NCBI RefSeq assembly: GCF_003003235.1
Contig: NZ_PVUE01000005.1
Span: forward strand, 124,001-188,000
DNA: 64,000 bases
Source of the DNA: Antricoccus suffuscus
GTDB taxonomy: Bacteria > Actinomycetota > Actinomycetes > Mycobacteriales > Antricoccaceae
Direction: 5' to 3'
Positions 1 to 64,000 of the stretch are shown piece after piece. Both the position numbers and the translations under genes were made by a program. The notes under the pieces were generated by a model that made no database searches, was not told the DNA's origin, and worked only from the letters and a program-made list of their open reading frames with translations. How positions within the stretch are numbered: the first letter of the stretch is position 1; every line of letters begins with the position of its first letter.

Positions 1-23
1 AAATGTCTTATCCCTAGAATTCC

Positions 24-1289
24 TCACCTGTTATTGCCCCCACTATCGGCAATACTTTGTAATTCCGGACTGGGCGGTCCATAAACTTCATCCTCGACAA
101 TTCTGACCACATCGGCCTGCGCCGGTCGCCACATGTCGCCTCTGACACTGGATGCCGCCTGCAACGCACGCGCCTCAATTGCCTCGGCTTCGACCAGTGC
201 GCAAAGTGCGTCTGCGATGGCTCCCGGCGTCGGCTTCGCCCACGACGCGAACTCACTTGGTAGATCCGCGCGCGCGTAAGGCGAGTCGTTTACGACTGGA
301 ATCGTGCCGGCTGCGAGCATTTCTTCGGCTACAAGCGAGATATTCGTAAACGACATCGCTATTCCGGCAATTGTTTTGTTGTAGAGTTCATTCAATTGGG
401 CAGGGGTGAGTCGCCCATGATTCGTCACAGGAAACGGCAAATCGACCGTTTTCTGCCCGTATACGTGAATCTCCTGCTCCGGATGACGCTGATGAAATTT
501 CTCCAATGCCAACGTGCCGAGTAAATAGCCGCGGCGCGCATTTACTGGACGGGTATAGAAGACGACACCTGAACGCGATTGCGGTCCCAGATGCCGATAC
601 ACGTTTGTATCACATCCAAATTCGGTAACATCCGCATCGACTCCCACTTCCGAGCGGAGGAGGTCTCCTACCATTCGACCCAACGCTATGCATCGAAATC
701 CGAATCTGTACGTATCTTCTGCCAAGGCATATTCGGAACCTCGAGCGTAAAAATACGGTTCATAGTCTTGGACGAAGTAGAGCCGACGCATCGCCTGGGT
801 TCCTGCGCTAGCCAGGACATGCGCTGATGGCCAACCCGTCGCAATGCATGCATCAACGCCTCGGATTCCTCCAGCGACGTCTACGACCTCCGATCGGACG
901 TCGGGCCACCCTTCACGGACGATACGTTCGTGGTGACGCACGTCGCCGCCAAATCGGTCGTGCAGAAAGAGTACGGTCGCGTGGCCGGCTTCCTCAAGCG
1001 CCTGGATCATGCGAAACATGGTCGTGTGACCGCCCGATCCGAGGCTTGGCGGCGTACATATCCACCCGATCCGCAGGCGGCTTCCACGGGCAGGACGGAC
1101 ATCAGGAGCAGCTAGCCGCAACCGTGTTGAATCTGCTATGTCCCTGACGTCAAGCGGAACCTCAAGTTCAGATGCCCCTAACGTCTGATAGGCGAAGCGG
1201 GCGGCCCTCTGTGCAGCCGCCCGCGCACCTTGCTGTCGAAGCGTGCGGCTTCCTACTGCGAGCATATGAAAGGCACGCGAGGTCGACAT
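24..1289 (-). CDS. WsaF-like GT4 glycosyltransferase
   Basis: A 421-residue glycosyltransferase, probably adding a sugar (rhamnose in the characterised WsaF family) during surface-glycan assembly in the cytoplasm. After a variable N-terminus the acceptor domain carries PPSLGSGGHTTMF (residues 80-92), the glycine-rich loop of WsaF-type GT4 enzymes, and LYFVQDYEPYFY in the middle. The donor-binding half has AEEMLAAGTIPVV, where GT4 enzymes place the glutamate that contacts the nucleotide sugar. It is the last gene of the minus-strand glycan operon, 8 bp after the aminotransferase. The donor sugar cannot be read from the sequence. The fold is confident; the rhamnose specificity is only family inference. 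Confidence 0.85.
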   Translation of the reverse strand: MSTSRAFHMLAVGSRTLRQQGARAAAQRAARFAYQTLGASELEVPLDVRDIADSTRLRLAAPDVRPARGSRLRIGWICTPPSLGSGGHTTMFRMIQALEEAGHATVLFLHDRFGGDVRHHERIVREGWPDVRSEVVDVAGGIRGVDACIATGWPSAHVLASAGTQAMRRLYFVQDYEPYFYARGSEYALAEDTYRFGFRCIALGRMVGDLLRSEVGVDADVTEFGCDTNVYRHLGPQSRSGVVFYTRPVNARRGYLLGTLALEKFHQRHPEQEIHVYGQKTVDLPFPVTNHGRLTPAQLNELYNKTIAGIAMSFTNISLVAEEMLAAGTIPVVNDSPYARADLPSEFASWAKPTPGAIADALCALVEAEAIEARALQAASSVRGDMWRPAQADVVRIVEDEVYGPPSPELQSIADSGGNNR

Positions 1290-1297
1290 CGTTGTTC

Positions 1298-2449
1298 CTA
1301 ACGGCCACGTTGATTAGAGGCTGCCGGCTCGAGCGCACTGACCTTCACGACCGCGACTCGTACAGCGTCGGCGACACGCAGTTGTTGCTCCTCCGTAATA
1401 CCAGGAAATAGCGGTAGTGAGACGATCCGTCCGGATGCGCGTTCTGAGACCGGAAAATCGCCAGTGCTGTAGCCGAGATGAGCGAACGCCGGAACCGAGT
1501 GAACAGGGGCCGGATAGTGAATGCCCGCGCCGATTCCGGCTCCGTTCAACTCGGCGAGGACGCGGTCCCGATCGTCGACCGCGACGACATACAAATGCCA
1601 GACATGCTCATTACCCGGTGCCGTGACCGGAAGGTCAACTCCCTGTACGTCGGCCAAAAGCTCGGTATAGAAGGCAGCTGCGGCGCGGCGTTCGTCGTTC
1701 CAGTCATCGAGCACCGCCAACTTTGCGGAAAGCACAACCGCTTGAAGGCTGTCGAGCCGCGAGTTGAACCCGAAATGCTCATGTTCATACTTCCGGATTC
1801 CACCGTGGTTACGGACTGCCTGGAGTCGCTCTGCAACCGCCTGATCGGAGGTGAGCACCGCGCCCGCATCGCCATATGCCCCAAGATTCTTTCCGGGATA
1901 AAAGCTCGTGGCCGCAGCCTGCCCAAATGATCCTGAACGTTGCCCGTTCTGCCTCGCGCCTTGCGACTGGGCCGCATCTTCGATCAAAATTACGTCAGGC
2001 CCGACAACTTCACGCAGAGCCGTCATCGGCGCCATTTGGCCGAAGAGATGTACGCCGACCACCGCTCTCGTCGCCGGCGTGATCCGGCCCGCCACCGATG
2101 CGGGATCAATCAGATAGTCATCGGTGATGTCGGCCAATACCACCTTGGCACCCGCGCGCTCGACCGCTTCTGCGGTCGCGACAAAGGTGTTCGCCGGGAT
2201 TATTACCTCGTCACCAGGACCGATCTCGCATGCTCGCAGGGCAAGTTCAATCGCGTCTGTCCCATTGCCCACCCCGACGCAATAGCTTGAATCGCTGTAG
2301 CGCGCGAAATCCTCCTCGAATCTCTTCACCTGTGGCCCGAGGATGAACGACGTGTTTTCGAGAACCTCAGCGAACCCGGCCGCTACCTGCTCGGCGACTC
2401 GCCGATGCGCGATACCCAGATCGACCAATGGAATATTTGACTCACTCAT
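1298..2449 (-). CDS. DegT/DnrJ/EryC1 sugar aminotransferase (first of two)
   Basis: PLP-dependent aminotransferase of the DegT/DnrJ/EryC1/StrS family (383 residues), transferring an amino group to a keto group of a nucleotide sugar. The cofactor lysine lies in SFYPGKNLGAYGDAGA and the family signature NSRLDSLQAVVLSAKL follows. I start it at MSESN because GGGGGAAG sits about 7 bases upstream; a longer frame reaches 2524 without a comparable site. It resembles the WbpE/VioA/FdtB type more than the second aminotransferase at 7089. A 121-bp gap separates it from the upstream glycosyltransferase, unlike the tight spacing elsewhere, so it and the WsaF-like gene may have their own promoter. Confidence 0.88.
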   Translation of the reverse strand: MSESNIPLVDLGIAHRRVAEQVAAGFAEVLENTSFILGPQVKRFEEDFARYSDSSYCVGVGNGTDAIELALRACEIGPGDEVIIPANTFVATAEAVERAGAKVVLADITDDYLIDPASVAGRITPATRAVVGVHLFGQMAPMTALREVVGPDVILIEDAAQSQGARQNGQRSGSFGQAAATSFYPGKNLGAYGDAGAVLTSDQAVAERLQAVRNHGGIRKYEHEHFGFNSRLDSLQAVVLSAKLAVLDDWNDERRAAAAFYTELLADVQGVDLPVTAPGNEHVWHLYVVAVDDRDRVLAELNGAGIGAGIHYPAPVHSVPAFAHLGYSTGDFPVSERASGRIVSLPLFPGITEEQQLRVADAVRVAVVKVSALEPAASNQRGR

Positions 2450-2570
2450 GCTTCTACTTCCCCCTACTTTGTCCAACGATATCCGAACGCTCAGGCGATT
2501 CGACACGACAAAACTCCTGACCACGGCACCTTAACCCACCGCGGCGAACTGCCTAATCTACAAACTCACG

Positions 2571-3695
2571 CTAATCCCGATAGACACCCCATTTTGTCCA
2601 GTGTCGATATCGACGTCGGTCCACGATTCGGCGCATTATGCCCCGTCCGACACTGAAGGGGTGATACTTGCTGGGCGGCTTCGCACGCCGGCGCTCTAGT
2701 TTGCCCCAGGCCCGAGTGCCTTCGACGTCGCTGGATGCACGCCGCGCGAACGCGATGTACTCGTCCATCTCGCCGTCTGTGATCCGGCCGCGGTCAAGTG
2801 CGCGGCAAGTCCGGCGTAACGCCTCGGCCGCCAGTTCTTGCCTGGCGCTCCTGTGCATCGCGGCGGATCCCGCAACCCCCGCAGCGACTCCGCTGAAAAG
2901 GACGTCGAACGCTGCGAGGCGCTCCTCCAGGATCATCATCGTGTCGGCCCGTTCGGAAAGGCTCGCCCCATGCTCACGATGCCACGCCTGATCTACGCCT
3001 TCGACATGCGCAATATCGGCGAACGCGGCAATCCGAAACCACATTTCCATGTCATGCGTATGCGCAAGTTGCTGTTGTTGACCACCGACGTGGTCGACAA
3101 CAGAAGCCCGCATCAGCACCTCCGGCGAGGTAATCACGTTGACACCCGACGCGCAGCGCGCTGACAACCACTCCCGCCCGGGCCAAACCGTCCAGGTAGA
3201 GACCTTCGTGCTGGCCGTGCGTGGTACGTCACCAGAAAAGTGAACTGGATGGCCATAAACGAGCCCCACACTCGGGAATGCGCGCGCGACGGCGACGGAC
3301 CGTTTGAGGGACCCCGGGGTTAACAGGTCGTCGGCGTCAAGCCGAACCAAGAACTCACCGGTCGCGGCCTGCAGGCCGCGGTTAAAAGTCATAACGGGAC
3401 CTGAGTTCTGCTCGTTCGAGAAAACCTTGACGCGCTGTTCGCGCCGTTCGAGGGCCCTCGCTATCGAGAGGCTGCCGTCGGTTGATGCATCGTCAACGAT
3501 GATGACCTCAACCGAGACCCCGGTCTGGGTGAGCGCGCTGTTGACTGCGTCCGGAAGGAACCGATCGTAGTTGTAGCAGGGAATGACAACAGACACGAAA
3601 GCTGGGACGTCACCGGCGACAGGTGGCTTCGGACTTATCCGGAGCCGTTTCGATATGCCATTCATCTCGGTTAAGTTCCACGTTGATGCGCTCAT
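2571..3695 (-). CDS. Family-2 glycosyltransferase (GT-A)
   Basis: Inverting GT-A glycosyltransferase of 374 residues. The start of the catalytic domain, VVIPCYNYDRFLPDAV followed by VIIVDDASTDGS, binds UDP or dTDP. LVRLDADDLLTPGSL contains the metal-binding DxD. It is a paralogue of the enzyme at 5325: both share the unusual stretches TPGSLxRSV, W.VW.G.EW and NVIT.PEV.MR, so they probably arose by duplication and may add successive residues of the same repeat unit. It lies 15 bp downstream of the flippase. The C-terminal 90 residues are basic and contain no obvious membrane segment. Donor and acceptor are unknown. Confidence 0.88.
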   Translation of the reverse strand: MSASTWNLTEMNGISKRLRISPKPPVAGDVPAFVSVVIPCYNYDRFLPDAVNSALTQTGVSVEVIIVDDASTDGSLSIARALERREQRVKVFSNEQNSGPVMTFNRGLQAATGEFLVRLDADDLLTPGSLKRSVAVARAFPSVGLVYGHPVHFSGDVPRTASTKVSTWTVWPGREWLSARCASGVNVITSPEVLMRASVVDHVGGQQQQLAHTHDMEMWFRIAAFADIAHVEGVDQAWHREHGASLSERADTMMILEERLAAFDVLFSGVAAGVAGSAAMHRSARQELAAEALRRTCRALDRGRITDGEMDEYIAFARRASSDVEGTRAWGKLERRRAKPPSKYHPFSVGRGIMRRIVDRRRYRHWTKWGVYRD

Positions 3696-3711
3696 GGGAT
3701 ATCGGACCAGT

Positions 3712-5325
3712 TCATAGCGGGCTTCCTATCCGTGGAGTCTCAGTCGCGTTGGCGTTGGACAACGCACCTGTCGCGCTACCTTCGACTGTCGCTCCTGTCA
3801 TTATTACCGCGGGATCGGGAGTCGAGGCTGTGGTCTGCGCTAAGTCTGGGTCAACGCGCGAACGGACCCAGCGAGAACGTAGCCGCAATAGCCACGGCAC
3901 TAGAATCCCCACGTAAAGCGCGAGCCCCACCGGTCCGGCCACGATCAGTTGGAGAAATGCCGCGTCGAACTTCGACGCAACGAAATACGCGACGAAGGCC
4001 GCGGGCACGGCCGCGAGGATCGGCGGCCATAGCGCGCCCAAAAGTGCCCCGATATCGGTGCCGCGCCGGTGTAGCACCAGAAGGTAAGCGGGGAAGATTA
4101 CTGCCACGCCGACCACAACATGTGCCCAACCGCCGCCAACGATTCCGAACAAGTGTGTGCCGACAATCATGGCTGGTGTGAGCGCGCAAATCCAGAGAAT
4201 CTGAACCCACAGCACCGGCCCGGATGCGCCGCGAGCCATCAGATAGGTCGCAATAAGGTCGAACAGGACCCGCGAGGCACCGAACACGCCGAGCGCCGCG
4301 AGCACCGCGGCCGAGGGTGCCCACCGGTGCCCATACAAAAGATCAACGACTGAGTAGGCCAATGCAACCAATAAGGCGCCTGCAGGCACTGCGGCAGCCC
4401 ACGTTACCGCGACTCCGAAGGCAAGGTCCTTATCTCGCTCCGCAGTCTCCTGAGGTCCTCCGCGAGCGGCGCTCGCGGTTTCGCGTCGCTCGGCGAGCCG
4501 TGAAAATGCTGCAAGCGAGACTCCGCGCACGGTCTGCCCGATTACCGTCATCGGCCAACTGGAGATATTAAACGCGAGGACATAGAAACCCAGCGCAGTT
4601 TCACCAGCGACGCGAGCAATCACTACGTTATCGATATTAAGAAGCGCCCACGACAACAGGTTGGCAGCCGCAAGCGGAAGCCCGAATCGCAGCGCCGGGC
4701 GGGCGATCTCACGATCGAAACCGAAACGCGGGCGCACTTTCGCGAGTACGAACTGAAGCGTTGTGGCGACGCCTTGCGCGGCAATCCGTCCTACCGCCAG
4801 CGACATAGGCCCCAGTCCGACAACGACGAGACCAACCGTAACTGCCGTGCCGACGATAAAGTCCGCCGCGCTGGTCGCGAAAAGTTGCTTCTGTTTGAAT
4901 TCTCGCTGAAGTTTTGCGAAAGGTACGACGCCAGCTCCGCCCATTACCAGGGTCAGGGACAGAACAATAATGATGGGTGCGGCGCTCGCGGACCCGAACA
5001 TCGTGGCAACGGGGACCGACGTCAGACTCATCGTTAGCGCAAGCACGATTCCGGCCAACAGGCTCAGTGTTGCCACTGTTGGTGCCCGGCGCTCTGGATC
5101 CTTGGCGCGGACTAGGTCCACGCTCATTCCAAGGTCTGCCAGCGTCATGAGGACCGATTGGACGGTCAACGCGACCGCGTAAACTCCGAATTCCGCGGGA
5201 GACAACAGTCGAGCAAGAACAATGCCTAGGACAAGGCTGCCCATGCGTAACGTAATGGCGCTGATTGACCCCCAGCCCAGACCTCGTCGGACCCCGGCGG
5301 CCAGTCCGTCGTCGGGACCGCTCAT
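3712..5325 (-). CDS. Wzx-like polysaccharide flippase (MOP superfamily)
   Basis: Integral membrane protein of 537 residues with 12 or more hydrophobic segments, beginning with LGWGSISAITLRMGSLVLGIVLARLLSPAEFGVYA, the typical first helices of polysaccharide exporters of the MATE/MOP superfamily. Such proteins flip lipid-linked oligosaccharide repeat units to the outer face of the membrane. The start is set at MSGPDDGL because its ATG shares one base with the TGA of the upstream glycosyltransferase (TGATG), indicating translational coupling; the frame stays open to 5475. The C-terminal 40 residues are hydrophilic. No Wzy-like polymerase or Wzz-like chain-length protein was found in the window. 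Confidence 0.88.
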   Translation of the reverse strand: MSGPDDGLAAGVRRGLGWGSISAITLRMGSLVLGIVLARLLSPAEFGVYAVALTVQSVLMTLADLGMSVDLVRAKDPERRAPTVATLSLLAGIVLALTMSLTSVPVATMFGSASAAPIIIVLSLTLVMGGAGVVPFAKLQREFKQKQLFATSAADFIVGTAVTVGLVVVGLGPMSLAVGRIAAQGVATTLQFVLAKVRPRFGFDREIARPALRFGLPLAAANLLSWALLNIDNVVIARVAGETALGFYVLAFNISSWPMTVIGQTVRGVSLAAFSRLAERRETASAARGGPQETAERDKDLAFGVAVTWAAAVPAGALLVALAYSVVDLLYGHRWAPSAAVLAALGVFGASRVLFDLIATYLMARGASGPVLWVQILWICALTPAMIVGTHLFGIVGGGWAHVVVGVAVIFPAYLLVLHRRGTDIGALLGALWPPILAAVPAAFVAYFVASKFDAAFLQLIVAGPVGLALYVGILVPWLLRLRSRWVRSRVDPDLAQTTASTPDPAVIMTGATVEGSATGALSNANATETPRIGSPL

Positions 5326-6386
5326 CAGGTGCCAAACCTCCGCCAACGACGCCATCTGAGGGCGTTTCGCACCCTCCACACCGCTAGTGCGCTCGAGCGA
5401 CGCCAGGATGGGACCGGACCATTGACGCGTCGCAGATAGGCACGCCAGAGCATAGTGCGCTCGATCCCTGACCATGTCTCGACTGCGAATCGCGCATAAT
5501 CCTCCAACGAGTACTCCTCTGAAGGACCGTGCCCGTCATACGAATTACAACCAAGGCGCACCGCTTCGCGCGCAAGTGTTCTGCTAGACGACCGCCGCCA
5601 CCTCGCGCGTTGCGAGTGCCTTGCTACCTCTGTAGTCAGGAAGCGATCGTAAACTGCCCGCCGTTCGCGCAGATCGGTCATCAGACCCGCGTAGTCAGTG
5701 AGGTGCATGTTGGCGCCGTGCACGCGATAAAACGCTTGATCTGCCCCGTTCACACGCCCAACGTTCCCGCATCCCGCGGCCGCCAGCCACATATAGAGAT
5801 CTGCCGCATGCGGTAACGACGGGTCATACCCCCCAATCCGGGCGAAGACCTCCGTACGCATGACAACCTCTGGATTAGTGATCACGTTGTGACCGCGCCG
5901 GCACAGGCGGCCTATCCACTCATCCCCGGACCACACCGACCAACTCGTGGTTGTTTGCCGTGGCTCTGGTGTCTCGGCCTCAAAGTCGTGGGTATAGCCG
6001 TATACAAATGAGACATCGGGACGGGATTCAAGCAGCGCCACTGATCTCGAGAGCGATCCCGGAGTTAGAAGGTCATCTGCCGACAACAACACGACATACT
6101 TCCCGGTCGCCTGTCCTAACCCGTCATTGTATGTGGCGATGTGACCCTTGTTTGTCGAATGCGCGATTAGGCGCACTCGGGGGTCCGATGCTGCCAGGTC
6201 TCTCGCGACCTCGCCTGACCCATCCGGGGATGCGTCGTCCACGATGATCACATCAACCTCGACACCCGGCTGCTCAAGCACGCCGGACACGACCTCGGGC
6301 AGATAGTGCCCGTAGTTGTAGCACGGGATGACAACTGTGACCGTAGGCGTACTAGCGATCTCCCTGGGCCGAAAACGTCTGACCAT
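5325..6386 (-). CDS. Family-2 glycosyltransferase (paralogue of 2571-3695)
   Basis: GT-A family-2 glycosyltransferase of 353 residues: VVIPCYNYGHYLPEVV and VIIVDDASPDGS form the nucleotide-binding half. The metal-binding motif reads VVLLSADDLLTPGS, so the first aspartate of DxD seen in its paralogue (DADD) is serine here. The remaining SADD may still bind metal, since the second and third acidic residues are kept. It stands between the acyltransferase (2-bp gap) and the flippase (1-base overlap) and is co-transcribed with them. The C-terminal 70 residues are arginine-rich. Sugar specificity is unknown. Confidence 0.87.
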   Translation of the reverse strand: MVRRFRPREIASTPTVTVVIPCYNYGHYLPEVVSGVLEQPGVEVDVIIVDDASPDGSGEVARDLAASDPRVRLIAHSTNKGHIATYNDGLGQATGKYVVLLSADDLLTPGSLSRSVALLESRPDVSFVYGYTHDFEAETPEPRQTTTSWSVWSGDEWIGRLCRRGHNVITNPEVVMRTEVFARIGGYDPSLPHAADLYMWLAAAGCGNVGRVNGADQAFYRVHGANMHLTDYAGLMTDLRERRAVYDRFLTTEVARHSQRARWRRSSSRTLAREAVRLGCNSYDGHGPSEEYSLEDYARFAVETWSGIERTMLWRAYLRRVNGPVPSWRRSSALAVWRVRNALRWRRWRRFGT

Positions 6387-6388
6387 GT

Positions 6389-7078
6389 CTATCGCCCTCG
6401 TTCCGAGAGCACAGGGCTTGCCAGTGTCCTGTTCTCTGAGACACGGCGTAACGGTCTCGCGGGGTTACCCGCGACAGTCAAACCGTCAACCACGTCACCG
6501 AGCACGACCGATCCCATACCTACGACTGCCTCGGCGCCAACACACAGACCCTGCCGTACGGAGGTGTTCATTCCTAGATACGCGGCCTCGTTCACCCGAA
6601 CGCTGCCTCCGAGGGTCACTCCGGCGCATAGCGTTGCGAAGTCCTCAATGACATTGTCGTGGGTCAGTGTCGCGTTGGGCATTGCCACGACGTGCTCGCC
6701 TACCGACACCGCGGTCGTCATCACGACGTGCGCGAGCAGGATCGTACCGGCCCCGACGGTGCAGTCCGACGGGATGATTGCACTCGGATGAACGACCGTC
6801 GCATACCGGTCCCGGTGAATCCCCAACGCGCTCAGGTTGTGCGCGATGCTGCGCCGTACGATCCCGGAACCGGCGCACAGGAGGAATTTCGCTTCGGGGT
6901 GATCCGCCGCGTCCGTAATTGGACCAACGACCGGCACGCCATCGATAGACGTGCCACGCAACTCAGGGTTGTCGTCGAGGAAGCCAATTACCTTATGCGT
7001 GTCGGAGGCCCGTATAGCGCTAAGAACCTCCCGCGCGAGTCCCGATGCCGCAACAAGAAATAGCCGCTCGATTGCCAT
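6389..7078 (-). CDS. NeuD/PglD-like sugar O/N-acyltransferase
   Basis: A 229-residue member of the NeuD/PglD family. The N-terminal about 85 residues form a Rossmann-like domain (LFLVAASGLAREVLSAI, then GFLDDNPELRG). The rest is a left-handed beta-helix of hexapeptide repeats (VVHPSAIIPSDCTVGAGTILLAHVVM onward) ending in the family's VVAGNPARPLRR. In related pathways these enzymes use acetyl-CoA to acetylate the amino group installed by a neighbouring aminotransferase, and the aminotransferase at 7089 lies 10 bp upstream here. That pairing suggests a 4-acetamido sugar, but the 4,6-dehydratase identity of the next gene is not proven. The His expected in the PglD active site could not be assigned with certainty. 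Confidence 0.85.
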   Translation of the reverse strand: MAIERLFLVAASGLAREVLSAIRASDTHKVIGFLDDNPELRGTSIDGVPVVGPITDAADHPEAKFLLCAGSGIVRRSIAHNLSALGIHRDRYATVVHPSAIIPSDCTVGAGTILLAHVVMTTAVSVGEHVVAMPNATLTHDNVIEDFATLCAGVTLGGSVRVNEAAYLGMNTSVRQGLCVGAEAVVGMGSVVLGDVVDGLTVAGNPARPLRRVSENRTLASPVLSERGR

Positions 7079-7088
7079 TGCCGATCAC

Positions 7089-8219
7089 CTAAGTCTGTCG
7101 CAGGACATCGATGACACGGGACTGCTCCGACTCGGACATCTGATGAAATACCGGCAAAATCAACGTGTGGTCCGTGAGGTATTCGGTGACGGATAGCGAC
7201 GCGTCACCGGTGTCGCGCCCGGCGTACGCCGGTTCGCGGTGCGCGGCCATGATGCCGCGGCGGGCAGAGATATCGGCCTCCGCCAAGGCAACGAGCAAGC
7301 CATCACGGTCGTGCGGATACTCTTCGGTGACCTCAACCCAGCAAGACTGATAGTTGGTCGTTCCCCATTCGGGATCGGCAACGATCCGTAGCCCGGGGAT
7401 CTCGTCAATCGCCTTGGCGTAGCCCGCGGCGATCTCGCGGCGACGCGCCACGAGTTCGTCGAGACGCCCAAGCTGCACCACACCCACCGCTGCTTGCAGA
7501 TCCGTCATCCGGAAGTTGTAACCAACCTCCAAGTACTGCTCGGCCGCGGCCAACGTGTTGGCGTGGCGGTCCGCTGCGGACAGGCTCATCGCGTGCTCGC
7601 GGAGCCGGCGTACCCGCGTCGCCCACTCCTCCCGCGAGGTCGTAATCATGCCGCCCTCGCCGGTGGTAATGATCTTGCGCGGATGGAATGACCATGCCGC
7701 GACCTCCGCGCCGGCGCCCACCGGGCGGCCCTTGTACGTCGAACCTGAGCCGCACGCGGCATCTTCGACAACAACGATCTCGCGCGGATCGCACAGTGCC
7801 CTGATGGGGTCGAGGTCGACCGGCACCCCGCCCTGATCGACGACGATGACCGCACGCGTCGCGGGTGTCAGAGCCGCCTCGATCGTCGCCGCCGTGACAT
7901 TGCCGGTCGCGATATCGACGTCGGCAAATACCGGCCGGGCCCCGACATAGACGGCCGCGTTAGCGGTCGCGATAAATGAGAACGATGGCAGTACGACGTC
8001 ATCACCGTTACCGACGCCCGCGGCGATCAGCGCCAGATGCAGCGCGGATGTGCAACTTGAGACGGCGACCGCATAGCCGGCCTCTTGTTTCGCCGCGAAT
8101 GACGTTTCGAACTCGGCGACCCGCGGACCCTGCGCCACCCAGCCAGACGTGATCGCGGCGGCAACTGCGGCGATCTCCTCATCTCCAAGGTATGGCTGCA
8201 TCACATTGATACGGCTCAT
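7089..8219 (-). CDS. DegT/DnrJ/EryC1 sugar aminotransferase (second)
   Basis: A 376-residue PLP aminotransferase of the sugar family, closer in style to the ArnB/PglE 4-aminotransferases (start MQPYLGDEEIAAVAAAITSG, with W in SGWVAQGP). The PLP lysine is in WSFHPRKIITTGEGGM and the partner aspartate in VVVEDAACGSG. It overlaps the upstream epimerase by 4 bp and is followed 10 bp later by the NeuD/PglD-like acyltransferase, so the three probably make one acylated amino sugar. It is clearly distinct in sequence from the aminotransferase at 1298, implying two different amino groups or two amino sugars in the glycan. Confidence 0.88.
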   Translation of the reverse strand: MSRINVMQPYLGDEEIAAVAAAITSGWVAQGPRVAEFETSFAAKQEAGYAVAVSSCTSALHLALIAAGVGNGDDVVLPSFSFIATANAAVYVGARPVFADVDIATGNVTAATIEAALTPATRAVIVVDQGGVPVDLDPIRALCDPREIVVVEDAACGSGSTYKGRPVGAGAEVAAWSFHPRKIITTGEGGMITTSREEWATRVRRLREHAMSLSAADRHANTLAAAEQYLEVGYNFRMTDLQAAVGVVQLGRLDELVARRREIAAGYAKAIDEIPGLRIVADPEWGTTNYQSCWVEVTEEYPHDRDGLLVALAEADISARRGIMAAHREPAYAGRDTGDASLSVTEYLTDHTLILPVFHQMSESEQSRVIDVLRQT

Positions 8220-9211
8220 GCAGACGCACCCGCTTCGGCGGAGTTCGCTTCAACTTGTTCCGCACGCCACCAGTCAACAAGACCGCGCAGCCCCGACGCT
8301 AGGTCGATCTCGGCTTGGAAGCCCAGATCGGTCATTGCCGCCTGCGTGCTCGCCAGCCTGCGCGTGACACCGTTGACCGCACGCTCGGGACCGTGCTCGA
8401 GGGCCAGATCGGAGTCCATCGCCGCGAGCAGTGCACGCGCCAAATCGGCGAGACTCGTCTCGGTGCCGCTGGCCACGTTGTACACGCCCTCGTTGATATC
8501 CGACGTCGCGGCAAGCAGATTGGCCCGCGCGATATCGACCGTGTGGACAAAGTCCATGGTCTGCAGCCCATCGCCGAAGATCAGCGGCGGCTCACCGGCG
8601 GCGATCCGCTCCATCCACCGAATTAGCACCTCTGTGTACAGACCGTGGATATCCATCCGAGGACCGTAAACATTAAAGTAGCGAAGGGCGACATAGTTGA
8701 GCCCGTACATCGCACGGAAACTACGGATCATCCCTTCGTTAAAGGACTTGGCCGCACCGTAAAACGTGTCGTTGTTGTGGTGATGGTGCCGTTCGGTCGT
8801 CGGGAACTCTTCGGCCAGGCCGTAGACCGACGCTGACGACGCGGTGATAATCTTCTCCACCTTGTGCTGCGCGGCAGCCTCAAGGACGGTAAACGTCCCA
8901 TCCACGAGGACTTGTAGCGCCAGTCGTGGCTCTTCGGCGCACTGCGTGATGCGAATGGCCGCCTCGTGAAAAACGAGATCGGACCCTTTCGTTACGTCGT
9001 GGACCAGATCGACGTCCCGTAAATCGCCGACAACAAGTTGCAGTCGTGGATCGTCGAGCACATCGCTCAGGTTTTCGCGGCGACCACGCACGAAATTATC
9101 GAGGACGGTTACCTTCGCGGCACCCGCCTCAAGCAGTTGGTCGACGATTGTTGAACCGATGGTGCCCGCACCGCCGGTGACGAGAACATTTGCTCCCGGT
9201 ATTTCTGTCAT
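8216..9211 (-). CDS. NAD-dependent nucleotide-sugar epimerase/dehydratase (extended SDR)
   Basis: Extended short-chain dehydrogenase of 331 residues. NVLVTGGAGTIGSTIVDQL binds NAD, the active site has SSASVYG and YGAAK, and the C-terminal half carries RYFNVYGPR, typical of UDP-hexose 4-epimerases and related dehydratases. The family cannot be narrowed further from sequence: a 4-epimerase, or a 4,6-dehydratase feeding the next-door aminotransferase, are both possible. A run of four histidines followed by two asparagines precedes the catalytic tyrosine, which is unusual. It overlaps the aminotransferase by 4 bp and follows the oxidoreductase gene after 41 bp. Confidence 0.85.
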   Translation of the reverse strand: MTEIPGANVLVTGGAGTIGSTIVDQLLEAGAAKVTVLDNFVRGRRENLSDVLDDPRLQLVVGDLRDVDLVHDVTKGSDLVFHEAAIRITQCAEEPRLALQVLVDGTFTVLEAAAQHKVEKIITASSASVYGLAEEFPTTERHHHHNNDTFYGAAKSFNEGMIRSFRAMYGLNYVALRYFNVYGPRMDIHGLYTEVLIRWMERIAAGEPPLIFGDGLQTMDFVHTVDIARANLLAATSDINEGVYNVASGTETSLADLARALLAAMDSDLALEHGPERAVNGVTRRLASTQAAMTDLGFQAEIDLASGLRGLVDWWRAEQVEANSAEAGASA

Positions 9212-9252
9212 CTTAAATCCCCCGATTTATGACATTTATGTAGTTGGTTGAA

Positions 9253-10347
9253 TCATCCCGCGACAGGCAGCCCCACGGCAAGCTTGTCGAATTCATCTGC
9301 CTCGTCCTGCGGACGAATTGGTGCACCGCCGGCAGCGAGGCTCTCACCGACCGCGTTGAGCACCGAGAGTACGCGTACGCCGGCGTCGCCATCCGTCACC
9401 GGGGCGCGCTTGCCACGAATCGAATCAGCGAACTCCGCGACCATGTTGGAGAGCGCCTCACGCTCCGGAAGCGCCGGAACGGTGATGTCGCCGAGCCGGT
9501 AGGAAACCGACGTCGCCTTGCGGGCTTCGGGGTCCAGTCCGTCAATAGCCTGGGTCGTCAGATCGACACCGCGGTCGTGGATAGATATCCGCTGCTGCGG
9601 GTTGAGGTCGTCCCAGACCAGTGTGCGGCGGCTTCCGCCGACGACCATCTGGCGGATCTTGGTTGGCGACAGCCAGTTGACGTTGACGTGGGCGATCCCA
9701 CCCGATGCGAGCGGCATCGTCAGGTACCCGACACACGCCTTGCCCGCGCCAAGTGGGTCAGAGCCGTTGGCCGACACTGCCTCAGGACGAAGCCCGCCCG
9801 GAAGAATGAAATCCAGGATCGACAGATCGTGCGGTGCAAGGTCCCAGAAGACGTCGACGTCGGGCTGGATCAGACCAAGGTTAATGCGTACCGAGTCGAT
9901 GTACAAAATGTCGCCGAGCTCGCCACTTGCCACTACATCGCGGATATATTTGACCGCCGGCGTGTAGCAGTAGGTGTGATCGGTCATCAATACGAGTCCC
10001 GCTTCACGCGCTGCGTTGACCATCGCGATAGCCGACTCCATCGTGTCCGCGAGCGGCTTCTCTACGAGTACATGCTTGCCGGCCGCCAGCGCTGCAAGCG
10101 CGATCGGCGCGTGCGTATGCGCCGGTGTGGCGATCGCAACGGCATCGACGTCATCGCGCGCCAGTACGGCTTCGAGCGAAGTCTCGATGTCGATAGTTGA
10201 GCGCGCCCCGACGACGCGCTTGGCGCGATCCTCGTCGAGATCGCACACAGCGACAAGATCCCAATCGGAACTGCCACGGAAATTTCTAACTAGATTTGGA
10301 CCCCAATAGCCCGCGCCAATTACGGCGGCCCCCACAGCCTGAGACAT
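9253..10347 (-). CDS. Gfo/Idh/MocA oxidoreductase, WlbA/WbpB-like sugar dehydrogenase
   Basis: NAD(P)-dependent dehydrogenase of 364 residues: AAVIGAGYWGPNLVRNF is the dinucleotide loop, EKPLADT the conserved lysine motif, and VFWDLAPHDLSILDF carries the catalytic-region histidine. The GYWGPNLVRNF start and the APHD motif match WlbA/WbpB enzymes, which oxidise C3 of UDP-GlcNAc uronate before transamination. The 3-N-acetyltransferase partner (WlbB/WbpD type) lies divergently at 10596. First gene of the minus-strand glycan operon, with a 248-bp shared upstream region. Substrate is inferred from family and neighbours; other sugar dehydrogenases of the family look similar. Confidence 0.85.
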   Translation of the reverse strand: MSQAVGAAVIGAGYWGPNLVRNFRGSSDWDLVAVCDLDEDRAKRVVGARSTIDIETSLEAVLARDDVDAVAIATPAHTHAPIALAALAAGKHVLVEKPLADTMESAIAMVNAAREAGLVLMTDHTYCYTPAVKYIRDVVASGELGDILYIDSVRINLGLIQPDVDVFWDLAPHDLSILDFILPGGLRPEAVSANGSDPLGAGKACVGYLTMPLASGGIAHVNVNWLSPTKIRQMVVGGSRRTLVWDDLNPQQRISIHDRGVDLTTQAIDGLDPEARKATSVSYRLGDITVPALPEREALSNMVAEFADSIRGKRAPVTDGDAGVRVLSVLNAVGESLAAGGAPIRPQDEADEFDKLAVGLPVAG

Positions 10348-10524
10348 TATTCAACTTTCTACTCACTCGGTCCGCCCCCGGACCGATCCCCCGTTAATGA
10401 CCTCACTGTACAAGCCAAGGGCGATCCTGTCTGCAGGTCAGGAAAGATAAATACACCACCTCACCTGCATTCAACGTAAAAACGCCGTGGGCCTGCCGCC
10501 CGCGGACCTGTCGTGTTGTCCAGT

Positions 10525-10578
10525 ACCGTGGTTCCACTGCGGGATCTAGACCGTCTGCTATCGACGGTCGACCACGGT
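10525..10578 (+). promoter_or_regulatory. Nested inverted repeats in the leader of the WbpD-like gene
   Basis: Two inverted repeats are nested: outer arms ACCGTGG (10525-10531) and CCACGGT (10572-10578), inner arms GACCGTC (10549-10555) and GACGGTC (10563-10569). The structure ends 17 bp before the ATG at 10596 and would occlude little of the GGGGCGAC ribosome site. It lies in the 248-bp divergent region between the oxidoreductase and acetyltransferase genes. It may be an operator or an RNA leader fold; no riboswitch family was recognised. Confidence 0.45.
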
Positions 10579-10595
10579 CAGACAGGGGCGACGAA

Positions 10596-11192
10596 ATGAA
10601 AATGAATTCAATCGCGAATTCATTAGAAGCTGTGTATGTGCACCCAAACGGCCTTTGCGAGAGCGACGATGTCGGTCCCGGTACGCGAATCTGGGCATTC
10701 GCGCACGTCTTGCGGGGTGCGCGCGTTGGAGCCGACTGCAATATTTGTGACGGAGCGTTCGTCGAAGGACGGGCTGTGGTCGGCGATCGCGTTACGGTCA
10801 AGAACCAAGTACTGGTTTTCGACGGCGTGACGATCGAAGACGACGTATTCCTCGGGCCGGGCGTGGTGTTTACCAACGACCTGAAACCAAGAGCACACAT
10901 AAAACGTGGTCCCGAATCGCTGCTTTCGACAACGGTGCGGCGCGGTGTCACGCTCGGCGCCGGCGTAGTAGTCGTGTGCGGCACTACTATTGGCGATCAC
11001 GCATTCGTGGGAGCCGGGACAGTCGTTGTTAAAGACGTCCCAGACCATGGCTTCGTCGTCGGAAATCCTGGCAGGCTCGTTGGTTGGGTGTGTGTTTGTG
11101 GCGAACGACTACCGACGGAGTTACGTTGCGAGTGCGGACGCGAATACCGGACAACGGACTCGGGCCTACGTGAGTTGTCGACCCAGCCCTAG
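10596..11192 (+). CDS. WbpD/WlbB-like sugar N-acetyltransferase with Cys-rich tail
   Basis: Left-handed beta-helix acetyltransferase of 198 residues. VHPNGLCESDDVGPGTRIWAF followed by CNICDGAFVEG and EDDVFLGPGVVFTND closely follow the WbpD/WlbB family, which acetylates the 3-amino group of UDP-2-acetamido-3-amino uronates with acetyl-CoA. After the VVGNPGRLVGW end of the helix there is a tail with two CxCG pairs (VCVCGERL, RCECGREY) that looks like a small zinc ribbon. ATG at 10596 follows GGGGCGAC. Its 3' end overlaps the convergent hydrolase gene by 27 bp. It pairs with the WlbA-like dehydrogenase, but the UDP-GlcNAc 6-dehydrogenase of the complete pathway is not in the window. Confidence 0.88.
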   Translation: MKMNSIANSLEAVYVHPNGLCESDDVGPGTRIWAFAHVLRGARVGADCNICDGAFVEGRAVVGDRVTVKNQVLVFDGVTIEDDVFLGPGVVFTNDLKPRAHIKRGPESLLSTTVRRGVTLGAGVVVVCGTTIGDHAFVGAGTVVVKDVPDHGFVVGNPGRLVGWVCVCGERLPTELRCECGREYRTTDSGLRELSTQP

Positions 11193-12884
11193 CTGCTTCC
11201 GATAACTATCCGGAGCATCCTGCTCGGGTACCCCTTCCGGACGAACGGGGAACCGGCTAAGGAGGTCTGCACTAATTGCAGACATCGCGCAGTTCTGCCC
11301 TTCCTGTGTCATCAACGGATGATCAATCTCGGCAGATCTGAGCATCCGGTACCTGCCAGACCGTCTCATTCGCCACGTGTGGAATGCCGTCCAGTAAGCG
11401 CTCTCCGTGAAATGGCGGCCATCGTTCGGGCTCACAACGAGGATTACATCCGTTCCCTTCCGAGTAAGCGCAGAAACGGCGGCCATAGGCGCATTCCAGA
11501 CGGTTACCTGCCGATACATGCGCCACAATAAGGCTGCCAGCCGCGGTCGCGCCGCATAGAGCCGCAGTATTGGGGCGATCGGCGGCCGCGCGGCGACTCG
11601 ACGCGAATCGTGTAAATCGGACGCTTTACTCGTCACGGTCGCATGCAGGATCACATTAATCGCGTAGATGGCAGCAACGTGCTCTTGGAAGGCCGTTTCC
11701 ATGGCACTGTAGGCACCCGAACATAGCGAGATCAGCACCACCGGCGACCCCGCCAACTCTTCCGAGCGCAACGCTTCGGGCATGTCGCCCAACCACTCGC
11801 GCGCATAAAGGACACCAAACCGCTGACCCTCGTGACACGGACTGTCGCCCGCTCCACTCTGGTCCATACGCAGTACGCGGAACCCTTGCACTGCCCACAA
11901 TCGCGCGTAATCAACCCACCTGCGGCCCGGCCCAACATGGCGATCATTAGCGACGTTAATCAGTACGACGGTCGGTGCGCGACGCAATCTTGCTGGCTCG
12001 GTAACGACGCCAAACAACCCGATGCGGCCTAGCGAAACCACTCTCTCGGTGAGCAGCCGACCTTCCTCGTCCGCTGACAGGGTCAGCTTTTGTGTGAGCC
12101 TCGCTCGGAGATGCTGCGGTGGATGGCGGGCGATCTCCTGCAGCCAAAGCACAATCCGACCGAGCGACTCCATAGGCACCGCGTTATCTGTCATCGGCAG
12201 GTCGAGCAGGTCCTCTTGACCGACAGCTGGGCCCCATTCGGTGTCACCTCCGTCGAGCCGCCTGCGCAACGCGCGCGGCGTTGGTCGATCATCTCGGGTG
12301 AGTACCAGCAGGCGCGAGGCAATGTCCCCGGGCGGAAGACTTGCCACTGACAGCTCGCGCATGTCGCGGCTGGTATCCGGCGAGTACAGGTAGCCCGGCG
12401 TGTCAGCAGCCCCGGCGGCCGGCTCACGCTGGCTCGGACGGCGCGCCTGTCCCTCACGCAGCAGGCTCTTACCGCCGCATGGATCCCACAGCACCAGGGC
12501 ATCGAGGTCGATCAGCCCGCGTTGTGTAGCGGCCGTGACCAGTGACGCACCAAAGCGCATTCCCACAGCCGCGACCTTGCTTACGCCGATTTCTCGGAGT
12601 GACTCATGTGCCGTCTGAACGCTGCCTATCCATGCCTCCACCCGTCCGGGGTCGGTCCAACTGCCCATCGAGTCGCCCGTGCCGTGGTAGTCGAATCTCA
12701 AGGAAGCAATGCCCTGAGTCGCGAGGGCATAGGCCAATTCCCGAAAGGTCTCATGGGCGTTATGTTCTTCTTCGCCGACCGATGCGCAAAGCAACACGCC
12801 CAAAGACGCCTCTTCGGTGTCTGGCACGCAAAGCCACCCGAACAGGGCACGATCAGGTGGTCCGAACCATCCTGGGCTATCCAC
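11166..12884 (-). CDS. Tandem alpha/beta-hydrolase protein, exosortase-associated-hydrolase-like
   Basis: A 572-residue protein with two alpha/beta-hydrolase units. The first (1-250) has LRFDYHGTGDS and an elbow G-M-R110-F-G where hydrolases have GxSxG. The second (280-560) has LRMDQSGAGDS and an elbow S-L-C388-S-G, with a late IDHPL that could hold the catalytic histidine. So the first unit lacks a serine nucleophile and the second may use cysteine. The GxRxG variant recalls hydrolases found beside exosortase/EPS systems. It follows the methyltransferase by 3 bp in a two-gene minus-strand operon divergent from the carrier-protein operon, which suggests acyl transfer or release from the carrier. 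Function is inferred only. Confidence 0.75.
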   Translation of the reverse strand: MDSPGWFGPPDRALFGWLCVPDTEEASLGVLLCASVGEEEHNAHETFRELAYALATQGIASLRFDYHGTGDSMGSWTDPGRVEAWIGSVQTAHESLREIGVSKVAAVGMRFGASLVTAATQRGLIDLDALVLWDPCGGKSLLREGQARRPSQREPAAGAADTPGYLYSPDTSRDMRELSVASLPPGDIASRLLVLTRDDRPTPRALRRRLDGGDTEWGPAVGQEDLLDLPMTDNAVPMESLGRIVLWLQEIARHPPQHLRARLTQKLTLSADEEGRLLTERVVSLGRIGLFGVVTEPARLRRAPTVVLINVANDRHVGPGRRWVDYARLWAVQGFRVLRMDQSGAGDSPCHEGQRFGVLYAREWLGDMPEALRSEELAGSPVVLISLCSGAYSAMETAFQEHVAAIYAINVILHATVTSKASDLHDSRRVAARPPIAPILRLYAARPRLAALLWRMYRQVTVWNAPMAAVSALTRKGTDVILVVSPNDGRHFTESAYWTAFHTWRMRRSGRYRMLRSAEIDHPLMTQEGQNCAMSAISADLLSRFPVRPEGVPEQDAPDSYRKQLGLGRQLT

Positions 12885-12887
12885 ACC

Positions 12888-13748
12888 TCACTCCAACGGC
12901 CGCAGCGAATCGCCTGACATCGGCTTGCGGGCCACTACGTGAAACCACGGCGTGGATGTCTCGGCATGATCAATCTCCATCGTCTCACCCTCACGAGTAA
13001 CCGCGCGGACAAAATCGAAACCGTTATCGACGACTTCGCGACGAGCTTCGATCGCTGTCACATAGTGCACGACCAGGTCCCACTCATGTGTCGGCATCGT
13101 GTCGATCGCCCAACTCCCGTGATCCTCAAACTTCGGTCGTAGTCGACGGACATTCGCAAAACCACGTAGATGTTCGATCGGCCGTTGCGCTAGCCGCGCA
13201 ACAAAACGCGCCGCCTGGTACGGTCCCGGCCGATGTCCATCCTTGCCGACGGGCCCAGGTCCACACTTGTAGAAATTCCCGCTCCGGTTGAGTGTCGAGT
13301 AAACCAGCAAGCCACCGGGCAGGAGCACGCGAAAGAATTCACGCAACGCCTGATTACGACCATCGTGATCCAGGGAGTCGAGGCCCGCGTGGCTAAAGAA
13401 GACCAACGCGAAGTGGTCATCCCGAAAATCAACCAGACTCCGGGCATCGGCAAGCTGGATCCGCTTGTTCGGCAGATTCCGATGGGCCAACTCCACCATC
13501 TCCGGGGTGTAGTCGACCGCCACGTAGTCCCCGCTCAGCAGACCAACGAGCCACGCCGATCGGCCGGCGCCGACACCAACATCGAGTAGCGGCCTCCCCC
13601 TGACCTCATCGGCGATCGAGTGCACGACGAGCCGCTCACCGGGATCGGTCCAGGAGTCAAGCTTGGCGTAGACAGCCGAATCGCGCGTCCAAACGGAACT
13701 GTTGACGTCTCGGGCAATTGCCCGTGGCAATGTCGGATCATTCGTCAT
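12888..13748 (-). CDS. SAM-dependent class I methyltransferase
   Basis: A 286-residue methyltransferase: LLDVGVGAGRSAWLVGLL is the SAM-binding motif I, VAVDYTPEMVELA motif II, and DDHFALVFFSHAGLD with LPGGLLVYSTLN complete the Rossmann fold. I start at MTNDP because GGGGGG lies about 7 bases upstream; the open frame extends to 13805. It is translated 3 bp ahead of the tandem hydrolase. The start is 176 bp from that of the divergent phosphopantetheinyl transferase, so the region between holds both promoters. Substrate is unknown; by context a small molecule or sugar/acyl group handled by the adjoining carrier-protein system. Confidence 0.82.
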   Translation of the reverse strand: MTNDPTLPRAIARDVNSSVWTRDSAVYAKLDSWTDPGERLVVHSIADEVRGRPLLDVGVGAGRSAWLVGLLSGDYVAVDYTPEMVELAHRNLPNKRIQLADARSLVDFRDDHFALVFFSHAGLDSLDHDGRNQALREFFRVLLPGGLLVYSTLNRSGNFYKCGPGPVGKDGHRPGPYQAARFVARLAQRPIEHLRGFANVRRLRPKFEDHGSWAIDTMPTHEWDLVVHYVTAIEARREVVDNGFDFVRAVTREGETMEIDHAETSTPWFHVVARKPMSGDSLRPLE

Positions 13749-13924
13749 ACCAACCCCCCGGAATGGCGTCGGTTCGAGTACCCGCGCAAACGTCACAGCG
13801 AGCACGACGGGACACGCCGAATGTTACGCCGTTTCGGCGGCCGCGCGCGGGGCCACCTGGTCAATCTGAAGTCTTGACACGCCAGGTTTGGCGGAGTCAG
13901 GAAAACGGTTCTAGTGTTCGCCTC

Positions 13925-14359
13925 ATGAGTGAAAGTTGCCGACTTGGATCGGCGCCGTTGGGCTTCGACATCCGAGTCGGCACCGACATCCAAGCCATCG
14001 ACGAAATCGAGCGGTCGATCCGGATGTATGGGGCACGATATCTTTCCCGCCTCTTCACTCCGCATGAAATCGAGAGTTGCGGCCCAGTCGATGCCGCGCC
14101 GAAACTACTAGCGCCCGGGGCCACTGCGCGATTCGCCGCGAAAGAGGCAGCGCTGAAGGTCCTCCGACCCACCGACCGGATCCCAAATTGGCGTGACATC
14201 GAGGTCCAACGTCAACCGGGCGGGTGGTGCGAGCTGAATCTGACAAATGCTGCCAGAGAACTCGCGGCCGAAGGCGGGTTCAGCCAATTTTCGCTATCAA
14301 TAAGTCACGGCTCAACTCACGCCGTCGCGACGGTCATAGGTATACGGTGGCCTGGGTAA
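13925..14359 (+). CDS. AcpS-type 4'-phosphopantetheinyl transferase
   Basis: A 144-residue holo-ACP-synthase-type enzyme that transfers 4'-phosphopantetheine from CoA to a carrier-protein serine. The magnesium ligands are visible: GTDIQAIDEI (Asp21) and RFAAKEAALKVL (Glu74), with RLFTPHEIESC between. The C-terminal SISHGSTHAVATVIG is the usual last strand. The start at MSESCRL fits family length; a longer frame to 13718 has a non-homologous arginine-rich extension. It is the first gene of the plus-strand operon, 84 bp before the carrier protein it most likely primes. A housekeeping acpS is presumably elsewhere. Confidence 0.88.
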   Translation: MSESCRLGSAPLGFDIRVGTDIQAIDEIERSIRMYGARYLSRLFTPHEIESCGPVDAAPKLLAPGATARFAAKEAALKVLRPTDRIPNWRDIEVQRQPGGWCELNLTNAARELAAEGGFSQFSLSISHGSTHAVATVIGIRWPG

Positions 14360-14394
14360 ACCCAAGTCCTGAGGACTGGCTTATGCAGGTACTG

Positions 14395-14413
14395 CTCCTG
14401 GGGAGACCAGGAG
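14395..14413 (+). other. Small hairpin between the PPTase and carrier-protein genes
   Basis: CTCCTGG and CCAGGAG pair around a GGAGA loop in the 84-bp gap. No T-run follows, so it is not a convincing terminator; it may attenuate or separate translation of the PPTase from the more abundant carrier protein. Confidence 0.3.
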
Positions 14414-14443
14414 ACAATTGAAGAGGAAATCGGGGGATTTCTC

Positions 14444-14707
14444 ATGGACCCAATGGACGCGGACGTCCGATCAGTGCTTTCTGCACACGGGCGGCTGCCC
14501 ATCGACGTCGACACGTTATCGGCCGACGCAGATCTATACCGGGCGGGGTTGACGTCGCACGCGAGCGTTAATGTCATGCTCGCGCTTGAAGACACGTTCG
14601 ATGTGGAGTTTCCGGACTCCATGCTCCGCAAGAGCACATTCGAATCCATCACGGCCATCACCGCCGCGCTCACCCAACTCGGGGCCGCAACCCCGTCGCG
14701 CGTGTAG
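14444..14707 (+). CDS. Stand-alone aminoacyl/acyl carrier protein
   Basis: An 87-residue phosphopantetheine-binding carrier protein. The helix-2 motif LYRAGLTSHASVNVMLALED puts the attachment serine at residue 38 and is the form seen in carrier proteins paired with amino acid:[carrier protein] ligases rather than the DSL of fatty-acid ACPs. A GGGGG ribosome site lies about 8 bases before the ATG. It is followed after 9 bp by the dehydrogenase and, two genes on, by its likely ligase. Expected role: to hold an amino acid as a thioester for the flavoenzyme and downstream transfer. Confidence 0.9.
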   Translation: MDPMDADVRSVLSAHGRLPIDVDTLSADADLYRAGLTSHASVNVMLALEDTFDVEFPDSMLRKSTFESITAITAALTQLGAATPSRV

Positions 14708-14716
14708 GCGGCGGCA

Positions 14717-15895
14717 ATGTCCGTGATCTCGGAAGAGCAAGGGACACAGGCGATTCAGCCTATTGTGGCTGCAGCGCAACGCATCGGCGTCGAGGTGGCC
14801 GCGCCGGCCGCCGAGGATGTCGACGCGCGATCCCGATTCCCGCAAGAGGCAATCGATGCGATGCGCGATGCCGGGCTGCTGCGCGCCCTGATTCCCGTTG
14901 AACTGGGCGGGCTCGGCTGCACCTTGAAGGAAGTGGCCTCCGCAGTCACCGAACTCGGGCGGCACTGCTCGTCGGCCGCGATGGTCTACGCCATGCATCA
15001 AATCCAGGTCGCCTGCCTCGTCAGGCATGCGCGTTCGCCGCAACTGCTCGACTTCATCAGAGACGTGGCCGACCGCGGTTTACTGCTCGCCTCCGCGACG
15101 ACCGAAGTCGGGATTGGTGGCGACGTGCGCAGTAGCACCTGCGCGGTGCTGGGTCAGAACGGACAGTTCGAGCTCACGAAGCAGGCACCGGTGATCTCCT
15201 ACGGCCAGTACGCCGATGCCGTGTTGGCCACGGCCCGCCGTGACCCCGAAAGCCCGCCCAACGACCAGGTCCTGGTGGTCTGTCGCCGGGAAAACCTCCA
15301 ACTCGAAGAGAAGTCGAGTTGGGACGCGCTCGGATTCCGCGGCACCTGCAGCCTCGGTTTTATCCTCCGGGCCACCGGTCCGCGCACGGACATCGTCGAT
15401 GACCCGTACGGTGACATCTCCAGCCAGACCATGCTTCCGGTCTCGCACATCCTCTGGTCCTCACTTTGGCTCGGGATCGCGACCGCGGCGAGTGACAAGG
15501 CCCGTAAGTTCGTACAGGCGGCAGCCCGCAAGACACCGGGCACGGTGCCGCCAAATGCGCTACGGCTAGCCGAGCTGACCAACGTACTCAGTCAACTGCA
15601 CCACGTTGTAATCGGCACGCGCACTCGCTACGCCGAGGTCGCCGACGATCCGGACCAGACCACGTCGATCGGATTCGCCGTCTCGATGAATGCACTGAAG
15701 GTCTCCGCATCCACGCTCGTCGTCGACATCGTGCAGCGCGCTTTGCTGATCTGCGGGATGGCCGGCTACGCCAACCACAGCCCGTTCACGCTCGGTCGGC
15801 TCCTGCGAGACGCGTACGGCGCGCAGCTCATGGTCAACAACGACCGGATCAACGCCAACAACGCGCAGTTGCTGCTCGTCGCCCGGGAGTCATAG
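14717..15895 (+). CDS. Acyl-CoA-dehydrogenase-like flavoprotein
   Basis: A 392-residue FAD enzyme of the acyl-CoA dehydrogenase fold: helical N-domain (FPQEAIDAMRDAGLLRALIPVELGGLG), beta middle domain (LASATTEVGIGGDVR, WDALGFRGTCS) and a helical C-domain ending in YANHSPFTLGRLLRDAYGAQLMVNNDR. Immediately downstream of the carrier protein and 2 bp ahead of the amino acid ligase. Enzymes of this fold (PltE/RedW type) oxidise prolyl groups on carrier proteins, so oxidation of an aminoacyl thioester is a reasonable hypothesis. The catalytic base could not be assigned from the sequence alone. Confidence 0.87.
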   Translation: MSVISEEQGTQAIQPIVAAAQRIGVEVAAPAAEDVDARSRFPQEAIDAMRDAGLLRALIPVELGGLGCTLKEVASAVTELGRHCSSAAMVYAMHQIQVACLVRHARSPQLLDFIRDVADRGLLLASATTEVGIGGDVRSSTCAVLGQNGQFELTKQAPVISYGQYADAVLATARRDPESPPNDQVLVVCRRENLQLEEKSSWDALGFRGTCSLGFILRATGPRTDIVDDPYGDISSQTMLPVSHILWSSLWLGIATAASDKARKFVQAAARKTPGTVPPNALRLAELTNVLSQLHHVVIGTRTRYAEVADDPDQTTSIGFAVSMNALKVSASTLVVDIVQRALLICGMAGYANHSPFTLGRLLRDAYGAQLMVNNDRINANNAQLLLVARES

Positions 15896-15897
15896 TC

Positions 15898-16824
15898 ATG
15901 GCCGCGAACGCGACCGATACTCCAACTGCGCAGCTGATATTCCGCGATGAGTTAGTTAATGCTGGAATTTTGGCCCGCTCCGCAGTGGACGGTCTCTATC
16001 ACCGCTCTCGTACGTTCGAAAACATCGTGCGCGGCGTCGAAGCGGCAGCGTCCGCCGCAGGCGAAGGACGCGCCGAGCCGATGCTGTACTTCCCGCCGCT
16101 GATGCCACGCAGCGTGTTCGAGCTGACTGACTACCTCCGCTCTTTTCCGGACTTAATCGGCTCTGTCGACACCTTCGTCGGCTCAGATCGTGACCATGCG
16201 GCGCTTTTACAGGTCGCCGATGAGGGTGGCGACTGGACGCAGGCGCTGACGCCTTCCGAAGTGGTGCTTTGCTCGGCGGCGTGCCACCCGCTCTACCCAA
16301 GTTTGACGGGGGTCATGCCGACGGGCGGGCGCACATTCGAGCTGCAGGGGTACTGCTTCCGGCACGAACCGAGCGTCGACCCGGCGCGGATGCAAAGCTT
16401 CCGGCAGTACGAGTACGTGTACGTCGGTGAACCCGACGGCGCCACCGAACACCGGGACAGTTGGCTGGACCGTGGCCAAGATCTGCTGGGAAGTCTGAAG
16501 CTCCCGGTGGACCGGGTGATCGCCAATGACCCCTTTTTCGGTCGGGTGGGCCGGATGCTCGCGGCGAATCAGAAAGAAACCGCGCTGAAGTTCGAGATCG
16601 TCTGCCCGATCACCTCGGACCAGTCACCGACCGCGATTGCCTCAGCGAACTGCCATCTGGACCATTTCGGGCGCCCGTTCTCCATCACCACCTCGGACGG
16701 CGAACCGGCCCATTCGGCGTGCATCGGCTTCGGTCTTGAACGAATAGCACTGGCGCTGCTGAAGACTCATGGTCTAAACCCAGACCGCTGGCCCTCGGGC
16801 GTGCGAAGCAGGTTATGGCCATGA
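15898..16824 (+). CDS. Amino acid:[carrier protein] ligase (SerRS-like class II aaRS homologue)
   Basis: A 308-residue homologue of the seryl-tRNA-synthetase catalytic core without a tRNA-binding arm. Class II motif 2 is visible as FRHEPSVDPARMQSFRQYEYV (from residue 154) and motif 3 as GFGLERIAL (277-285). Candidate zinc ligands are Cys129 (or Cys125), Glu172 and Cys275. Characterised relatives adenylate glycine or alanine and load it onto a neighbouring carrier protein, not tRNA. The gene follows the dehydrogenase by 2 bp and overlaps DUF1839 by 10 bp. The amino acid selected here is unknown. Confidence 0.92.
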   Translation: MAANATDTPTAQLIFRDELVNAGILARSAVDGLYHRSRTFENIVRGVEAAASAAGEGRAEPMLYFPPLMPRSVFELTDYLRSFPDLIGSVDTFVGSDRDHAALLQVADEGGDWTQALTPSEVVLCSAACHPLYPSLTGVMPTGGRTFELQGYCFRHEPSVDPARMQSFRQYEYVYVGEPDGATEHRDSWLDRGQDLLGSLKLPVDRVIANDPFFGRVGRMLAANQKETALKFEIVCPITSDQSPTAIASANCHLDHFGRPFSITTSDGEPAHSACIGFGLERIALALLKTHGLNPDRWPSGVRSRLWP

Positions 16825-17804
16825 CACTCTCCCTGCTGCCGATCGACGCCGCCTCATATCAACAGGATCCGCTGCATCGCAGCGACCGGGTCTGGACCGA
16901 GACGAACTGCTACGTCGACGTGTGGATCGAGCTCCTGCACGCCCTAGGCCTCGACCCGCTCGCCTGCGCGGCTTTTCCGATCAGCACCGACTTCGAGGTC
17001 GGTCAGTGGACGTTTTTCAAGTTTCCACCGGAAGACTTGCGTGCGGCCTACGGGATCGACGTATTCGAGATGAATGCATGGCGCCCGATCATCGAGCACG
17101 TCGCGGAAGAACTCGCGCGGGGGAGGCTGCTCACCGTCGAGGTCGATTCGTGGTTTCTCCCTGACACCCGCGGAGTCTCCTACCAGATAGCGCATGTCAA
17201 GTCGACGATCGTGGCACAGATGCTCGACGTCGACGCGCGCCGACTGGGCTATTTCCACAATGCGGGATATTTCGAGTTGTCTGGAGATGACTTCGATGGG
17301 GTCTTCAGACTAGGCCAGCATGCCAACCCCGAAGGGTTGCCGCCATACGTCGAGATAATTCGGCTCGATCGACTACGCCGCAAGGATCCAGAACAGCAAC
17401 TCAGGTCGACCGTCGAGCTGCTGCGCACGCACCTAAGCAGGTTGCCAACCACCAACCCGATGTACCGATTCCATTCGCGACTGGAGTCCGATATCGATTG
17501 GCTTCGCTCCCATGGGATCGAAGGTTTCCACGCATACGCCTTCGGGACGTGCAGGCAATGCGGCGCGAGCGCCGAGCTCGCCGCATCCTTCGTCGAGTGG
17601 CTTGCCGCGCGTGAGCCAAGCGGACCGGGCGACCTGCCCAAGGCCGCCGCGGCGTACCGCTCGATTGCCGACCGCTGCAAGGCGCTCGAGTTCGGGCTGG
17701 CCCGACTCGCGCGAGGAAGGAACATCGATTTGGATGGGATCTTCAGTCAGTTGGCCACGGACTGGGATGATGCAACGACGATCTTGACCGCGCGATACGC
17801 CTAG
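16815..17804 (+). CDS. DUF1839 family protein
   Basis: A 329-residue protein recognised as DUF1839 by its start (LPIDAASYQQDPLHRSDRVWTETNCYVDVWIELLHALGLDP) and by its place after an amino acid:[carrier protein] ligase. Conserved-looking parts are SFLP-like WFLPDTRGVSYQIAHVKSTI and GYFHNAGYFELSGDDF. The TNCY start and the overall pattern suggest an enzyme with an N-terminal cysteine region, possibly a transferase taking the aminoacyl group from the carrier, but no function has been established that I know of. It overlaps the ligase gene by 10 bp and precedes the GH2 gene by 5 bp, so it is fully part of the operon. Confidence 0.85.
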   Translation: MAMTLSLLPIDAASYQQDPLHRSDRVWTETNCYVDVWIELLHALGLDPLACAAFPISTDFEVGQWTFFKFPPEDLRAAYGIDVFEMNAWRPIIEHVAEELARGRLLTVEVDSWFLPDTRGVSYQIAHVKSTIVAQMLDVDARRLGYFHNAGYFELSGDDFDGVFRLGQHANPEGLPPYVEIIRLDRLRRKDPEQQLRSTVELLRTHLSRLPTTNPMYRFHSRLESDIDWLRSHGIEGFHAYAFGTCRQCGASAELAASFVEWLAAREPSGPGDLPKAAAAYRSIADRCKALEFGLARLARGRNIDLDGIFSQLATDWDDATTILTARYA

Positions 17805-17809
17805 ATGAA

Positions 17810-20296
17810 ATGACGACGCCAAATTCAACAGATGGCACCACGTGGGAGTGTGCCGCTGTCCGGTCTGGCTCCGCGCTTGACCCGCCATCGTTGCGCATCC
17901 TTCCGATGGTCACTTGGATCCCAATCGAAGTACCGGGCACGGCTGCGGCCGCGTTGAGAGCGGCTGGCAGACCATTTCGCGATCGCGACTACGACGACGA
18001 GGACTGGTGGTTTCGCGCCCAGCTCTCGCGCCCGCACGGCCCCGGTCCATGGGTCCTCGAGTTCGGCGGGCTTGCGACCATCGCGGACGTGTGGCTCAAC
18101 GACGAGCATCTACTGCACTCCGAAAACATGTTCCAGACTCATCGCCTAGATATCGAGGAACTCGCTGATGGCAACGAACTACTTATCCGGTGCGCGGCGC
18201 TCCATCCTTTGCTGTCTAAGCGAAAGCCGCGCCCACGATGGAAAGTCGCGCGACTCCAACATCGCGGGCTGCGCTGGATCAGGACGACTCTGCTCGGCCG
18301 GCTGGAAGGCTGGCCGCACACTCCTCCACCCGTCGGACCGTGGCGCGACCTACGACTCAGCGAACGCGCGAAGATCGACCTGGTGGAGCGAGACCTGCAC
18401 GCCCGATGTCACCCCGACGGACCGGGCGGATCGGTCACCGTCGACCTCACACTGCGCGGCGTGCTCGCGGATGGTCCAGCACACCTTGTCGTCGGCGATC
18501 ACAGTGTGCAGTTGGACCTACACTTGCTCGACAGCGACGACGGTCGACTCTGGCAAGTTTCTGGGGAAATTGCGCTGCCTGAGGTCGAGCACTGGTGGCC
18601 GCACACACACGGCGAGCAACCGCTGTATTCAGTTGCACTTGAGATCGACGGCTCACGAATCGACCTCGGTCGAGTGGGATTCCGGACCATCGAAGCGGAC
18701 CGCCACGATGACGGCTTGACGCTGATCGTCAACGGCACTCCCATCTTCGCCCGCGGCGCTTGCTGGACACCGATGGACCCGATAAGTTTCACTGCCACGC
18801 ATGGAGATCAGCGTCGCGGTCTATTGCAACTGCGCGACGCCAACCTTAATGTTGTCCGAGTCAGCGGCGAAACCATCTACGAGGACGACGCCTTTCTCGA
18901 TCTCTGTGACGAACTCGGCCTACTCCTGTGGCAGGACTGCATGCTCGCGTTCTACGACCCACCAGACGATCCCGACTGGGCCGGCTCCTTCACCACCGAG
19001 ATCGACCAGCAGCTGACCCGACTACAAGGACGACCCTGTGTCACTGTAATCAGTGGCGGCAGCGAGATCGAGCAACAGGCGACGTACGCCGGCCGTGGCG
19101 GTATCGACACCATCACCGCCCTCGACGCGCTCATCCCCGAGGCGCTTCATAAGCGGCTGCCTCAGGTGCCCTATCTCCCATCCAGCCCGACCGGTGGCGA
19201 CATCCCGACCCGACCAGACACGGGAGTGGCGCACTACTACGGTGTGGGTGCCTATCTGCGTGAGCTCGACGATGCGCGTCGATCGGGGGTTCGTTTCGCC
19301 GCAGAGTGCCTTGCCTTCGCGACACCGTCCGAGCCGCGGACAATCGACGAGGTGTACGGCGGACCGAGCTCCGCCGGCCACCATCCCGAATGGAAGCGTT
19401 CCGTCTATCGGGACGCGGGTGCGTCGTGGGACTTCGAGGACGTGCGCAACCACTACACGCGGTTGTTGTTCGGCGTCGATCCCGACCAGATCCGCTACTA
19501 CGACGCAGATCGAGCGCTTGAACTCGGACGAGCGACCGTGGCCGAGCTCTTCACCGCGACAATGTCGGAGTGGCGCCGCACGTCATCTCCGATGGCCGGC
19601 GCCATCATCTTCCATCTCCGCGATCTCGTCGCGGGCGCTGGGTTAGGCATTGTCGACGCCCTCGGGCAACCTAAGGCTCCGTGGCACGTACTGCGACGGC
19701 TTATGGCACCGGTCGCTGTAGCACTTACCGACGAGGGGCTCAACGGCCTGGCCGCACACCTCGTAAATGACACCGGCCAGACATTCAACGGGGTTCTCCG
19801 TGCAGAGTTATTTACGAACGGCGAGTTGTGCGTAGACAGTGCTGAGATACCGATCAACATAGGTCGACGCGACGGCCTCACGGTCACAATTGATTCCATG
19901 TTCACCGGGTTTCGCGATCTCACGTGGGCGCACAAATTCGGACCAATTGCGTACGACGTCATCGGCGTCACGCTCCTAAACGCGGACAGCGATCCGGTGT
20001 CGAGCGCCGTGCACCTGCCGGGCGGGCCTGCGCGCGACCGAGAGCCAGACTTGGGCTTGACTTCTTCACTGGCACAATCCGGATCTGAAGATTGGCATGT
20101 AGAAGTCGAATCGCGCCGATTCGCCCAGTGGGTCTCACTGGACGTACCGGGCTGGAACCCCGATGACTCGTGGTTTCACCTACTTCCCGGCCAAAGACGC
20201 GATATCGCCCTGCACCCTACCGAAGCCGCGCCCAGCAAGCCGACCGGATACATTAGGGCGCTCAACTCGGCTGCGACCAAACGCTTTACAGCGTGA
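17810..20296 (+). CDS. GH2 beta-mannosidase-like protein
   Basis: An 828-residue glycoside hydrolase family 2 protein: galactose-binding-like N-domain (VLEFGGLATIADVWLNDEHLLHSEN), immunoglobulin-like domain, then a TIM barrel (VVRVSGETIYEDDAFLDLCDELGLLLWQD). The acid/base glutamate is retained in ISGGSEIE (usually GNNE) near residue 424, and RFAAECLAF near 496 matches the nucleophile region (usually SEFG). So it may be an active but divergent enzyme. No signal peptide, so a cytoplasmic substrate. It ends the carrier-protein operon, an odd partner for an aminoacyl ligase: it may trim, or bind, a glycan that receives the acyl group. Confidence 0.85.
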   Translation: MTTPNSTDGTTWECAAVRSGSALDPPSLRILPMVTWIPIEVPGTAAAALRAAGRPFRDRDYDDEDWWFRAQLSRPHGPGPWVLEFGGLATIADVWLNDEHLLHSENMFQTHRLDIEELADGNELLIRCAALHPLLSKRKPRPRWKVARLQHRGLRWIRTTLLGRLEGWPHTPPPVGPWRDLRLSERAKIDLVERDLHARCHPDGPGGSVTVDLTLRGVLADGPAHLVVGDHSVQLDLHLLDSDDGRLWQVSGEIALPEVEHWWPHTHGEQPLYSVALEIDGSRIDLGRVGFRTIEADRHDDGLTLIVNGTPIFARGACWTPMDPISFTATHGDQRRGLLQLRDANLNVVRVSGETIYEDDAFLDLCDELGLLLWQDCMLAFYDPPDDPDWAGSFTTEIDQQLTRLQGRPCVTVISGGSEIEQQATYAGRGGIDTITALDALIPEALHKRLPQVPYLPSSPTGGDIPTRPDTGVAHYYGVGAYLRELDDARRSGVRFAAECLAFATPSEPRTIDEVYGGPSSAGHHPEWKRSVYRDAGASWDFEDVRNHYTRLLFGVDPDQIRYYDADRALELGRATVAELFTATMSEWRRTSSPMAGAIIFHLRDLVAGAGLGIVDALGQPKAPWHVLRRLMAPVAVALTDEGLNGLAAHLVNDTGQTFNGVLRAELFTNGELCVDSAEIPINIGRRDGLTVTIDSMFTGFRDLTWAHKFGPIAYDVIGVTLLNADSDPVSSAVHLPGGPARDREPDLGLTSSLAQSGSEDWHVEVESRRFAQWVSLDVPGWNPDDSWFHLLPGQRRDIALHPTEAAPSKPTGYIRALNSAATKRFTA

Positions 20297-20348
20297 CTCC
20301 GCTTCGCGCCCGTACTGAGGGCGTCTTGGACCGCAAGAAAGTCACGGA

Positions 20349-20750
20349 ATGCTCTTAGTACCTCTGATTTCGTTAGCGGTGCTGGTGATTGCGGCAATCG
20401 CCAGCAGAATCACGCGATCACCAATAGCTGCTGTTTTTCTGGCGCTCGCGAGCGGCATCTGGCTGGTTGCTAACAATCGGCTCGAAGGTCCGGTTTTGAT
20501 CACCTTCACCCCTAGGAATGGACTGACAGCCACCGACCTACTAGGTCTTGTCGGCTTCTTTTACGCGCTGTACATCGTCTGGGAGCGGTATGTCGATTCA
20601 ACCCGCCTACGTGTCCGGCGCTGGGCTCTAATCGGGCTTTGTGCCGCGGTATTCCTAGTGTTGCCGGTAACCAAGCTGTTTATTTCGCTACTTTACCCCT
20701 GCCTCTTTGAACAGATCCGGTTGTCGTGGGTCGGCGTACTCATCGGCTAG
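20349..20750 (+). CDS. Small membrane protein of unknown function
   Basis: A 133-residue reading frame with three to four hydrophobic helices (LLVPLISLAVLVIAAIAS, IAAVFLALASGIWLVAN, LLGLVGFFYALYIVW, WALIGLCAAVFLVLPVTKLFISLLY) and positively charged loops such as RLRVRRW. The strong alternation of hydrophobic and charged stretches supports a real gene, although the ribosome site (AAGAAAG) is weak. It lies 52 bp after the GH2 gene on the same strand and is probably the end of the operon. I do not recognise a family. Confidence 0.6.
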   Translation: MLLVPLISLAVLVIAAIASRITRSPIAAVFLALASGIWLVANNRLEGPVLITFTPRNGLTATDLLGLVGFFYALYIVWERYVDSTRLRVRRWALIGLCAAVFLVLPVTKLFISLLYPCLFEQIRLSWVGVLIG

Positions 20751-20898
20751 CGCTATTGCGTAGATCGTGGTGCACGGCACTTCGGCACGGTTGAATACAG
20801 TCACCGGGGCATCATCGGACGTTTGTTGCGGAAGCAACCCAAAAATATCCCGTTGGCTGCGGCACCCGCGCGCTGGCCTATCGCGTCTTCACGCTCGT

Positions 20899-20935
20899 AG
20901 CTCTAAACGTTCGCGTCCAGCTCTAAACGGTCGCG
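20899..20935 (+). repeat. 20-bp direct duplication at the ugd stop codon
   Basis: AGCTCTAAACGTTCGCG (20899-20915) is repeated as AGCTCTAAACGGTCGCG (20919-20935), one mismatch in 17 with a period of 20 bp. The second copy contains the end and TAG stop of the UDP-glucose dehydrogenase gene; the first is a copy just beyond it. The rest of the 172-bp gap between 20751 and 20922 shows no other clear structure. Confidence 0.7.
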
Positions 20936-22269
20936 AGCGATAAAGCGCCATTCGCACTCGCACGTCCAAGTGCCCGATAACTCCACCCTGCGGCCCGCCA
21001 CACCGCTGGATCCAGCACATTCCGGCCGTCGAGAATGCAGCGATTTCGCACGAGCTGAGCGAGGGAATCGGGATCCAGCTCTCGATACTCGGACCATTCG
21101 GTCAGCAACAACACCGCATCCGCGTTCAGCACTGCTTCGTAAATCGGCTTCGCGTAAGTCAACGTTGGCTGGACCCGAGCAGCATTATCCAACGCCTGTG
21201 GATCAGTGACAATGACTGTCGCGCCGCCGGCCTGCAGCGCCGCGGCAATGTCGAGAGCGGGAGAGTTACGTACATCGTCACTATCCGGCTTGAACGCAGC
21301 ACCCAGCACTGCGATTCGCTTTCCACGAATAGAACCGCCGCACTCTTCGATTGTCAGCTCAACCATCCGATGGCGACGCCGTTCGTTGATCGCATCGACT
21401 TCCCGAAGGAATGACAGTGGCTCGGACGCGCCGAGCTCCGCTGCTCTTGCCATGAACGCGCGGATGTCCTTCGGAAGGCATCCACCGCCGAACCCGACTC
21501 CGGCGTTGAGGAACCGCCGACCGATGCGCTTGTCGTGTCCAATAGCATCAGCGAGCTGCGTGACGTCACCGCCAGTGATCTCGCACAATTCCGCCATCGC
21601 GTTGATGAAGGAGATCTTGGTGGCGAGGAACGAGTTCGCGGCTACCTTGACGAGTTCGGCTGTCACGAAGTCGGTCTGCACTACGGGTGTCCCGTCCTTG
21701 ATCGTGGCCGCATAGACCTCGTCTAGCATCGCCTTCGCGATGGTGTGGGCATATCCAACTGGCAGTCCGTAGACGAGCCGGTCTGGGTGCAGCGTGTCCT
21801 TTACCGCGAAACCTTCGCGCAGGAACTCCGGATTCCAAGCGAGCATCGCCGACGGCTGTGCTTCTCGAATGGCAATATCCAACCGCGCCGCCGTGCCTAC
21901 CGGCACCGTCGACTTACCGACGACTAGCGCGCCCTCGCCAAGGTATGGGATAAGCGCATCGATCGCGCTGTCCACGTAAGTCAGGTCCGCGGCGTATTCG
22001 CCCGCCTTTTGCGGCGTACCGACACATAAGAAATGCACGTCCGCATCACGCGCGCTGGCCATGTCGGTGCTGAACCTGAGTCGACCGGATGCGAGCGCTT
22101 CGTTGAGCACCTCGGGCAGACCCGGTTCGTAAAATGGCGCCTGGCCTGCGCTTAAGGTATCGATCCGATTCTGATCGATGTCGATACCAACGACTTCGTG
22201 GCCCAGTTTTGCCATGGACGCTGCGTGCACTGCCCCCAGATAACCGCAACCTATTACAGAAAGCCTCAT
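20923..22269 (-). CDS. ugd: UDP-glucose 6-dehydrogenase
   Basis: A 448-residue NAD-dependent dehydrogenase making UDP-glucuronate from UDP-glucose by two successive oxidations. MRLSVIGCGYLGAVHAASMAKLGHEVVGID is the dinucleotide fold, NPEFLREGFAV the middle-domain signature, and GFGGGCLPKD contains the catalytic cysteine. The GGGCLPKD form marks the UDP-glucose type, not the WecC/WbpA UDP-HexNAc type (GGHCIPVDP). The start at MRLSVIG is preceded by GGGGGGAC; the frame is open to 22308. Divergent from the UDP-GlcNAc 2-epimerase. It probably feeds the glycan cluster or cell-envelope uronic acids. Confidence 0.92.
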   Translation of the reverse strand: MRLSVIGCGYLGAVHAASMAKLGHEVVGIDIDQNRIDTLSAGQAPFYEPGLPEVLNEALASGRLRFSTDMASARDADVHFLCVGTPQKAGEYAADLTYVDSAIDALIPYLGEGALVVGKSTVPVGTAARLDIAIREAQPSAMLAWNPEFLREGFAVKDTLHPDRLVYGLPVGYAHTIAKAMLDEVYAATIKDGTPVVQTDFVTAELVKVAANSFLATKISFINAMAELCEITGGDVTQLADAIGHDKRIGRRFLNAGVGFGGGCLPKDIRAFMARAAELGASEPLSFLREVDAINERRRHRMVELTIEECGGSIRGKRIAVLGAAFKPDSDDVRNSPALDIAAALQAGGATVIVTDPQALDNAARVQPTLTYAKPIYEAVLNADAVLLLTEWSEYRELDPDSLAQLVRNRCILDGRNVLDPAVWRAAGWSYRALGRASANGALSLATV

Positions 22270-22571
22270 TTCATGTCCCCCCGAACATTGAGAATGGCTG
22301 CCTTGCATTCTGCCGCATTACGCCGCGGAATGCCATCGCATCACGAAAATCGAGGCGCGACTAACTCGGAGCATCGCGTCAGCGCGACTGTGCGCGCACC
22401 GTCCGGCCCTGTCGTCACGTCCCGCCGAAAGGCGGCTGGCACCAGTTTCCGCCGGCTTCTCGGCGGCACGAGCACAAGCGATATGGTTACGCCGCGAGGC
22501 TTTGGGCCAGGTGAGCCTGGGTACGGCGTCCATGACGCGGCTATCGGTTGATGTGACTTAGAGGAGCGAAG
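22270..22571 (+). promoter_or_regulatory. 302-bp divergent intergenic region between ugd and wecB-like genes
   Basis: No gene is supported here. It carries the ugd ribosome site next to 22270, and GAGGAG just before 22572. In between are two consecutive perfect stem-loops: CCGCC-GAAA-GGCGG at 22422-22435 and CCGCCG-GCTTCT-CGGCGG at 22449-22466. They would lie in the leader of the epimerase mRNA about 105-150 bases upstream of its start. No confident -35/-10 pair could be chosen. Confidence 0.5.
22422..22466 (+). other. Two tandem stem-loops upstream of the UDP-GlcNAc 2-epimerase gene
   Basis: The first has a 5-bp GC stem closed by a GAAA tetraloop, the second a 6-bp GC stem with a 6-base loop. 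No U-tract follows the second, so simple termination is unlikely; an RNA leader element or protein site is possible. Confidence 0.4.
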
Positions 22572-23717
22572 ATGTTGCGTGTGATGACGATCTACGGGAC
22601 CCGTCCCGAGGCGATCAAGATGGCGCCACTGGTCGAGGCCCTCGCCCGTCAGGATGACATCGAGCCGATCGTCGCGGTCACCGGGCAGCACCGCGAAATG
22701 CTCGACCAAGTCAACGCCATCTTCAACATCACCCCCGACCACGACCTCGACCTGATGCAGCCCGGCGCCACCCTCACTCAGATCACCACTCGGGCGTTGG
22801 AGCGCATCAACGAGATGCTCGTTCAGTCCCGCCCGGACGCGGTCGTCGTACAGGGCGACACGACGACCGCGTTCGCCGGTGCGCTGGCTGCATTTTACGA
22901 ACAGATCCCCGTTGTCCATCTCGAGGCGGGCCTGCGCACCGGAAACATGCGCTCCCCGTTCCCGGAAGAGATGAACCGGCGCCTCACGTCCCCCATCGCC
23001 GCCCTGCACCTCGCGCCGACCGCGATCTCCAAAGCGAACCTGCTCGCCGAGAACATTGACGAGTCCATCGTGCCGGTCATCGGCAACACTGTGATCGATG
23101 CCCTGCACTGGACCGTCGACCAACAGATCGATTTATCCGACCCCGCGATCGAAAAGATCGTGTCGAGCGGCCGGCGGATCCTGCTGATCACCACCCACCG
23201 CCGCGAGTCGTGGGGCGCGAAGATGCGCGAGACCATGAACGCCGTCGCGCAGATCGCCCGCGCCGAACCCGACCTCGCGATCGTGCTGCCGATGCACCGT
23301 AACCCCATCGTGCGCGACGTGGTCGTGCCCATCCTGGGCGAGCTGGACAACGTCGTACTGACCGAGCCGATGGCGTACGGCGAGTTCGCGCGGCTGATCG
23401 CCGCCTCGACGGTCATTCTCACCGACTCGGGCGGGGTGCAGGAGGAGGCACCCAGCCTCGGCAAGCCGGTGCTGGTCATGCGTGACACCACCGAACGCCC
23501 CGAGGCCGTGACCGCCGGGACCGTGCGGCTCGTCGGGACCGACGGGCCGCTGATCGTCGAATCGGTACTTGAGTTGCTGCGGGATGAGGCGGCATATAAG
23601 GAGATGGCGAACGCTGTGAACCCTTATGGTGACGGCAAAGGCGCTCCCCGCGCAGCCGCTGCGATCGCGCAGATGCTCGACGTCGGGGAACGGCTACCGG
23701 ACTTCGTAGTGGAGTAG
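22572..23717 (+). CDS. wecB: UDP-N-acetylglucosamine 2-epimerase (non-hydrolysing)
   Basis: A 381-residue enzyme converting UDP-GlcNAc to UDP-ManNAc. MTIYGTRPEAIKMAPLVEAL is the family start; VQGDTTTAFAGALAAFYEQIPVVHLEAGLRTGN, TTHRRESWG and LTDSGGVQEEAPSLGKPVLVMRDTTERPEAV are all diagnostic. ATG follows GAGGAGCGAAG. Divergent from ugd, convergent with the esterase at 23726. In Gram-positive bacteria this enzyme serves linkage-unit and capsule synthesis, so it may be a housekeeping gene rather than part of the island. The symbol mnaA is equally used for this family. Confidence 0.95.
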   Translation: MLRVMTIYGTRPEAIKMAPLVEALARQDDIEPIVAVTGQHREMLDQVNAIFNITPDHDLDLMQPGATLTQITTRALERINEMLVQSRPDAVVVQGDTTTAFAGALAAFYEQIPVVHLEAGLRTGNMRSPFPEEMNRRLTSPIAALHLAPTAISKANLLAENIDESIVPVIGNTVIDALHWTVDQQIDLSDPAIEKIVSSGRRILLITTHRRESWGAKMRETMNAVAQIARAEPDLAIVLPMHRNPIVRDVVVPILGELDNVVLTEPMAYGEFARLIAASTVILTDSGGVQEEAPSLGKPVLVMRDTTERPEAVTAGTVRLVGTDGPLIVESVLELLRDEAAYKEMANAVNPYGDGKGAPRAAAAIAQMLDVGERLPDFVVE

Positions 23718-23725
23718 CGGACAGA

Positions 23726-24859
23726 TTAATCGAGGGCGGCGTAGACGGCCTTCACGATTGCTTCGCTGGAGACGCTGCCGACGAGGCCAGGCGACATCTT
23801 GTTCATCATGTAGCTGATCGTCAAGTTGCGCTCAAGATCATTGATGATCACCGAACCGCCCCAGCCTCCCCAGAAACATACCCGACCCACGGGAATGTAG
23901 GGCTGCTCGGAGACCTCGAGGCCGTAACCGATGCCGAACCGGATCGGTACGCCGAGGACCTGGTCGACGCCGTTGGACTGCTCCTTGAAGATCAGGTCGA
24001 TCGTGTCCTTGGACAGCAGCCGTACGCCGTCCACCTCGCCGCCATTGACTATCACCGACTGGGCTCGCGCAACCGAGCGGGCATTGCCGTGACCGTTCGC
24101 TCCCCCGATATCTGCGCGGCGCCACTCGGGAGTCCACGAGTCCGACGCGTCCGGCGCCGGTCCGCTGAACGTCTTCATCATGACACTGTCCATCGGGATC
24201 CCCTCGGGGATCGGCAATGGCGGGGGCGGGATCACGTTGGATACCCGAGAAAACTCCGAATCCGGCAGCCCGATGAAGAAGTCCGCGCCGAGCGGCCCGG
24301 CGACCTCGTCGGCGAAGAACTCGCCGAGCTTCTTGCCGGTGACCCGACGGATGACCTCACCAATAAGGTGCCCGAAGTCGATTGCGTGGTACCCCGATGC
24401 CGTACCCGGCTCCCACCAGGGTCCCTGCGCCGCAAGCATTCCGGTCGACTTGTCCCAGTCATAGATGTCCGCGACCTCGACCGGCTGGTCCCATCCCGAC
24501 ACCCCGGACGTGTGCGACATCAGGTGCCGCACCAGCACGTTGTCCTTGCCGTTTTGCGCGAACTCCGGCCAGTATTTCGCGACCGGGGCGTCCGGGTCGA
24601 GCTGGCCTCGGTCGATCAGCATCAGCGCGCACAGCGCCGTCATCGTCTTCGTTGTCGACCACACGTTGGTGATCGTGTCCCGGCCCCACGGCGCGGACTT
24701 CTGTTCATCGACCCAGCCGCCCCAGATGTCGATGACCGGTTTGCCCTCAATCAGCACCGTGACCGACGTACCGACGTCCTCGCCTTTGTCGATTAAATCG
24801 CCGACAACCCCACGCACCGGCTCGAACCGAGCATCGCAGTCCCCAATGATATCTGCCAT
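23726..24859 (-). CDS. Serine beta-lactamase-fold esterase (class C-like)
   Basis: A 377-residue penicillin-binding-protein-like hydrolase. The nucleophile motif SxxK is STTK within [18 protein letters not shown]. The tyrosine motif appears as [15 protein letters not shown], where class C enzymes have YxN, and a glycine-rich [13 protein letters not shown] replaces the KTG strand. Such EstB/LipE-like proteins usually cleave esters rather than beta-lactams. No signal peptide is visible (start [15 protein letters not shown]), so it is intracellular. Convergent with the epimerase gene (8 bp apart) and followed by nothing on its strand, so probably monocistronic. Confidence 0.85.
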
Positions 24860-24912
24860 CCGACAACCCCTCCGCTAGAGCACGCTCCACGGCGCACCTC
24901 TCGATGACAGTA

Positions 24913-24960
24913 CAACTCCGCCGGCGAACCCAACAGGTGTTGAGCTCGCCGGCGGAGTTG
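24913..24960 (-). terminator. Strong hairpin downstream of the SPW gene
   Basis: Perfect 15-bp arms, CAACTCCGCCGGCGA (24913-24927) and TCGCCGGCGGAGTTG (24946-24960), around an 18-base loop. It begins 14 bp after the stop of the SPW-repeat gene. No long U-tract follows on the minus strand, as is common for terminators in high-GC actinobacteria. Confidence 0.65.
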
Positions 24961-24974
24961 TGTCAGACCGACGA

Positions 24975-25430
24975 TCAGCGATGCTTCAGGGCGTACCTGC
25001 TCATCACGCTGATACCGCCGCCGAATACCACGATGCACGCCCCAGCGATCACGTTGCTGAGGATCATCCCGGTCGACGTCGTCACACCGTTGATCACCCA
25101 CGGCGAGATAATCAGCCAGACGCCGAGCAGGGGAACAACCCAGGACATGCCATGGGTGCGCTCATACGCGGCGACGAGGCCGAGTACGACGACCATTGTG
25201 GCGACGCCGACGATCAGGTTGTTGATCGTCAGTGACGGCGCGCTGCCGCTGAATCCGACGACCCAGGCCGATATTGCGACGTACCCGGCAGCGAGGAAGG
25301 TCAGGCCTTCGGCGCCTTTCGTGATCGGCTCTTCGGCCGCGCGGCCATAGCGTTCACGCAGTTCGAGCATGTCCGGATGGCGCGCCATCGACGCGGTTGT
25401 CTGGGGTGTTACTTGCGGTTCGGTGGTCAT
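24975..25430 (-). CDS. SPW-repeat membrane protein
   Basis: A 151-residue membrane protein with two SPW repeats: ISAWVVGFSG...NNLIVGVATMVVVLGLVA and ISPWVINGV...LSNVIAGACIVVFGG, each a pair of helices with the SxW(V/I) signature. The N-terminal 45 residues are hydrophilic (MTTEPQVTPQ, then RERYGRAAEEPITKG). The start is fixed by AGGAGGTG eight bases upstream; the frame remains open to 25802 without coding character. Function unknown for the family. It stands alone with its own ribosome site and terminator hairpin. Confidence 0.88.
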   Translation of the reverse strand: MTTEPQVTPQTTASMARHPDMLELRERYGRAAEEPITKGAEGLTFLAAGYVAISAWVVGFSGSAPSLTINNLIVGVATMVVVLGLVAAYERTHGMSWVVPLLGVWLIISPWVINGVTTSTGMILSNVIAGACIVVFGGGISVMSRYALKHR

Positions 25431-25501
25431 TGTGGCCCACCTCCTAGGGGAGAAGAACTTGACACTTCTATTTTGCCCCCATTTCCCGCGGTTGAACGTC
25501 G

Positions 25502-26041
25502 CTAAAGCCAGGGAGCGATGGGGAATCCGTCCTCCAATTGCACCTGCATCGAATTGAGCGCGCCGCCGAGCATCACGTAGGAACCGACCAGCATGCAGAT
25601 CTCGATAATCTGCTTCTCGTCGAACCGTTCGGCCAGCGCAGTCCACGTCTGCTCGCCGATCCGGTGGTCCGTGAGCAACTCGTCCGCGGCGGTCACCAGC
25701 AGCGCATCGCTCGGGTCGAGCGCCGGCGTTTCGGTGCCCAACTGCGCGATCACCTCGTCCTCGATCCCTGCCTTGCTGCCGATCCGGGCGTGGTGGCCCC
25801 ATTCGTAGTCCGCGCGGGCGCCGTACGCCGCGCGCAGGATCAGGATCTCCCGCTCACGACCGGTCAGCATCGACTTGCCGAGCAGCCGCGACCCGAGCGG
25901 CAGGTAGGCGCCGAACACCTCGGGATGGCGGATCATCGTGCTAAATACGCGGTATTCCTTGCCGGCGTCCTTCATCAGCTGCTGCTGCTGCTCGGTGCGT
26001 TCCTCCGGCGGGACTGGGAGGACGCGAGGCGATTCGGTCAT
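25502..26041 (-). CDS. Carboxymuconolactone decarboxylase family protein
   Basis: A 179-residue AhpD/CMD-fold protein: FSTMIRHPEVFGAYLPLGSRLLGKSMLTGREREILILRAAYGARADYEWGHHARIG is the core signature. The CxxC of AhpD peroxidase-type members is absent, so it is of the CMD/uncharacterised branch. The start at MTESP is favoured by GGAG eight bases upstream; MENYM at 26053 is an alternative. It lies directly downstream of the short-chain dehydrogenase (about 19 bp) and is probably co-transcribed. In actinobacteria such pairs occur in steroid and lipid breakdown loci, which is context rather than proof. Confidence 0.85.
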   Translation of the reverse strand: MTESPRVLPVPPEERTEQQQQLMKDAGKEYRVFSTMIRHPEVFGAYLPLGSRLLGKSMLTGREREILILRAAYGARADYEWGHHARIGSKAGIEDEVIAQLGTETPALDPSDALLVTAADELLTDHRIGEQTWTALAERFDEKQIIEICMLVGSYVMLGGALNSMQVQLEDGFPIAPWL

Positions 26042-26060
26042 GTAGTTCTCCATCTTCGTG

Positions 26061-26888
26061 TCAGTGATTCTTGAACGGACCTTTGTCTGCGGGAAGGGTC
26101 GGGTAGTTCGGCGTACCGACTGACGCCCCGGCATCAACGGGGAGTACGACGCCGGTCACCCACTTGGCGGCGTCACTCATCAGATAATGCACGGCCTCGG
26201 CGACATCCCAGCCGCTGCCCTCGGTGCCGAGGATCGAACGTTCCTGACGCGCGGCGCGGGCATCGTCGGTCATGCCACGCGCCGACACCATGGGGGTGTA
26301 GACCATGCCGGGGGCGACGCAGTTGACGCGGACGCCCTGCCGCCCGTGGTGGCTGGCCATCGCATGGGTGAGACCGATGACGGCCGCCTTGGACGTCGGG
26401 TACAGCAAGTGCGGGATGCCGCCCTTGAGCCCCGCGACCGAGGATAGGTTGACGATTGACCCCGAACCGTTCTCCAGCATGCTGGGCAGGCAGTACTTCG
26501 CCATCAGCATCATCGACTTGACATTGATCTGCATCCCGAGGTCCCAGGCGTCCGGGTCCACGTCGAGCGCCGTACCCGGTGCCCCGCCGATCCCGACGAC
26601 GTTGACCAGGCCGTAGATCGAGCCCCACTCGGCCAGCACCTGATCGATCGCGGCCCGCGCGGAGTCGTTGTCGGCGGCGTCGGCCTCGACCACCATGCTC
26701 GTGCCGCCCTCGTCGCTGATCATCTGCTGGGTCTGCTCGGCCCAGTCGCGACGCTGGTCGAGCAACGCGACCCGGGCGCCGGAGCGCGCCATCAGGATGG
26801 CCGACCCGCGGCCGTTGCCGATGCCATCACCGCGCGACCCGGCACCGGACACCACCACGACGCGGCCGTCAAACGACGTACTGTCCAT
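26061..26888 (-). CDS. Short-chain dehydrogenase/reductase
   Basis: A classical SDR of 275 residues: VVVVSGAGSRGDGIGNGRGSAIL is an extended glycine-rich cofactor loop, VNVVGIGG the NNAG-equivalent, SIVNLSS and YPTSKAAVIGLTHAMA the catalytic Ser-Tyr-Lys. The loop GSRGDGIGNG is longer than the usual TGxxxGIG. ATG at 26888 follows GGGAAGTGG; two TTG codons precede it in frame. An acidic residue after the second strand (LLDQRRDW) suggests NAD preference. First gene of the SDR-CMD unit, divergent from the NTF2-like gene. Substrate unknown. Confidence 0.88.
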   Translation of the reverse strand: MDSTSFDGRVVVVSGAGSRGDGIGNGRGSAILMARSGARVALLDQRRDWAEQTQQMISDEGGTSMVVEADAADNDSARAAIDQVLAEWGSIYGLVNVVGIGGAPGTALDVDPDAWDLGMQINVKSMMLMAKYCLPSMLENGSGSIVNLSSVAGLKGGIPHLLYPTSKAAVIGLTHAMASHHGRQGVRVNCVAPGMVYTPMVSARGMTDDARAARQERSILGTEGSGWDVAEAVHYLMSDAAKWVTGVVLPVDAGASVGTPNYPTLPADKGPFKNH

Positions 26889-26972
26889 CAACAATCCACT
26901 TCCCTCATGTTGCGCACGTCCCTCTTTGCGTAGGCTCGGGTATCAACGCGTACGCCGATCCAGGGAGTCACT

Positions 26973-27371
26973 ATGCAGGATTTCAAGAAGGCCGTCGAGT
27001 CCCAGGACCACGAGAAGATCGAAGCGCTGCTCGCCGATGACATCGTCTTTCGTAGCCCGGCCGTCTACAAACCGTACGAAGGCAAACCCGTCGTCTCGGC
27101 GATCCTCCGTGCGGTCAACCGCGTGTTCGAAGACTTCCGCTACACCCGCGAGATCGGCGATCCCGGCTCTCCGGACAGCGTCCTGGTCTTCGAGGCACGC
27201 GTCGGCGACCGCGAGCTCGAAGGCGCGGACTTCATCCACGTCAACGCCGACGGCCTGATCGACGACCTACGCGTGATGATCCGCCCGCAGTCCGGTCTCA
27301 AGTCCGTCGTGGAGGGTATGGGCGCCGCGCTCCCGGCCGCGATGAAAGAGCTCGGCATAGATCCGAAGTAA
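26973..27371 (+). CDS. NTF2-like / SnoaL-fold protein
   Basis: A 132-residue protein with the cone-shaped NTF2 fold: FKKAVESQDHEKIEALLADDIVFRSPAVYKPYEGKPVVSAILRAV is the typical helix-strand start, and DFIHVNADGLIDDLRVMIRPQSGLKSVVEGM the closing sheet. Family members include isomerases, hydrolases and non-catalytic binding proteins, so no reaction can be assigned. Followed 38 bp later by a thioesterase on the same strand; the pair is divergent from the SDR-CMD pair, and the four may serve one lipid pathway. Confidence 0.82.
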   Translation: MQDFKKAVESQDHEKIEALLADDIVFRSPAVYKPYEGKPVVSAILRAVNRVFEDFRYTREIGDPGSPDSVLVFEARVGDRELEGADFIHVNADGLIDDLRVMIRPQSGLKSVVEGMGAALPAAMKELGIDPK

Positions 27372-27409
27372 CCCGCTTATCCGGCATACACACAGTTCAG
27401 GAGACACGA

Positions 27410-27850
27410 ATGGCCGAGGCACAAACCACGATCCAGTCGATCGCCGACAAGGACCCGCAGGACTTCGTCAAGCGGCAGCCGTGGGCCGAGTCCCTCGGCA
27501 TGGTGATGGACGAAGCTACGCCCGAACGAGTGCGCGCGCATCTGGAATGGTCGCCGCAGATCTGCACCTCCGGCGGCATCATGCACGGCGGCGCGTTCAT
27601 GACCTTCGGCGACTCGGTCGGCGCGATCTGCGCGATGCTGAACCTGCCCGAAGGCGCCGGTACGACGACCACCTCGTCCTCGACCGTCTTCATCCGCGGG
27701 CTGCGCGAGGGTGAAACGGCGTACGCCACCGCGATCCCGCTGCAAGCCGGACGCACCGTGATCGTCGTACGCACCGAGATCACCAACCAGGACGGCAAGC
27801 TGCTCTCCCAGGTGACGCAATCGCAGGCAGTCCTGCAGCCGCGCTCCTAA
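27410..27850 (+). CDS. PaaI-family hotdog thioesterase
   Basis: A 146-residue hotdog-fold acyl-CoA thioesterase. ICTSGGIMHGGAFMTFGDSVGAICAML holds the HGG(A) active-site loop and the acidic residue on the central helix, TTTSSSTVFIRGLREGE the next strand, and VRTEITNQDGKLLSQVTQSQAVL the C-terminal strands. It would hydrolyse CoA thioesters of small acyl or aryl groups. Its 3' end faces the RES toxin gene with a 23-bp gap. Confidence 0.87.
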   Translation: MAEAQTTIQSIADKDPQDFVKRQPWAESLGMVMDEATPERVRAHLEWSPQICTSGGIMHGGAFMTFGDSVGAICAMLNLPEGAGTTTTSSSTVFIRGLREGETAYATAIPLQAGRTVIVVRTEITNQDGKLLSQVTQSQAVLQPRS

Positions 27851-27873
27851 GCCTTATTCTGCCGGGCGGGCGG

Positions 27874-28512
27874 TCAAATGACGTCGTATCCGATCTCCAG
27901 CGCGGCGGCCCTAATTGTTCGGTAAAGCGCATCGTCCCGGAGGCCACGGCTGAGATCTGGCGCCACAGGTAACGCTGAACGCGCGGGATTGAACAACGTT
28001 GCGCATGGACGTCCTGTCATCGACGAGGAGTAATACAAACCATCGCTGTCGGGCCACGCTTCCCGGAAGGCTCGCGCCCATGCCCGGGTCACGTCCTTTC
28101 TGCCGGTATTGATCGCGTGGGACGCCCCGATTGATACCGGCCATACCTCCGTGAGGTCGAGGAGTGTCATCGGACGAGTAACGGTGAAACCCGTCAGGTA
28201 CGGCGAACGCCGGACGGTATTGATGGTCCGCCGTCGCGACATCGATCCGCCAACCTGAAAGACCTCCGCGAGAGCGGTTGCGATGTCGCGCGCTACATAT
28301 GCAACACCCTCGGAACTGATCGCGGCGGCGCCCGCGGGCTGCGGGTCGAATCGCCCACTCGGAAGCGGGCCAAAGTAACGAAAGCCGTCCCACACTGACG
28401 GATGTGCGGCAGTGAGAAAATGGATGCGCCACAGTACGCCTTCAAGTTGATAGAATTTCGGCTCGTTCTGCCGTAGTTCATCGACCGAAGGCGGCGCGGG
28501 CAACTTCGCCAC
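27874..28512 (-). CDS. RES-domain toxin
   Basis: A 212-residue RES protein: LWRIHF with the first conserved arginine, SGRFDP, the GVAYVARDIATALAEVFQ helix with its glutamate, and YYSSSMTGRPCATLF with the conserved serine. Characterised RES toxins such as MbcT degrade or modify NAD+. The GTG start directly abuts the TAA of the antitoxin gene (TAAGTG), showing coupled translation. The length agrees with the actinobacterial RES branch. The pair lies between a thioesterase and the catabolic operon and is the only clear accessory element in this stretch. Confidence 0.85.
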   Translation of the reverse strand: MAKLPAPPSVDELRQNEPKFYQLEGVLWRIHFLTAAHPSVWDGFRYFGPLPSGRFDPQPAGAAAISSEGVAYVARDIATALAEVFQVGGSMSRRRTINTVRRSPYLTGFTVTRPMTLLDLTEVWPVSIGASHAINTGRKDVTRAWARAFREAWPDSDGLYYSSSMTGRPCATLFNPARSALPVAPDLSRGLRDDALYRTIRAAALEIGYDVI

Positions 28513-29130
28513 TTACAACCCTTCGGCCATACTCATCGCGTAGGTCACGACTCGTGCGGGATCGCCGTTCGCGTGAAGCCACAATAGGGGTGAAAGTTCC
28601 TCACCGTTGAGCACCAGTTCGCTAGACCGGCTCGAGAAGAAGTCCTCGACCTCGAACGGGTGCATATCCTCCGGCAGCGCGGCAAGGACCTCCCTCAACC
28701 CGGGCACCACCCCCCCATCGGTGAATTGCCAGATTGGGAAGCGCCGAGTCCGCCCGGTGCTGGGCAACGCATACAACGATCTCGCCCGCAGCCGGTGCCG
28801 CACCCGGCTAGGGTCGGTTTTCAACCGTTTGGCGACCTGTTCCGTAGTGAGCGTTCGTGCATCGACTAACGCCAAGCGCGCGATCACGTCATGTTCACCC
28901 GAGCGAATCGCCTCATCGCTCGCCGGAACGATGCCACCGTGGGCATCGAGGATTGACTGCTCGCCTGCTGACAGCGTCGGCGCTGTGCGGATACGGCCAA
29001 CCGCAGTCGTTGCGCCGAGTACTCGATCGAGAGCCTCCGCCAACTCAGACTCCGTGATATCCGCGTCGCGAAGTCGCAGCACAGTCGCCGTATCTAGCGT
29101 TGCCGACTTTTCACTACCTCTCATGCGCAC
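28513..29130 (-). CDS. RES-associated antitoxin with helix-turn-helix (Xre/MbcA-like)
   Basis: A 205-residue protein. The middle has a helix-turn-helix LTTEQVAKRLKTDPSRVRHRLRARSLYAL and the C-terminus (FFSSRSSELVLNGEELSPLLWLHANGDPARVVTYA) resembles the toxin-capping end of MbcA/ParS-type antitoxins. The first 70 residues are an acidic extension. The start is GTG at 29130, or ATG two codons later; a TAAAAT box lies only a few bases upstream, so the mRNA may be leaderless. It should bind its own promoter, where a 17-bp inverted repeat lies at 29182. Confidence 0.78.
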   Translation of the reverse strand: MRMRGSEKSATLDTATVLRLRDADITESELAEALDRVLGATTAVGRIRTAPTLSAGEQSILDAHGGIVPASDEAIRSGEHDVIARLALVDARTLTTEQVAKRLKTDPSRVRHRLRARSLYALPSTGRTRRFPIWQFTDGGVVPGLREVLAALPEDMHPFEVEDFFSSRSSELVLNGEELSPLLWLHANGDPARVVTYAMSMAEGL

Positions 29131-29181
29131 ATTTTATCACGCTGTGCTAGTGCGTGCGGATCACCAACGGGTGGGAGTAAC

Positions 29182-29198
29182 TGCGAGGGAACCTCGCA
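29182..29198. promoter_or_regulatory. 17-bp inverted repeat upstream of the RES antitoxin
   Basis: TGCGAGG-GAA-CCTCGCA, a perfect repeat with 7-bp arms, 52 bp upstream of the antitoxin start and just downstream of the stop of the decayed ligD fragment. It may be the antitoxin operator, or a terminator for the ligase operon. Its position fits both and the sequence does not decide. Confidence 0.5.
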
Positions 29199-29202
29199 AT
29201 CG

Positions 29203-29262
29203 CTAGTCCTCGCGTACGACGTCGGCGGCGTCTTTGTCCGGACGCCAGCCGCATCACACCGC
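29203..29262 (-). pseudogene. Decayed 60-bp copy of the ligD 3' end
   Basis: Aligned with the ligD end at 40230-40290, 50 of 60 bases match by my hand count. In the ligD frame it reads GWRPDKDAADVVRED and stop, against GWRPDKDPADVVRED in the real gene. The tryptophan codon three residues before GWRPDK is TGA here, so it is not translated as LigD. The fragment fills the space between the acyl-CoA ligase stop (29264) and the 29182 inverted repeat. It appears to be a remnant of a second ligD-like gene, or a displaced 3' fragment. Confidence 0.75.
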
Positions 29263-29263
29263 C

Positions 29264-30817
29264 CTAGCCGCGCGCCTGCTCTCGCAACGCGACTTTGTCG
29301 ACCTTGCCGATGGGCAGTAACGGGAGTGCTTCTACGATTCGGAACTCTTTGGGGATCTTGAAGTTGGCAAGACGCGCTCGGCACCATCTACGCAGCTCAA
29401 TCTCAGGTTCCTCGTCAAACTGGCCGATCTCTACGAACGCCACGCCAACTTCGTCGTACACGGGATCGGGGCGCGCCACTACGGCGGAGAGACGTACCTC
29501 GGGGTGCGATTCCAGTACCAACTCGACCTCGCGCGGGTACACGTTGTATCCGCCGGACTTGTACATCTCGTGCATGCGACCGACGAGCCTGAGTGAGCCG
29601 TCGGGTTCCAGTACGCCGACGTCTCCCGTACGGAGGTAGCCGTCGTCGCTCATCGCCGCGGATGTCGCGTCGGGCCGGTTGAAGTAGCCGATGAATTGGC
29701 CGGGGTGCCGGACGAGGATCTCACCCTCTTTCCCGGTCGTGGCCGCCGAGCCGTCTTCGGCTTCCAACCTAAGGTCTACCTCGTCGACAGGGTGACCCAC
29801 ACTTTCGGACAGTTGGATGCTCGATGCCGATTCCTTCGAATACGTCACCGACCCGGTAATCTCCGTGAGCCCATATGTCGTGCCGACGCGCAGTCCACGC
29901 GACCGATACGCCTCGATGATGGATAGCGGCAACGGCCCGCCGCCCCAATGGACGCTCTTCAGCGTCGTCAAATCGGTCGCGTCGAATGCCGGGTGCTCCG
30001 CGATCATCTTCAACATCGTCGGCACTTGCATCAAGGTCGTGACACCGTCGCGCTCTACCGCCCGGAGAATCGCGGCCGGGTCGAATGTCTCCTGGAAAAC
30101 AATCGACCCTCCGTTGATGAACGGCGTACAGCACAGATCACCAACTCCGCCGATGTGATTGATCGGTAGGTTAGCAATCACGGCCATGACGTCGTCTCCG
30201 TGATGTCGGGCCTGAATCTCGAAACTGCGGCACAGCCCGACGTTGGAGAGCATCGCTCCTTTAGGTACCCCTGTGCTTCCCGAGGTGTACACGATTAGCG
30301 CCGCCCGGTCGGGCTCGACCGCGTTTTGAGCACGCTTCAGCTCGACCGAGGAGACCTCCCCGCCCGCAGCGAGAAACTCGGCGAGCTCCGTTGGTTCGTC
30401 GCCGAAGGTCACCGGCGGCGGTGCGCCGCCGTCAACAAGAACCCGCGTGAGCTCGTCGTCCGCGGTCCGGTCATCCGCACTAACCTGCGCGAACACGATC
30501 CGCGGTTTGCTGTCCGATATGACGTGGTCGAGTTCGCGCTCCTTGTAGCGAGGGTTGATGCCCAGCCACACGGCACCGATCGAGGTCGTGGCCAGGAACG
30601 AGATCCAAAACTCCGGTCGTGGGGTCGACCGGACGGCCACCCGGTCGCCTGCCCCGACCCCGGCCGCGAGCAGTGCACGCGCAAACCGGTCGACTTCGGC
30701 GTTGAGACGGCTGTACGTCGCGACATCTTCTCCATGGCGGTACGCCGTCCTGCCTGGCGCCTTTGACGCCCAGTAGCGCAGGTAGTCACTGATCTTGTCG
30801 AAGCGTGGTGTCGCCAC
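29264..30817 (-). CDS. AMP-forming acyl-CoA ligase
   Basis: A 517-residue class I adenylate-forming enzyme. IVYTSGSTGVPKGAMLSN is the phosphate-binding loop, GTTYGLTEITG motif A5, YLRTGDVGVLEPDGSLRLVGR the hinge region, and LLPIGKVDKVALRE contains the C-terminal catalytic lysine. It activates a carboxylic acid to its CoA thioester. Last gene of the ten-gene operon, 1 bp after the MaoC-like gene. Together with the importer it probably activates the imported acid. Chain length or aromatic preference cannot be read from the sequence. Confidence 0.9.
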   Translation of the reverse strand: MATPRFDKISDYLRYWASKAPGRTAYRHGEDVATYSRLNAEVDRFARALLAAGVGAGDRVAVRSTPRPEFWISFLATTSIGAVWLGINPRYKERELDHVISDSKPRIVFAQVSADDRTADDELTRVLVDGGAPPPVTFGDEPTELAEFLAAGGEVSSVELKRAQNAVEPDRAALIVYTSGSTGVPKGAMLSNVGLCRSFEIQARHHGDDVMAVIANLPINHIGGVGDLCCTPFINGGSIVFQETFDPAAILRAVERDGVTTLMQVPTMLKMIAEHPAFDATDLTTLKSVHWGGGPLPLSIIEAYRSRGLRVGTTYGLTEITGSVTYSKESASSIQLSESVGHPVDEVDLRLEAEDGSAATTGKEGEILVRHPGQFIGYFNRPDATSAAMSDDGYLRTGDVGVLEPDGSLRLVGRMHEMYKSGGYNVYPREVELVLESHPEVRLSAVVARPDPVYDEVGVAFVEIGQFDEEPEIELRRWCRARLANFKIPKEFRIVEALPLLPIGKVDKVALREQARG

Positions 30818-30818
30818 G

Positions 30819-31286
30819 CTAGCGACTATCTTCGGTCGGAGCGCATTTCAATACGAGCCACTGCGCAACCATGGCCGGTTTCTGCCGTCCTTCGACCTCG
30901 ATCACGTTGTCGGTGGTCAATAGCCGGTCATCGCCGCGCGGAACCAGTGATGCGACCGTCGACCGCACCCGGATCCTCTCGCCGATCATGACCGGTGACG
31001 TGAATCGGACGCTGTTCAGACCGTAATTGAAGCCGTAGGAGCCGTCGACTCCACGTGGCGCGAACTTGAACTCGAAATGCAATAACAGGCTCAGCAGCAT
31101 GAAGCCGTCGATGAGATCTGGACCGAGCGGATTGTTATTGCTGATCGTGAGATCCACGTCGTCCGCGGTGAGGTAGGTCGAATATGCGAACTGCCGTAGG
31201 TGATCGCGGTCAATCTCAAACCACTCGCTGCAGAAGAGCTCGTCACCGGCGGTGAATATGTCCGCTGTGTCAGAGGGGTGGGTCAT
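30819..31286 (-). CDS. MaoC/NodN-like hotdog protein lacking the catalytic histidine
   Basis: A 155-residue single-hotdog protein of the NodN/MaoC type. In active hydratases the motif is ...IAHGFLTLSLL; here it is DLIDGFMLLSLLLHF, so the catalytic histidine is aspartate. The rest of the fold (SVRFTSPVMIGERIRVRSTV) is intact. It may be a binding protein or have a changed activity. The start at MTHPSD is favoured by AAAGG upstream; an in-frame ATG at 31313 is possible. It lies between livF and the ligase gene, in the same operon. Confidence 0.8.
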   Translation of the reverse strand: MTHPSDTADIFTAGDELFCSEWFEIDRDHLRQFAYSTYLTADDVDLTISNNNPLGPDLIDGFMLLSLLLHFEFKFAPRGVDGSYGFNYGLNSVRFTSPVMIGERIRVRSTVASLVPRGDDRLLTTDNVIEVEGRQKPAMVAQWLVLKCAPTEDSR

Positions 31287-31318
31287 TGATGTGCCTTTCA
31301 GTACGTCGGACATGAGGA

Positions 31319-32053
31319 CTATTCAGGCGCCGCGATCTCCGCTTCGATGCCGAGGTAGGCCGCGACCACGGCAGCATCATCGAGAAGGTCCGCTCCCGTC
31401 CCGGAGACCACTACTCGGCCGCCCTCGATGACATAGCCGAAATCGCTGATGGCTAACGAGGCCCGGACGTTCTGCTCGGCCAGAAGTACGGCGGTACCGT
31501 CCGCGACGATCTGCTGGATCGCGGCGATAACCGTGTCGGTCATGATCGGCGACAGACCGAGCGTCGGCTCGTCAAGGATCATCACCCGGGGACGAGCGAC
31601 GAGCGCGCGTGCGATCGCGACCATTTGCTGTTCCCCGCCGCTCAGCGTGCCCGCGGCTTGCCGAGCGCGCTCCCGGATTACTGGAAACATCTCTGCCGCA
31701 GCGGCGATCCGAAATTCAGTGTCGGCCGCGTTTACCTTGAGTGGCGTCACGCCCATAATGAGGTTTTCGCGCACCGTCAGTCCGGAGAAGAGGTGCCGTC
31801 CCTCCGGGCACAGCACCAGACCCTTGCGCACCAGTTTCGACGACGCCTGACCTGACACGTCTTCACCGTCGAGCATGACGCGACCGCTCAAGAGTGGTAC
31901 CTGCCCGGCGATCGAGCGCAGCAATGTCGACTTTCCTACGCCGTTCGCCCCGACCACCGCGACACATTGACCGGCGTCAACCTGGATGCTGATGCCGTGG
32001 AGCACCCGACGAGTTCCGTAGCCTCCGTAGACGTCTTCTGCCGACAGGATCAT
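31319..32053 (-). CDS. livF: Branched-chain-type ABC transporter ATPase (LivF)
   Basis: A 244-residue ATP-binding subunit. GANGVGKSTLLRS is Walker A, LSGGEQQMVAIARAL the signature, RVMILDEPTLGLSP Walker B. LivF-type by its start (AEDVYGGYGTRRVLHGISIQVDAGQ) and its pairing with a LivG-type subunit, with which it overlaps by 4 bp. Works with LivG to power the LivH/LivM permease. The cargo is unlikely to be an amino acid given the CoA-metabolism neighbours; such importers often carry aromatic or acyl compounds. Confidence 0.92.
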   Translation of the reverse strand: MILSAEDVYGGYGTRRVLHGISIQVDAGQCVAVVGANGVGKSTLLRSIAGQVPLLSGRVMLDGEDVSGQASSKLVRKGLVLCPEGRHLFSGLTVRENLIMGVTPLKVNAADTEFRIAAAAEMFPVIRERARQAAGTLSGGEQQMVAIARALVARPRVMILDEPTLGLSPIMTDTVIAAIQQIVADGTAVLLAEQNVRASLAISDFGYVIEGGRVVVSGTGADLLDDAAVVAAYLGIEAEIAAPE

Positions 32054-32781
32054 CGGTCCTCCTTCGTGCCGAGATAAGCGGTGCGGACGCCTGGATCGTT
32101 GACGACTTCTTCAGGCGCGCCTTCGAACAGCACCTCTCCGGTCGCCATGGCGAGAATCCGATCGCACAGCGTGGTCATGAGTCGCATCTTGTGATCGATG
32201 ACCACGACGGTGACGCCCGTGTCGCGGATCTCGTCGAGCAGGCGCCCCAGCGCTACAACCTCCTGTTCGACGAGCCCGCCGCTCGGCTCGTCGAGCAGCA
32301 GGATGCTGGGCGCACCCATCAGCGCCATAGCGATCGAAAGGCGCTGTTGATCGAACAGCGGCAACGACATCGTCTGTCTGGAACCGTCGTCGCTCAACCC
32401 GACCAGCTTGAGCACAATCGCCGCTTGGTCCTTGACCGTTCGCTTCCCCAACCGGCGCTCATGAGCGATTCCCGCGATCACCAGGTTGTCTGCGATGCTG
32501 GACTCGCCGAAAATCTGACTGTTCTGGAATGTGCGCCCCAGTCCCAGCCGCGACCTACGGAACGGCGTCAGCCCGTCGATGCGTCGACCGAAGGCCTCTA
32601 CTGTGCCCGTGCTCGCCCGGTCAGATCCCGCGATCAGACTGAACAGCGTCGACTTTCCGGCCCCGTTCGGACCGATAATCCCAAATATCTCTCCCTCGGC
32701 AACGGTGAACGACACGTCGTCCACGGCACGGACACCGCCAAAGTGGCGCGTGAGTCCGCGCACCGTCAACACATCGGTCAT
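32050..32781 (-). CDS. livG: Branched-chain-type ABC transporter ATPase (LivG), degenerate signature
   Basis: A 243-residue ATPase with Walker A GPNGAGKSTLFSLIAG and Walker B SILLLDEPSGGLVEQE. LivG-type by RLGLGRTFQNSQIF. The ABC signature, normally LSYGQQRRLEIARAL, reads LPLFDQQRLSIAMALM, so the LSGGQ serine-glycine is missing at this position; the partner LivF has a perfect signature. In heterodimeric ATPases one degenerate site is tolerated. It overlaps livM and livF by 4 bp on either side. Confidence 0.9.
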   Translation of the reverse strand: MTDVLTVRGLTRHFGGVRAVDDVSFTVAEGEIFGIIGPNGAGKSTLFSLIAGSDRASTGTVEAFGRRIDGLTPFRRSRLGLGRTFQNSQIFGESSIADNLVIAGIAHERRLGKRTVKDQAAIVLKLVGLSDDGSRQTMSLPLFDQQRLSIAMALMGAPSILLLDEPSGGLVEQEVVALGRLLDEIRDTGVTVVVIDHKMRLMTTLCDRILAMATGEVLFEGAPEEVVNDPGVRTAYLGTKEDR

Positions 32782-33860
32782 CGCTTACCTCCCGACAGCG
32801 CGCCGGTGCGCGACAGATCGCCCGGCGACTCCTGATCGGGCGGACTCGGATCCGGCGGCGGACGGTGGCCGGCGGCTATCAGCCGGTCGTACAAGTCACT
32901 CGCGGTTCCGACGAGTCCGTGTGGAGCGAACCGCACGACGACAAGCAGCACGACGCCGAGCGCAATCAACGAATACTGTTCGACACCACGCAGCATCTCT
33001 GGAAGAACGATGTAGACGGCCGCGCCGACGAGCGGCCCGAGACCGGTCCCCACGCCCGCAATGACTAACGCGAGCGCGATTTTGAAGCTCACATCGAGAT
33101 TACTGACCGAAGGATCTAGGAATCCGACATACGGACTGTAGAGCGAGCCCGCCACCCCGGCGATCGCCGCACTGACGACCAATGCGACGAGGCGGGTGCG
33201 AGAAGGATCGATGCCGACCGCAGATGCGAGCCGCTGGTTCTGACGTATCGCCTCCAGCCTGCTCCCCAACTTGGAACGACGGATCGCGAACATCAATCCG
33301 GTGAAGACGAAGGCAAACGCAAGGATCAAGTAGTACTGGGAATCGCTGTCCTCAAAGGTGATTCCGAACAACGAGTCGTACGGCGCGATCGGTCCGAGTC
33401 CTTGCGCACCCCCGGTCACACTCGACCAGTTGAGCACGACGAGATAGACCAGCAGTCCGAATCCGAGACTCGCGATCACGAAATAGTGACCCTGCAGGCG
33501 CAGAGTCAGGATGCCCATGATGAGTCCGAGTAACGCACCGGCGAGGGCAGCCGCCGGCAGTGTGTACCAGAAGTTCCACCCGTGGTTGGCCATAAGAATG
33601 CCGGTCGCGTACGAGCCGACGCCGAATATTCCACCGTGGGCGACCGACACAAGTCCGGCGTACCCAATACACACATTCAAGGCGACCATGAGGCCGGTGT
33701 AGATCAGCACCAGGGTAGCGATCTGCATGTAGTAGTCGGACAGCAAGATGACCGGCATCAACATCAGCAGGACCGCAACCGCGCCGAGGACCAACTGCCC
33801 GGCCGTCGGCGTACGACGTGAGCCACGCGAGGGCTTGGTGACTTCGCTTGCTAGCGCCAT
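32778..33860 (-). CDS. livM: Branched-chain-type ABC transporter permease (LivM)
   Basis: A 360-residue inner-membrane permease with about ten helices and the LivM signature CIGYAGLVSVAHGGIFGVGSYATGIL and IRRSKLGSRLEAIRQNQRLASAVGIDPSRTRLVAL, the cytoplasmic loop that contacts the ATPases. The C-terminal 40 residues are hydrophilic and proline-rich. It overlaps livH by 10 bp and livG by 4 bp. Forms the translocation path with LivH. Confidence 0.92.
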   Translation of the reverse strand: MALASEVTKPSRGSRRTPTAGQLVLGAVAVLLMLMPVILLSDYYMQIATLVLIYTGLMVALNVCIGYAGLVSVAHGGIFGVGSYATGILMANHGWNFWYTLPAAALAGALLGLIMGILTLRLQGHYFVIASLGFGLLVYLVVLNWSSVTGGAQGLGPIAPYDSLFGITFEDSDSQYYLILAFAFVFTGLMFAIRRSKLGSRLEAIRQNQRLASAVGIDPSRTRLVALVVSAAIAGVAGSLYSPYVGFLDPSVSNLDVSFKIALALVIAGVGTGLGPLVGAAVYIVLPEMLRGVEQYSLIALGVVLLVVVRFAPHGLVGTASDLYDRLIAAGHRPPPDPSPPDQESPGDLSRTGALSGGKR

Positions 33861-34720
33861 GCCTTCGTCTCCTTTCCGAACAGGCCCTCAGGCCGCAACG
33901 CGAGGATCGCAATGAGTACGAAAACGGCAAACCCGTCACGCCAGTCGAGCGATATGTATCCAGAGCCGAATGCCTCGACGAGGCCCAGCACAAGACCGCC
34001 GACGATCGCGCCTCCGATGCTCCCCATCCCCGCAAGGATGATGACGACGAACGCCTTGATCGATAGCGAGTCACCCATCGTTGGCGTGACTTGGGAAACG
34101 GGGGCGAGAAGTGCTCCGGCAAGTCCGGCCAACGCGCTGCCGATCGACATCGCAAGCAGCGAGATCGCGCGCGGACGTAGGCCGACCACCGTCGCTCCCA
34201 CAGCGCTTTCGGCAGCCGCTCGAATCGAGATTCCCGTCCGCGTGCGTTTGAGAAAGACGAACATCGCAATGAACAACGCGGCGCTCACAATGACGATGAT
34301 GAGTCGCTGATACGTGATCGATGCGCCGAAGAACGTGAAGCTCCCGGACGCCGCCGACGTCACGCGGCGTGCGTCGGCGCCCCATATCACAGACGCGAAG
34401 CCCTGAAGCACCATTACTAAACCGAATGCGGCAATGAACATCGTCGCCGGCGGCGCCTTGCGGAGCGGGTCGAAGATCGCCACCTGGGTGAGGACCCCGA
34501 GAAACCCCAACGCTATAACCGCCACCACGACGGCGATCCAATAGCTGCCGGATGCGTCGGCGATCAGCCACGTGATGTACGCGCCGATCATGGCGTGCGC
34601 GCCGAACGCAAATTGCGGGATGTCCATGACGCCGAATACCAGCGCAAGTCCTACCGCGACGATGCTGTAGATGCTTCCGAGCATGATCCCGTTGGCAAAT
34701 GTCTGTGTTATTTGACCCAT
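33851..34720 (-). CDS. livH: Branched-chain-type ABC transporter permease (LivH)
   Basis: A 289-residue permease: FANGIMLGSIYSIVAVGLALVFGVMDIPQFAFGAHAMIGAYIT is the LivH start, RTRTGISIRAAAESAVGATVVGLRPRAISLLAMSIGSALAGLAGAL the coupling loop, and GSIGGAIVGGLVLGLVEAFGSGYIS the last helices. It follows the substrate-binding-protein gene by 37 bp and overlaps livM by 10 bp. Confidence 0.92.
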   Translation of the reverse strand: MGQITQTFANGIMLGSIYSIVAVGLALVFGVMDIPQFAFGAHAMIGAYITWLIADASGSYWIAVVVAVIALGFLGVLTQVAIFDPLRKAPPATMFIAAFGLVMVLQGFASVIWGADARRVTSAASGSFTFFGASITYQRLIIVIVSAALFIAMFVFLKRTRTGISIRAAAESAVGATVVGLRPRAISLLAMSIGSALAGLAGALLAPVSQVTPTMGDSLSIKAFVVIILAGMGSIGGAIVGGLVLGLVEAFGSGYISLDWRDGFAVFVLIAILALRPEGLFGKETKAWR

Positions 34721-34757
34721 CGGTTCTCCTCGCTTCCAGTGGAAGTCGGTAGAAGTG

Positions 34758-35936
34758 TTACTCGATCTCCTGGTAGGACCCGTCGGGCTTGACCAGACGC
34801 AGATGGACGACGCCGGTGGTTTCGCCGTTCTTTTGCATGTCTGTCAGGCCGACCGTGTTTGCCGACTTCTTCAGCGCCTTGGGCATGGCTGCGCGCACCT
34901 TCTTCACATCCGTCGTACCGGCCTCCTTGATTGCCTCGACGATCCAGGCGGCTTGGGAGTAGGTCGTTGATGCGCTGGGGTCGAAGGGCATGTCCGGGAA
35001 CTTCGCCTTGTATTGCTCCCGGAAAGTTTTGTCAGGAGATTCCGGGCTATTCCACGGGCCGCTCTCGAACAGCGCCCCGTCGATGTCGGCCGGGTTGGCG
35101 ACCTTCGACTTGAGGTCGTCCGCGTCGCACGCGAGCATGAACATAAACCGGCCGTCGTACCCGAGTTCTTTGGCTTGTTTGACCGCCTGCGCCGCTTGGT
35201 CGCAGGTCACGGGCATCGCGAGCAGATCGGCCCCGGATGAGATCAGCGGCGTCAACTGTGGGTAGAGATCCGTCGTGCCTTGCTGAAATGTGGCGGTGGC
35301 AGCCTTCGGAAATCCTGCAACTTCAGTTCCCTTGCTGAAGTTGTCGGTCCACGCCGTACCAAACTCGTCGTCGCTGGTGAGCACGGCGATCTTCTTGATG
35401 CCAAGGTCGTTATCCTTGTTCGCCTTCGCGAGCAGTTTTCCTTCGCCGGGCATGTAGGTCTTGGTGTTGAACCAGTAACGTGCCGCGTATGGATTCTTGC
35501 TAGTCACGATCTTGTCCGTCGCGGCGCTGCTGACGATGACGAACTCTGACCCCTTCTTCGTATTGAAGCTATACAGCGGAAGCGTCTCGGTCGTCGTCAC
35601 GGTCACCATGCCGGTGACGTGGTCCTGGCTGGCAAGTTTTCGGCCGCAGCTGATCGCCTTCGCGGCCTGATACTGCGTGTCGCAGTAGATGATCTTGACC
35701 TTCTTTTTGTTGCCGTCCACTGTTATGCCGCCATCCTTGTTGACGACATCCTGATATAGGTCGAGGCCGTTTTTGCTGTGCTGTCCGAGGTCGGCCGCCG
35801 GCCCGGTCAGCGGCAAGATGGCACCGATGGTGATCTCTTTCGAGTCGGAGTCGCTGTTCGAGCCACAAGCGGTCATCAGTGCGGATCCTGCGAGAAGCAG
35901 TGCGGCAATGGCGATCCCGCGTTTGGTTTTGTGCAT
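34758..35936 (-). CDS. Liv-type ABC transporter substrate-binding lipoprotein
   Basis: A 392-residue extracellular receptor. MHKTKRGIAIAALLLAGSALMTAC is a lipoprotein signal with the lipobox LMTAC, followed by GSNSDSDSKEITIGAILPLTGPAADLGQHSKNGLDLYQDVVN, the periplasmic-binding-protein type I start. The start is fixed by GAAGGAG upstream of this ATG; the frame extends to 35999. It should be anchored outside the membrane and deliver the ligand to LivH/LivM. It follows the HDAC-like gene by 50 bp. Ligand unknown. Confidence 0.92.
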   Translation of the reverse strand: MHKTKRGIAIAALLLAGSALMTACGSNSDSDSKEITIGAILPLTGPAADLGQHSKNGLDLYQDVVNKDGGITVDGNKKKVKIIYCDTQYQAAKAISCGRKLASQDHVTGMVTVTTTETLPLYSFNTKKGSEFVIVSSAATDKIVTSKNPYAARYWFNTKTYMPGEGKLLAKANKDNDLGIKKIAVLTSDDEFGTAWTDNFSKGTEVAGFPKAATATFQQGTTDLYPQLTPLISSGADLLAMPVTCDQAAQAVKQAKELGYDGRFMFMLACDADDLKSKVANPADIDGALFESGPWNSPESPDKTFREQYKAKFPDMPFDPSASTTYSQAAWIVEAIKEAGTTDVKKVRAAMPKALKKSANTVGLTDMQKNGETTGVVHLRLVKPDGSYQEIE

Positions 35937-35986
35937 GGTGTCTCCTTCGTGAAGACGATCAAGGCCGAGGCCTTTGGCATAGGGGT

Positions 35987-37096
35987 CTATCGAATGCACT
36001 TCAACGTCGTGACGGCGTTGTCGATGTAGGCGGTTTGGTGTGGCTGCAACTCGAGCATCGGATTGGTCACGAGCCGCTCAAGACAGGGATCGTCTGCGGG
36101 GCTCTTGATGCCACTGAGTGCCTCGATGACTGCTAGCCCGCAGAACGGGACATAGAACGCTGAGTAGCCACCCTCGTGTACGACAAGAACGCGATCGTCA
36201 CACAACTGCCGCGCCGATTCGAGCACTTGCTCGGTCATCCATCGGTAGTCACCACTGTTGAGCATCATCCGGCCGTTTGGGTCGAAGTTGCCCGAGTCGA
36301 AGCCGCTGGCCACGACAATCATCTCGGGGCGGAACTTCGCAAGGGCGGGGATGACCACCCGCTCGAACGCGCTGCGGTACGCGCCGCCACCGGATCCAGG
36401 TGGCAGTGGGATATTCAGGCATGAGCCCTCCGCCTCCGCGCCGCCACGCTCGCCAACGAGCCCAAATTTGGGAAAGAGTCGATCCTGGTGCATAGAGATC
36501 GTCAGGACGTTCGGATCGTTCCAGAAGATGTCTTGAGTCCCATTGCCATGATGCACATCCCAGTCGACGACAGCTACGCGCTCCACGCCGTACTTTTTGC
36601 GAATGTCGTGGATCGCTAGCGGGATGTTGGCGAACACGCAGAATCCAAGACCCGTGTCGGGAAGGGCGTGATGGCCCGGCGGTCTGGTGAGGGCATATGC
36701 ATTCTTCACATCGCCGCGCGCTACGGCCCCGGCCGCGTCCATGACGCCACCGACCGCGAGCCGGGCGATCTCCAGATCGCCGCTGCTGAACGTCGTACGA
36801 CCGATGCCGATATCCGCTACTCCGCCGCGAAACTGAGCATCCTGCTCTTTGAGATAACTCAGATACTTTCCGGTGTGTACGACGAGCAGTTCTTCGTCGG
36901 AGGCAACATGCGGCGTGATGCTGTGAAGTTGGTCGGACAGCCCACAGGCCGAGACCAATGACGCCAGTCGTCGCTTCGTTTCGCCGTTCTCCATATGTAT
37001 GTCTGGCTCACCCCAGCCGCCAGGCGGTATTACGCCGGCGTACCGCCCGGTGTCGTACCAGCCATAGCGCTCGTGCCAAACCCATCCGGTGGTCAT
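35987..37096 (-). CDS. HDAC / acetylpolyamine amidohydrolase family protein
   Basis: A 369-residue zinc deacetylase of the arginase/HDAC fold. Catalytic motifs are RPPGHHA (two histidines), VVDWDVHHGNGTQDIF (zinc aspartate and histidine), VASGFDSGNFDP (second zinc aspartate) and HEGGY (transition-state tyrosine), so it should be active. The start at MTTGWVWHERYGWYDTG follows GAGAGGAAC. It lies between the two-hotdog MaoC gene and the importer gene of one operon, so its substrate is probably the imported compound or an intermediate, for example an acetylated or amide-bonded molecule, rather than a protein. Confidence 0.9.
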   Translation of the reverse strand: MTTGWVWHERYGWYDTGRYAGVIPPGGWGEPDIHMENGETKRRLASLVSACGLSDQLHSITPHVASDEELLVVHTGKYLSYLKEQDAQFRGGVADIGIGRTTFSSGDLEIARLAVGGVMDAAGAVARGDVKNAYALTRPPGHHALPDTGLGFCVFANIPLAIHDIRKKYGVERVAVVDWDVHHGNGTQDIFWNDPNVLTISMHQDRLFPKFGLVGERGGAEAEGSCLNIPLPPGSGGGAYRSAFERVVIPALAKFRPEMIVVASGFDSGNFDPNGRMMLNSGDYRWMTEQVLESARQLCDDRVLVVHEGGYSAFYVPFCGLAVIEALSGIKSPADDPCLERLVTNPMLELQPHQTAYIDNAVTTLKCIR

Positions 37097-37113
37097 ATCG
37101 TTCCTCTCGATGG

Positions 37114-38022
37114 TCACATTCCCTGTGCAGCAGGCTGCTGGTTCGATTTGCGCTGCAAGCCGCCTACTGCGAAGTAGCCGTCGGAGATCGCCGGCGCGCC
37201 TTCCTCGGTGACCAACTCGAAGCGAAACTGCGTGTCTAGCTCGGCGTGTGCGTATACGTCCATCCGCACGCGAGACGGGCACAGAACCATCGCGCCGAGA
37301 CGGCCCCTAAACCGGCGTACCCGTGTCGGGTCCCCTCCGCACTCGTAGTTCGTGAGGCTGCTCAGTGCATAGGCGAAGGTCCCGGTGCCATGCAGGATGA
37401 GGCCTGGCAACTGCGCCTTCTTGGCGACTGCCATGTCTGTGTGTATCGGGTTGTAGTCCCGAGCACACTCCGAGAACACGTGCGGTGCAATGGAACTGAG
37501 TTCGATGGTCTCCGAGCGGACCGGCTCAGTCAGCCATCGCGGATCAGGCATTTCAGGTACCTCGGGAGCGACGTCGTCGCCGTCGCTGACCTCGGCGCCG
37601 CGGTAGACGGTGCTCGTGTACGACGTTGCAACGGGCCGACCGGCAGCATCCGAGGTGACCACTGCAATGGTCATGCGCGCTCCGGATCGCCGCCGCTCGA
37701 CGCCGACTACCCGCGCGATGCTGCTCAACTCGTCGCCAGAAACTATCGGCCGATGCAACCGCGTGTCGTTGAAGGAGTGCACACCGCTGAGTCGGTCCGC
37801 ATCGGTCAAGCCGACGATTTTGTCGTGCAGTTCGCCGATTGCGTCCCATTCGAGATGCGAAACGTAGTTGGGGTGCGCCGGAAGCAGCCTTCCGTCGAGA
37901 TTGTCGAAGTACACCGGATTGGTGTCGCCTACCGATGCGGCATAGTTCATCACCCACCGGTCCTCGAGCAACTCATACGCTGCCGCGCCTTCGCATCCGA
38001 CGTTCTTGACCGAAATCGTCAT
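37114..38022 (-). CDS. Double-hotdog MaoC-type enoyl-CoA hydratase
   Basis: A 302-residue protein with two hotdog units. The C-terminal unit has the complete hydratase motif ARDYNPIHTDMAVAKKAQLPGLILHGTGTFAYAL, with catalytic aspartate and histidine. The N-terminal unit (YAASVGDTNPVYFDN...PNYVSHLEWD) is degenerate, as in other two-domain (R)-hydratases. It would add water to an enoyl-CoA intermediate. It overlaps the CoA-transferase gene by 4 bp. Together with the CoA-transferase and ligase it points to beta-oxidation-like breakdown. Confidence 0.87.
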   Translation of the reverse strand: MTISVKNVGCEGAAAYELLEDRWVMNYAASVGDTNPVYFDNLDGRLLPAHPNYVSHLEWDAIGELHDKIVGLTDADRLSGVHSFNDTRLHRPIVSGDELSSIARVVGVERRRSGARMTIAVVTSDAAGRPVATSYTSTVYRGAEVSDGDDVAPEVPEMPDPRWLTEPVRSETIELSSIAPHVFSECARDYNPIHTDMAVAKKAQLPGLILHGTGTFAYALSSLTNYECGGDPTRVRRFRGRLGAMVLCPSRVRMDVYAHAELDTQFRFELVTEEGAPAISDGYFAVGGLQRKSNQQPAAQGM

Positions 38023-39254
38023 TTTGTGCCCTCCGAGCTGGTGAGAATTCCTTCCTTGATGAGGTCATCGACCTGCTCGTCGTCTAGCCGCGCGATCTCG
38101 CGCGCCACCCAGCGGGTGTCGGCACCCACTCTCGGTGCGCTCACCTGCGTCAGGTCAAGCGACGTCCCGATCTTGATCGGGTTGCCCGCGGTGTCAACGC
38201 TCGCGCCGTCCCCGCTATCCACTCGGATCCGCATCCCTCGTGCAGCCGTCTGTGCCGATCCGAGGACTTCACCTGGGTGCCGGATGACCGCAGCAGGTAC
38301 GCCGCGGGCGATCATTGCCTCGACGGCCTCGTCTCGGCTGACACCGGCGAACCATTTCTCCAACGGTTCTCTAATTACCTCTTCGTATCTGGCCACTCGT
38401 TCCGGTCCTGTAGAGAGGCCGTCGAGGAGATACAGGTCGGGCTGGCCGATCGCCTCGCAGTACCCTTTCCACTGCCGGTCCGTCGTGACATCAATGCACA
38501 CGAAGCCGTCTGACACCGGGAATACGCCGTATGGGCAGTAGAAAGGGTGCGCCGCCGGGTCCCACTGTTTGCCATACAGCTCGGCATAACTGATCTTCAG
38601 TTCGTTGAGCGAAAGCATCGAGTCGTACATGGCGACGTCGACCCGCTCACCGTGGCCGGTCGTGTTGCGGCGATACAGCGCCATTAGTATCCCGCTCAAC
38701 GCATGGAGAGACGGAAACATGTCGCCGACCGGCGGCCCGACCGCTCCTGGTATCGACTCCGGTCCTTTGGGGACGCTAATCCCGGCCTCGTACTCCGCGA
38801 CCACGTTGTACGCGGGGCGATCACGGTTGGGTGACGCACTGTGCCCGAACCCGCTGATCGAACAGTAGACAACCCGCGGGTTCAGCTCTGACACACGTGC
38901 CGCCCCGAGCCCGAGCCGCTCCATGACTCCGGGTCGAAAGTTCTCTATCAAGACGTCTGCCGAGGCGATGAGTCGCTCCAGCACCACGAGCCCCCGGGGA
39001 TGTTTCAGATCAAGCGCGACGCTGCGCTTCGCCCTGTTCATCCGCAGGAAATACGCCGAAATTTGCTCCCCGCCCGGTGTGTCCAGGAACGGCTCGAGAT
39101 GTCTGGTGTCTTCGCCGTTGCTTGGCTCTACCTTGACCACGGTCGCACCAGCGTCGGCCATCAGCATCGTGCAGTAGGGGCCGGCGATGTAGCGCGTCAA
39201 GTCGATTACGACCAGACCGTCAAGCATCTTGTTGGGCAGGGATTCGATGACCAT
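38019..39254 (-). CDS. CaiB/BaiF (class III) CoA-transferase
   Basis: A 411-residue family III CoA-transferase: VVIDLTRYIAGPYCTMLMADAGATVVKVEPSNGEDTRH, LKHPRGLVVLERLIASADVLIENFRPGVMERLGLG and GHGERVDVAMYDSMLSL are diagnostic. It moves CoA between carboxylic acids. The start at MVIESL fits family length; the frame stays open to 39395, where a TetR operator candidate would fall inside or beside it. First gene of the catabolic operon, 229 bp from the divergent TetR gene. Confidence 0.9.
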   Translation of the reverse strand: MVIESLPNKMLDGLVVIDLTRYIAGPYCTMLMADAGATVVKVEPSNGEDTRHLEPFLDTPGGEQISAYFLRMNRAKRSVALDLKHPRGLVVLERLIASADVLIENFRPGVMERLGLGAARVSELNPRVVYCSISGFGHSASPNRDRPAYNVVAEYEAGISVPKGPESIPGAVGPPVGDMFPSLHALSGILMALYRRNTTGHGERVDVAMYDSMLSLNELKISYAELYGKQWDPAAHPFYCPYGVFPVSDGFVCIDVTTDRQWKGYCEAIGQPDLYLLDGLSTGPERVARYEEVIREPLEKWFAGVSRDEAVEAMIARGVPAAVIRHPGEVLGSAQTAARGMRIRVDSGDGASVDTAGNPIKIGTSLDLTQVSAPRVGADTRWVAREIARLDDEQVDDLIKEGILTSSEGTK

Positions 39255-39403
39255 AGGTGTCCGTTTCTCATCAACGATTGGCACCGCGACGCGGTGAAAG
39301 AGTGAGAATCCGCCAGGGTGGCGACGTATATAAGTACCGCTCGTCTGCGCGGATTTGCCGCGAAGCGCTTGCACAGTAGAGATCTGCGGGATCACCGTAA
39401 ATC

Positions 39404-39417
39404 TAAGTAATTACTTA
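39404..39417. promoter_or_regulatory. 14-bp perfect palindrome, candidate TetR operator
   Basis: TAAGTAATTACTTA is a perfect, AT-only-cored palindrome in otherwise GC-rich DNA, 150 bp upstream of the CoA-transferase start and 67 bp upstream of the TetR gene. Length and placement between regulator and divergent operon fit a TetR-family operator controlling both. Confidence 0.65.
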
Positions 39418-39483
39418 TCTTGGAGATGGACGCTAACATGAGCGGCCAAAGATGGTCAACAAAAAGATCGGAAGTCGATAGCC

Positions 39484-40161
39484 ATGGCAGGCACGGACTC
39501 ATCGGAGCCCGGCTGTAATCAGCGCCGGCAGGTCCGACGCATTCCTACACAGCCCCGAGCGCAGAAGACTGTTCTCAAGATCCTTCAGGCCGCGACCGAC
39601 ATCTTGATCGATGACGGCCTCGGGGGTCTCAATACCAACCGGGTCGCGGAAGTTGCCGGGATCAACGTCGCGACCGTTTACTCGTACTTCCCGGACAAGT
39701 TGGCTATCCTCCAGACTCTTGCCGAGCGATTCGAGGACAAGCGCTCCACCTACATCGAGTCCCGCACAGGTGAACTGGAGACCACCAACGACTGGATCAA
39801 ATGGCATTCAGAGGTCATTGACCGGATGGTGCAGTTCCGGCTGGAGGAGCGTGGTGGCCTGGCGATCCGTCGAGCGTTGCTCGCCACCCCCGAGTTGCGG
39901 TATATCGACGACGATTCAACGCGCCGCTCGTCGCACGCCCGATTCATCGGGCTGCGGGCCCACGCTCCAGAAGTTGACGAAGATCAACTCCAGCGAGTCG
40001 CGCAGATAACCACGGAGCTTGCCACCAGCCTGTTGGACAGCGCCTTTCGCGATGACCCTTACTGCGCCGAGACGATCGCCGAACTCAAACGAGTCGAGGA
40101 GGCCTATTTGAGCCTCTATCTCACAAAACCGACCAGACGATCTCGACCCAAGAGACGCTAG
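39484..40161 (+). CDS. TetR-family transcriptional regulator
   Basis: A 225-residue regulator. The N-terminal DNA-binding domain is VLKILQAATDILIDDGLGGLNTNRVAEVAGINVATVYSYFPDKLAILQTLAERFEDK; the remaining helices form the ligand and dimer domain. Divergent from the ten-gene catabolic operon, which it most likely represses until a CoA ester or the free acid binds. The C-terminus is very basic (KPTRRSRPKRR). Its stop is followed directly by the 40161 palindrome and then convergent ligD. Confidence 0.9.
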   Translation: MAGTDSSEPGCNQRRQVRRIPTQPRAQKTVLKILQAATDILIDDGLGGLNTNRVAEVAGINVATVYSYFPDKLAILQTLAERFEDKRSTYIESRTGELETTNDWIKWHSEVIDRMVQFRLEERGGLAIRRALLATPELRYIDDDSTRRSSHARFIGLRAHAPEVDEDQLQRVAQITTELATSLLDSAFRDDPYCAETIAELKRVEEAYLSLYLTKPTRRSRPKRR

Positions 40162-40204
40162 CGTCCGGCGAAGTGGTCGTTATTGCGACCGTTTTGCCGG
40201 ACGC
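40161..40204. terminator. Palindromic bidirectional terminator between tetR and ligD
   Basis: GCGTCCGGC.. pairs with GCCGGACGC, continuing inward through GAAGTGGTCG and CGACCGTTTT with a TTATTG loop. It lies between convergent gene ends. Nearly the same arms occur at 43636-43677 after ku, so this is one of two copies bracketing the ligD-ku pair. Confidence 0.75.
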
Positions 40205-40230
40205 AAGACTGGCGGGCAAAACTGCCGGAG

Positions 40231-42630
40231 TCAGTCTTCGCGTACGACGTCGGCGGGGTCCTTATCCGGACGCCAGCCCCGCCACACCGGGTGACGTAGG
40301 CGCAGGTCCCCGGTCCACTCCGAGGCGACCACCTCTCCGACGTACTGCGGTGTGACCCACCGCGCGTCGGCGGCGTCGGCATCCGGTACGCCGGCCGCCG
40401 GGCTGGTCTTGCGTTCAATCGCGCTTAGCCGCTCGGTTGTCTTGCTGAGCTCCCTCTCGGTGAAGCCGCTGCCAACCCTCCCGACGTAGGTCAGCTCGCC
40501 GTCGACGTTGACCCCAAGCAGCAGCGATCCCACCCGGTGCGCGCGCGATCCCTTCCCCGGCCGCCAGCCAACGATGACGACCTCCTGGGTGAGCTGGTGC
40601 TTGATCTTGACCCACGTCCGGCCGCGCCGACCGGGTTGGTAGATGCTGTCGCTGCGCTTGGCCATGATGCCTTCGAGCCGCAGGTCTTTACTCGACGTCA
40701 GCGCCTCCTCCGCCTCACCCTCGAACGCCGGCGGTACGTGAATGTGTTTGGCGTCCAGGCCATCGAGCAGGCTCACTAGCTCGTCCCGCCGCTCGGCGTA
40801 CGGGCGCCGTACCAGTGAGGTGCCGTCCGAGTAGAGCAGGTCGAAGGCCATGAAGTGCACCGCGATCTTCTTCGCCGCGCGGTCGACCTCGGCCTTCTTC
40901 GTCAGGTTCATCCGGCTCTGCAGTACGCCGAAATTAGGCCGGCCGTCCTCCAGCGCGACGATTTCACCGTCGAGCACGATCTCCCGGTCCGGCAGCATCT
41001 TCGTCAGCTCCTGCAGCTCGGGGTACGACGCCGTCATGTCCAGACCCCTGCGGCTGGTCAACGTGAGAGCTCCGTTCGAAATCCTAGCTATAGCGCGGAT
41101 CCCGTCCCATTTGACCTCATAGGACCATTTCGCGCCGTCTTTGAGATCCGTCAAGTCTCCTGCGGTAGCAAGCATCGGCTCGATCGACGGCGCAGTGTCG
41201 CTGGAGCTTTCAGCCGCAGGGCTCTGATCCTTCATCAGATGGATCAGCCAGTTCTTCTCGGCCTTCGCGTCTTTGCCACCGGTGTGGATAAGCGCGTAAC
41301 GCCTCGGCTTGTCCAGCCCTCCGCCCTTGCGCCCGTGCAAGGTCGCGATCACTTCCTTGCCGTCGCGCCACTTTTCCAGCTCGTAGGTGCCCGCGTCCCA
41401 GATGCTGACCTCGCCTCCGCCGTACTCTCCCTTCGGGATCGTCCCCTCAAAGGTGCCGTACTCCAGCGGATGGTCCTCGGTCTGTACGGCGAGGTGGTTC
41501 TTGTCCTGGTCGGTCGGCGGCCCCTTGGGGATCGCCCACGAGACGAGTACGCCGTCCCGCTCGAGTCGAAAGTCGTAGTGCAGCCGCCGCGCATGGTGCT
41601 CCTGGATGACGAACGACCGGCCGTCGGTCTCGCCGGAATGGCTGTCCGGCAGCGGTTCCGGGGTCTTGCTGGCATCACGCATGCTGCGGTACGTCGTCAG
41701 GCGGTCCCGCTCAACAGCCGATCCGGTGCGGCCCTGCCGGCCGTCGATGAAGGCCATCGGGTCGTCCCGCTCGGCCATCCGGACAAGCACCTCGTCCAAC
41801 TCCAGCTGGATCAACTCGCCGTCTAGCTCCTCCCAGTCGCGAGGTACGGCGACGGTCGGGCGCACCCGGCCACGCAGTGAGTACGGACAGACCGTGGTCT
41901 TGTTGCCGTTGTTCTGGCTCCAGTCAACGAGGACTTTGCCGGTGCGCAACGCCTTTTTCATGTCGCTCACGATGAGGTCCGGATGGTCGGACTCCAGCGA
42001 CCGGGCGAGCTCGTGCGCGACATCCGATACCTGCGCCGACGTCTGCGCGCCGTTGAGCGGCGCATAGAGGTGGATTCCCTTGCTGCCACTGGTTACCGGC
42101 ACCGACCGTAGGCCCATATCGTCGAGGATCGCGCGGCAGTAGCGCGCCACCTCGGCGCACTCCTCGAGTCCGGCGCCGTCTCCCGGGTCAAGGTCCAAGA
42201 CCAGTCGGTCTGGATTTTGCCGCGACCCATCGGAGGCGAACTTCCACTGCGGCACATGCAATTCCAGCGCCGCGATCTGCGCGAGCCACGTCAACGTCGC
42301 GATGTCGCCGACGATCGGATAGCTGTTGGCGCGCGTGCTGTGCTCGATGTCGCGGCGCTCGACCCACGGCGGCGTACCTTTGTCGAGGTTCTTTTGGAAG
42401 AAAACCTCGCCCGGGTCATCCTCGGTGCCTACGCCGTGCACCCAGCGCTTGCGAGTGACGGGGCGGCCGGCGGCATGCGGGATCAGGAAGGGCGCGATCT
42501 GCGCGTAGTAGGCGATCACGTCGCCCTTCGTCGTACCGGTCTGCGGATACATCACCTTGTCGAGATTGGTGAGTTTGAGCCGCTGACCACCGACCTTTAC
42601 GACCTGTTCGGTCTCCGACTGCTTCGCCAT
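40231..42630 (-). CDS. ligD: Multifunctional ATP-dependent DNA ligase LigD
   Basis: A 799-residue non-homologous end-joining enzyme in the order polymerase (about 1-300), 3'-phosphoesterase (about 330-480), ligase (about 490-799), the mycobacterial arrangement. The polymerase metal site is DRLVLDLDPGDG, the phosphoesterase has FVIQEHHARRLHYDFRLERDG, and the ligase nucleotidyl lysine is in YEVKWDGIRAIARI with EGIMAKR later. The start at MAKQSE excludes 45 non-homologous residues that remain open to 42765. Divergent from ku with a 79-bp shared promoter region. Acts with Ku to repair double-strand breaks. A decayed copy of its 3' end is at 29203. Confidence 0.95.
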   Translation of the reverse strand: MAKQSETEQVVKVGGQRLKLTNLDKVMYPQTGTTKGDVIAYYAQIAPFLIPHAAGRPVTRKRWVHGVGTEDDPGEVFFQKNLDKGTPPWVERRDIEHSTRANSYPIVGDIATLTWLAQIAALELHVPQWKFASDGSRQNPDRLVLDLDPGDGAGLEECAEVARYCRAILDDMGLRSVPVTSGSKGIHLYAPLNGAQTSAQVSDVAHELARSLESDHPDLIVSDMKKALRTGKVLVDWSQNNGNKTTVCPYSLRGRVRPTVAVPRDWEELDGELIQLELDEVLVRMAERDDPMAFIDGRQGRTGSAVERDRLTTYRSMRDASKTPEPLPDSHSGETDGRSFVIQEHHARRLHYDFRLERDGVLVSWAIPKGPPTDQDKNHLAVQTEDHPLEYGTFEGTIPKGEYGGGEVSIWDAGTYELEKWRDGKEVIATLHGRKGGGLDKPRRYALIHTGGKDAKAEKNWLIHLMKDQSPAAESSSDTAPSIEPMLATAGDLTDLKDGAKWSYEVKWDGIRAIARISNGALTLTSRRGLDMTASYPELQELTKMLPDREIVLDGEIVALEDGRPNFGVLQSRMNLTKKAEVDRAAKKIAVHFMAFDLLYSDGTSLVRRPYAERRDELVSLLDGLDAKHIHVPPAFEGEAEEALTSSKDLRLEGIMAKRSDSIYQPGRRGRTWVKIKHQLTQEVVIVGWRPGKGSRAHRVGSLLLGVNVDGELTYVGRVGSGFTERELSKTTERLSAIERKTSPAAGVPDADAADARWVTPQYVGEVVASEWTGDLRLRHPVWRGWRPDKDPADVVRED

Positions 42631-42709
42631 ACCATTAGTCTCGTTGGTAATGACGAGATAGCAAACTAGGCGCTCCACGCGGCGCCCAACAGAGCGGAGT
42701 TCGATCGGC

Positions 42710-43627
42710 ATGAGAGCAATATGGAAGGGATCGGTTGCCTTCGGGCTCGTCAATGTCCCGATCAAGCTCTACAGCGCGACCGAGGACCACGACGTATCAC
42801 TGCACCAGGTGCACAACGAGGACGGCGGCCGGATCCGCTACCAACGCAAGTGCGAGAAGTGCGGCGAAGTGGTGGCGTTCAAGGACATCGACAAGGCGTA
42901 CGACGACGGCACCGCCACCGTCATCTTGACCAATGACGACTTCGCCGCGCTACCAGAAGAACGCAGCCGCGAAATCGAGGTCGTCGAGTTCGTGCCATCC
43001 GACCAGATCGACCCGGTCATGTTTGACCGCAGCTACTACCTCGAACCGGACTCCACTTCGCCGAAGGCCTACGTGCTGCTGCGCCGTACTCTCGAAGAAA
43101 CCGAGCGTACGGCGATCGTACGGTTCGCGCTGCGGCAGAAGACCCGGCTCGGTGCACTGCGGGTGCGCGACGACGTACTGATGCTGCAGACCATGCTCTG
43201 GGCCGACGAGGTGCGCGAGGTCGACTTCCCGTCACTCGAGGAAGACGTGCGGATTTCGTCGAAGGAACTGCAGATGTCCGCGTCACTCGTCGACTCGTTC
43301 TCGGACGACTTCAAGCCGGATGAGTTCCACGACGACTACCAGATCCAGCTGCGCAAGCTGATCGAGGCGAAGATCGAGCAGGGCGACGCGCTCGACACCG
43401 AGAAGACGTTTGGTGAGAGCACTTCGGAAGAGGACGACGGCGGCGAAGTCATCGACCTCATGGAGGCCCTGCGCAAGAGCGTCGAGAAGAACCGCAAGCC
43501 CGCCGCGGCAGATAAGGCGTCGCCAGCGAAGAAGGCGCCCGCCAAAAAGGCCGCGGCAAAGAAAACGCCGGCGAAGAAAGCGGCACCCAAGAAGAAGACC
43601 ACCGCTCGTAAGCGCTCGGCCTCATAA
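42710..43627 (+). CDS. ku: Ku homologue for non-homologous end joining
   Basis: A 305-residue Ku-core protein: MRAIWKGSVAFGLVNVPIKLYSATEDHDVSLHQVH, a zinc-knuckle-like RYQRKCEKCGEVVAFKDI and ILTNDDFAALPEERSREIEVVEFVP. It binds DNA ends as a ring dimer and recruits LigD. The C-terminal 40 residues are a lysine/alanine/proline tail (repeats of KKAPAKKAAAKK type), as in mycobacterial and streptomycete Ku, thought to aid DNA binding. Divergent from ligD; the 43636 palindrome follows its stop. Confidence 0.96.
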   Translation: MRAIWKGSVAFGLVNVPIKLYSATEDHDVSLHQVHNEDGGRIRYQRKCEKCGEVVAFKDIDKAYDDGTATVILTNDDFAALPEERSREIEVVEFVPSDQIDPVMFDRSYYLEPDSTSPKAYVLLRRTLEETERTAIVRFALRQKTRLGALRVRDDVLMLQTMLWADEVREVDFPSLEEDVRISSKELQMSASLVDSFSDDFKPDEFHDDYQIQLRKLIEAKIEQGDALDTEKTFGESTSEEDDGGEVIDLMEALRKSVEKNRKPAAADKASPAKKAPAKKAAAKKTPAKKAAPKKKTTARKRSAS

Positions 43628-43635
43628 ACCGCTAA

Positions 43636-43677
43636 CGTCCGGCGAAGTGGTCGTCCCGGCGACCACTTTGCCGGACG
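43636..43677. terminator. Near-perfect palindromic terminator after ku
   Basis: Arms of 18 bp, CGTCCGGCGAAGTGGTCG and CGACCACTTTGCCGGACG, around TCCCGG, with one mismatch that would be a G-U pair in RNA. It lies 8 bp after the ku stop and before the convergent SPFH gene. Its outer part is identical to the element at 40161. Confidence 0.8.
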
Positions 43678-43699
43678 CAACGGATGATGCAACCGGTAT

Positions 43700-44623
43700 T
43701 TACGACGTACCGAGGTCCGGCGAAGCGAGCGACTTGAGGAAACTTGCCAGCTCGGGTGAGCCCGACGGCTCGATTGACAACGGTTCCGGTACGTCGACCG
43801 GCTCCTCGTCGGTCATCGACACTTCCGGCTCGTCCGACTTGACCGTGTCGGCGCGTGGAGCCTCAGCCGGAGTGTTGTGCTCTAAAAAACGCAACAACTC
43901 GACCGGGAAGGGAAGCACGAGGGTCGAGTTCTTCTCTGCCGCCACCTCGACGACGGTCTGCAGCAGCCGCAGCTGCAGCGCGGCGGGCGTCGCGGACATC
44001 GCCTTGGCCGCCTGCGACAGCTTCGTCGAGGCTTGAAGCTCGCCATCGGCGGTGATCACGCGGGCGCGGCGTTCGCGTTCGGCTTCGGCCTGCCGCGACA
44101 TCGAGCGCTTCATCGACTCCGGCAGTGCCACGTCCTTGATCTCAACCCGGTCGATGTGCACGCCCCAGCCAAGCGCGGGACTGTCGATCATCAGCTCAAG
44201 CCCCTCGTTGAGCCGTTCCCGATTGGACAGCAAGTCATCTAGGTCGCTCTTGCCGATGATCGAGCGCAGTGACGTCTGCGCGACCTGCGCAATCGCGGAG
44301 CGATAATCCTGTACGTCGACAGCAACCCGTTCGGGATCGACCACTTTGTAGTAGACAACGGCGTCGACCCGCACGGTCACGTTGTCGCGGGTGATTCCGT
44401 CTTGCGCGGGCACCGGCAGCGTGATGATCTGCATGTTGACCTTGACCAACTTGTCCACGAACGGCGTAATGAGCGCCAGTCCCGGACCGCGCGGCGTCGA
44501 CGTGACCCGCCCCAGCCGGAACACCACGCCACGCTCGAATTGGTTGACCACTCGGGCGCTCGCCGATATGAGCACCAAGCCCAAAATGACGATGACGATG
44601 ATCAGCCCGTAAACAACACCCAT
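43700..44623 (-). CDS. SPFH/Band 7 (slipin-like) membrane protein
   Basis: A 307-residue stomatin-family protein. One N-terminal membrane helix (VVYGLIIVIVILGLVLISAS) is followed by the Band 7 domain VVNQFERGVVFRLGRVTSTPRGPGLALITPFVDKLVKVNMQ and the slipin signature DVALPESMKRSMSRQAEAERERRARVITADGE. A coiled C-terminal helix and an acidic tail finish the protein. It forms membrane scaffolds in known relatives. I start at MGVVYG because GGAGG lies about six bases upstream; an ATG at 44638 is also possible. Convergent with ku. Confidence 0.9.
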   Translation of the reverse strand: MGVVYGLIIVIVILGLVLISASARVVNQFERGVVFRLGRVTSTPRGPGLALITPFVDKLVKVNMQIITLPVPAQDGITRDNVTVRVDAVVYYKVVDPERVAVDVQDYRSAIAQVAQTSLRSIIGKSDLDDLLSNRERLNEGLELMIDSPALGWGVHIDRVEIKDVALPESMKRSMSRQAEAERERRARVITADGELQASTKLSQAAKAMSATPAALQLRLLQTVVEVAAEKNSTLVLPFPVELLRFLEHNTPAEAPRADTVKSDEPEVSMTDEEPVDVPEPLSIEPSGSPELASFLKSLASPDLGTS

Positions 44624-44742
44624 CTCAAACCTCCGCATCTCCCCCACCTAGACGGGGCTGATACGTGTCTCTATAGGTTCTAAACTACGCCCGGTTGCCA
44701 CGCCATGCGGCGTACCGGAACCCCGACCCGATTGGCGATTTG

Positions 44743-45426
44743 ATGACCTTGAACCTCCGTGCTGTCCTGTGGGATATGGACGGCACGCTGATCAACACCG
44801 AACCACTGTGGGACGTCGCGCTGCGCGAGTTGACTGCGTCGTACGGCCTCACCTGGACGCCAGACGACGCGCACAACGCCGTAGGACAGCCGTTGCCGGC
44901 CACCGCCGAGACCCTGCGCGGTCGCGGGGTGACACTCGAGAACCGCGCGGTCATCGAGGCGCTGAGCGCACGCGTCGAGGAGCAGCTCGACCGCGGCTCC
45001 GGCGTACTGCCGTGGATGCCCGGCGCGCTGGACCTCCTCGCCTCGATCACGGACGCCGGACTACAGGTCGCCCTCGTCACCAACGCGTTCGGCGACCTCG
45101 CGCGCAAGGTCGTCGCCGCGGTCCCGGGTACGCCGTTTCGGACCGTCGTGGCCGGGGACGACGTAGCGGTCGGCAAACCCGAACCCGACTCCTATCTGCT
45201 GGCCGCGCATCGACTCGGCGTCCAGCCCGCGGAATGCGTCGCCCTCGAAGACTCCGAAACCGGCGCGCGTGCAGCAGAAGCGGCGGGCATCCGCACGTTG
45301 GTCACGCCCGGCTGGCGCGGCGTACCGGCGAGTCCGAGTCGGTCTCGTGTCCGCAGCCTCGACGGCATCGCTCTTACAGACCTGCAGGCGATCCGCGCCG
45401 GCAAGACGATCGACTCCCTCGACTAG
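44743..45426 (+). CDS. HAD-superfamily phosphatase (phosphoglycolate/beta-phosphoglucomutase type)
   Basis: A 227-residue haloacid-dehalogenase hydrolase. Motif I is LWDMDGTLINTEPLWD with the nucleophile and acid aspartates, motif II VALVTNAF, motif III/IV GDDVAVGKPEPDSYLLAA and ALEDSETGARAAEAAGI. The helical cap follows motif I. It removes phosphate from a small molecule that cannot be identified. ATG at 44743 is the first ATG in frame; a TTG at 44695 would add 16 residues. Monocistronic, ending next to the convergent vapC. Confidence 0.87.
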   Translation: MTLNLRAVLWDMDGTLINTEPLWDVALRELTASYGLTWTPDDAHNAVGQPLPATAETLRGRGVTLENRAVIEALSARVEEQLDRGSGVLPWMPGALDLLASITDAGLQVALVTNAFGDLARKVVAAVPGTPFRTVVAGDDVAVGKPEPDSYLLAAHRLGVQPAECVALEDSETGARAAEAAGIRTLVTPGWRGVPASPSRSRVRSLDGIALTDLQAIRAGKTIDSLD

Positions 45427-45430
45427 CGGG

Positions 45431-45796
45431 TCACCTGATCTGGCGAACGATCTCAGATTCGCCCCATGCCTTGTCCGCCGTCCACACAATCGCGCCCAGT
45501 CTGGTCCCGGTGGCTAGACATAGCCGGTCCGCAAGCGACAGCCCCTCTCCACGACGCCATCGCCGGGCCGCTTCCTCGGCATCAGCCCGCGTCACTGGCT
45601 CGACCACCAAGCCATAACTACCGAGAAGACCCGACGCTAGTTCCCAATCACCACTCGCGGCGCGGGTCTTCTGCGCAACCTCCGACCAGTTCGCTGCACT
45701 GCAGCGACCATCGACGAGCAACTCCCGCTCGACGGTGTCGGCACCGTCCTCGCCCTGGAGGAAACAGAGCAGAGCCGAGGCATCGAACAAGTTCAC
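45431..45796 (-). CDS. vapC: VapC-type PIN-domain toxin
   Basis: A 121-residue PIN ribonuclease: FDASALLCFLQGEDGAD gives the first acidic residue, ANWSEVAQK the second, LSLADRLCLATGTRLGAIVWTADKAW the third and fourth, so the metal site is complete. It would cleave RNA when free of its antitoxin. It overlaps vapB by 4 bp, giving the usual antitoxin-first operon. Confidence 0.87.
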   Translation of the reverse strand: MNLFDASALLCFLQGEDGADTVERELLVDGRCSAANWSEVAQKTRAASGDWELASGLLGSYGLVVEPVTRADAEEAARRWRRGEGLSLADRLCLATGTRLGAIVWTADKAWGESEIVRQIR

Positions 45797-46038
45797 GCAA
45801 CATCCTCAACGGCGGCGGCAGCACGTCGTTCGGCTATCAGCTGGTCGACGAGGCTATCGCCGGCGAGACTGTCGCGGACCAGTTTCTTGGCTTGTTCACG
45901 AGTCGCGATCACGATGCCCTGCGGGGTATCGAGGAGCACGAGCGGCGAGCCTTTCTCCAGGCGCAATCTCTCGCGCAGTGGCGCGGGGAGCACCAAACGA
46001 CCGCGATCGCCCATCACGACGGGATATGTCCCACTCAT
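45793..46038 (-). CDS. vapB: VapB-type AbrB-fold antitoxin
   Basis: An 81-residue antitoxin with an AbrB/SpoVT swapped-hairpin domain (TYPVVMGDRGRLVLPAPLRERLRLEKGSPLVLLDTPQGIVIAT) and a C-terminal tail that would fill the toxin cleft. The start at MSGTYPVV fits the domain; upstream codons belong to the tandem-repeat array and have no coding character. It probably represses its own promoter, which must lie within or beside the 22-bp repeats at 46081-46177. Confidence 0.85.
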   Translation of the reverse strand: MSGTYPVVMGDRGRLVLPAPLRERLRLEKGSPLVLLDTPQGIVIATREQAKKLVRDSLAGDSLVDQLIAERRAAAAVEDVA

Positions 46039-46080
46039 GATGTCAAAGTACCACCGCATGCACATGGATGGGAGTGCCGC

Positions 46081-46177
46081 GGATCGGCGGGGATTTTGTG
46101 ACGGACGGACCGGTACTTTGTGACGGACCGGCGGGGATTTCGTGACGGATCGGGGGGTATTTTGTGACGGATCGCGG
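46081..46177. repeat. Tandem array of 22-bp repeats between aacS and vapB
   Basis: Four contiguous 22-bp units starting at 46081, 46103, 46125 and 46147, and a 9-bp partial unit (46169-46177) touching the TTA (TAA) stop of the acetoacetyl-CoA synthetase gene. Units begin GGAYCGGCGGGG and end TTTTGTGAC, differing at a few positions. There are no spacers. In the direction of the flanking genes the motif reads GATCCGTCACAAAAT. It fills the gap between aacS and the vapBC promoter. Confidence 0.88.
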
Positions 46178-48160
46178 TTAGAGGCGGGTTTGGACCTCGG
46201 CGTACCGCGTGCTGGCAATCGCGCGGAAGTTATCCATCAGCTCCGGTACGTCGACGACATCCGGATTGACGACCTCCTCGTACGCCGTACCCTGGATCAG
46301 CCGCTTGATCGGCACCTCCAGCTTCTTGCCGGTGCGGGTGTGCGGAATGCCTGGTACGGCGTGGATCTCGTCAGGCACATGCCGCGGCGAGGCCTGCTCA
46401 CGGATCCGCTGCTTCATCGTCGCGACCAACTCGTCGGTCAGCTCGTAGCCGTCCTGCAGTACGACGAACAGCGGCATCCAATACCCGCCGTCGGCCTCTT
46501 CGGCGCCGATCACCAGCGACTCGGCGACCTCGTCCATGGACTCGATCGCGGCGTAGATATCGGCCGAACCCATCCGTACGCCGTTGCGGTTGAGCGTCGA
46601 GTCCGATCGTCCGTGCACGACCACGCTGCCCCGGTCGGTCACCGTGATCCAGTCGCCATGCCGCCACACGCCGGGGAAGTTGTCGAAGTACGCCGCGTGG
46701 TACTTCTTGCCGTCGGGGTCGTTCCAAAACTTCAGCGGCATGCTCGGCATCGGCTTGGTGATCACCAGTTCGCCGACTTTGTTCAGCTGCGGCTGGCCGT
46801 CGTCACTCCACGACTCCATCGCGATCCCGAGCCCACGCACCGACAGTTCGCCCGCCCAGACCGGCACGTTGGGCGCGCCGTTGGTAAACGAGCCCGCTAC
46901 GTCGGTGCCGCCGCTCATCGAGAACAGCGGGATGTCGCCGACTTCGCTTGCGACGTACCGATAAGCGCGGTCCGGCAGCGGCGATCCGGTGCTGCCGACG
47001 ATGCGCAATGCAGAGAGATCGAAGTCCGCCGACGGATGCACTCCCTGGTCCTGCGAGGCGGCGAGGAATCCCGGGCTGGTGCCGAAAATCGTCACCTTGT
47101 TATCGGCGACGACCTTCCACAGCGACGCAGCGTCCGGTGCCATCGGCGAACCGTCGTAACAGACGACCGAACCGCCCGCGGAGAGGCCGCCGATCAGGCA
47201 GTTCCACATCACCCAGCTCGGCGAGGTGTACCACATGAAACGGTCGGTGCGTTTGAGGTCCCAGTTGAGCCCGAGCAGCTTGGCCTGCTCGACGACGACG
47301 CCGCCATGCGGGTGCACCATCCCCTTCGGCAGGCCCGTCGTACCGGACGAAAACAGGATCCACAGCGGGTGGTCGAACGGCAGGTCCGCCGGCTCGAACG
47401 GAACGTCGGCCGCTACCGCTTCGGCGTACGGCGTGCAGTCCTCGACGCCCGGTTCGAGGCCGAGCCGGCTGACGCCGATCACGTTTTGAACCGTGGGCAA
47501 GCCCGCCCGCAGCGTCTTGACCGCCGCGCGCTGGTCGCGTTGTTTGCCCCCGAACCAGTGCCCGTCCGCGGTCACCAGCAGCTTGGGCTCGAGTTGCGCG
47601 AACCGGTCGATCGCGGCTTGCGGCGCATAGTCCTGACCCACGCCCGACCACAGCGCGCCCATCGACACCGTCGCAAACGCGGCGACCAGCGTCTCGCCGA
47701 TATTGGGCAGATAGCCGACGACGACGTCATTTTTCTGGACGCCGAGCCGGCGTAGCGTCGCGGCGAACGCGGCCACTTGGCGCCGCAGTTCGCGCCACGT
47801 CAGCTCGGCGTGATCACCGGACTCGCCGACCGTCACGATCGCGACGTCATCGTCGTTGCCGCGGCTAAGGATGTAGGCCGCAAGGTTGACGTGCGCCCCG
47901 GTGAACCACTTCGCGCCGGGCATCTCCGCGCTCGCCAGCACCTCGTCGTACGCCCCCGGCTTGCCGATCTCGAAGTATTCCCAGATCGCGGACCAGAACC
48001 CGTCCAGATCCGTCGTCGACCATTCCCACATCGCCGTGTACGTCGAAACGTCGATGCCGCGGCGTTCCTTGACCCAGTCCGCGAACTTCGCGATGTTGGT
48101 CTGGGCGATGTACTCCGGAGAGGGGTTCCAGATAACTGAGGGTGCGGCGTTGTCGGACAT
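46178..48160 (-). CDS. Acetoacetate-CoA ligase
   Basis: A 660-residue adenylate-forming enzyme of the acetoacetyl-CoA synthetase family: WEWSTTDLDGFWSAIWEYF at the N-terminus, PNIGETLVAAFATVSMGALWSGVGQDYAPQAAIDRFAQLEP, ILFSSGTTGLPKGMVHPHGG for the phosphate-binding loop and HGRSDSTLNRNGVRMGSADIYAAI near the hinge. It activates acetoacetate (ketone-body or polyhydroxybutyrate breakdown). The start at MSDNAAPSV is preceded by AGGGGGAAC. Divergent from a short-chain dehydrogenase, which may work in the same acyl-CoA pathway. Its stop abuts the 22-bp repeat array. Confidence 0.93.
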   Translation of the reverse strand: MSDNAAPSVIWNPSPEYIAQTNIAKFADWVKERRGIDVSTYTAMWEWSTTDLDGFWSAIWEYFEIGKPGAYDEVLASAEMPGAKWFTGAHVNLAAYILSRGNDDDVAIVTVGESGDHAELTWRELRRQVAAFAATLRRLGVQKNDVVVGYLPNIGETLVAAFATVSMGALWSGVGQDYAPQAAIDRFAQLEPKLLVTADGHWFGGKQRDQRAAVKTLRAGLPTVQNVIGVSRLGLEPGVEDCTPYAEAVAADVPFEPADLPFDHPLWILFSSGTTGLPKGMVHPHGGVVVEQAKLLGLNWDLKRTDRFMWYTSPSWVMWNCLIGGLSAGGSVVCYDGSPMAPDAASLWKVVADNKVTIFGTSPGFLAASQDQGVHPSADFDLSALRIVGSTGSPLPDRAYRYVASEVGDIPLFSMSGGTDVAGSFTNGAPNVPVWAGELSVRGLGIAMESWSDDGQPQLNKVGELVITKPMPSMPLKFWNDPDGKKYHAAYFDNFPGVWRHGDWITVTDRGSVVVHGRSDSTLNRNGVRMGSADIYAAIESMDEVAESLVIGAEEADGGYWMPLFVVLQDGYELTDELVATMKQRIREQASPRHVPDEIHAVPGIPHTRTGKKLEVPIKRLIQGTAYEEVVNPDVVDVPELMDNFRAIASTRYAEVQTRL

Positions 48161-48283
48161 GAAGTTCCCCCTAAGTCGTACGCGTGATCTCGGTCGTCGA
48201 GCGCAACTGCCAAGATGGTCTTGAGTCAGATCGTAGTCAACGCGCGATAGACATCGGCGTACCGCCAATAGCAAAGGACCCAC

Positions 48284-49078
48284 ATGAGCGACACAAACGC
48301 AATCCAGTCACTATTTGGACTCGACGGGAAGGTCGCCATCGTCACCGGTGGTGGCCGCGGAATTGGGCTGATGGCTGCCCGTGGACTCCTCCAAGCCGGC
48401 GCCCGGGTCTACATCGCCTCACGCAAGACGGCCAACATCGAGGCCGCGGTCAAGGAACTCTCGGCGTACGGCGACGTCATCGGGATGAGCGCGGACCTGT
48501 CGACCAACGAGGCCTGCATCGCGTTTGCCGATGAGATCAAGGCTCGGGAGGACCACCTCGACATCCTCGTCAACAACGCCGGCGCGACGTGGGGCGAACC
48601 GCTGCGCGGCTACCCCGCAGCGGCCTGGGACCGGGTGCTCGACATCAACGTCAAAGCGCCGTTCTTCCTGGTGCAGGCGCTACTTCCGCTGCTGGAGAAG
48701 AACGGCTCGCAGGACGACCCGTCACGCATCATCAACATCGGCTCGATCGACGCGATCCACGTGCCGCGGCACGAGGCGTTTGCCTACGGGCCGAGCAAGG
48801 CCGCGATCCACCAGATGACCCGCGTACTCGCGGCGAACCTCGGCGAAAGCTGGATCACCGTCAACGCCATCGCGCCCGGCCCGTTCGAGTCGAAGATGAT
48901 GGCCTCGCGTCTCGCGGAGGACGCCGAAGGCATCGCCGCCCGCTCGCCGCTCAACCGGATCGGCCGGCCGGACGACATCGCCGGCGGCGTGGTGTTCCTG
49001 TCCAGTCGCGCGGGCGCCTACCTGACCGGAGCGATCGTGCCGATCGACGGCGGGATCGGCACCACCGCCGGCGCGTAA
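48284..49078 (+). CDS. Short-chain dehydrogenase/reductase
   Basis: A 264-residue classical SDR: VAIVTGGGRGIGLMAARGLLQAGARVYIASRK is the NADP-type cofactor loop, LVNNAGATWG, IINIGSIDA and YGPSKAAIHQMTRVLAANLGESWITVNAIAPGPF the active site. The pattern agrees with FabG/glucose-dehydrogenase-like 3-oxoacyl reductases. Divergent from the acetoacetate-CoA ligase (123-bp gap). Its stop codon region is duplicated 36 bp downstream (49073 and 49109). Confidence 0.87.
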   Translation: MSDTNAIQSLFGLDGKVAIVTGGGRGIGLMAARGLLQAGARVYIASRKTANIEAAVKELSAYGDVIGMSADLSTNEACIAFADEIKAREDHLDILVNNAGATWGEPLRGYPAAAWDRVLDINVKAPFFLVQALLPLLEKNGSQDDPSRIINIGSIDAIHVPRHEAFAYGPSKAAIHQMTRVLAANLGESWITVNAIAPGPFESKMMASRLAEDAEGIAARSPLNRIGRPDDIAGGVVFLSSRAGAYLTGAIVPIDGGIGTTAGA

Positions 49079-49128
49079 CCGGCGCACGGCGCGTTGTCAA
49101 CGATCGGTGCGTAACCTGCGTACGGCGC
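49073..49128 (+). repeat. Direct duplication spanning an SDR stop codon
   Basis: GCGTAACCGGCGCACGGCGC (49073-49092), which contains the TAA stop, is repeated as GCGTAACCTGCGTACGGCGC (49109-49128), 18 of 20 identical, 36 bp apart. It resembles the duplication at the ugd stop. Confidence 0.65.
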
Positions 49129-49156
49129 CCGAGGCGGTCCCGACGGTCGCGCAGCG

Positions 49157-51094
49157 TTACCGGCGGTTGCGGAGGTAGTCGGCCACCACGGCCGCGCCGA
49201 GCCCGTCCAGGTCCGGCGCGACGACCCGGCCGCCGATCCGCCGGGCGATCGAGTCGACGAACCGGCCGAGGCCAGGGTCGTCGCCGAGCCGGAAGATCGT
49301 CACCTGCGCGCCGAGCTTGGCGACCGCGTCGAACTCCTGCACGGTGCGGGCGATCGTCAGCGGATGCGGCGGGTAGTCGAAGAATGCGTCCCCGTCATCG
49401 AGCAGATGCGAGGTCGGCTCACCATCAGTGACGATGAGGATGACCGGCTGCGCGTTGGGATGTTTGCGGATGTGCCGCTCGGCCAGCAGCAACGCGTGAT
49501 GCAGGTTGGTGCCCTGTTCGTAGAGCGCCTCGAGACCGGTCAGTTCCGCCGTACTCATCGTCTTGGCATACCGGCCGAACGAGATCAACTCGAGGTGATC
49601 ACCGCGGAAGCGGGTGCTGATCAGGTGGTTGAGCGCCATCGCGGTGCGTTTCATCGGCACCCAGCGCCCTTCCATCACCATCGAAAACGAGATGTCGGCG
49701 AGCAGCGCGACCGCGGCTTCGGTGTGCTGCTCCATCTCAACGACCTCGACGTCGTCGATCGACAGCTTCACCGAACCGCTCGTCGCGCCGGTGCGCAGTA
49801 CGGCGTTGGTGACCGTCCGCGTGACATCCCACGGCTGCACGTCACCGAACTCCCACGGCCGGCTCGAGCCGGTCAGCTCCGCCGCGCCGCCGGAGGACGG
49901 ATGCTCCCGTTCCCCGCGCCGACCAGACAACCGCTGAGCGATATCGCGCAGCGCCACCTCACCGAGCCGGCGCATCGACTTCGGCGACAGCCGCCACGTC
50001 CCGTCCGGCATCCGCTCGATGAAGCCGCCGTCCTGCAGCGCGCGTTCGAGCTCGGCCAGCGTCTTGACGTCGACCCGGGCGTCGTCGCCGAGGTGCTCGA
50101 CGAGCTTGTCGAGGTCGATGTCATCGAGGGTGGCGCCGGCGTACGACTGGGCAAGCTGCTCACCCAGTTGGTCGAGCTCGCCGATCTCGGCCATCGCGCG
50201 GGCACCTTCACCCATCCCGAGACCCTGCTCGCCGCGGAACCGTTCGGAGCCGTCCCAGTCCTCACTCGGTCGCGCATTACGCAGATTCTGGTCGAGCTGG
50301 GAGAGCTGCTGCATCAACGACGGGTTGCCAAAAGCCTGCGAGGCCAGCGCATCGAGCTCGGCACGCTGCTCGTCGGTCATCGAGTTGCGCATCCGCTGCG
50401 CGGCAGCCGCCCGCTGAGCGAGCGAGTCGAGCAGCTCTTCGACGTTCTTGGGGTTATCCGGGAAATACTCCCCGTGCTTGTCCATGAACTCGTCGAACTG
50501 CTCCTGCGTGTCCTCGCCACGCGCATGCGCCTCGAGCAGGTCGTTGAGGTCGTTGAGCATCTCCGAGACCTGCTGCCGGTCCTCGTCGGTGGTGTTCTCG
50601 AGGGCCTTCTTGATCCCCTCGAACCGTTGGTCCAGCAGCTCGCGGCCCATCAGGTCACGGATCTTGTCGTAGTCGGCCTTCGCCTTGGGGCTGCGCCACT
50701 TGTAGTCAGCCAACTCCTGCACCGCTTTTGCCGGGGACGGGCTGAGCTCGGCGATCTGCATCTCGGCGAACCGCGCGTCGTCGTCCATAGCTCGCGCCAG
50801 CTCCTTGCGCTCCTCCAGTACGGCGGAGTCCAGCAGCTTCTTGACCTCTTCGAGCGTGCCGCCCAGGTTGTTACGGCGCAGGATCTCCTGCCGACGCTTA
50901 TTGACCCGCCGCGCGAGATCGTCCAGCCCGCGCTGGCCTTTCATGCCGCGGCGCAGAAGTTGCCGCAGTGCCTGGCGCGGCGACGTACCTTCCATGACGT
51001 CGTTGCCCAGCTCACTGAGCGCCTCGCGCAGGTCGACCGGTGGGGCCAGCGGATCGGGCCCCTCGTGGTAGCGGCCGTACCGGGAGCGCGTCAT
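49157..51094 (-). CDS. VWA-domain protein partner of MoxR ATPase
   Basis: A 645-residue cytosolic protein. A long charged helical part (residues 30-300, rich in coiled-coil heptads) precedes a C-terminal von Willebrand factor A domain with the metal-ion site DISFS (DxSxS) in LLADISFSMVMEG, a threonine in QGTNLHHAL and VTDGEP. It follows the ATPase with a one-base TGATG overlap, the standard pairing of MoxR ATPase and VWA adaptor that remodels protein or metal complexes. Client unknown. Confidence 0.88.
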   Translation of the reverse strand: MTRSRYGRYHEGPDPLAPPVDLREALSELGNDVMEGTSPRQALRQLLRRGMKGQRGLDDLARRVNKRRQEILRRNNLGGTLEEVKKLLDSAVLEERKELARAMDDDARFAEMQIAELSPSPAKAVQELADYKWRSPKAKADYDKIRDLMGRELLDQRFEGIKKALENTTDEDRQQVSEMLNDLNDLLEAHARGEDTQEQFDEFMDKHGEYFPDNPKNVEELLDSLAQRAAAAQRMRNSMTDEQRAELDALASQAFGNPSLMQQLSQLDQNLRNARPSEDWDGSERFRGEQGLGMGEGARAMAEIGELDQLGEQLAQSYAGATLDDIDLDKLVEHLGDDARVDVKTLAELERALQDGGFIERMPDGTWRLSPKSMRRLGEVALRDIAQRLSGRRGEREHPSSGGAAELTGSSRPWEFGDVQPWDVTRTVTNAVLRTGATSGSVKLSIDDVEVVEMEQHTEAAVALLADISFSMVMEGRWVPMKRTAMALNHLISTRFRGDHLELISFGRYAKTMSTAELTGLEALYEQGTNLHHALLLAERHIRKHPNAQPVILIVTDGEPTSHLLDDGDAFFDYPPHPLTIARTVQEFDAVAKLGAQVTIFRLGDDPGLGRFVDSIARRIGGRVVAPDLDGLGAAVVADYLRNRR

Positions 51095-52497
51095 CAGCTG
51101 TACACCGTTCTCCCACCGGCGGCGGAATCCTCGACGTCCTTGCTGATCCGTCGCGCGAGGTAGAGGCCTTCGAGCGCGAGCTCGGCGGCGGAGGCACGTT
51201 CGCCATCGCTCGTCGCGCCCAGCCGCTCGGCGGTCTCGTCGACCGCGTCGTCATCGGGCAGCGAGTCGAGCAGCTCGGTCGCCGGCACGCGTTCGCCGGT
51301 GACGACGGCCGGGCCGGTCTCCAGCGCGCTGACCAGGCCGGCCATGTCGATCCCGCCGAGGTGCGCTTGTACGGCGTCGGCGGTGGCGCGGCGTAACAGG
51401 TGCTCGAGGACGTCGCGTTCGCGTCCCTCTTCGCCGCTTTCGAACTCCAGCTTGCCGCCGAGTACGTCGATCACGGTCGCGAGGTCGACCGGTCGCGCGA
51501 CCGCGTCGGGCTCACCGGTGACCGCGGCACGGTGGATCGCCGAAGCGGACACCGTCTCAGCGGCTGCAATCGAGAATCGCGCGGACACACCGGAGCGCTG
51601 GTCCACCGAGGGCGATTCGCGCAGGTGGCGGGTGAGCCGGGCGACGATCTCCAGGAGCACGTCCGGTACGACGGCCTCCAAGCGCGCCTCCTGCGCGATC
51701 ACCGCGACCTCGTCGGCCAGCTCGAGCGGGTAGTGCGTGCGCACCTCGGCGCCGAACCGGTCTTTCAGCGGGCTGATGATCCGGCCGCGGTTGGTGTAGT
51801 CCTCGGGGTTGGACGAGGCGACGAGTAGTACGTCGAGCGGCAGTCGCAGGTTGTAGCCGCGGATCTGGATGTCGCGTTCTTCCATCACGTTGAGCAGCGC
51901 GACCTGGAGTCGTTCGGCCAGGTCAGGGAGCTCGTTGATCGCGACGATGCCGCGATGCGCCCGCGGCACCAGACCGAAGTGGATCGTCTCGGGATCGCCC
52001 AGGCTGCGACCTTCGGCGACCTTGACCGGGTCGACGTCACCGACCAGGTCGCCTACGGAAGTATCCGGGGTGGCCAGTTTCTCGGCGTACCGCTCGTCGC
52101 GGTGCCGCCACTGCACCGGCAGGTCGTCGCCGAGCTCGGCGGCCCGGCGGATCGAGGCCGGCGTAATCGGGTCGAAGGGGTGCTCGCCGAGCTCGGAACC
52201 GCCGATGACCGGCGTCCATTCGTCGAGCAGCTGCACCAGCGCGCGCAGCAGGCGGGACTTGCCCTGACCGCGCTCGCCGAGCAGTACGACGTCGTGCCCC
52301 GCGATCAGCGCACGTTCGAGCTGTGGCAGGACCGTGTTGGAGAAGCCGAGGATGCCTGGCCACGGGTCGTCGCCGGCGCGGAGTTTGTCGAGGAGGTTGG
52401 CGCGCATCTCGTCTCGGACCGAACGCGCGACATGGCCACTTTTACGAAGTTCGCCGACGGTCGTAGCCGCCGGCGCCTGGCTTTGGGTGTTGGTCAC
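51094..52497 (-). CDS. MoxR / magnesium-chelatase-type AAA+ ATPase
   Basis: A 467-residue AAA+ ATPase with Walker A GERGQGKSRLLRAL, Walker B-like GIVAINELPDLAERLQVALLNVMEERDIQIRG, sensor 1 LLVASSNPEDYTNRGRIISPLKDRFG. The Walker B aspartate before glutamate is asparagine (INELP rather than VDEV), which may slow hydrolysis, though the glutamate is kept. It drives the downstream VWA protein, translationally coupled by one shared base. In magnesium chelatase the ChlI and ChlD subunits correspond; no chelatase substrate pathway is in the window. Confidence 0.88.
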   Translation of the reverse strand: MTNTQSQAPAATTVGELRKSGHVARSVRDEMRANLLDKLRAGDDPWPGILGFSNTVLPQLERALIAGHDVVLLGERGQGKSRLLRALVQLLDEWTPVIGGSELGEHPFDPITPASIRRAAELGDDLPVQWRHRDERYAEKLATPDTSVGDLVGDVDPVKVAEGRSLGDPETIHFGLVPRAHRGIVAINELPDLAERLQVALLNVMEERDIQIRGYNLRLPLDVLLVASSNPEDYTNRGRIISPLKDRFGAEVRTHYPLELADEVAVIAQEARLEAVVPDVLLEIVARLTRHLRESPSVDQRSGVSARFSIAAAETVSASAIHRAAVTGEPDAVARPVDLATVIDVLGGKLEFESGEEGRERDVLEHLLRRATADAVQAHLGGIDMAGLVSALETGPAVVTGERVPATELLDSLPDDDAVDETAERLGATSDGERASAAELALEGLYLARRISKDVEDSAAGGRTVYS

Positions 52498-52506
52498 ACC
52501 ACAACG

Positions 52507-53151
52507 CTACGAGTCTTGCGCGGGAATTGCTACGGGCGCGATCGGCTCCGTCGCGTGAGGCTGGCGCGACCGCGCCCCCTTTTGGTGGTCGAACCACGGA
52601 ATCGTGAGGTTGCACAGCGGCCCGACCAGCGTCGCAAACAGCACGGTGCCTGGGCCGACGTTGCCGCCCATCGCCCAGCCGGCACCGAGCACCGTGAGCT
52701 CGACGAGGGTCCGGCCAACCCACAACGGCCACCCGGTACGACGATGAATCCCAGTCATCAGCCCGTCTCGCGGACCGGCTCCGAACCGCGCACCGATGTA
52801 GAGCCCGGTCGCGACCGCGAGCAGCGCGAGTCCGGCGGCGAACACCGGAATCCTGGCCCAGATTCCGGTGATGTTCGGAATCAGCCACAGTCCGAACCCC
52901 GCGGCCGGGCCGACGATGAGCACGTTGAGGACGGTGCCGATGCCGGGCCGTTCGCGCAGCGGAATCCAGGCCAGGAGTACGGCGGCCCCGACGACGACCG
53001 TGAGCAGCCCGAAGCCCCAGCCGGTCTGCCGCGAGATCCCTTGCGTCAGGACGTCCCACGGAGCGACGCCGATGGCCGCGCGCACCATGAGCGCAATCGC
53101 GACGCCGTACAGGACGAGGCCGAGCAGGAGTTGGAGGAGCCGTTTAGTCAC
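52507..53151 (-). CDS. YczE/YitT-like membrane protein
   Basis: A 214-residue membrane protein with about five helices: LLQLLLGLVLYGVAIALMVRAAIGVAPWDVLTQGISRQTG is the YczE start with the conserved APWDV, and GARFGAGPRDGLMTGIHRRTGWPLWVGRTLVELTVLGAGWAMGG is a second repeat-like unit. Family function is not settled; possible small-molecule transport. Divergent from a MocR-type regulator, a frequent pairing in actinobacteria, suggesting the regulator controls this gene. Confidence 0.88.
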   Translation of the reverse strand: MTKRLLQLLLGLVLYGVAIALMVRAAIGVAPWDVLTQGISRQTGWGFGLLTVVVGAAVLLAWIPLRERPGIGTVLNVLIVGPAAGFGLWLIPNITGIWARIPVFAAGLALLAVATGLYIGARFGAGPRDGLMTGIHRRTGWPLWVGRTLVELTVLGAGWAMGGNVGPGTVLFATLVGPLCNLTIPWFDHQKGARSRQPHATEPIAPVAIPAQDS

Positions 53152-53170
53152 GCTTTCATTGAAGACGGCA

Positions 53171-53227
53171 ATTGGCCTGCATTCAAGAGACCAATTCGAG
53201 ACTATTGGCCCGATTGTTGCCTATAGT
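53171..53227. promoter_or_regulatory. MocR/yczE divergent promoter with ATTGGCC direct repeats
   Basis: ATTGGCC occurs at 53171-53177 and 53204-53210, 33 bp apart, with an inverted ACCAAT between them. TATAGT at 53222-53227 is a plausible -10 for the MocR gene, only 6 bases before its ATG, so the transcript would have almost no leader. MocR proteins commonly bind direct repeats. Confidence 0.5.
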
Positions 53228-53233
53228 GGTCCT

Positions 53234-54682
53234 ATGCCCGATGTCCAGATGAGCGCTCGTGCGCTCGCCGGCCTCCTTGGTGACTGGCGCGGCAGCGACG
53301 GGGCGTACCGCGCATTGTCCGACCGGATCCAACTACTCATCCTGGACGGCCGGATCCCTGCCGGCACCCGGCTGCCAGCCGAACGCGAGCTCGCGACGAT
53401 TCTCCAGCTGAGCCGCACGACGGTAGCCGCGGCGTACGGCCGCCTGCGCGACCGTGACTTCCTGCGCAGCGTGCGCGGATCCGGGAGCATCGCCCGGCTC
53501 CCCGGCGTACGTCCGGTTTCAACGTCGCTGGGTGAAGGCCCCTGCCTCGACTTCAGCAAGGCCGCGATGCCGGCGATCTCGCAGGTCACTGCGGCTTCCG
53601 TGGCCGCCGCAGAGCAGCTGCCGCGATTCTTGACCGGCTACGACTACGACCCGGTCGGGATCGGCGAGTTACGCGCGGGAATCGCCGACCGCTATACCGC
53701 GGCCGGACTCCCGACCAACGAAGACCAGATCATGATCACGCTCGGCGCGTTGAACGCGGTCGGCCTGGTAGCGCGCAGCCGGATCGTGCGCGGCGATCGG
53801 ACGGTGATCGAGATGCCGTCGTACCCGGTGGCGTACGACGTCTTGCGTACGACGGGCGCGCGGCTCGTGCCGATCACCGTCACCACGCAAAGCCCGGATC
53901 GGACAACCGGCGGTTGGGACGTCGCGATGGTCGAGCAGGCGATCGAACGGACCAGCCCCGCGCTCGCCTACCTCATGCCCGACTTCCACAACCCCACAGG
54001 CGCGTCGATGCCCGCGGACGTACGGGCCCGGATCTGCCGGGTCGCCGCCCGTCAAGGCACCATGATCGTTATCGACGAGACCACCGCGGACCTGGACATC
54101 GACCGGCGTACGGACTTCATGCCGTTTGCGGCGTACGACGAGTACGGCGCCGAGATCGTCACCATCGGGTCGGCGGGTAAGACCGTTTGGGGCGGGCTCC
54201 GACTGGGCTGGGTGCGCGCCGACGCGGCGACCATCGACAAGCTCGTCGCGGAGCGGGCGGCGTACGACTTGGGGACCCCGGTGCTCGAGCAGCTGATGTT
54301 GCTGGAGCTGCTGCCGCACCTGCCCGAGATCATCGAGACCCGGCGCTCGCAGCTAAGGGAGACCCGCGACCGGCTCGAAGTACTGCTCGGCTCGCACTTC
54401 CCCGACTGGACCGTGCCACACATCGACGGCGGGCTGGCCGTCTGGGTCGGACTCGGCGCCCCGCTGAGCTCTCAGCTCGCGCTCGCCGCGCGCAGCCAAG
54501 GACTAGTGATCGCCGCCGGACCGCGGTTCGGGATCGACGGCGCGTTTGAGCGTTTCCTGCGCGTGCCGATCACCTACGGACTGGATGAAACCGAGCGCGC
54601 GATCGAAGCGCTTCAGAGGGCATGGCAGGCGATCCTTCGTACGCCGATGCCTGTCACGGCCGATCTCACGCCCGTCATCTGA
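53234..54682 (+). CDS. MocR/PdxR-type GntR-aminotransferase regulator
   Basis: A 482-residue regulator: GntR winged helix at the N-terminus (ALSDRIQLLILDGRIPAGTRLPAERELATILQLSRTTVAAAYGRLRDRDFL) fused to a fold-type I aminotransferase domain. The PLP lysine is in TIGSAGKTVWGGLRLGWV and LMPDFHNPTGASM is conserved. Usually PLP- or GABA-sensing activators. ATG at 53234 fits both the family length and the promoter box; a longer frame from 52868 is a shadow of the YczE gene. Divergent from yczE. Immediately downstream begin GATCCG repeats. Confidence 0.9.
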   Translation: MPDVQMSARALAGLLGDWRGSDGAYRALSDRIQLLILDGRIPAGTRLPAERELATILQLSRTTVAAAYGRLRDRDFLRSVRGSGSIARLPGVRPVSTSLGEGPCLDFSKAAMPAISQVTAASVAAAEQLPRFLTGYDYDPVGIGELRAGIADRYTAAGLPTNEDQIMITLGALNAVGLVARSRIVRGDRTVIEMPSYPVAYDVLRTTGARLVPITVTTQSPDRTTGGWDVAMVEQAIERTSPALAYLMPDFHNPTGASMPADVRARICRVAARQGTMIVIDETTADLDIDRRTDFMPFAAYDEYGAEIVTIGSAGKTVWGGLRLGWVRADAATIDKLVAERAAYDLGTPVLEQLMLLELLPHLPEIIETRRSQLRETRDRLEVLLGSHFPDWTVPHIDGGLAVWVGLGAPLSSQLALAARSQGLVIAAGPRFGIDGAFERFLRVPITYGLDETERAIEALQRAWQAILRTPMPVTADLTPVI

Positions 54683-55016
54683 CCCGCCGCGGCGATCCGT
54701 CACGAAAAGTCAGCCATCCGTCACGCCCGCACCTCACGTTCGATCCGGGTTGCGTTTCCGGCCGGCAGAACACAAGCAGCGTGGATTGGATCGGCTTTGG
54801 CGTCCCGTTCCGACGGTTCTCATACATTTGTGCCGATTGGCAGCCAGATTTCGTCTTGGGCGTTGCGAAACGACACACGTGTATGCGGTTGGCGTGATCA
54901 GCGATGCCGGCGAAGAGTGGCCGGGCCAGGGGCGTTACTTCCCGTGTTCAGCACGCGTAAAACTCAGGCACAGTGCACGCGAGGCGACTTCCCGCGGATC
55001 GCGAGGCGGGCGGGAG
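54683..55016. repeat. 334-bp intergenic region rich in dispersed repeats
   Basis: No gene is supported. GATCCGTCAC-type units occur at 54694-54714 and 54715-54730 (21-bp period) right after the MocR stop. CATACATTTGTG at 54821-54832 followed by CCGATTGGCAGC matches a repeat found near purF. GGCGACTTCCCGCGGATCGC at 54984-55003 is another inverted GATCCG unit, just downstream of the stop of the convergent small membrane protein gene at 55017. Confidence 0.7.
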
Positions 55017-55331
55017 TTAGCTGGACTCGCCGTACTTGCGGTGCACGTTTTTGAGTTGGGTCGCGGCCGCGCCGCCGGCGACGAGCGCAAGTAGCACGGC
55101 AATCACGTCCATTACCGACCCGCCGGTCGTCATCAGCAACGCGACCAGTGAGCCAGCACCGGCGACGCCGACGGCTGGCCACTGTTTCGAGACGTACTTG
55201 CGGGTCACTTCGCCACCCGGGCGCTTCTTGGCGACGCTGTCGAGCAGCTTGAGATATGCCCCGTCCGCCACAACCGCGAGCACGCCCACGATCGCGACGA
55301 GCACGGCTATCAGGTTAATGATGAAGCCCAT
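55017..55331 (-). CDS. Small membrane protein of unknown function
   Basis: A 104-residue protein with two to three hydrophobic segments (FIINLIAVLVAIVGVLAVVADGAYL, then VGVAGAGSLVALLMTTGG and VIAVLLALVAGGAAATQL) and a basic loop KKRPGGEVTRKYVSKQWP between them. Start ATG at 55331 is preceded by AGGAAG. It follows the MBL-hydrolase gene by 28 bp on the same strand, so they are probably co-transcribed. Family not recognised. Confidence 0.75.
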   Translation of the reverse strand: MGFIINLIAVLVAIVGVLAVVADGAYLKLLDSVAKKRPGGEVTRKYVSKQWPAVGVAGAGSLVALLMTTGGSVMDVIAVLLALVAGGAAATQLKNVHRKYGESS

Positions 55332-55359
55332 CGCGCGGTCTTCCTTTAGGAGAGGTGAA

Positions 55360-56421
55360 TCAGGCTTCGGCGATCCGCCAACGACGAATTCCGTAGCCCT
55401 CCATAGTCACAACGCCGCGCTGGTGCAGAAGTTCCACGTGCGCCACAGCCTCGCCGAGAGCGGACCGCCGCTGCTGGGGTCCGAACGACTCCCACGACCG
55501 CGACCACGTGAGTTCCGCGGCCAGATCGTACGCCGTGATCCCCGGGCGCGACTTGACCAGCTCGCGAACCTCCTCGAGCCGCTCCTCGTGGTGCTCGACC
55601 AGTTCGACGGTGCGTTCCTTGATGCCCGCGAACCGGTACTCGTGGCCTGGCAATCCCTCGCAGTTGTCGACCTTGAGCGAGATGTCGCCGACCTTGGTGA
55701 GCGAGTCGATGTACTTCGCGAGCGAGTCCGGAGGGTTGTTGGAATGCACCGAGATATTAGGCGTGATCCGCGGTAGCACGTGATCGCCGGTGAACATCAC
55801 CTTGCGCTCAGCGTCGAGGAAACACATGTGGCCGGGCGTATGTCCCGGCGTCCAGATCCCCTCGAGGTTCCAGCCTGGCAGATCGAGCTGGTGGCCGTCC
55901 TCGATGAGAATGTCGATCGGCTCGTCACTGACCAACGAGCGGAACTCGCGGCCGGTCGGGGAAAACTCGCGCGCTTCGTCTTCCGGTACGCCGTCGGAGA
56001 GCATCGCGCTGAACCCTTCAGCGGTCCAGTTCTTAGCGTCGTCAGCGTGCGTCATCAACGTCGCCGCCTCGGCGCGGTGCAGCGTGATCCGCGCTCCGGT
56101 CTCCTCGCGCACCCGCCGAGCCAGCCCGAAGTGGTCGGGGTGCACGTGCGTGATCAGGACGTCCTTGATGTCGCTGAGCTGATAACCGCCTACGGCGAGA
56201 CCGTTGACGAGTGTCTCGTAGGACTTTGTGTCATTCCAGCCCGAGTCGATGATGGCGATGCCGTCGTCGAGCTCGAGGACGTAGACCAGGACGTAACGCA
56301 GCGGCGCGATCGGGATCTCGACGGGAATCGACCAGAGGCCAGGCTGTACCTGTTCGACCGGTGGCAGGACGCGTTCGAGCCACGCCGCCTTCTGTTTGTG
56401 TCCGGTAACTTCCGCAGCCAT
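55360..56421 (-). CDS. Metallo-beta-lactamase-fold hydrolase
   Basis: A 353-residue MBL-fold enzyme: ALVYVLELDDGIAIIDSGW, the zinc motif THVHPDHFGLARRV (HxHxDH), IWTPGHTPGHMCFLDAERKVMFTGDHVL and a C-terminal winged-helix-like tail (YDLAAELTWSRSWESFGPQQRRSALGEAVAHVELLHQRG) typical of LACTB2/RNase-Z-like thioester or ester hydrolases. The substrate could be an acyl thioester or lactone. Precedes the small membrane-protein gene; no catabolic partner is adjacent. Confidence 0.87.
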   Translation of the reverse strand: MAAEVTGHKQKAAWLERVLPPVEQVQPGLWSIPVEIPIAPLRYVLVYVLELDDGIAIIDSGWNDTKSYETLVNGLAVGGYQLSDIKDVLITHVHPDHFGLARRVREETGARITLHRAEAATLMTHADDAKNWTAEGFSAMLSDGVPEDEAREFSPTGREFRSLVSDEPIDILIEDGHQLDLPGWNLEGIWTPGHTPGHMCFLDAERKVMFTGDHVLPRITPNISVHSNNPPDSLAKYIDSLTKVGDISLKVDNCEGLPGHEYRFAGIKERTVELVEHHEERLEEVRELVKSRPGITAYDLAAELTWSRSWESFGPQQRRSALGEAVAHVELLHQRGVVTMEGYGIRRWRIAEA

Positions 56422-56494
56422 TATGTAGTGCTCCTGGTCCGTGCCTGTTCAAGGGAAAATGTGGGTGACGCTCTCCCGTGACGTTATCCTCTTG

Positions 56495-57307
56495 TCAATT
56501 CCAGGCTTCAAGGCGGGCAATCTCTTCCCAGATTTCGGTGAATTCGTGGTACGCCGAAAGAGCCTCGTCCATGTCCCCTGCGGATAGATAAGTGAGGGAC
56601 TTTGCGACCAGGCTGACGCCCCGATCCCGTTTCTCGTCGTCTAACTGCAGGTAGGAACTCAGCGCGCCGTAGTCGAGCTCGACGACGGACATCTCGTTGA
56701 AGGCGCGCAGCCACTCAATCATCGAGTCGAGGTCCGCGGTCATCTCGGCCGTGCCGAACGAGTCGTTCATGGTCTGCATCGCCGAGTCGGCGCGCTTGAT
56801 CGCATCGATGATCGTCGTACGGAAAGCGACAACATCAGGGCGCGAACCATCGTGCACCTGCTCAGTGGACTTGAATAGTGCACACCACCAGACCGGTACC
56901 CGCCAGTTGCTCGTGAGGATGTGGTGGCCGCCGCGTGGACGCGTCGCCGACGGATGCGCCTGAAGCCGAGCCGCGTGCCGGCGTACCTGCTTGGACATCG
57001 CCCATTCGTTGAGCGGGAACGGCAACCGCCATTCCGAATCGACGATCGCCTGCAGAGCACGCGGCCGAGTGTCGAGCGGGCAGACAAGGTCCGCGCCTTC
57101 CCAGCGGAGCGTCAAGGCCGACTCGACGACCTCCAGACGGCGGAAGTCGACTGTGCTTCCCGCCACTGCCGGCAGCAAACCCAGCCGGACCTGCCCGTCT
57201 GCCACCTCCGGCGTCGGCGCCCCGTGGGCATCGATAAGTGCGGCCCAACGGCGCTGTTCGGCCGGCGCGAATGACTCCAACGGCTCGAACACGCGTAACG
57301 ATGACAT
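56495..57307 (-). CDS. Conserved actinobacterial protein of unknown function
   Basis: A 270-residue soluble protein, no signal peptide or membrane helix. It reads MSSLRVFEPLESFAPAEQRRWAALIDAH, then a basic LNEWAMSKQVRRHAARLQAHPSATRPRGGHHILTSNWRVPVWWCALF and an acidic helical end. The start at MSSLRV is preceded by GGAAG; the frame extends to 57376. Its position next to DUF3073 and purM suggests it is the conserved neighbour seen in other actinobacteria, but I could not assign a domain. Confidence 0.78.
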   Translation of the reverse strand: MSSLRVFEPLESFAPAEQRRWAALIDAHGAPTPEVADGQVRLGLLPAVAGSTVDFRRLEVVESALTLRWEGADLVCPLDTRPRALQAIVDSEWRLPFPLNEWAMSKQVRRHAARLQAHPSATRPRGGHHILTSNWRVPVWWCALFKSTEQVHDGSRPDVVAFRTTIIDAIKRADSAMQTMNDSFGTAEMTADLDSMIEWLRAFNEMSVVELDYGALSSYLQLDDEKRDRGVSLVAKSLTYLSAGDMDEALSAYHEFTEIWEEIARLEAWN

Positions 57308-57443
57308 ATACGACGCTTCCACGTGTTGAACCCTAACGCGACGTTTGGACTGATCGCGGGGTAGGCTGGGCGGCACGAAACTAACTAATCATTCCGGGGC
57401 TCGCAATGCGCGCGCTCCGCACTTCGTATGAGGGGGTCGAGCC

Positions 57444-57668
57444 ATGGGGCGCGGCCGTGCTAAGGCTAAGCAGACCAAGGTTGCCCGGGAGTTGAAGTAC
57501 TACTCCCCTGACACTGATCTAACTGCGTTGCAGCGAGAGCTCGCCGCAGGTACCTCCCCAAGTCTTCGGACCAATCATGGTCGCGACGAACGTTCGGAGC
57601 CCGATCCGTACGACGATTTGGCAAGCAAGTACTCGGACTATAGCGACGGACCCGACGAGGGCCGCTAG
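57444..57668 (+). CDS. DUF3073 family protein
   Basis: A 74-residue small basic protein: MGRGRAKAKQTKVARELKYYSPDTDLTALQRELA is the DUF3073 signature, followed by an acidic, tyrosine-rich tail ending SDYSDGPDEGR. It is one of the small conserved actinobacterial proteins of unknown function that sits beside purM. GTG/ATG choice is clear: ATG at 57444 after GAGGGGG-like sequence. Convergent with purM, separated by a large palindromic element. Confidence 0.92.
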   Translation: MGRGRAKAKQTKVARELKYYSPDTDLTALQRELAAGTSPSLRTNHGRDERSEPDPYDDLASKYSDYSDGPDEGR

Positions 57669-57669
57669 A

Positions 57670-57783
57670 TTTCGCTGGTTGAGTGAGGCGAGCGGAACCG
57701 AAACTCCGTAACATCGAAAAGTCCGTAACCGCGGTTACGGACACCGATACGTCACGGGGTTTTCCGCTCGCTCAATCAGCGAA
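57670..57783. repeat. Large nested inverted repeat between DUF3073 and purM
   Basis: Outer arms TTCGCTGGTTGAGTGAGGCG (57671-57690, continuing into AGCGGAA) and TTCCGCTCGCTCAATCAGCG (57762-57781) pair with small bulges. Inside lies a perfect 22-bp palindrome at 57721-57742 (GTCCGTAACCG plus its complement). The outer sequence belongs to the GGTTGAGCGAGCG-type repeats common between genes in actinobacteria. Between convergent genes it could end transcription from both sides. Confidence 0.75.
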
Positions 57784-57811
57784 GAGCCGTCGAAGGCTCG
57801 ACCGACGAGAT

Positions 57812-58870
57812 TTAAAGGTAGTCGCTGACCATCGTGGCTTTGGGCTCGCCGGTGGCGGCCGATACGGCGCCGCACGCCCACGCGTCGATGCCCTGCGCCC
57901 GTAGTACGTCGATCGCCCGGTCCGCGTCCGACGCGGCAACCGCCGCGATCATCCCGACCCCGACGTTGAACGCCCGCTCGAGTTCGGCCCGCTCAATGTG
58001 TCCGGCCGCGCCGAGCAGCCCGAAAACGGGCGGCAGCGACCAGGTCGAACGATCCACGGTCGCCGTCGTACCGGCAGGGAGTACCCGCGGCAGGTTGCCG
58101 GGGATGCCGCCTCCGGTGACGTGGCACATGGCGTGTACGTCGACCTCGGCGAACAGCGCGAGCGACTCAAGCGTGTAAATCTTCGTCGGCTCGAGCAAGA
58201 CCTCGCCGAGCGTCCGGTCGAGGCCTTCCGGCGTACCGGACAGGTCCAGCCCGGCGTCCGCGATCACCTTGCGGACCAGGCTGTAGCCATTGCTATGTAC
58301 GCCGCTCGAGCCCATCGCGATGAGCGTGTCACCGGCCTTTACCCGCTCGGGCCCGAGGACCTTGTCCGCCTCCACGACCCCGACGGCGGTCGCGGCTACG
58401 TCGTACTCCTCGGGGTCCATCAAACCCGGGTGCTCAGCGGTCTCGCCGCCGACAAGCGCAGTCCCGGCGAGCCGGCAACCCTCGGCGATCCCGCCGACGA
58501 TTGCGGCGATCTTCTCCGGGACGACCTTGCCGCAGGCGATGTAGTCCTGCAGGAACAGCGGTTCGGCGCCGCACACGATGATGTCATCGACGACCATCGC
58601 GACAAGGTCCTGACCGATCGTGTCGTGTTTGTCGAGTGCCCGCGCGATAGCGATCTTCGTGCCGACGCCGTCGGTCGAGGAAGCAAGAAGCGGCTTGGTG
58701 TACTTCGCCGTGTCCAGGGCGAACAGGCCGGCGAATCCGCCCAGTCCACCGACGACTTCTGGGCGGGACGCGCGCGCCACCTTGCTCTTCATCAACTCGA
58801 CGGCCCGATCACCGGCCTCGAGGTCGACTCCTGCGGCGGCGTACGTCGAATTGTCGTGCTGGTCGCTCAT
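57812..58870 (-). CDS. purM: Phosphoribosylformylglycinamidine cyclo-ligase
   Basis: A 352-residue AIR synthetase, fifth step of purine synthesis: FGM to aminoimidazole ribotide with ATP. GVDLEAGDRAVELMKSKV, LLASSTDGVGTKIAIARALDKHDTIGQDLVAMVVDDIIVCGAEPLFLQDYIACGKV and THVTGGGIPGNLPRVLP-like MCHVTGGGIPGNLPRVL are diagnostic. Follows purF by 39 bp on the same strand. Standard length. Confidence 0.97.
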   Translation of the reverse strand: MSDQHDNSTYAAAGVDLEAGDRAVELMKSKVARASRPEVVGGLGGFAGLFALDTAKYTKPLLASSTDGVGTKIAIARALDKHDTIGQDLVAMVVDDIIVCGAEPLFLQDYIACGKVVPEKIAAIVGGIAEGCRLAGTALVGGETAEHPGLMDPEEYDVAATAVGVVEADKVLGPERVKAGDTLIAMGSSGVHSNGYSLVRKVIADAGLDLSGTPEGLDRTLGEVLLEPTKIYTLESLALFAEVDVHAMCHVTGGGIPGNLPRVLPAGTTATVDRSTWSLPPVFGLLGAAGHIERAELERAFNVGVGMIAAVAASDADRAIDVLRAQGIDAWACGAVSAATGEPKATMVSDYL

Positions 58871-58909
58871 GACGGCCTTATCTGCTGGGGTACGTGACGG
58901 GTGCGAACA

Positions 58910-60403
58910 CTAAGGGCGGCGTACGGCGTCCTCGGCGCCGGCGGCCTGGTCGAGCCTCTCGAGCGCGCCTTCGGCGTCGACCTTGCGGGAGACGCCTTCG
59001 AGGACGTGTTTGCCGATCAAGTCGGCGCTCGGCAGTTCGATCGGATAGTTGCCGTCGAAACATGCCGCGCACAGCCGGGACTTGGGCTGTTCGGTAGCGG
59101 CGATGAGCTGGTCGAGTGAGACGTATCCGAGCGAGTCGGCGCCGATCGAGGCGCGTACGCCGTCGACGTCGAGACCGCCGGCCACGAGCTCCGCGCGGCT
59201 GGCGAAGTCGATGCCGTAGAAGCACGGCCACTTCACCGGTGGCGACGAGATGCGCACATGCACCTCAAGGGCACCGGACTCGCGCAGCATCCGCACCAGC
59301 GCGCGCTGCGTGTTGCCGCGCACGATCGAGTCGTCGACGACGACCAGTCGCTTGCCGCGGATGACGTCGCGCAGCGGGTTGAGCTTGAGCCGGATTCCGA
59401 GCTGGCGGATCGTCTGACTCGGCTGGATGAAGGTGCGCCCGACGTACGCGTTTTTGACCAGTCCCTGGCCGTAAGGGATGCCGGACTCCTCGGCGTACCC
59501 GATAGCGGCCGGCGTACCGGACTCCGGGGTAGGGATGACGAGGTCGGCCTCGACCGGATGCTCACGCGCCAACCGGCGACCGATCTCGACGCGCGTGGCG
59601 TGTACGCCGCGGCCGGAGATCGTGGTGTCCGGGCGGGCGAGATAGACGTATTCGAAGACGCAGCCCTTGGGTTCGGGGACGGCCCAGCGCTGCGAACGCA
59701 GACCGTCGGCGTCGATCGCAATGAGCTCGCCGGGTTCGACTTCGCGCACAAACGACGCACCGACGATGTCCAATGCGGCCGTCTCACTCGCGATGACCCA
59801 GCCACGCTCGAGCCGGCCCAGGACCAGCGGGCGCACACCCTGCGCATCGCGCGCGGCGTACAGCGTGTGCTCGTCCATGAACACCAGCGAAAACGCGCCG
59901 CGCAGCGTCGGCAGTAACTCCATAGCGGCGGCCTCGATCGAGAGGTCCGGCCGAGCGGCCAGCAAGGACGTCATAACATCGGAATCGGTCGATGCTCCCG
60001 ACAGGCCTTTAATGCCCTCGTTCGCGGCTCGCTTGGCCAATTCAGAGGTATTGACGAGATTGCCGTTATGTCCGAGCGCGATGCTGGTCCCGGTCGTCGT
60101 CGTACGAAACGTCGGCTGCGCGTTTTCCCAGCTATTGCCGCCCGTTGTCGAATAGCGACAGTGCCCCACAGCAATGTGTCCGCGCAGGCTCGAGAGGGTC
60201 GATTCATCGAAAACTTGCGATACGAGGCCGATGTCCTTATAGACGACCACACTCGAACCGTCGCTCACCGCGATACCGGCCGCTTCCTGGCCACGATGTT
60301 GGATTGCGTAGAGCCCGTAATAGGCAAGTTTGGCAACTTCTTCGCCGGGCGCCCAAGCGCCAAATACACCGCACTCTTCGCGCGGCTCGTCCACCGGTTC
60401 CAC
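58910..60403 (-). CDS. purF: Amidophosphoribosyltransferase
   Basis: A 497-residue first enzyme of purine synthesis. The N-terminal nucleophile follows a short propeptide (MEPVDEPREE then CGVFG), so Cys11 becomes the glutaminase terminus. IQHRGQEAAGIAVSDG is the glutaminase domain; VVDDSIVRGNTQRALVRMLRESGA the PRPP site; four cysteines near the end (LCAACFDGNYP and others) suggest an Fe-S cluster as in the Bacillus type. GTG at 60403 follows GGGGAA. Operon purF-purM; upstream region 60404-60876. Confidence 0.96.
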   Translation of the reverse strand: MEPVDEPREECGVFGAWAPGEEVAKLAYYGLYAIQHRGQEAAGIAVSDGSSVVVYKDIGLVSQVFDESTLSSLRGHIAVGHCRYSTTGGNSWENAQPTFRTTTTGTSIALGHNGNLVNTSELAKRAANEGIKGLSGASTDSDVMTSLLAARPDLSIEAAAMELLPTLRGAFSLVFMDEHTLYAARDAQGVRPLVLGRLERGWVIASETAALDIVGASFVREVEPGELIAIDADGLRSQRWAVPEPKGCVFEYVYLARPDTTISGRGVHATRVEIGRRLAREHPVEADLVIPTPESGTPAAIGYAEESGIPYGQGLVKNAYVGRTFIQPSQTIRQLGIRLKLNPLRDVIRGKRLVVVDDSIVRGNTQRALVRMLRESGALEVHVRISSPPVKWPCFYGIDFASRAELVAGGLDVDGVRASIGADSLGYVSLDQLIAATEQPKSRLCAACFDGNYPIELPSADLIGKHVLEGVSRKVDAEGALERLDQAAGAEDAVRRP

Positions 60404-60876
60404 CGTGGGATTCCCCTTTAATTTCGGGTCAAGTGCAAGGCCAAGTCTACGGGTCCACTCCCGCCGCGGACAGGCTCAAAACTGTGTTCTTAAATCCACC
60501 CGTGGACTGCGAGAAGTTGCGCGCCGATCCGCGGCAGGTTGCGTCCGGATCAACACCCGCTGTACCGGGGGCTGACGGCGCGCGTGATCTGTCGCCCGAG
60601 TGTCACGCAGGCTAACCACAAGTAGCGCTCCCAGCCGGGTCACGTGTCTTCCTTGCCACCGCACACAAATGTATGGTTCGGCAGCGCTGACGGCGGGACC
60701 TTGCGGCCAAACAGCACAAATGTACGATCGGTGCAGGGACTTCGCAGAAAGTGGTGACAGATGGCGGGTGACTCGCCGCGGATCACGGGGCAGGTTCTCG
60801 CGGACGACGGGCAGGTTCCCGCGGATCACGGGGCAGGTTCTCGCGGCCGACGGGGAAAGTTCCCGCGGATCGCGGG
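60404..60876. promoter_or_regulatory. 473-bp intergenic region upstream of purF, with repeats
   Basis: No gene is supported. It must hold the purF promoter. It contains CGATCCGCGGCAGGTTGCG near 60524, CACAAATGTATGG at 60664-60676 and CACAAATGTACG at 60715-60726 (copies of the element at 54821, inverted), and ends with a 22-bp tandem array (60777-60876) that abuts the stop of the sterol-carrier-like gene. I see no purine riboswitch fold. Confidence 0.6.
60777..60876. repeat. Tandem array of 21-22-bp repeats abutting the SCP-like stop codon
   Basis: Units start at 60777, 60799, 60820, 60842, with a 13-bp partial unit at 60864-60876 directly touching the TTA (TAA) stop of the downstream gene. 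Units begin CGCGGATCACGGGG or CGCGGACGACGGG and end CAGGTTCT/CC. In the gene direction the motif reads GATCCGCGGGAAC. Architecture is the same as the array at 46081: about 22-bp units, GATCCG core, first unit at a stop codon. Confidence 0.85.
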
Positions 60877-61254
60877 TTAGAGGGCGAGGGGCAGGATCGC
60901 GGACAGGTCGGCGCGCTGGCCGCTGGTGGTCACCAGAGCGTCGGCTACCGCCGAACCCCACCCCAGTACGCCGGTGGCCAGCAGTAACCAGGTACGTGGA
61001 TCGGTCTCGATCACGTTGGGCGGCGTACCCCGTTTGTGGGTCAGGCCCTCGATGCACTGCACCGCGACGTACGGCGGGATCCGCACTTCCACGGCGCCAC
61101 CAGGGTGTTCGGCCGCGAGATAGCGCGCGCTGAGCCGTACGGCGGCCGCGACCAATGGGCGGGCCGGTGCCGCGTCCGCGTCCTGCAGCCACGGCGCGAC
61201 TGCGGCGAGCGCGTCGCGCACCTCGTCTGCCGTGGGTGGTCTGCGGACGGTCAG
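60877..61254 (-). CDS. Sterol carrier (SCP)-family protein with likely CTG start
   Basis: A 125-residue protein of the SCP-like family that flanks purL in actinobacteria. [21 protein letters not shown] begins the homology, then [37 protein letters not shown]. No ATG, GTG or TTG start lies at the right place. A CTG at 61254 overlaps the purL TGA as CTGA and has GGAGG seven bases upstream. Alternatives are GTG at 61221 (loses conserved residues) or GTG at 61326 (75-bp overlap). Role unknown; translationally coupled to purL. Confidence 0.75.
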
Positions 61255-63563
61255 TGCAAGTCCTCCGCGAGTCCCTGCGCGGCGACCTCGGCCGAACCGA
61301 ACAACGTCGGCAGGGTCCCACTCCACGCGTCCGCCAGCTCGGCGACCTTGATGCCGAACCCGCCCTGTACGTCGATCTCGTCGCCGTCTGACTCGACGAT
61401 CCCGATCTGCGCCCACGGCAGCTCATGCTGGGTCAGCAGGTCGGTGAAGCGCGCTTGCTGCTCCCGAGGCACGGCCACCAGGGCCCGGCCAGCAGACTCG
61501 GCAAACAGGAACGTGAACAGCCCGTCGACATCGGCGTACTGCGCCGGCGGCACGATCGTGGCACCGACGTTGCCGCGCATGCACGACTCCGCGGCCGCCT
61601 GCCACAGACCACCGTCGGAAAGGTCATGCGCCGCGGAGATCAGCCCGTCGCGCGACGCGGCGACCAGTGCCTCAGCGAGCCGACGTTCGCGCTGCAGGTC
61701 GAGCTTCGGCGGTACGCCACCGATGTGGCCGTGCTCGGCGAAGGCCCATTCGGAGCCGTCGAACTCAGGCAAGGTGTCCCCGACCAGGATCAGCGTCTCC
61801 TCCGGCGTACCTCCGAAGGCCATCGGCGTACGCCGGGTCACGTCGTCAAACGTGCCGAGTACGGCGAGCACGGGCGTCGGGTGGATCGCGGTGTCGCCGG
61901 TCTGGTTGTAGAAGCTCACGTTGCCGCCGGTCACCGGCAGGCCGAGCTCACGGCACGCGTCGGCAAGTCCGCGGACGGTCTGCTGGAACTGCCACATCAC
62001 GCCGGCATCCTCGGGGCTGCCGAAGTTGAGGCAGTCCGACACGGCCAGCGGTACGGCGCCGGTCACCGCGACGTTGCGGTAGGCCTCAGCCAAGGCCAGC
62101 TGCGCACCTAAGTAGGGATCCAGCTTGCCGTAGCGGCCGTTGCCGTCGGTCGACAGCGCGATCCCGCGGCCGGTCTGCTCGTCGACCCGGATCACGCCGG
62201 AGTCCTCCGGCTGGGCAAGCACGGTGTTGCCGCGCACGTAGTGGTCGTACTGCTCGGTGACCCACGACTTGTCGCACAGGTTGGGCGTCGCGACCATCCG
62301 CAGCGCCAACGCACGCAACTCGCCGGGGGTGGAGGGCTTCGGCAACGCCGCCGCCGTGTCCGCGATCAGCGCATCCTGCCACTCCGGCCGCTCGATGGGC
62401 CGGTGATAGACCGGTCCCTCGTGCGCGACGGTCCGCGGGGGTACGTCGACGATCCGCTCGCCGTGCCAGTCGACGGTCAGCTGCTCGCCGTCGGTGACCT
62501 CGCCGATGATCGAGGCGGTCACGTCCCATTTCGCGCAAATAGCGAGGAACTGGTCGATGTGCGCCGGTTCGACGACCGCGCACATCCGCTCCTGCGACTC
62601 GCTCATCAGGATCTCTTCGGGTGACAGCGTCGCATCGCGCAGCGGCACCTTGTCGAGCTCGATGTGCATCCCACCGTCACCGGCGGACGCGAGCTCGCTG
62701 GTCGCGCAGGACAGTCCCGCGCCGCCGAGATCCTGGATGCCGACGACGAGGTCGGCAGCGTAGATCTCCAGGCAGCACTCGATGAGCAGCTTCTCGGTGA
62801 ACGGGTCGCCGACCTGCACACTCGGCCGCTTGGCCGGTCCTTCGTCGCCGAACGTCTCGGACGCGAGCACCGACACGCCGCCGATACCGTCGCCGCCGGT
62901 CCGGGCGCCGAAAAGTACGACGAGATTGCCCGGCCCCGCTGCCTTCGCGAGCTTGATGTCCTCGTGACGTACGACGCCGACCGCGAGCGCGTTGACGAGC
63001 GGGTTGCCGGCGTAGCAGGGATCGAAAACGATCTCGCCGCCGATGTTGGGTAGTCCCAGGCAGTTTCCGTAACCGCCGATACCGGCGACGACACCGGGTA
63101 GCACGCGGCGGGTGTCCAGCGCGTCCGCCGGCCCGAATCGCAGCGGGTCCATCACGCCAACCGGACGGGCGCCCATGCTGATGATGTCGCGGACGATGCC
63201 CCCGATGCCGGTGGCCGCGCCCTGATAAGGCTCGACGAACGACGGATGGTTGTGCGACTCGATCTTGAAGGTGACCGCCCAGCCGTCACCGATGTCGACG
63301 ACACCGGCGTTTTCACCGATCCCGACCAGGAGCGCGTCGGACTTCGGCAGGTCGCCGAAGGTGCTCAAATGCACCTTGGACGACTTGTAGGAGCAATGCT
63401 CGGACCACATGACCGAATACATCGCGAGTTCGGCGGAGGTGGGCCGGCGGCCGAGGATCTCGCGGATCCGCTGGTATTCGTCGTCCTTCAGCCCGAGTTC
63501 GGCGTACGGCTGCTCGACCTGCGGCGACCCCGCGGCGTTGTCGGTGGTGTCGATCGTGCTCAC
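61251..63563 (-). CDS. purL: Phosphoribosylformylglycinamidine synthase, large (PurL) subunit
   Basis: A 770-residue FGAM synthase of the small-PurL type that works with PurQ and Pur[75 protein letters not shown] and [14 protein letters not shown] are diagnostic; ATP-binding and acceptor sites are complete. GTG start at 63563 overlaps the PurQ stop (GTGA, 4 bp). No internal glutaminase domain, which is supplied by PurQ. Confidence 0.97.
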
Positions 63564-64000
63564 GCGCCCACCCCCGACAGTGCGTTGAGCGCGGACGTGA
63601 AGAAGCCGAGGCCATCGTCGGTCGGCCCGGTGAGTGGATCGATCGCGTGCTCGGGGTGCGGCATCAGGCCGACGATCCGGCCGGTCGCGTCGGTGATCCC
63701 GGCGATGTCGCGTGCCGAGCCGTTGGGGTTGCCGCCGACGTACCGCGCGATCACCCGGCCCTCAGACTCCAGCGCATCGAGCACCGGTTCGTCGGCGACG
63801 TAACGCCCCTCGCCGTGCTTGACCGGGATGACGACCTCGGCATTGGGTGCGTACGCCGAGGTCCACGGGGTAGTGGTGTTTTCCATCCGCAGCGACTGGT
63901 CCTTGGTGCGGTAGTGCAGGTGCGCATTGCGAGTGAGTACGCCGGGCAGCAGATGTGCCTCGCAAAGGATCTGGAAGCCGTTGCAGATGCCGAGGATCGG
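63560..64000 (-). CDS. purQ: Phosphoribosylformylglycinamidine synthase, glutaminase subunit (partial)
   Basis: C-terminal part of PurQ, cut by the window end. The first visible residues, [22 protein letters not shown], include the catalytic cysteine of class I glutaminases. [12 protein letters not shown] near the end contains the catalytic histidine and glutamate. It supplies ammonia to PurL and overlaps its start by 4 bp. The N-terminal about 90 residues and the upstream purS lie outside the window. Confidence 0.95.

Follow-up and report, generated by a model that had tools for sequence, protein, structure and literature searches.

The window, a stretch of 64,000 nucleotides of Antricoccus suffuscus DNA, contains a compact run of genes that is a real cassette beyond chance association, because the same set is repeated in DUF1839 loci that carry the labels of eight phyla. 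The run encodes an AcpS-type phosphopantetheinyl transferase (PPTase), an aminoacyl carrier protein (CP), a flavoprotein of the acyl-CoA-dehydrogenase fold (ACAD), a SerRS-like ligase, a DUF1839 protein and a GH2 protein. We tentatively propose that the cassette specifies a pathway of aminoacyl transfer that is templated on the carrier protein and probably runs in the cytosol. In it, CP-bound glycine or alanine would be oxidized and then amide-linked by the DUF1839 protein to an amine, perhaps that of a sugar.

Gene calls confirmed the gene set and the tight spacing described in the initial annotation, with matches to the named families and gaps or overlaps of at most 10 bp downstream of the CP gene. 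CP and ACAD are separated by 9 bp, ACAD and ligase by 2 bp, and DUF1839 and GH2 by 5 bp, and the ligase and DUF1839 genes overlap by 10 bp. The PPTase (13925..14359, + strand; PF01648, 44 bits against a cut-off of 25) lies in a reading frame that opens at 13718, with an in-frame ATG at 13925 as the more likely start; with this start, overlap with the divergent methyltransferase gene is not required. The CP gene (14444..14707, + strand; 107 bits to PRK07081, cut-off 72) encodes a pantetheine site, Ser38, that is kept in 71 of 71 sequences. Divergent from these lie a SAM-dependent methyltransferase gene (12888..13805, - strand; PF13649) and a tandem alpha/beta-hydrolase gene (11166..12884, - strand; PF12146). 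A small membrane-protein-like open reading frame (20349..20750, + strand) falls outside the conserved cassette; it has no family match, and a search of the other loci found no relative, the window alone matching.

The ligase-DUF1839-GH2 set singled out earlier recurs when searched for across genomes. Forty-five DUF1839 loci have 6 kb or more of sequence on either side. Among them, GH2 is present in 44, and CP, ACAD and ligase are each present in 37; these four occur together with DUF1839 in 34 loci, 27 of which also carry the tandem hydrolase. Across 250 Burkholderiales genomes, DUF1839 occurs in six and a ligase over the cut-off in seven, with six shared, one of which (G464) was the chosen center. 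A ligase accompanies DUF1839 in 56 of 59 plasmid records, many of them near-identical plasmids of one species, and lies within 1.5 kb in 50 of the 56. A PPTase relative is found in 34 of 85 DUF1839 loci. The initial annotation had paired the methyltransferase with the tandem hydrolase and considered a methylation step; the hydrolase proved near-core (49 of the 85 loci, and 30 of the 45 long ones), and the methyltransferase is an optional accessory (8 of 85, window included), so that methylation would at most be an optional step. No description of the cassette was found among the literature matches listed.

Some loci depart from this pattern, and their departures count against our reading. Four loci, all from records titled as metagenome-assembled genomes (L030, L038, L065 and L070), have no ligase in the locus or in the rest of the genome, and in L059 no ACAD match was found among the open reading frames of the locus. 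A candidate substitute, an AMP-forming ligase gene, lies about 2 kb past the hydrolase in L038 and about 3.5 kb ahead of CP in L065; none was seen by eye in the open reading frame list of the 21-kb L030 locus.

The ligase gene (15898..16824, + strand) encodes a protein of 308 amino acids that scores 417.9 bits against the curated equivalog model PRK07080/NF005479, above its cut-off of 357, bearing out its placement among SerRS-like amino acid:carrier protein ligases. Residues 117 to 305 align to positions 306 to 504 of the 518-position SerRS model, and in this alignment the SerRS tRNA-binding domain is missing. The protein resembles Bll0957, the Bradyrhizobium amino acid:[carrier protein] ligase, scoring 252-254 bits to its solved chains 3mey and 4h2w. 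Cys129 (70/70), Glu172 (67/70, Asp in the other three) and Cys275 (70/70) align with Bll0957 and are presumably the zinc-ligand positions. Judging by this family membership and by its relatives, which we take to be of the glycine/alanine type, the ligase would activate glycine or alanine and load it as a thioester onto CP, itself converted to the holo form by the PPTase. SerRS-like enzymes that load amino acids onto carrier proteins have reportedly been known since about 2010; we know of no downstream step for them, and for Bll0957, to our knowledge, loading alone is known, with no downstream acceptor enzyme. D-alanylation of teichoic acid by the Dlt system likewise uses a ligase and a carrier protein to supply an amino acid to a surface glycan, but its ligase, DltA, belongs to the AMP-forming adenylation enzymes, and the Dlt transfer enzymes are unrelated to those of the cassette. 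In a table of PMC10888616, the bll0957 tag adjoins bll0958, an acyl-CoA dehydrogenase.

An ACAD-fold partner beside the ligase, as originally annotated, was also borne out (14717..15895, + strand; N-domain PF02771, 54.6 bits against 22.9). Among 72 aligned sequences, His94 and His244 are invariant and Asn375 and Arg377 are each kept in 71. The C-terminal catalytic Glu of canonical acyl-CoA dehydrogenases is absent in all 72: at this position, read off an alignment with 1ukw and the one site examined systematically, the window has V373, and the set as a whole has Val in 51, Ile in 20 and a gap in one. This bears on whether the flavoprotein desaturates the amino acid on the carrier in the way that prolyl is turned into pyrrolyl, the analogy drawn in the initial annotation. 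Its fold and its weak similarity to PigA (38.6 bits, cut-off 500) and RedW (20.2 bits, cut-off 650) favor such a reaction, but these scores fall far below the cut-offs, the catalytic position is Val or Ile in 71 of 72 sequences, and the ligase relatives are presumably of the Gly/Ala type, glycine having no beta carbon and neither amino acid a proline ring. We consider desaturation highly improbable, and the pyrrole analogy weak. The flavoprotein would instead oxidize the aminoacyl group held on CP, with its amine or C-alpha-N bond as the likeliest site. Its best PDB matches include DnmZ, a nitrososynthase and a chain that we take to be KijD3-like; a role as a sugar-type N-oxygenase is kept as a hint only, since ordinary acyl-CoA dehydrogenases score equally or higher.

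The DUF1839 gene (16815..17804, + strand; PF08893, 370 bits against a cut-off of 22.5) encodes a papain-like protein whose AF2 model has a pLDDT of 95.3. All 13 Foldseek rows for this model at E<=0.001 are CtaG, AziU2-U3 or CcbD, and VIA Z scores of 16.5-19.8 for CcbD, CtaG and AziU3 compare with 8.2 for the next row. The match to CcbD spans the whole DUF1839 chain, aligning 289 residues with an rmsd of 3.4 at Z 19.8 and 11% identity. CtaG, of closthioamide biosynthesis, and AziU3/U2, of azinomycin biosynthesis, share the fold, with CtaG and AziU3 likewise matching over the full length (Z 16.5-18.8, 13-15% identity), and have other substrates and partners; AziU3 is presumably a carrier-dependent biosynthetic enzyme. 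Cys32, near the N-terminus, Ser/Thr130 and His148 are each conserved in 85 of 85 sequences, as is H127, and Cys32 is the putative counterpart of Cys19 of CcbD. For CtaG, acyl transfer between carriers is proposed (PMC6772006). CcbD depends on a CP and couples its substrate through an amide bond to the amine of a thiooctose, following a ping-pong mechanism at its Cys (PMC12945683). The earlier suggestion that DUF1839 passes the acyl group on is thus supported, at the level of a predicted model, by the full-length fold of a carrier-dependent amide former with an amino-sugar acceptor.

By analogy with the CcbD/LmbD systems, in which an amino acid is likewise passed to an amine with the help of a carrier protein that a distinct enzyme loads (PMC12945683, PMC4351081), Cys32 would take the acyl group from CP and pass it to an amine, a sugar amine being the likeliest single acceptor. 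The two systems differ in that the CcbD/LmbD loading enzyme is an NRPS adenylation domain and that of the cassette is SerRS-like; the GH2, ACAD and tandem-hydrolase partners also set the cassette apart. Several observations weigh against this part of our reading. Identity to CcbD is only 11%; searching PDB sequences with a profile gave no sequence link of DUF1839 to CcbD or CtaG (best E 0.39, unrelated chains only); and the DUF1839 triad, published as C-(T/S)-H (PMC10318531), differs from the Cys-His-Glu triad of CcbD. The sole paper that we found on DUF1839 suggested glycan processing from genomic context.

Alternatively, DUF1839 could have an editing role, as a thioesterase or a protease-like enzyme, with the Cys-nucleophile domain of the tandem hydrolase as the actual acyltransferase. 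The two hydrolase domains are homologous to exosortase-A hydrolases 2 and 1 (TIGR03101 and TIGR03100), but unlike these the protein is fused and scores below the family cut-offs (hydr2_PEP 74.3 bits against 202.75, hydr1_PEP 63.1 against 168.45, both best in domain 1); in a Rhizobium NLR16a relative (L091) the domain order is hydr2 then hydr1. The model of the hydrolase (pLDDT 86.4) gave, among the best matches listed, ordinary esterase/lipase-type folds, nearly all chains of single-domain size. Alignment with a lipase places Arg in place of Ser at the nucleophile of domain 1 (Arg110, 44/45), and domain 2 has Cys388 (45/45) and His522 (44/45). The same Cys and His occur in the 13 correctly framed exosortase-A hydr1 sequences, of 15, and the elbow Arg occurs in nine open reading frames adjoining hydr1 genes. 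In the Rhizobium locus, which has two GT4 genes, a polysaccharide flippase is fused to the tandem hydrolase. These conserved residues and the flippase fusion would suit an acyltransferase. The hydrolase is missing, however, from 15 of the 45 long loci, and the high-Z matches of DUF1839 are carrier-dependent biosynthetic enzymes only, making it improbable that the hydrolase takes the place of DUF1839. An NRPS-fused hydrolase domain in L023 has Arg at the elbow and so is no proof that the Cys domain acts on carriers; being of the Arg type, it also counts against the alternative. In the pathway that we favor, with DUF1839 as the transferase, the Cys-nucleophile domain would perform a second transfer or a release step, which in one lineage or more would take place close to export across the membrane.

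The window cassette is flanked by glycan genes on both sides. To the left (24..11192) are a WsaF-like glycosyltransferase, two DegT aminotransferases, two GT2 enzymes, a flippase, a PglD-like protein, an NAD epimerase, a Gfo/Idh/MocA oxidoreductase and a hexapeptide transferase; to the right (20923..23717) are a UDP-glucose/GDP-mannose dehydrogenase (- strand) and a UDP-GlcNAc 2-epimerase (+ strand). Nine loci bear the label Acidimicrobiales or Acidimicrobiaceae; glycan-assembly genes adjoin 8 of them, and 7 have two or more. In Tsukamurella the ligase, CP and PPTase lie within an exopolysaccharide cluster. Against control stretches from four genomes, unmatched to the cassette loci, 17 of the 49 long cassette loci had one such gene or more, compared with 2 of 20 controls (P=0.04), and 7 of the 49 had two or more, compared with 0 of 20 (P=0.10). 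Cassette loci had supplied 10 of the 14 query proteins; once matches of a query to the locus it came from were left out, the figures were 14/49 against 2/20 (P=0.12) and 4/49 against 0/20 (P=0.32). The glycan setting put forward in the initial annotation thus holds for the window and is common in Acidimicrobiales-type loci; as a general rule it was rejected, and the non-significant excess counts against our reading.

The GH2 protein (17810..20296, + strand; N-domain PF22666, 66 bits against 27) is nearest to beta-mannosidases, with which its acid/base Glu419 (65/70; Asp in four, Gln in one) and nucleophile Glu499 (69/70) align. It lacks their WDWGP segment, which we take to be part of the mannose-binding region, the window having GWPHTPPPVGPW instead of FGWDWGP. 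In line with a cytosolic GH2, a hydrophobic N-terminus was seen in none of 70 sequences, a weak check because only the part matching the profile had been kept of each. Following transfer by DUF1839, GH2 would trim or free the glycoside. GH2 could also remove a prodrug-like protecting sugar from a diffusible small molecule, a modified glycine or alanine amide or a peptide-like antimetabolite built on a non-glycan acceptor, a possible though unlikely outcome. It draws support from the patchy distribution of the cassette (3 of 396 genomes of the window's phylum, the window's own included) and from Azospirillum and Mycetohabitans, where the six genes are present and adjoining glycan-assembly genes are absent; these two also weigh against the reading that we favor.

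A locus in Priestia (L163) points in the same direction. Its ligase scores 393 bits, over the cut-off, and stands in line with a holo-ACP synthase, CP and ACAD. The same row includes a DMT exporter, an ATP-grasp protein, a small hydrolase, an alanine permease and an alanine racemase, and upstream lies a gene for a D-Ala-D-Ala ligase. The ATP-grasp protein resembles dapdiamide synthase (211 bits, below the cut-off of 840), and the ACAD, 39% identical to that of the window, differs at just one of the 33 conserved positions compared, V373I. CP, ACAD and ligase are here coupled to a dipeptide-ligase-like ATP-grasp protein and not to DUF1839, an arrangement that suits a peptide-like product and counts against our reading. 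A small molecule fits less well with the GH2 gene in 44 of 45 long loci, the Rhizobium flippase fusion with its GT4 neighbors, and the glycan-assembly genes at Acidimicrobiales-type loci.

Of the scheme first proposed, in which an amino acid is loaded, oxidized and transferred, the ligase family, the ACAD-fold partner and transfer by DUF1839 are supported; methylation would be optional, the pyrrole analogy is weak and the glycan setting is not general. The analysis establishes the gene set with its conservation, the modelled fold of DUF1839, the active-site residues that are kept and the flippase fusion; each reaction and the nature of the acceptor we infer. A more far-reaching version is a phylum-spanning thiotemplated pathway in which the ligase, flavoprotein and CcbD-fold DUF1839 build an oxidized aminoacyl amide on a sugar that the Cys-nucleophile tandem hydrolase passes to an exported glycan; we hold this to be rather unlikely. 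If true, it would supply the missing physiological role of SerRS-like carrier ligases. The reading that we favor offers these ligases a predicted acceptor enzyme, a testable mechanism and conserved partners in genomes labelled as eight phyla, and offers DUF1839 a predicted functional assignment. The exosortase-A hydrolase pair and this carrier-protein cassette have an unusual Arg/Cys active-site pattern in common.

Every gene named in the initial annotation, which had read this part of the window as an aminoacyl-carrier pathway with a GH2 protein in a glycan island, is present at the position assigned to it. Family searches concur, with the scores of the SerRS-like ligase, the carrier protein (CP) and DUF1839 well above curated cut-offs. 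The tight packing described after the carrier gene also holds, with successive spacings of 9, 2, -10 and 5 bp. Glycan genes flank the set on the left, reaching position 11192, and genes for a UDP-glucose/GDP-mannose dehydrogenase and a UDP-GlcNAc 2-epimerase lie on its right.

We scanned a DUF1839 alignment against one genome per species, which gave at least 593 candidate stretches, 552 with an encoded relative. Together with four further loci of the same phylum as the window, and the window's own, the 80 retained from the scan make 85 DUF1839 loci, and the window's proteins were searched against open reading frames anywhere within each. Across these loci, many of which are cut by a contig edge, relatives were found of GH2 in 79, the acyl-CoA-dehydrogenase-fold flavoprotein (ACAD) in 72, the ligase in 70, CP in 70, the tandem alpha/beta-hydrolase in 49 (short pieces only in two) and the PPTase in 34. 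The 45 loci with at least 6 kb on both sides hold GH2 in 44, CP, ACAD and ligase in 37 each, and hydrolase in 30. Stray dehydrogenases do not account for the ACAD count, since the top-scoring ACAD of every locus reaches 440 bits or more against the profile. The ligase-DUF1839-GH2 set, for which a cross-genome search had been proposed, thus recurs: CP, ACAD, ligase, DUF1839 and GH2 occur together in 34 of the 45 long loci, and with the hydrolase in 27. The cassette is a real gene set. Five-gene loci fall under eight phylum labels, and the most frequent same-strand order is CP-ACAD-ligase-DUF1839-GH2-hydrolase (11/45); in 8/45, all Rhodococcus or Rhodococcoides, only DUF1839 and GH2 are grouped on the same strand. 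The ligase is absent from 15 of the 85 loci, some contig-truncated; 11 of these genomes encode it elsewhere, and for L030, L038, L065 and L070 it was found neither in the locus nor in the remaining genome.

Among 250 Burkholderiales genomes, DUF1839 occurs in six and the ligase exceeds the cut-off in seven, and all six DUF1839 genomes carry the ligase, one of them being the chosen centre, picked for holding the cassette. Of 59 plasmid records with DUF1839, 56 also rank in the best 60 of 93 ligase records, 50 of the 56 with the two genes within 1.5 kb, counts to which several species supply many near-identical plasmids. On plasmids of Rhizobium gallicum and R. acidisoli bean strains (L118/L156), the cassette directly follows nif genes, fdxB and an annotated exopolysaccharide production repressor, with GH2 annotated in R. 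gallicum only. A Rhizobium conjugative plasmid carries DUF1839 (L158:9968-10954) in a stretch where no cassette partner is annotated, and in Azospirillum brasilense MTCC4038 the gene is split in the record into two adjacent CDS (L095:6101-7029). The set is patchy, occurring in 3 of 396 genomes of the window's phylum and 3 of 61 relatives, both counts including the window's own. On the DUF1839 tree the eight phylum labels, some of which may be wrong for MAGs, require 12 changes against a minimum of 7, which suggests, but does not prove, transfer. Ligase, ACAD, DUF1839 and GH2 have correlated pairwise distances (rho 0.56-0.73, 0/200 permutations as high), as expected if they travelled or descended together; the weakest correlation is hydrolase-PPTase (rho 0.30, 6/200).

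Ligase residues 28-304 align with Bradyrhizobium Bll0957, placing Cys129, Glu172 and Cys275 at the zinc-ligand positions. The Bradyrhizobium ligase gene's tag is next to that of an acyl-CoA dehydrogenase gene, and a phaR mutant has raised levels of both (PMC10888616). In the ACAD, Val373 aligns with the C-terminal Glu of acyl-CoA dehydrogenases, some of which carry the base at other sites; 71 of the 72 sequences have V or I at this position, and the remaining one has a gap. His94 and His244 are present in 72/72, Asn375 and Arg377 in 71/72. Since glycine has no beta carbon, the simplest guess is C-alpha-N oxidation or N-oxidation.

The DUF1839 AlphaFold2 model (mean pLDDT 95.3) gave 13 Foldseek rows against the PDB at E<=0.001, each CtaG, AziU2-U3 or CcbD. 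A second aligner ranked CcbD first (Z 19.8, 289 residues, rmsd 3.4), then AziU3/U2 (18.0-18.8) and CtaG (16.5-17.0), with the next entry at 8.2. CcbD is described as taking CP-tethered proline onto its own Cys, then to a thiooctose amino group (2025 review, PMC12945683). Cys32, Ser/Thr130 and His148 are invariant in 85/85 sequences, matching the family's published C-(T/S)-H triad (PMC10318531). That paper, the only literature on DUF1839 we found, guesses from gene context at acyl-CoA-dependent glycan processing at the cell wall; the adjoining carrier gene suggests a carrier protein as the acyl donor. DUF1839 is most likely the cassette's carrier-dependent amide-forming enzyme.

The closest solved relatives of the GH2 protein are beta-mannosidases (134 bits to 5n6u), and the catalytic Glu pair is retained (E419 65/70, E499 69/70). 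Unlike beta-mannosidases, the window's protein lacks the WDWGP segment; its substrate probably differs. The tandem hydrolase has G-x-Arg-x-G in place of the lipase nucleophile Ser in domain 1 (Arg 44/45), and Cys at the elbow (45/45) with His522 (44/45) in domain 2. Exosortase-A hydrolase 1 likewise has Cys and His in the 13 correctly framed of 15 sequences, and nine ORFs adjoining its genes have WGLR at the elbow. One exosortase-A hydrolase 1 match (L142) has an in-frame TAG. In Rhizobium NLR16a a Polysacc_synt_3 flippase is fused to both hydrolase domains; at L046 the frame stays open beyond the hydrolase, into a part that resembles a membrane protein and matches no Pfam family. An NRPS C-A-T protein at L023 ends in a single hydrolase domain with Arg at the elbow. 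Adjoining one cassette is a parallel module (L035:378-5320) with an AMP-forming ligase, another ACAD and, as individual genes, hydr2- and hydr1-like hydrolases.

Of the 49 long cassette loci, 17 have glycan-assembly genes nearby, compared with 2 of 20 control stretches that were not matched to them (P=0.04), but some query proteins came from the tested loci themselves, and excluding self-hits leaves 14/49 versus 2/20 (P=0.12). Loci labelled Acidimicrobiales or Acidimicrobiaceae have at least one such gene in 8/9 and at least two in 7/9; Azospirillum and Mycetohabitans six-gene loci have none alongside. The outline given in the initial annotation is right in part and gains precision from a DUF1839 that most likely forms the amide and a nearly core hydrolase; the glycan island and methylation (methyltransferase in 8/85 loci) are optional. 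We tentatively favour, at near-even confidence, a CP-templated glycine or alanine pathway with ACAD oxidation and amide transfer by DUF1839 to an amine. That an oxidised aminoacyl amide is built on a sugar and passed by the tandem hydrolase to an exported glycan is doubtful. On checking, the glycan excess and the L023 NRPS fusion turned out less strong than at first sight; both readings lose a little weight for this, and a diffusible small molecule with a non-glycan acceptor, a possible though unlikely product, gains a little.

Two variants bear on the CP-templated pathway. Within a Tsukamurella exopolysaccharide cluster, ligase, CP and PPTase occur without DUF1839. A Priestia megaterium plasmid cluster (L163:6139-14686), also without DUF1839, has CP, ACAD and ligase with a dapdiamide-synthase-like ATP-grasp protein, an alanine permease and an alanine racemase, as well as a holo-ACP synthase; alanine is a likely substrate there, and the cluster is a candidate pathway for an alanine analogue that may include genes for self-resistance. 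Given these variants, CP-ACAD-ligase looks like a module able to feed different amide-forming enzymes.
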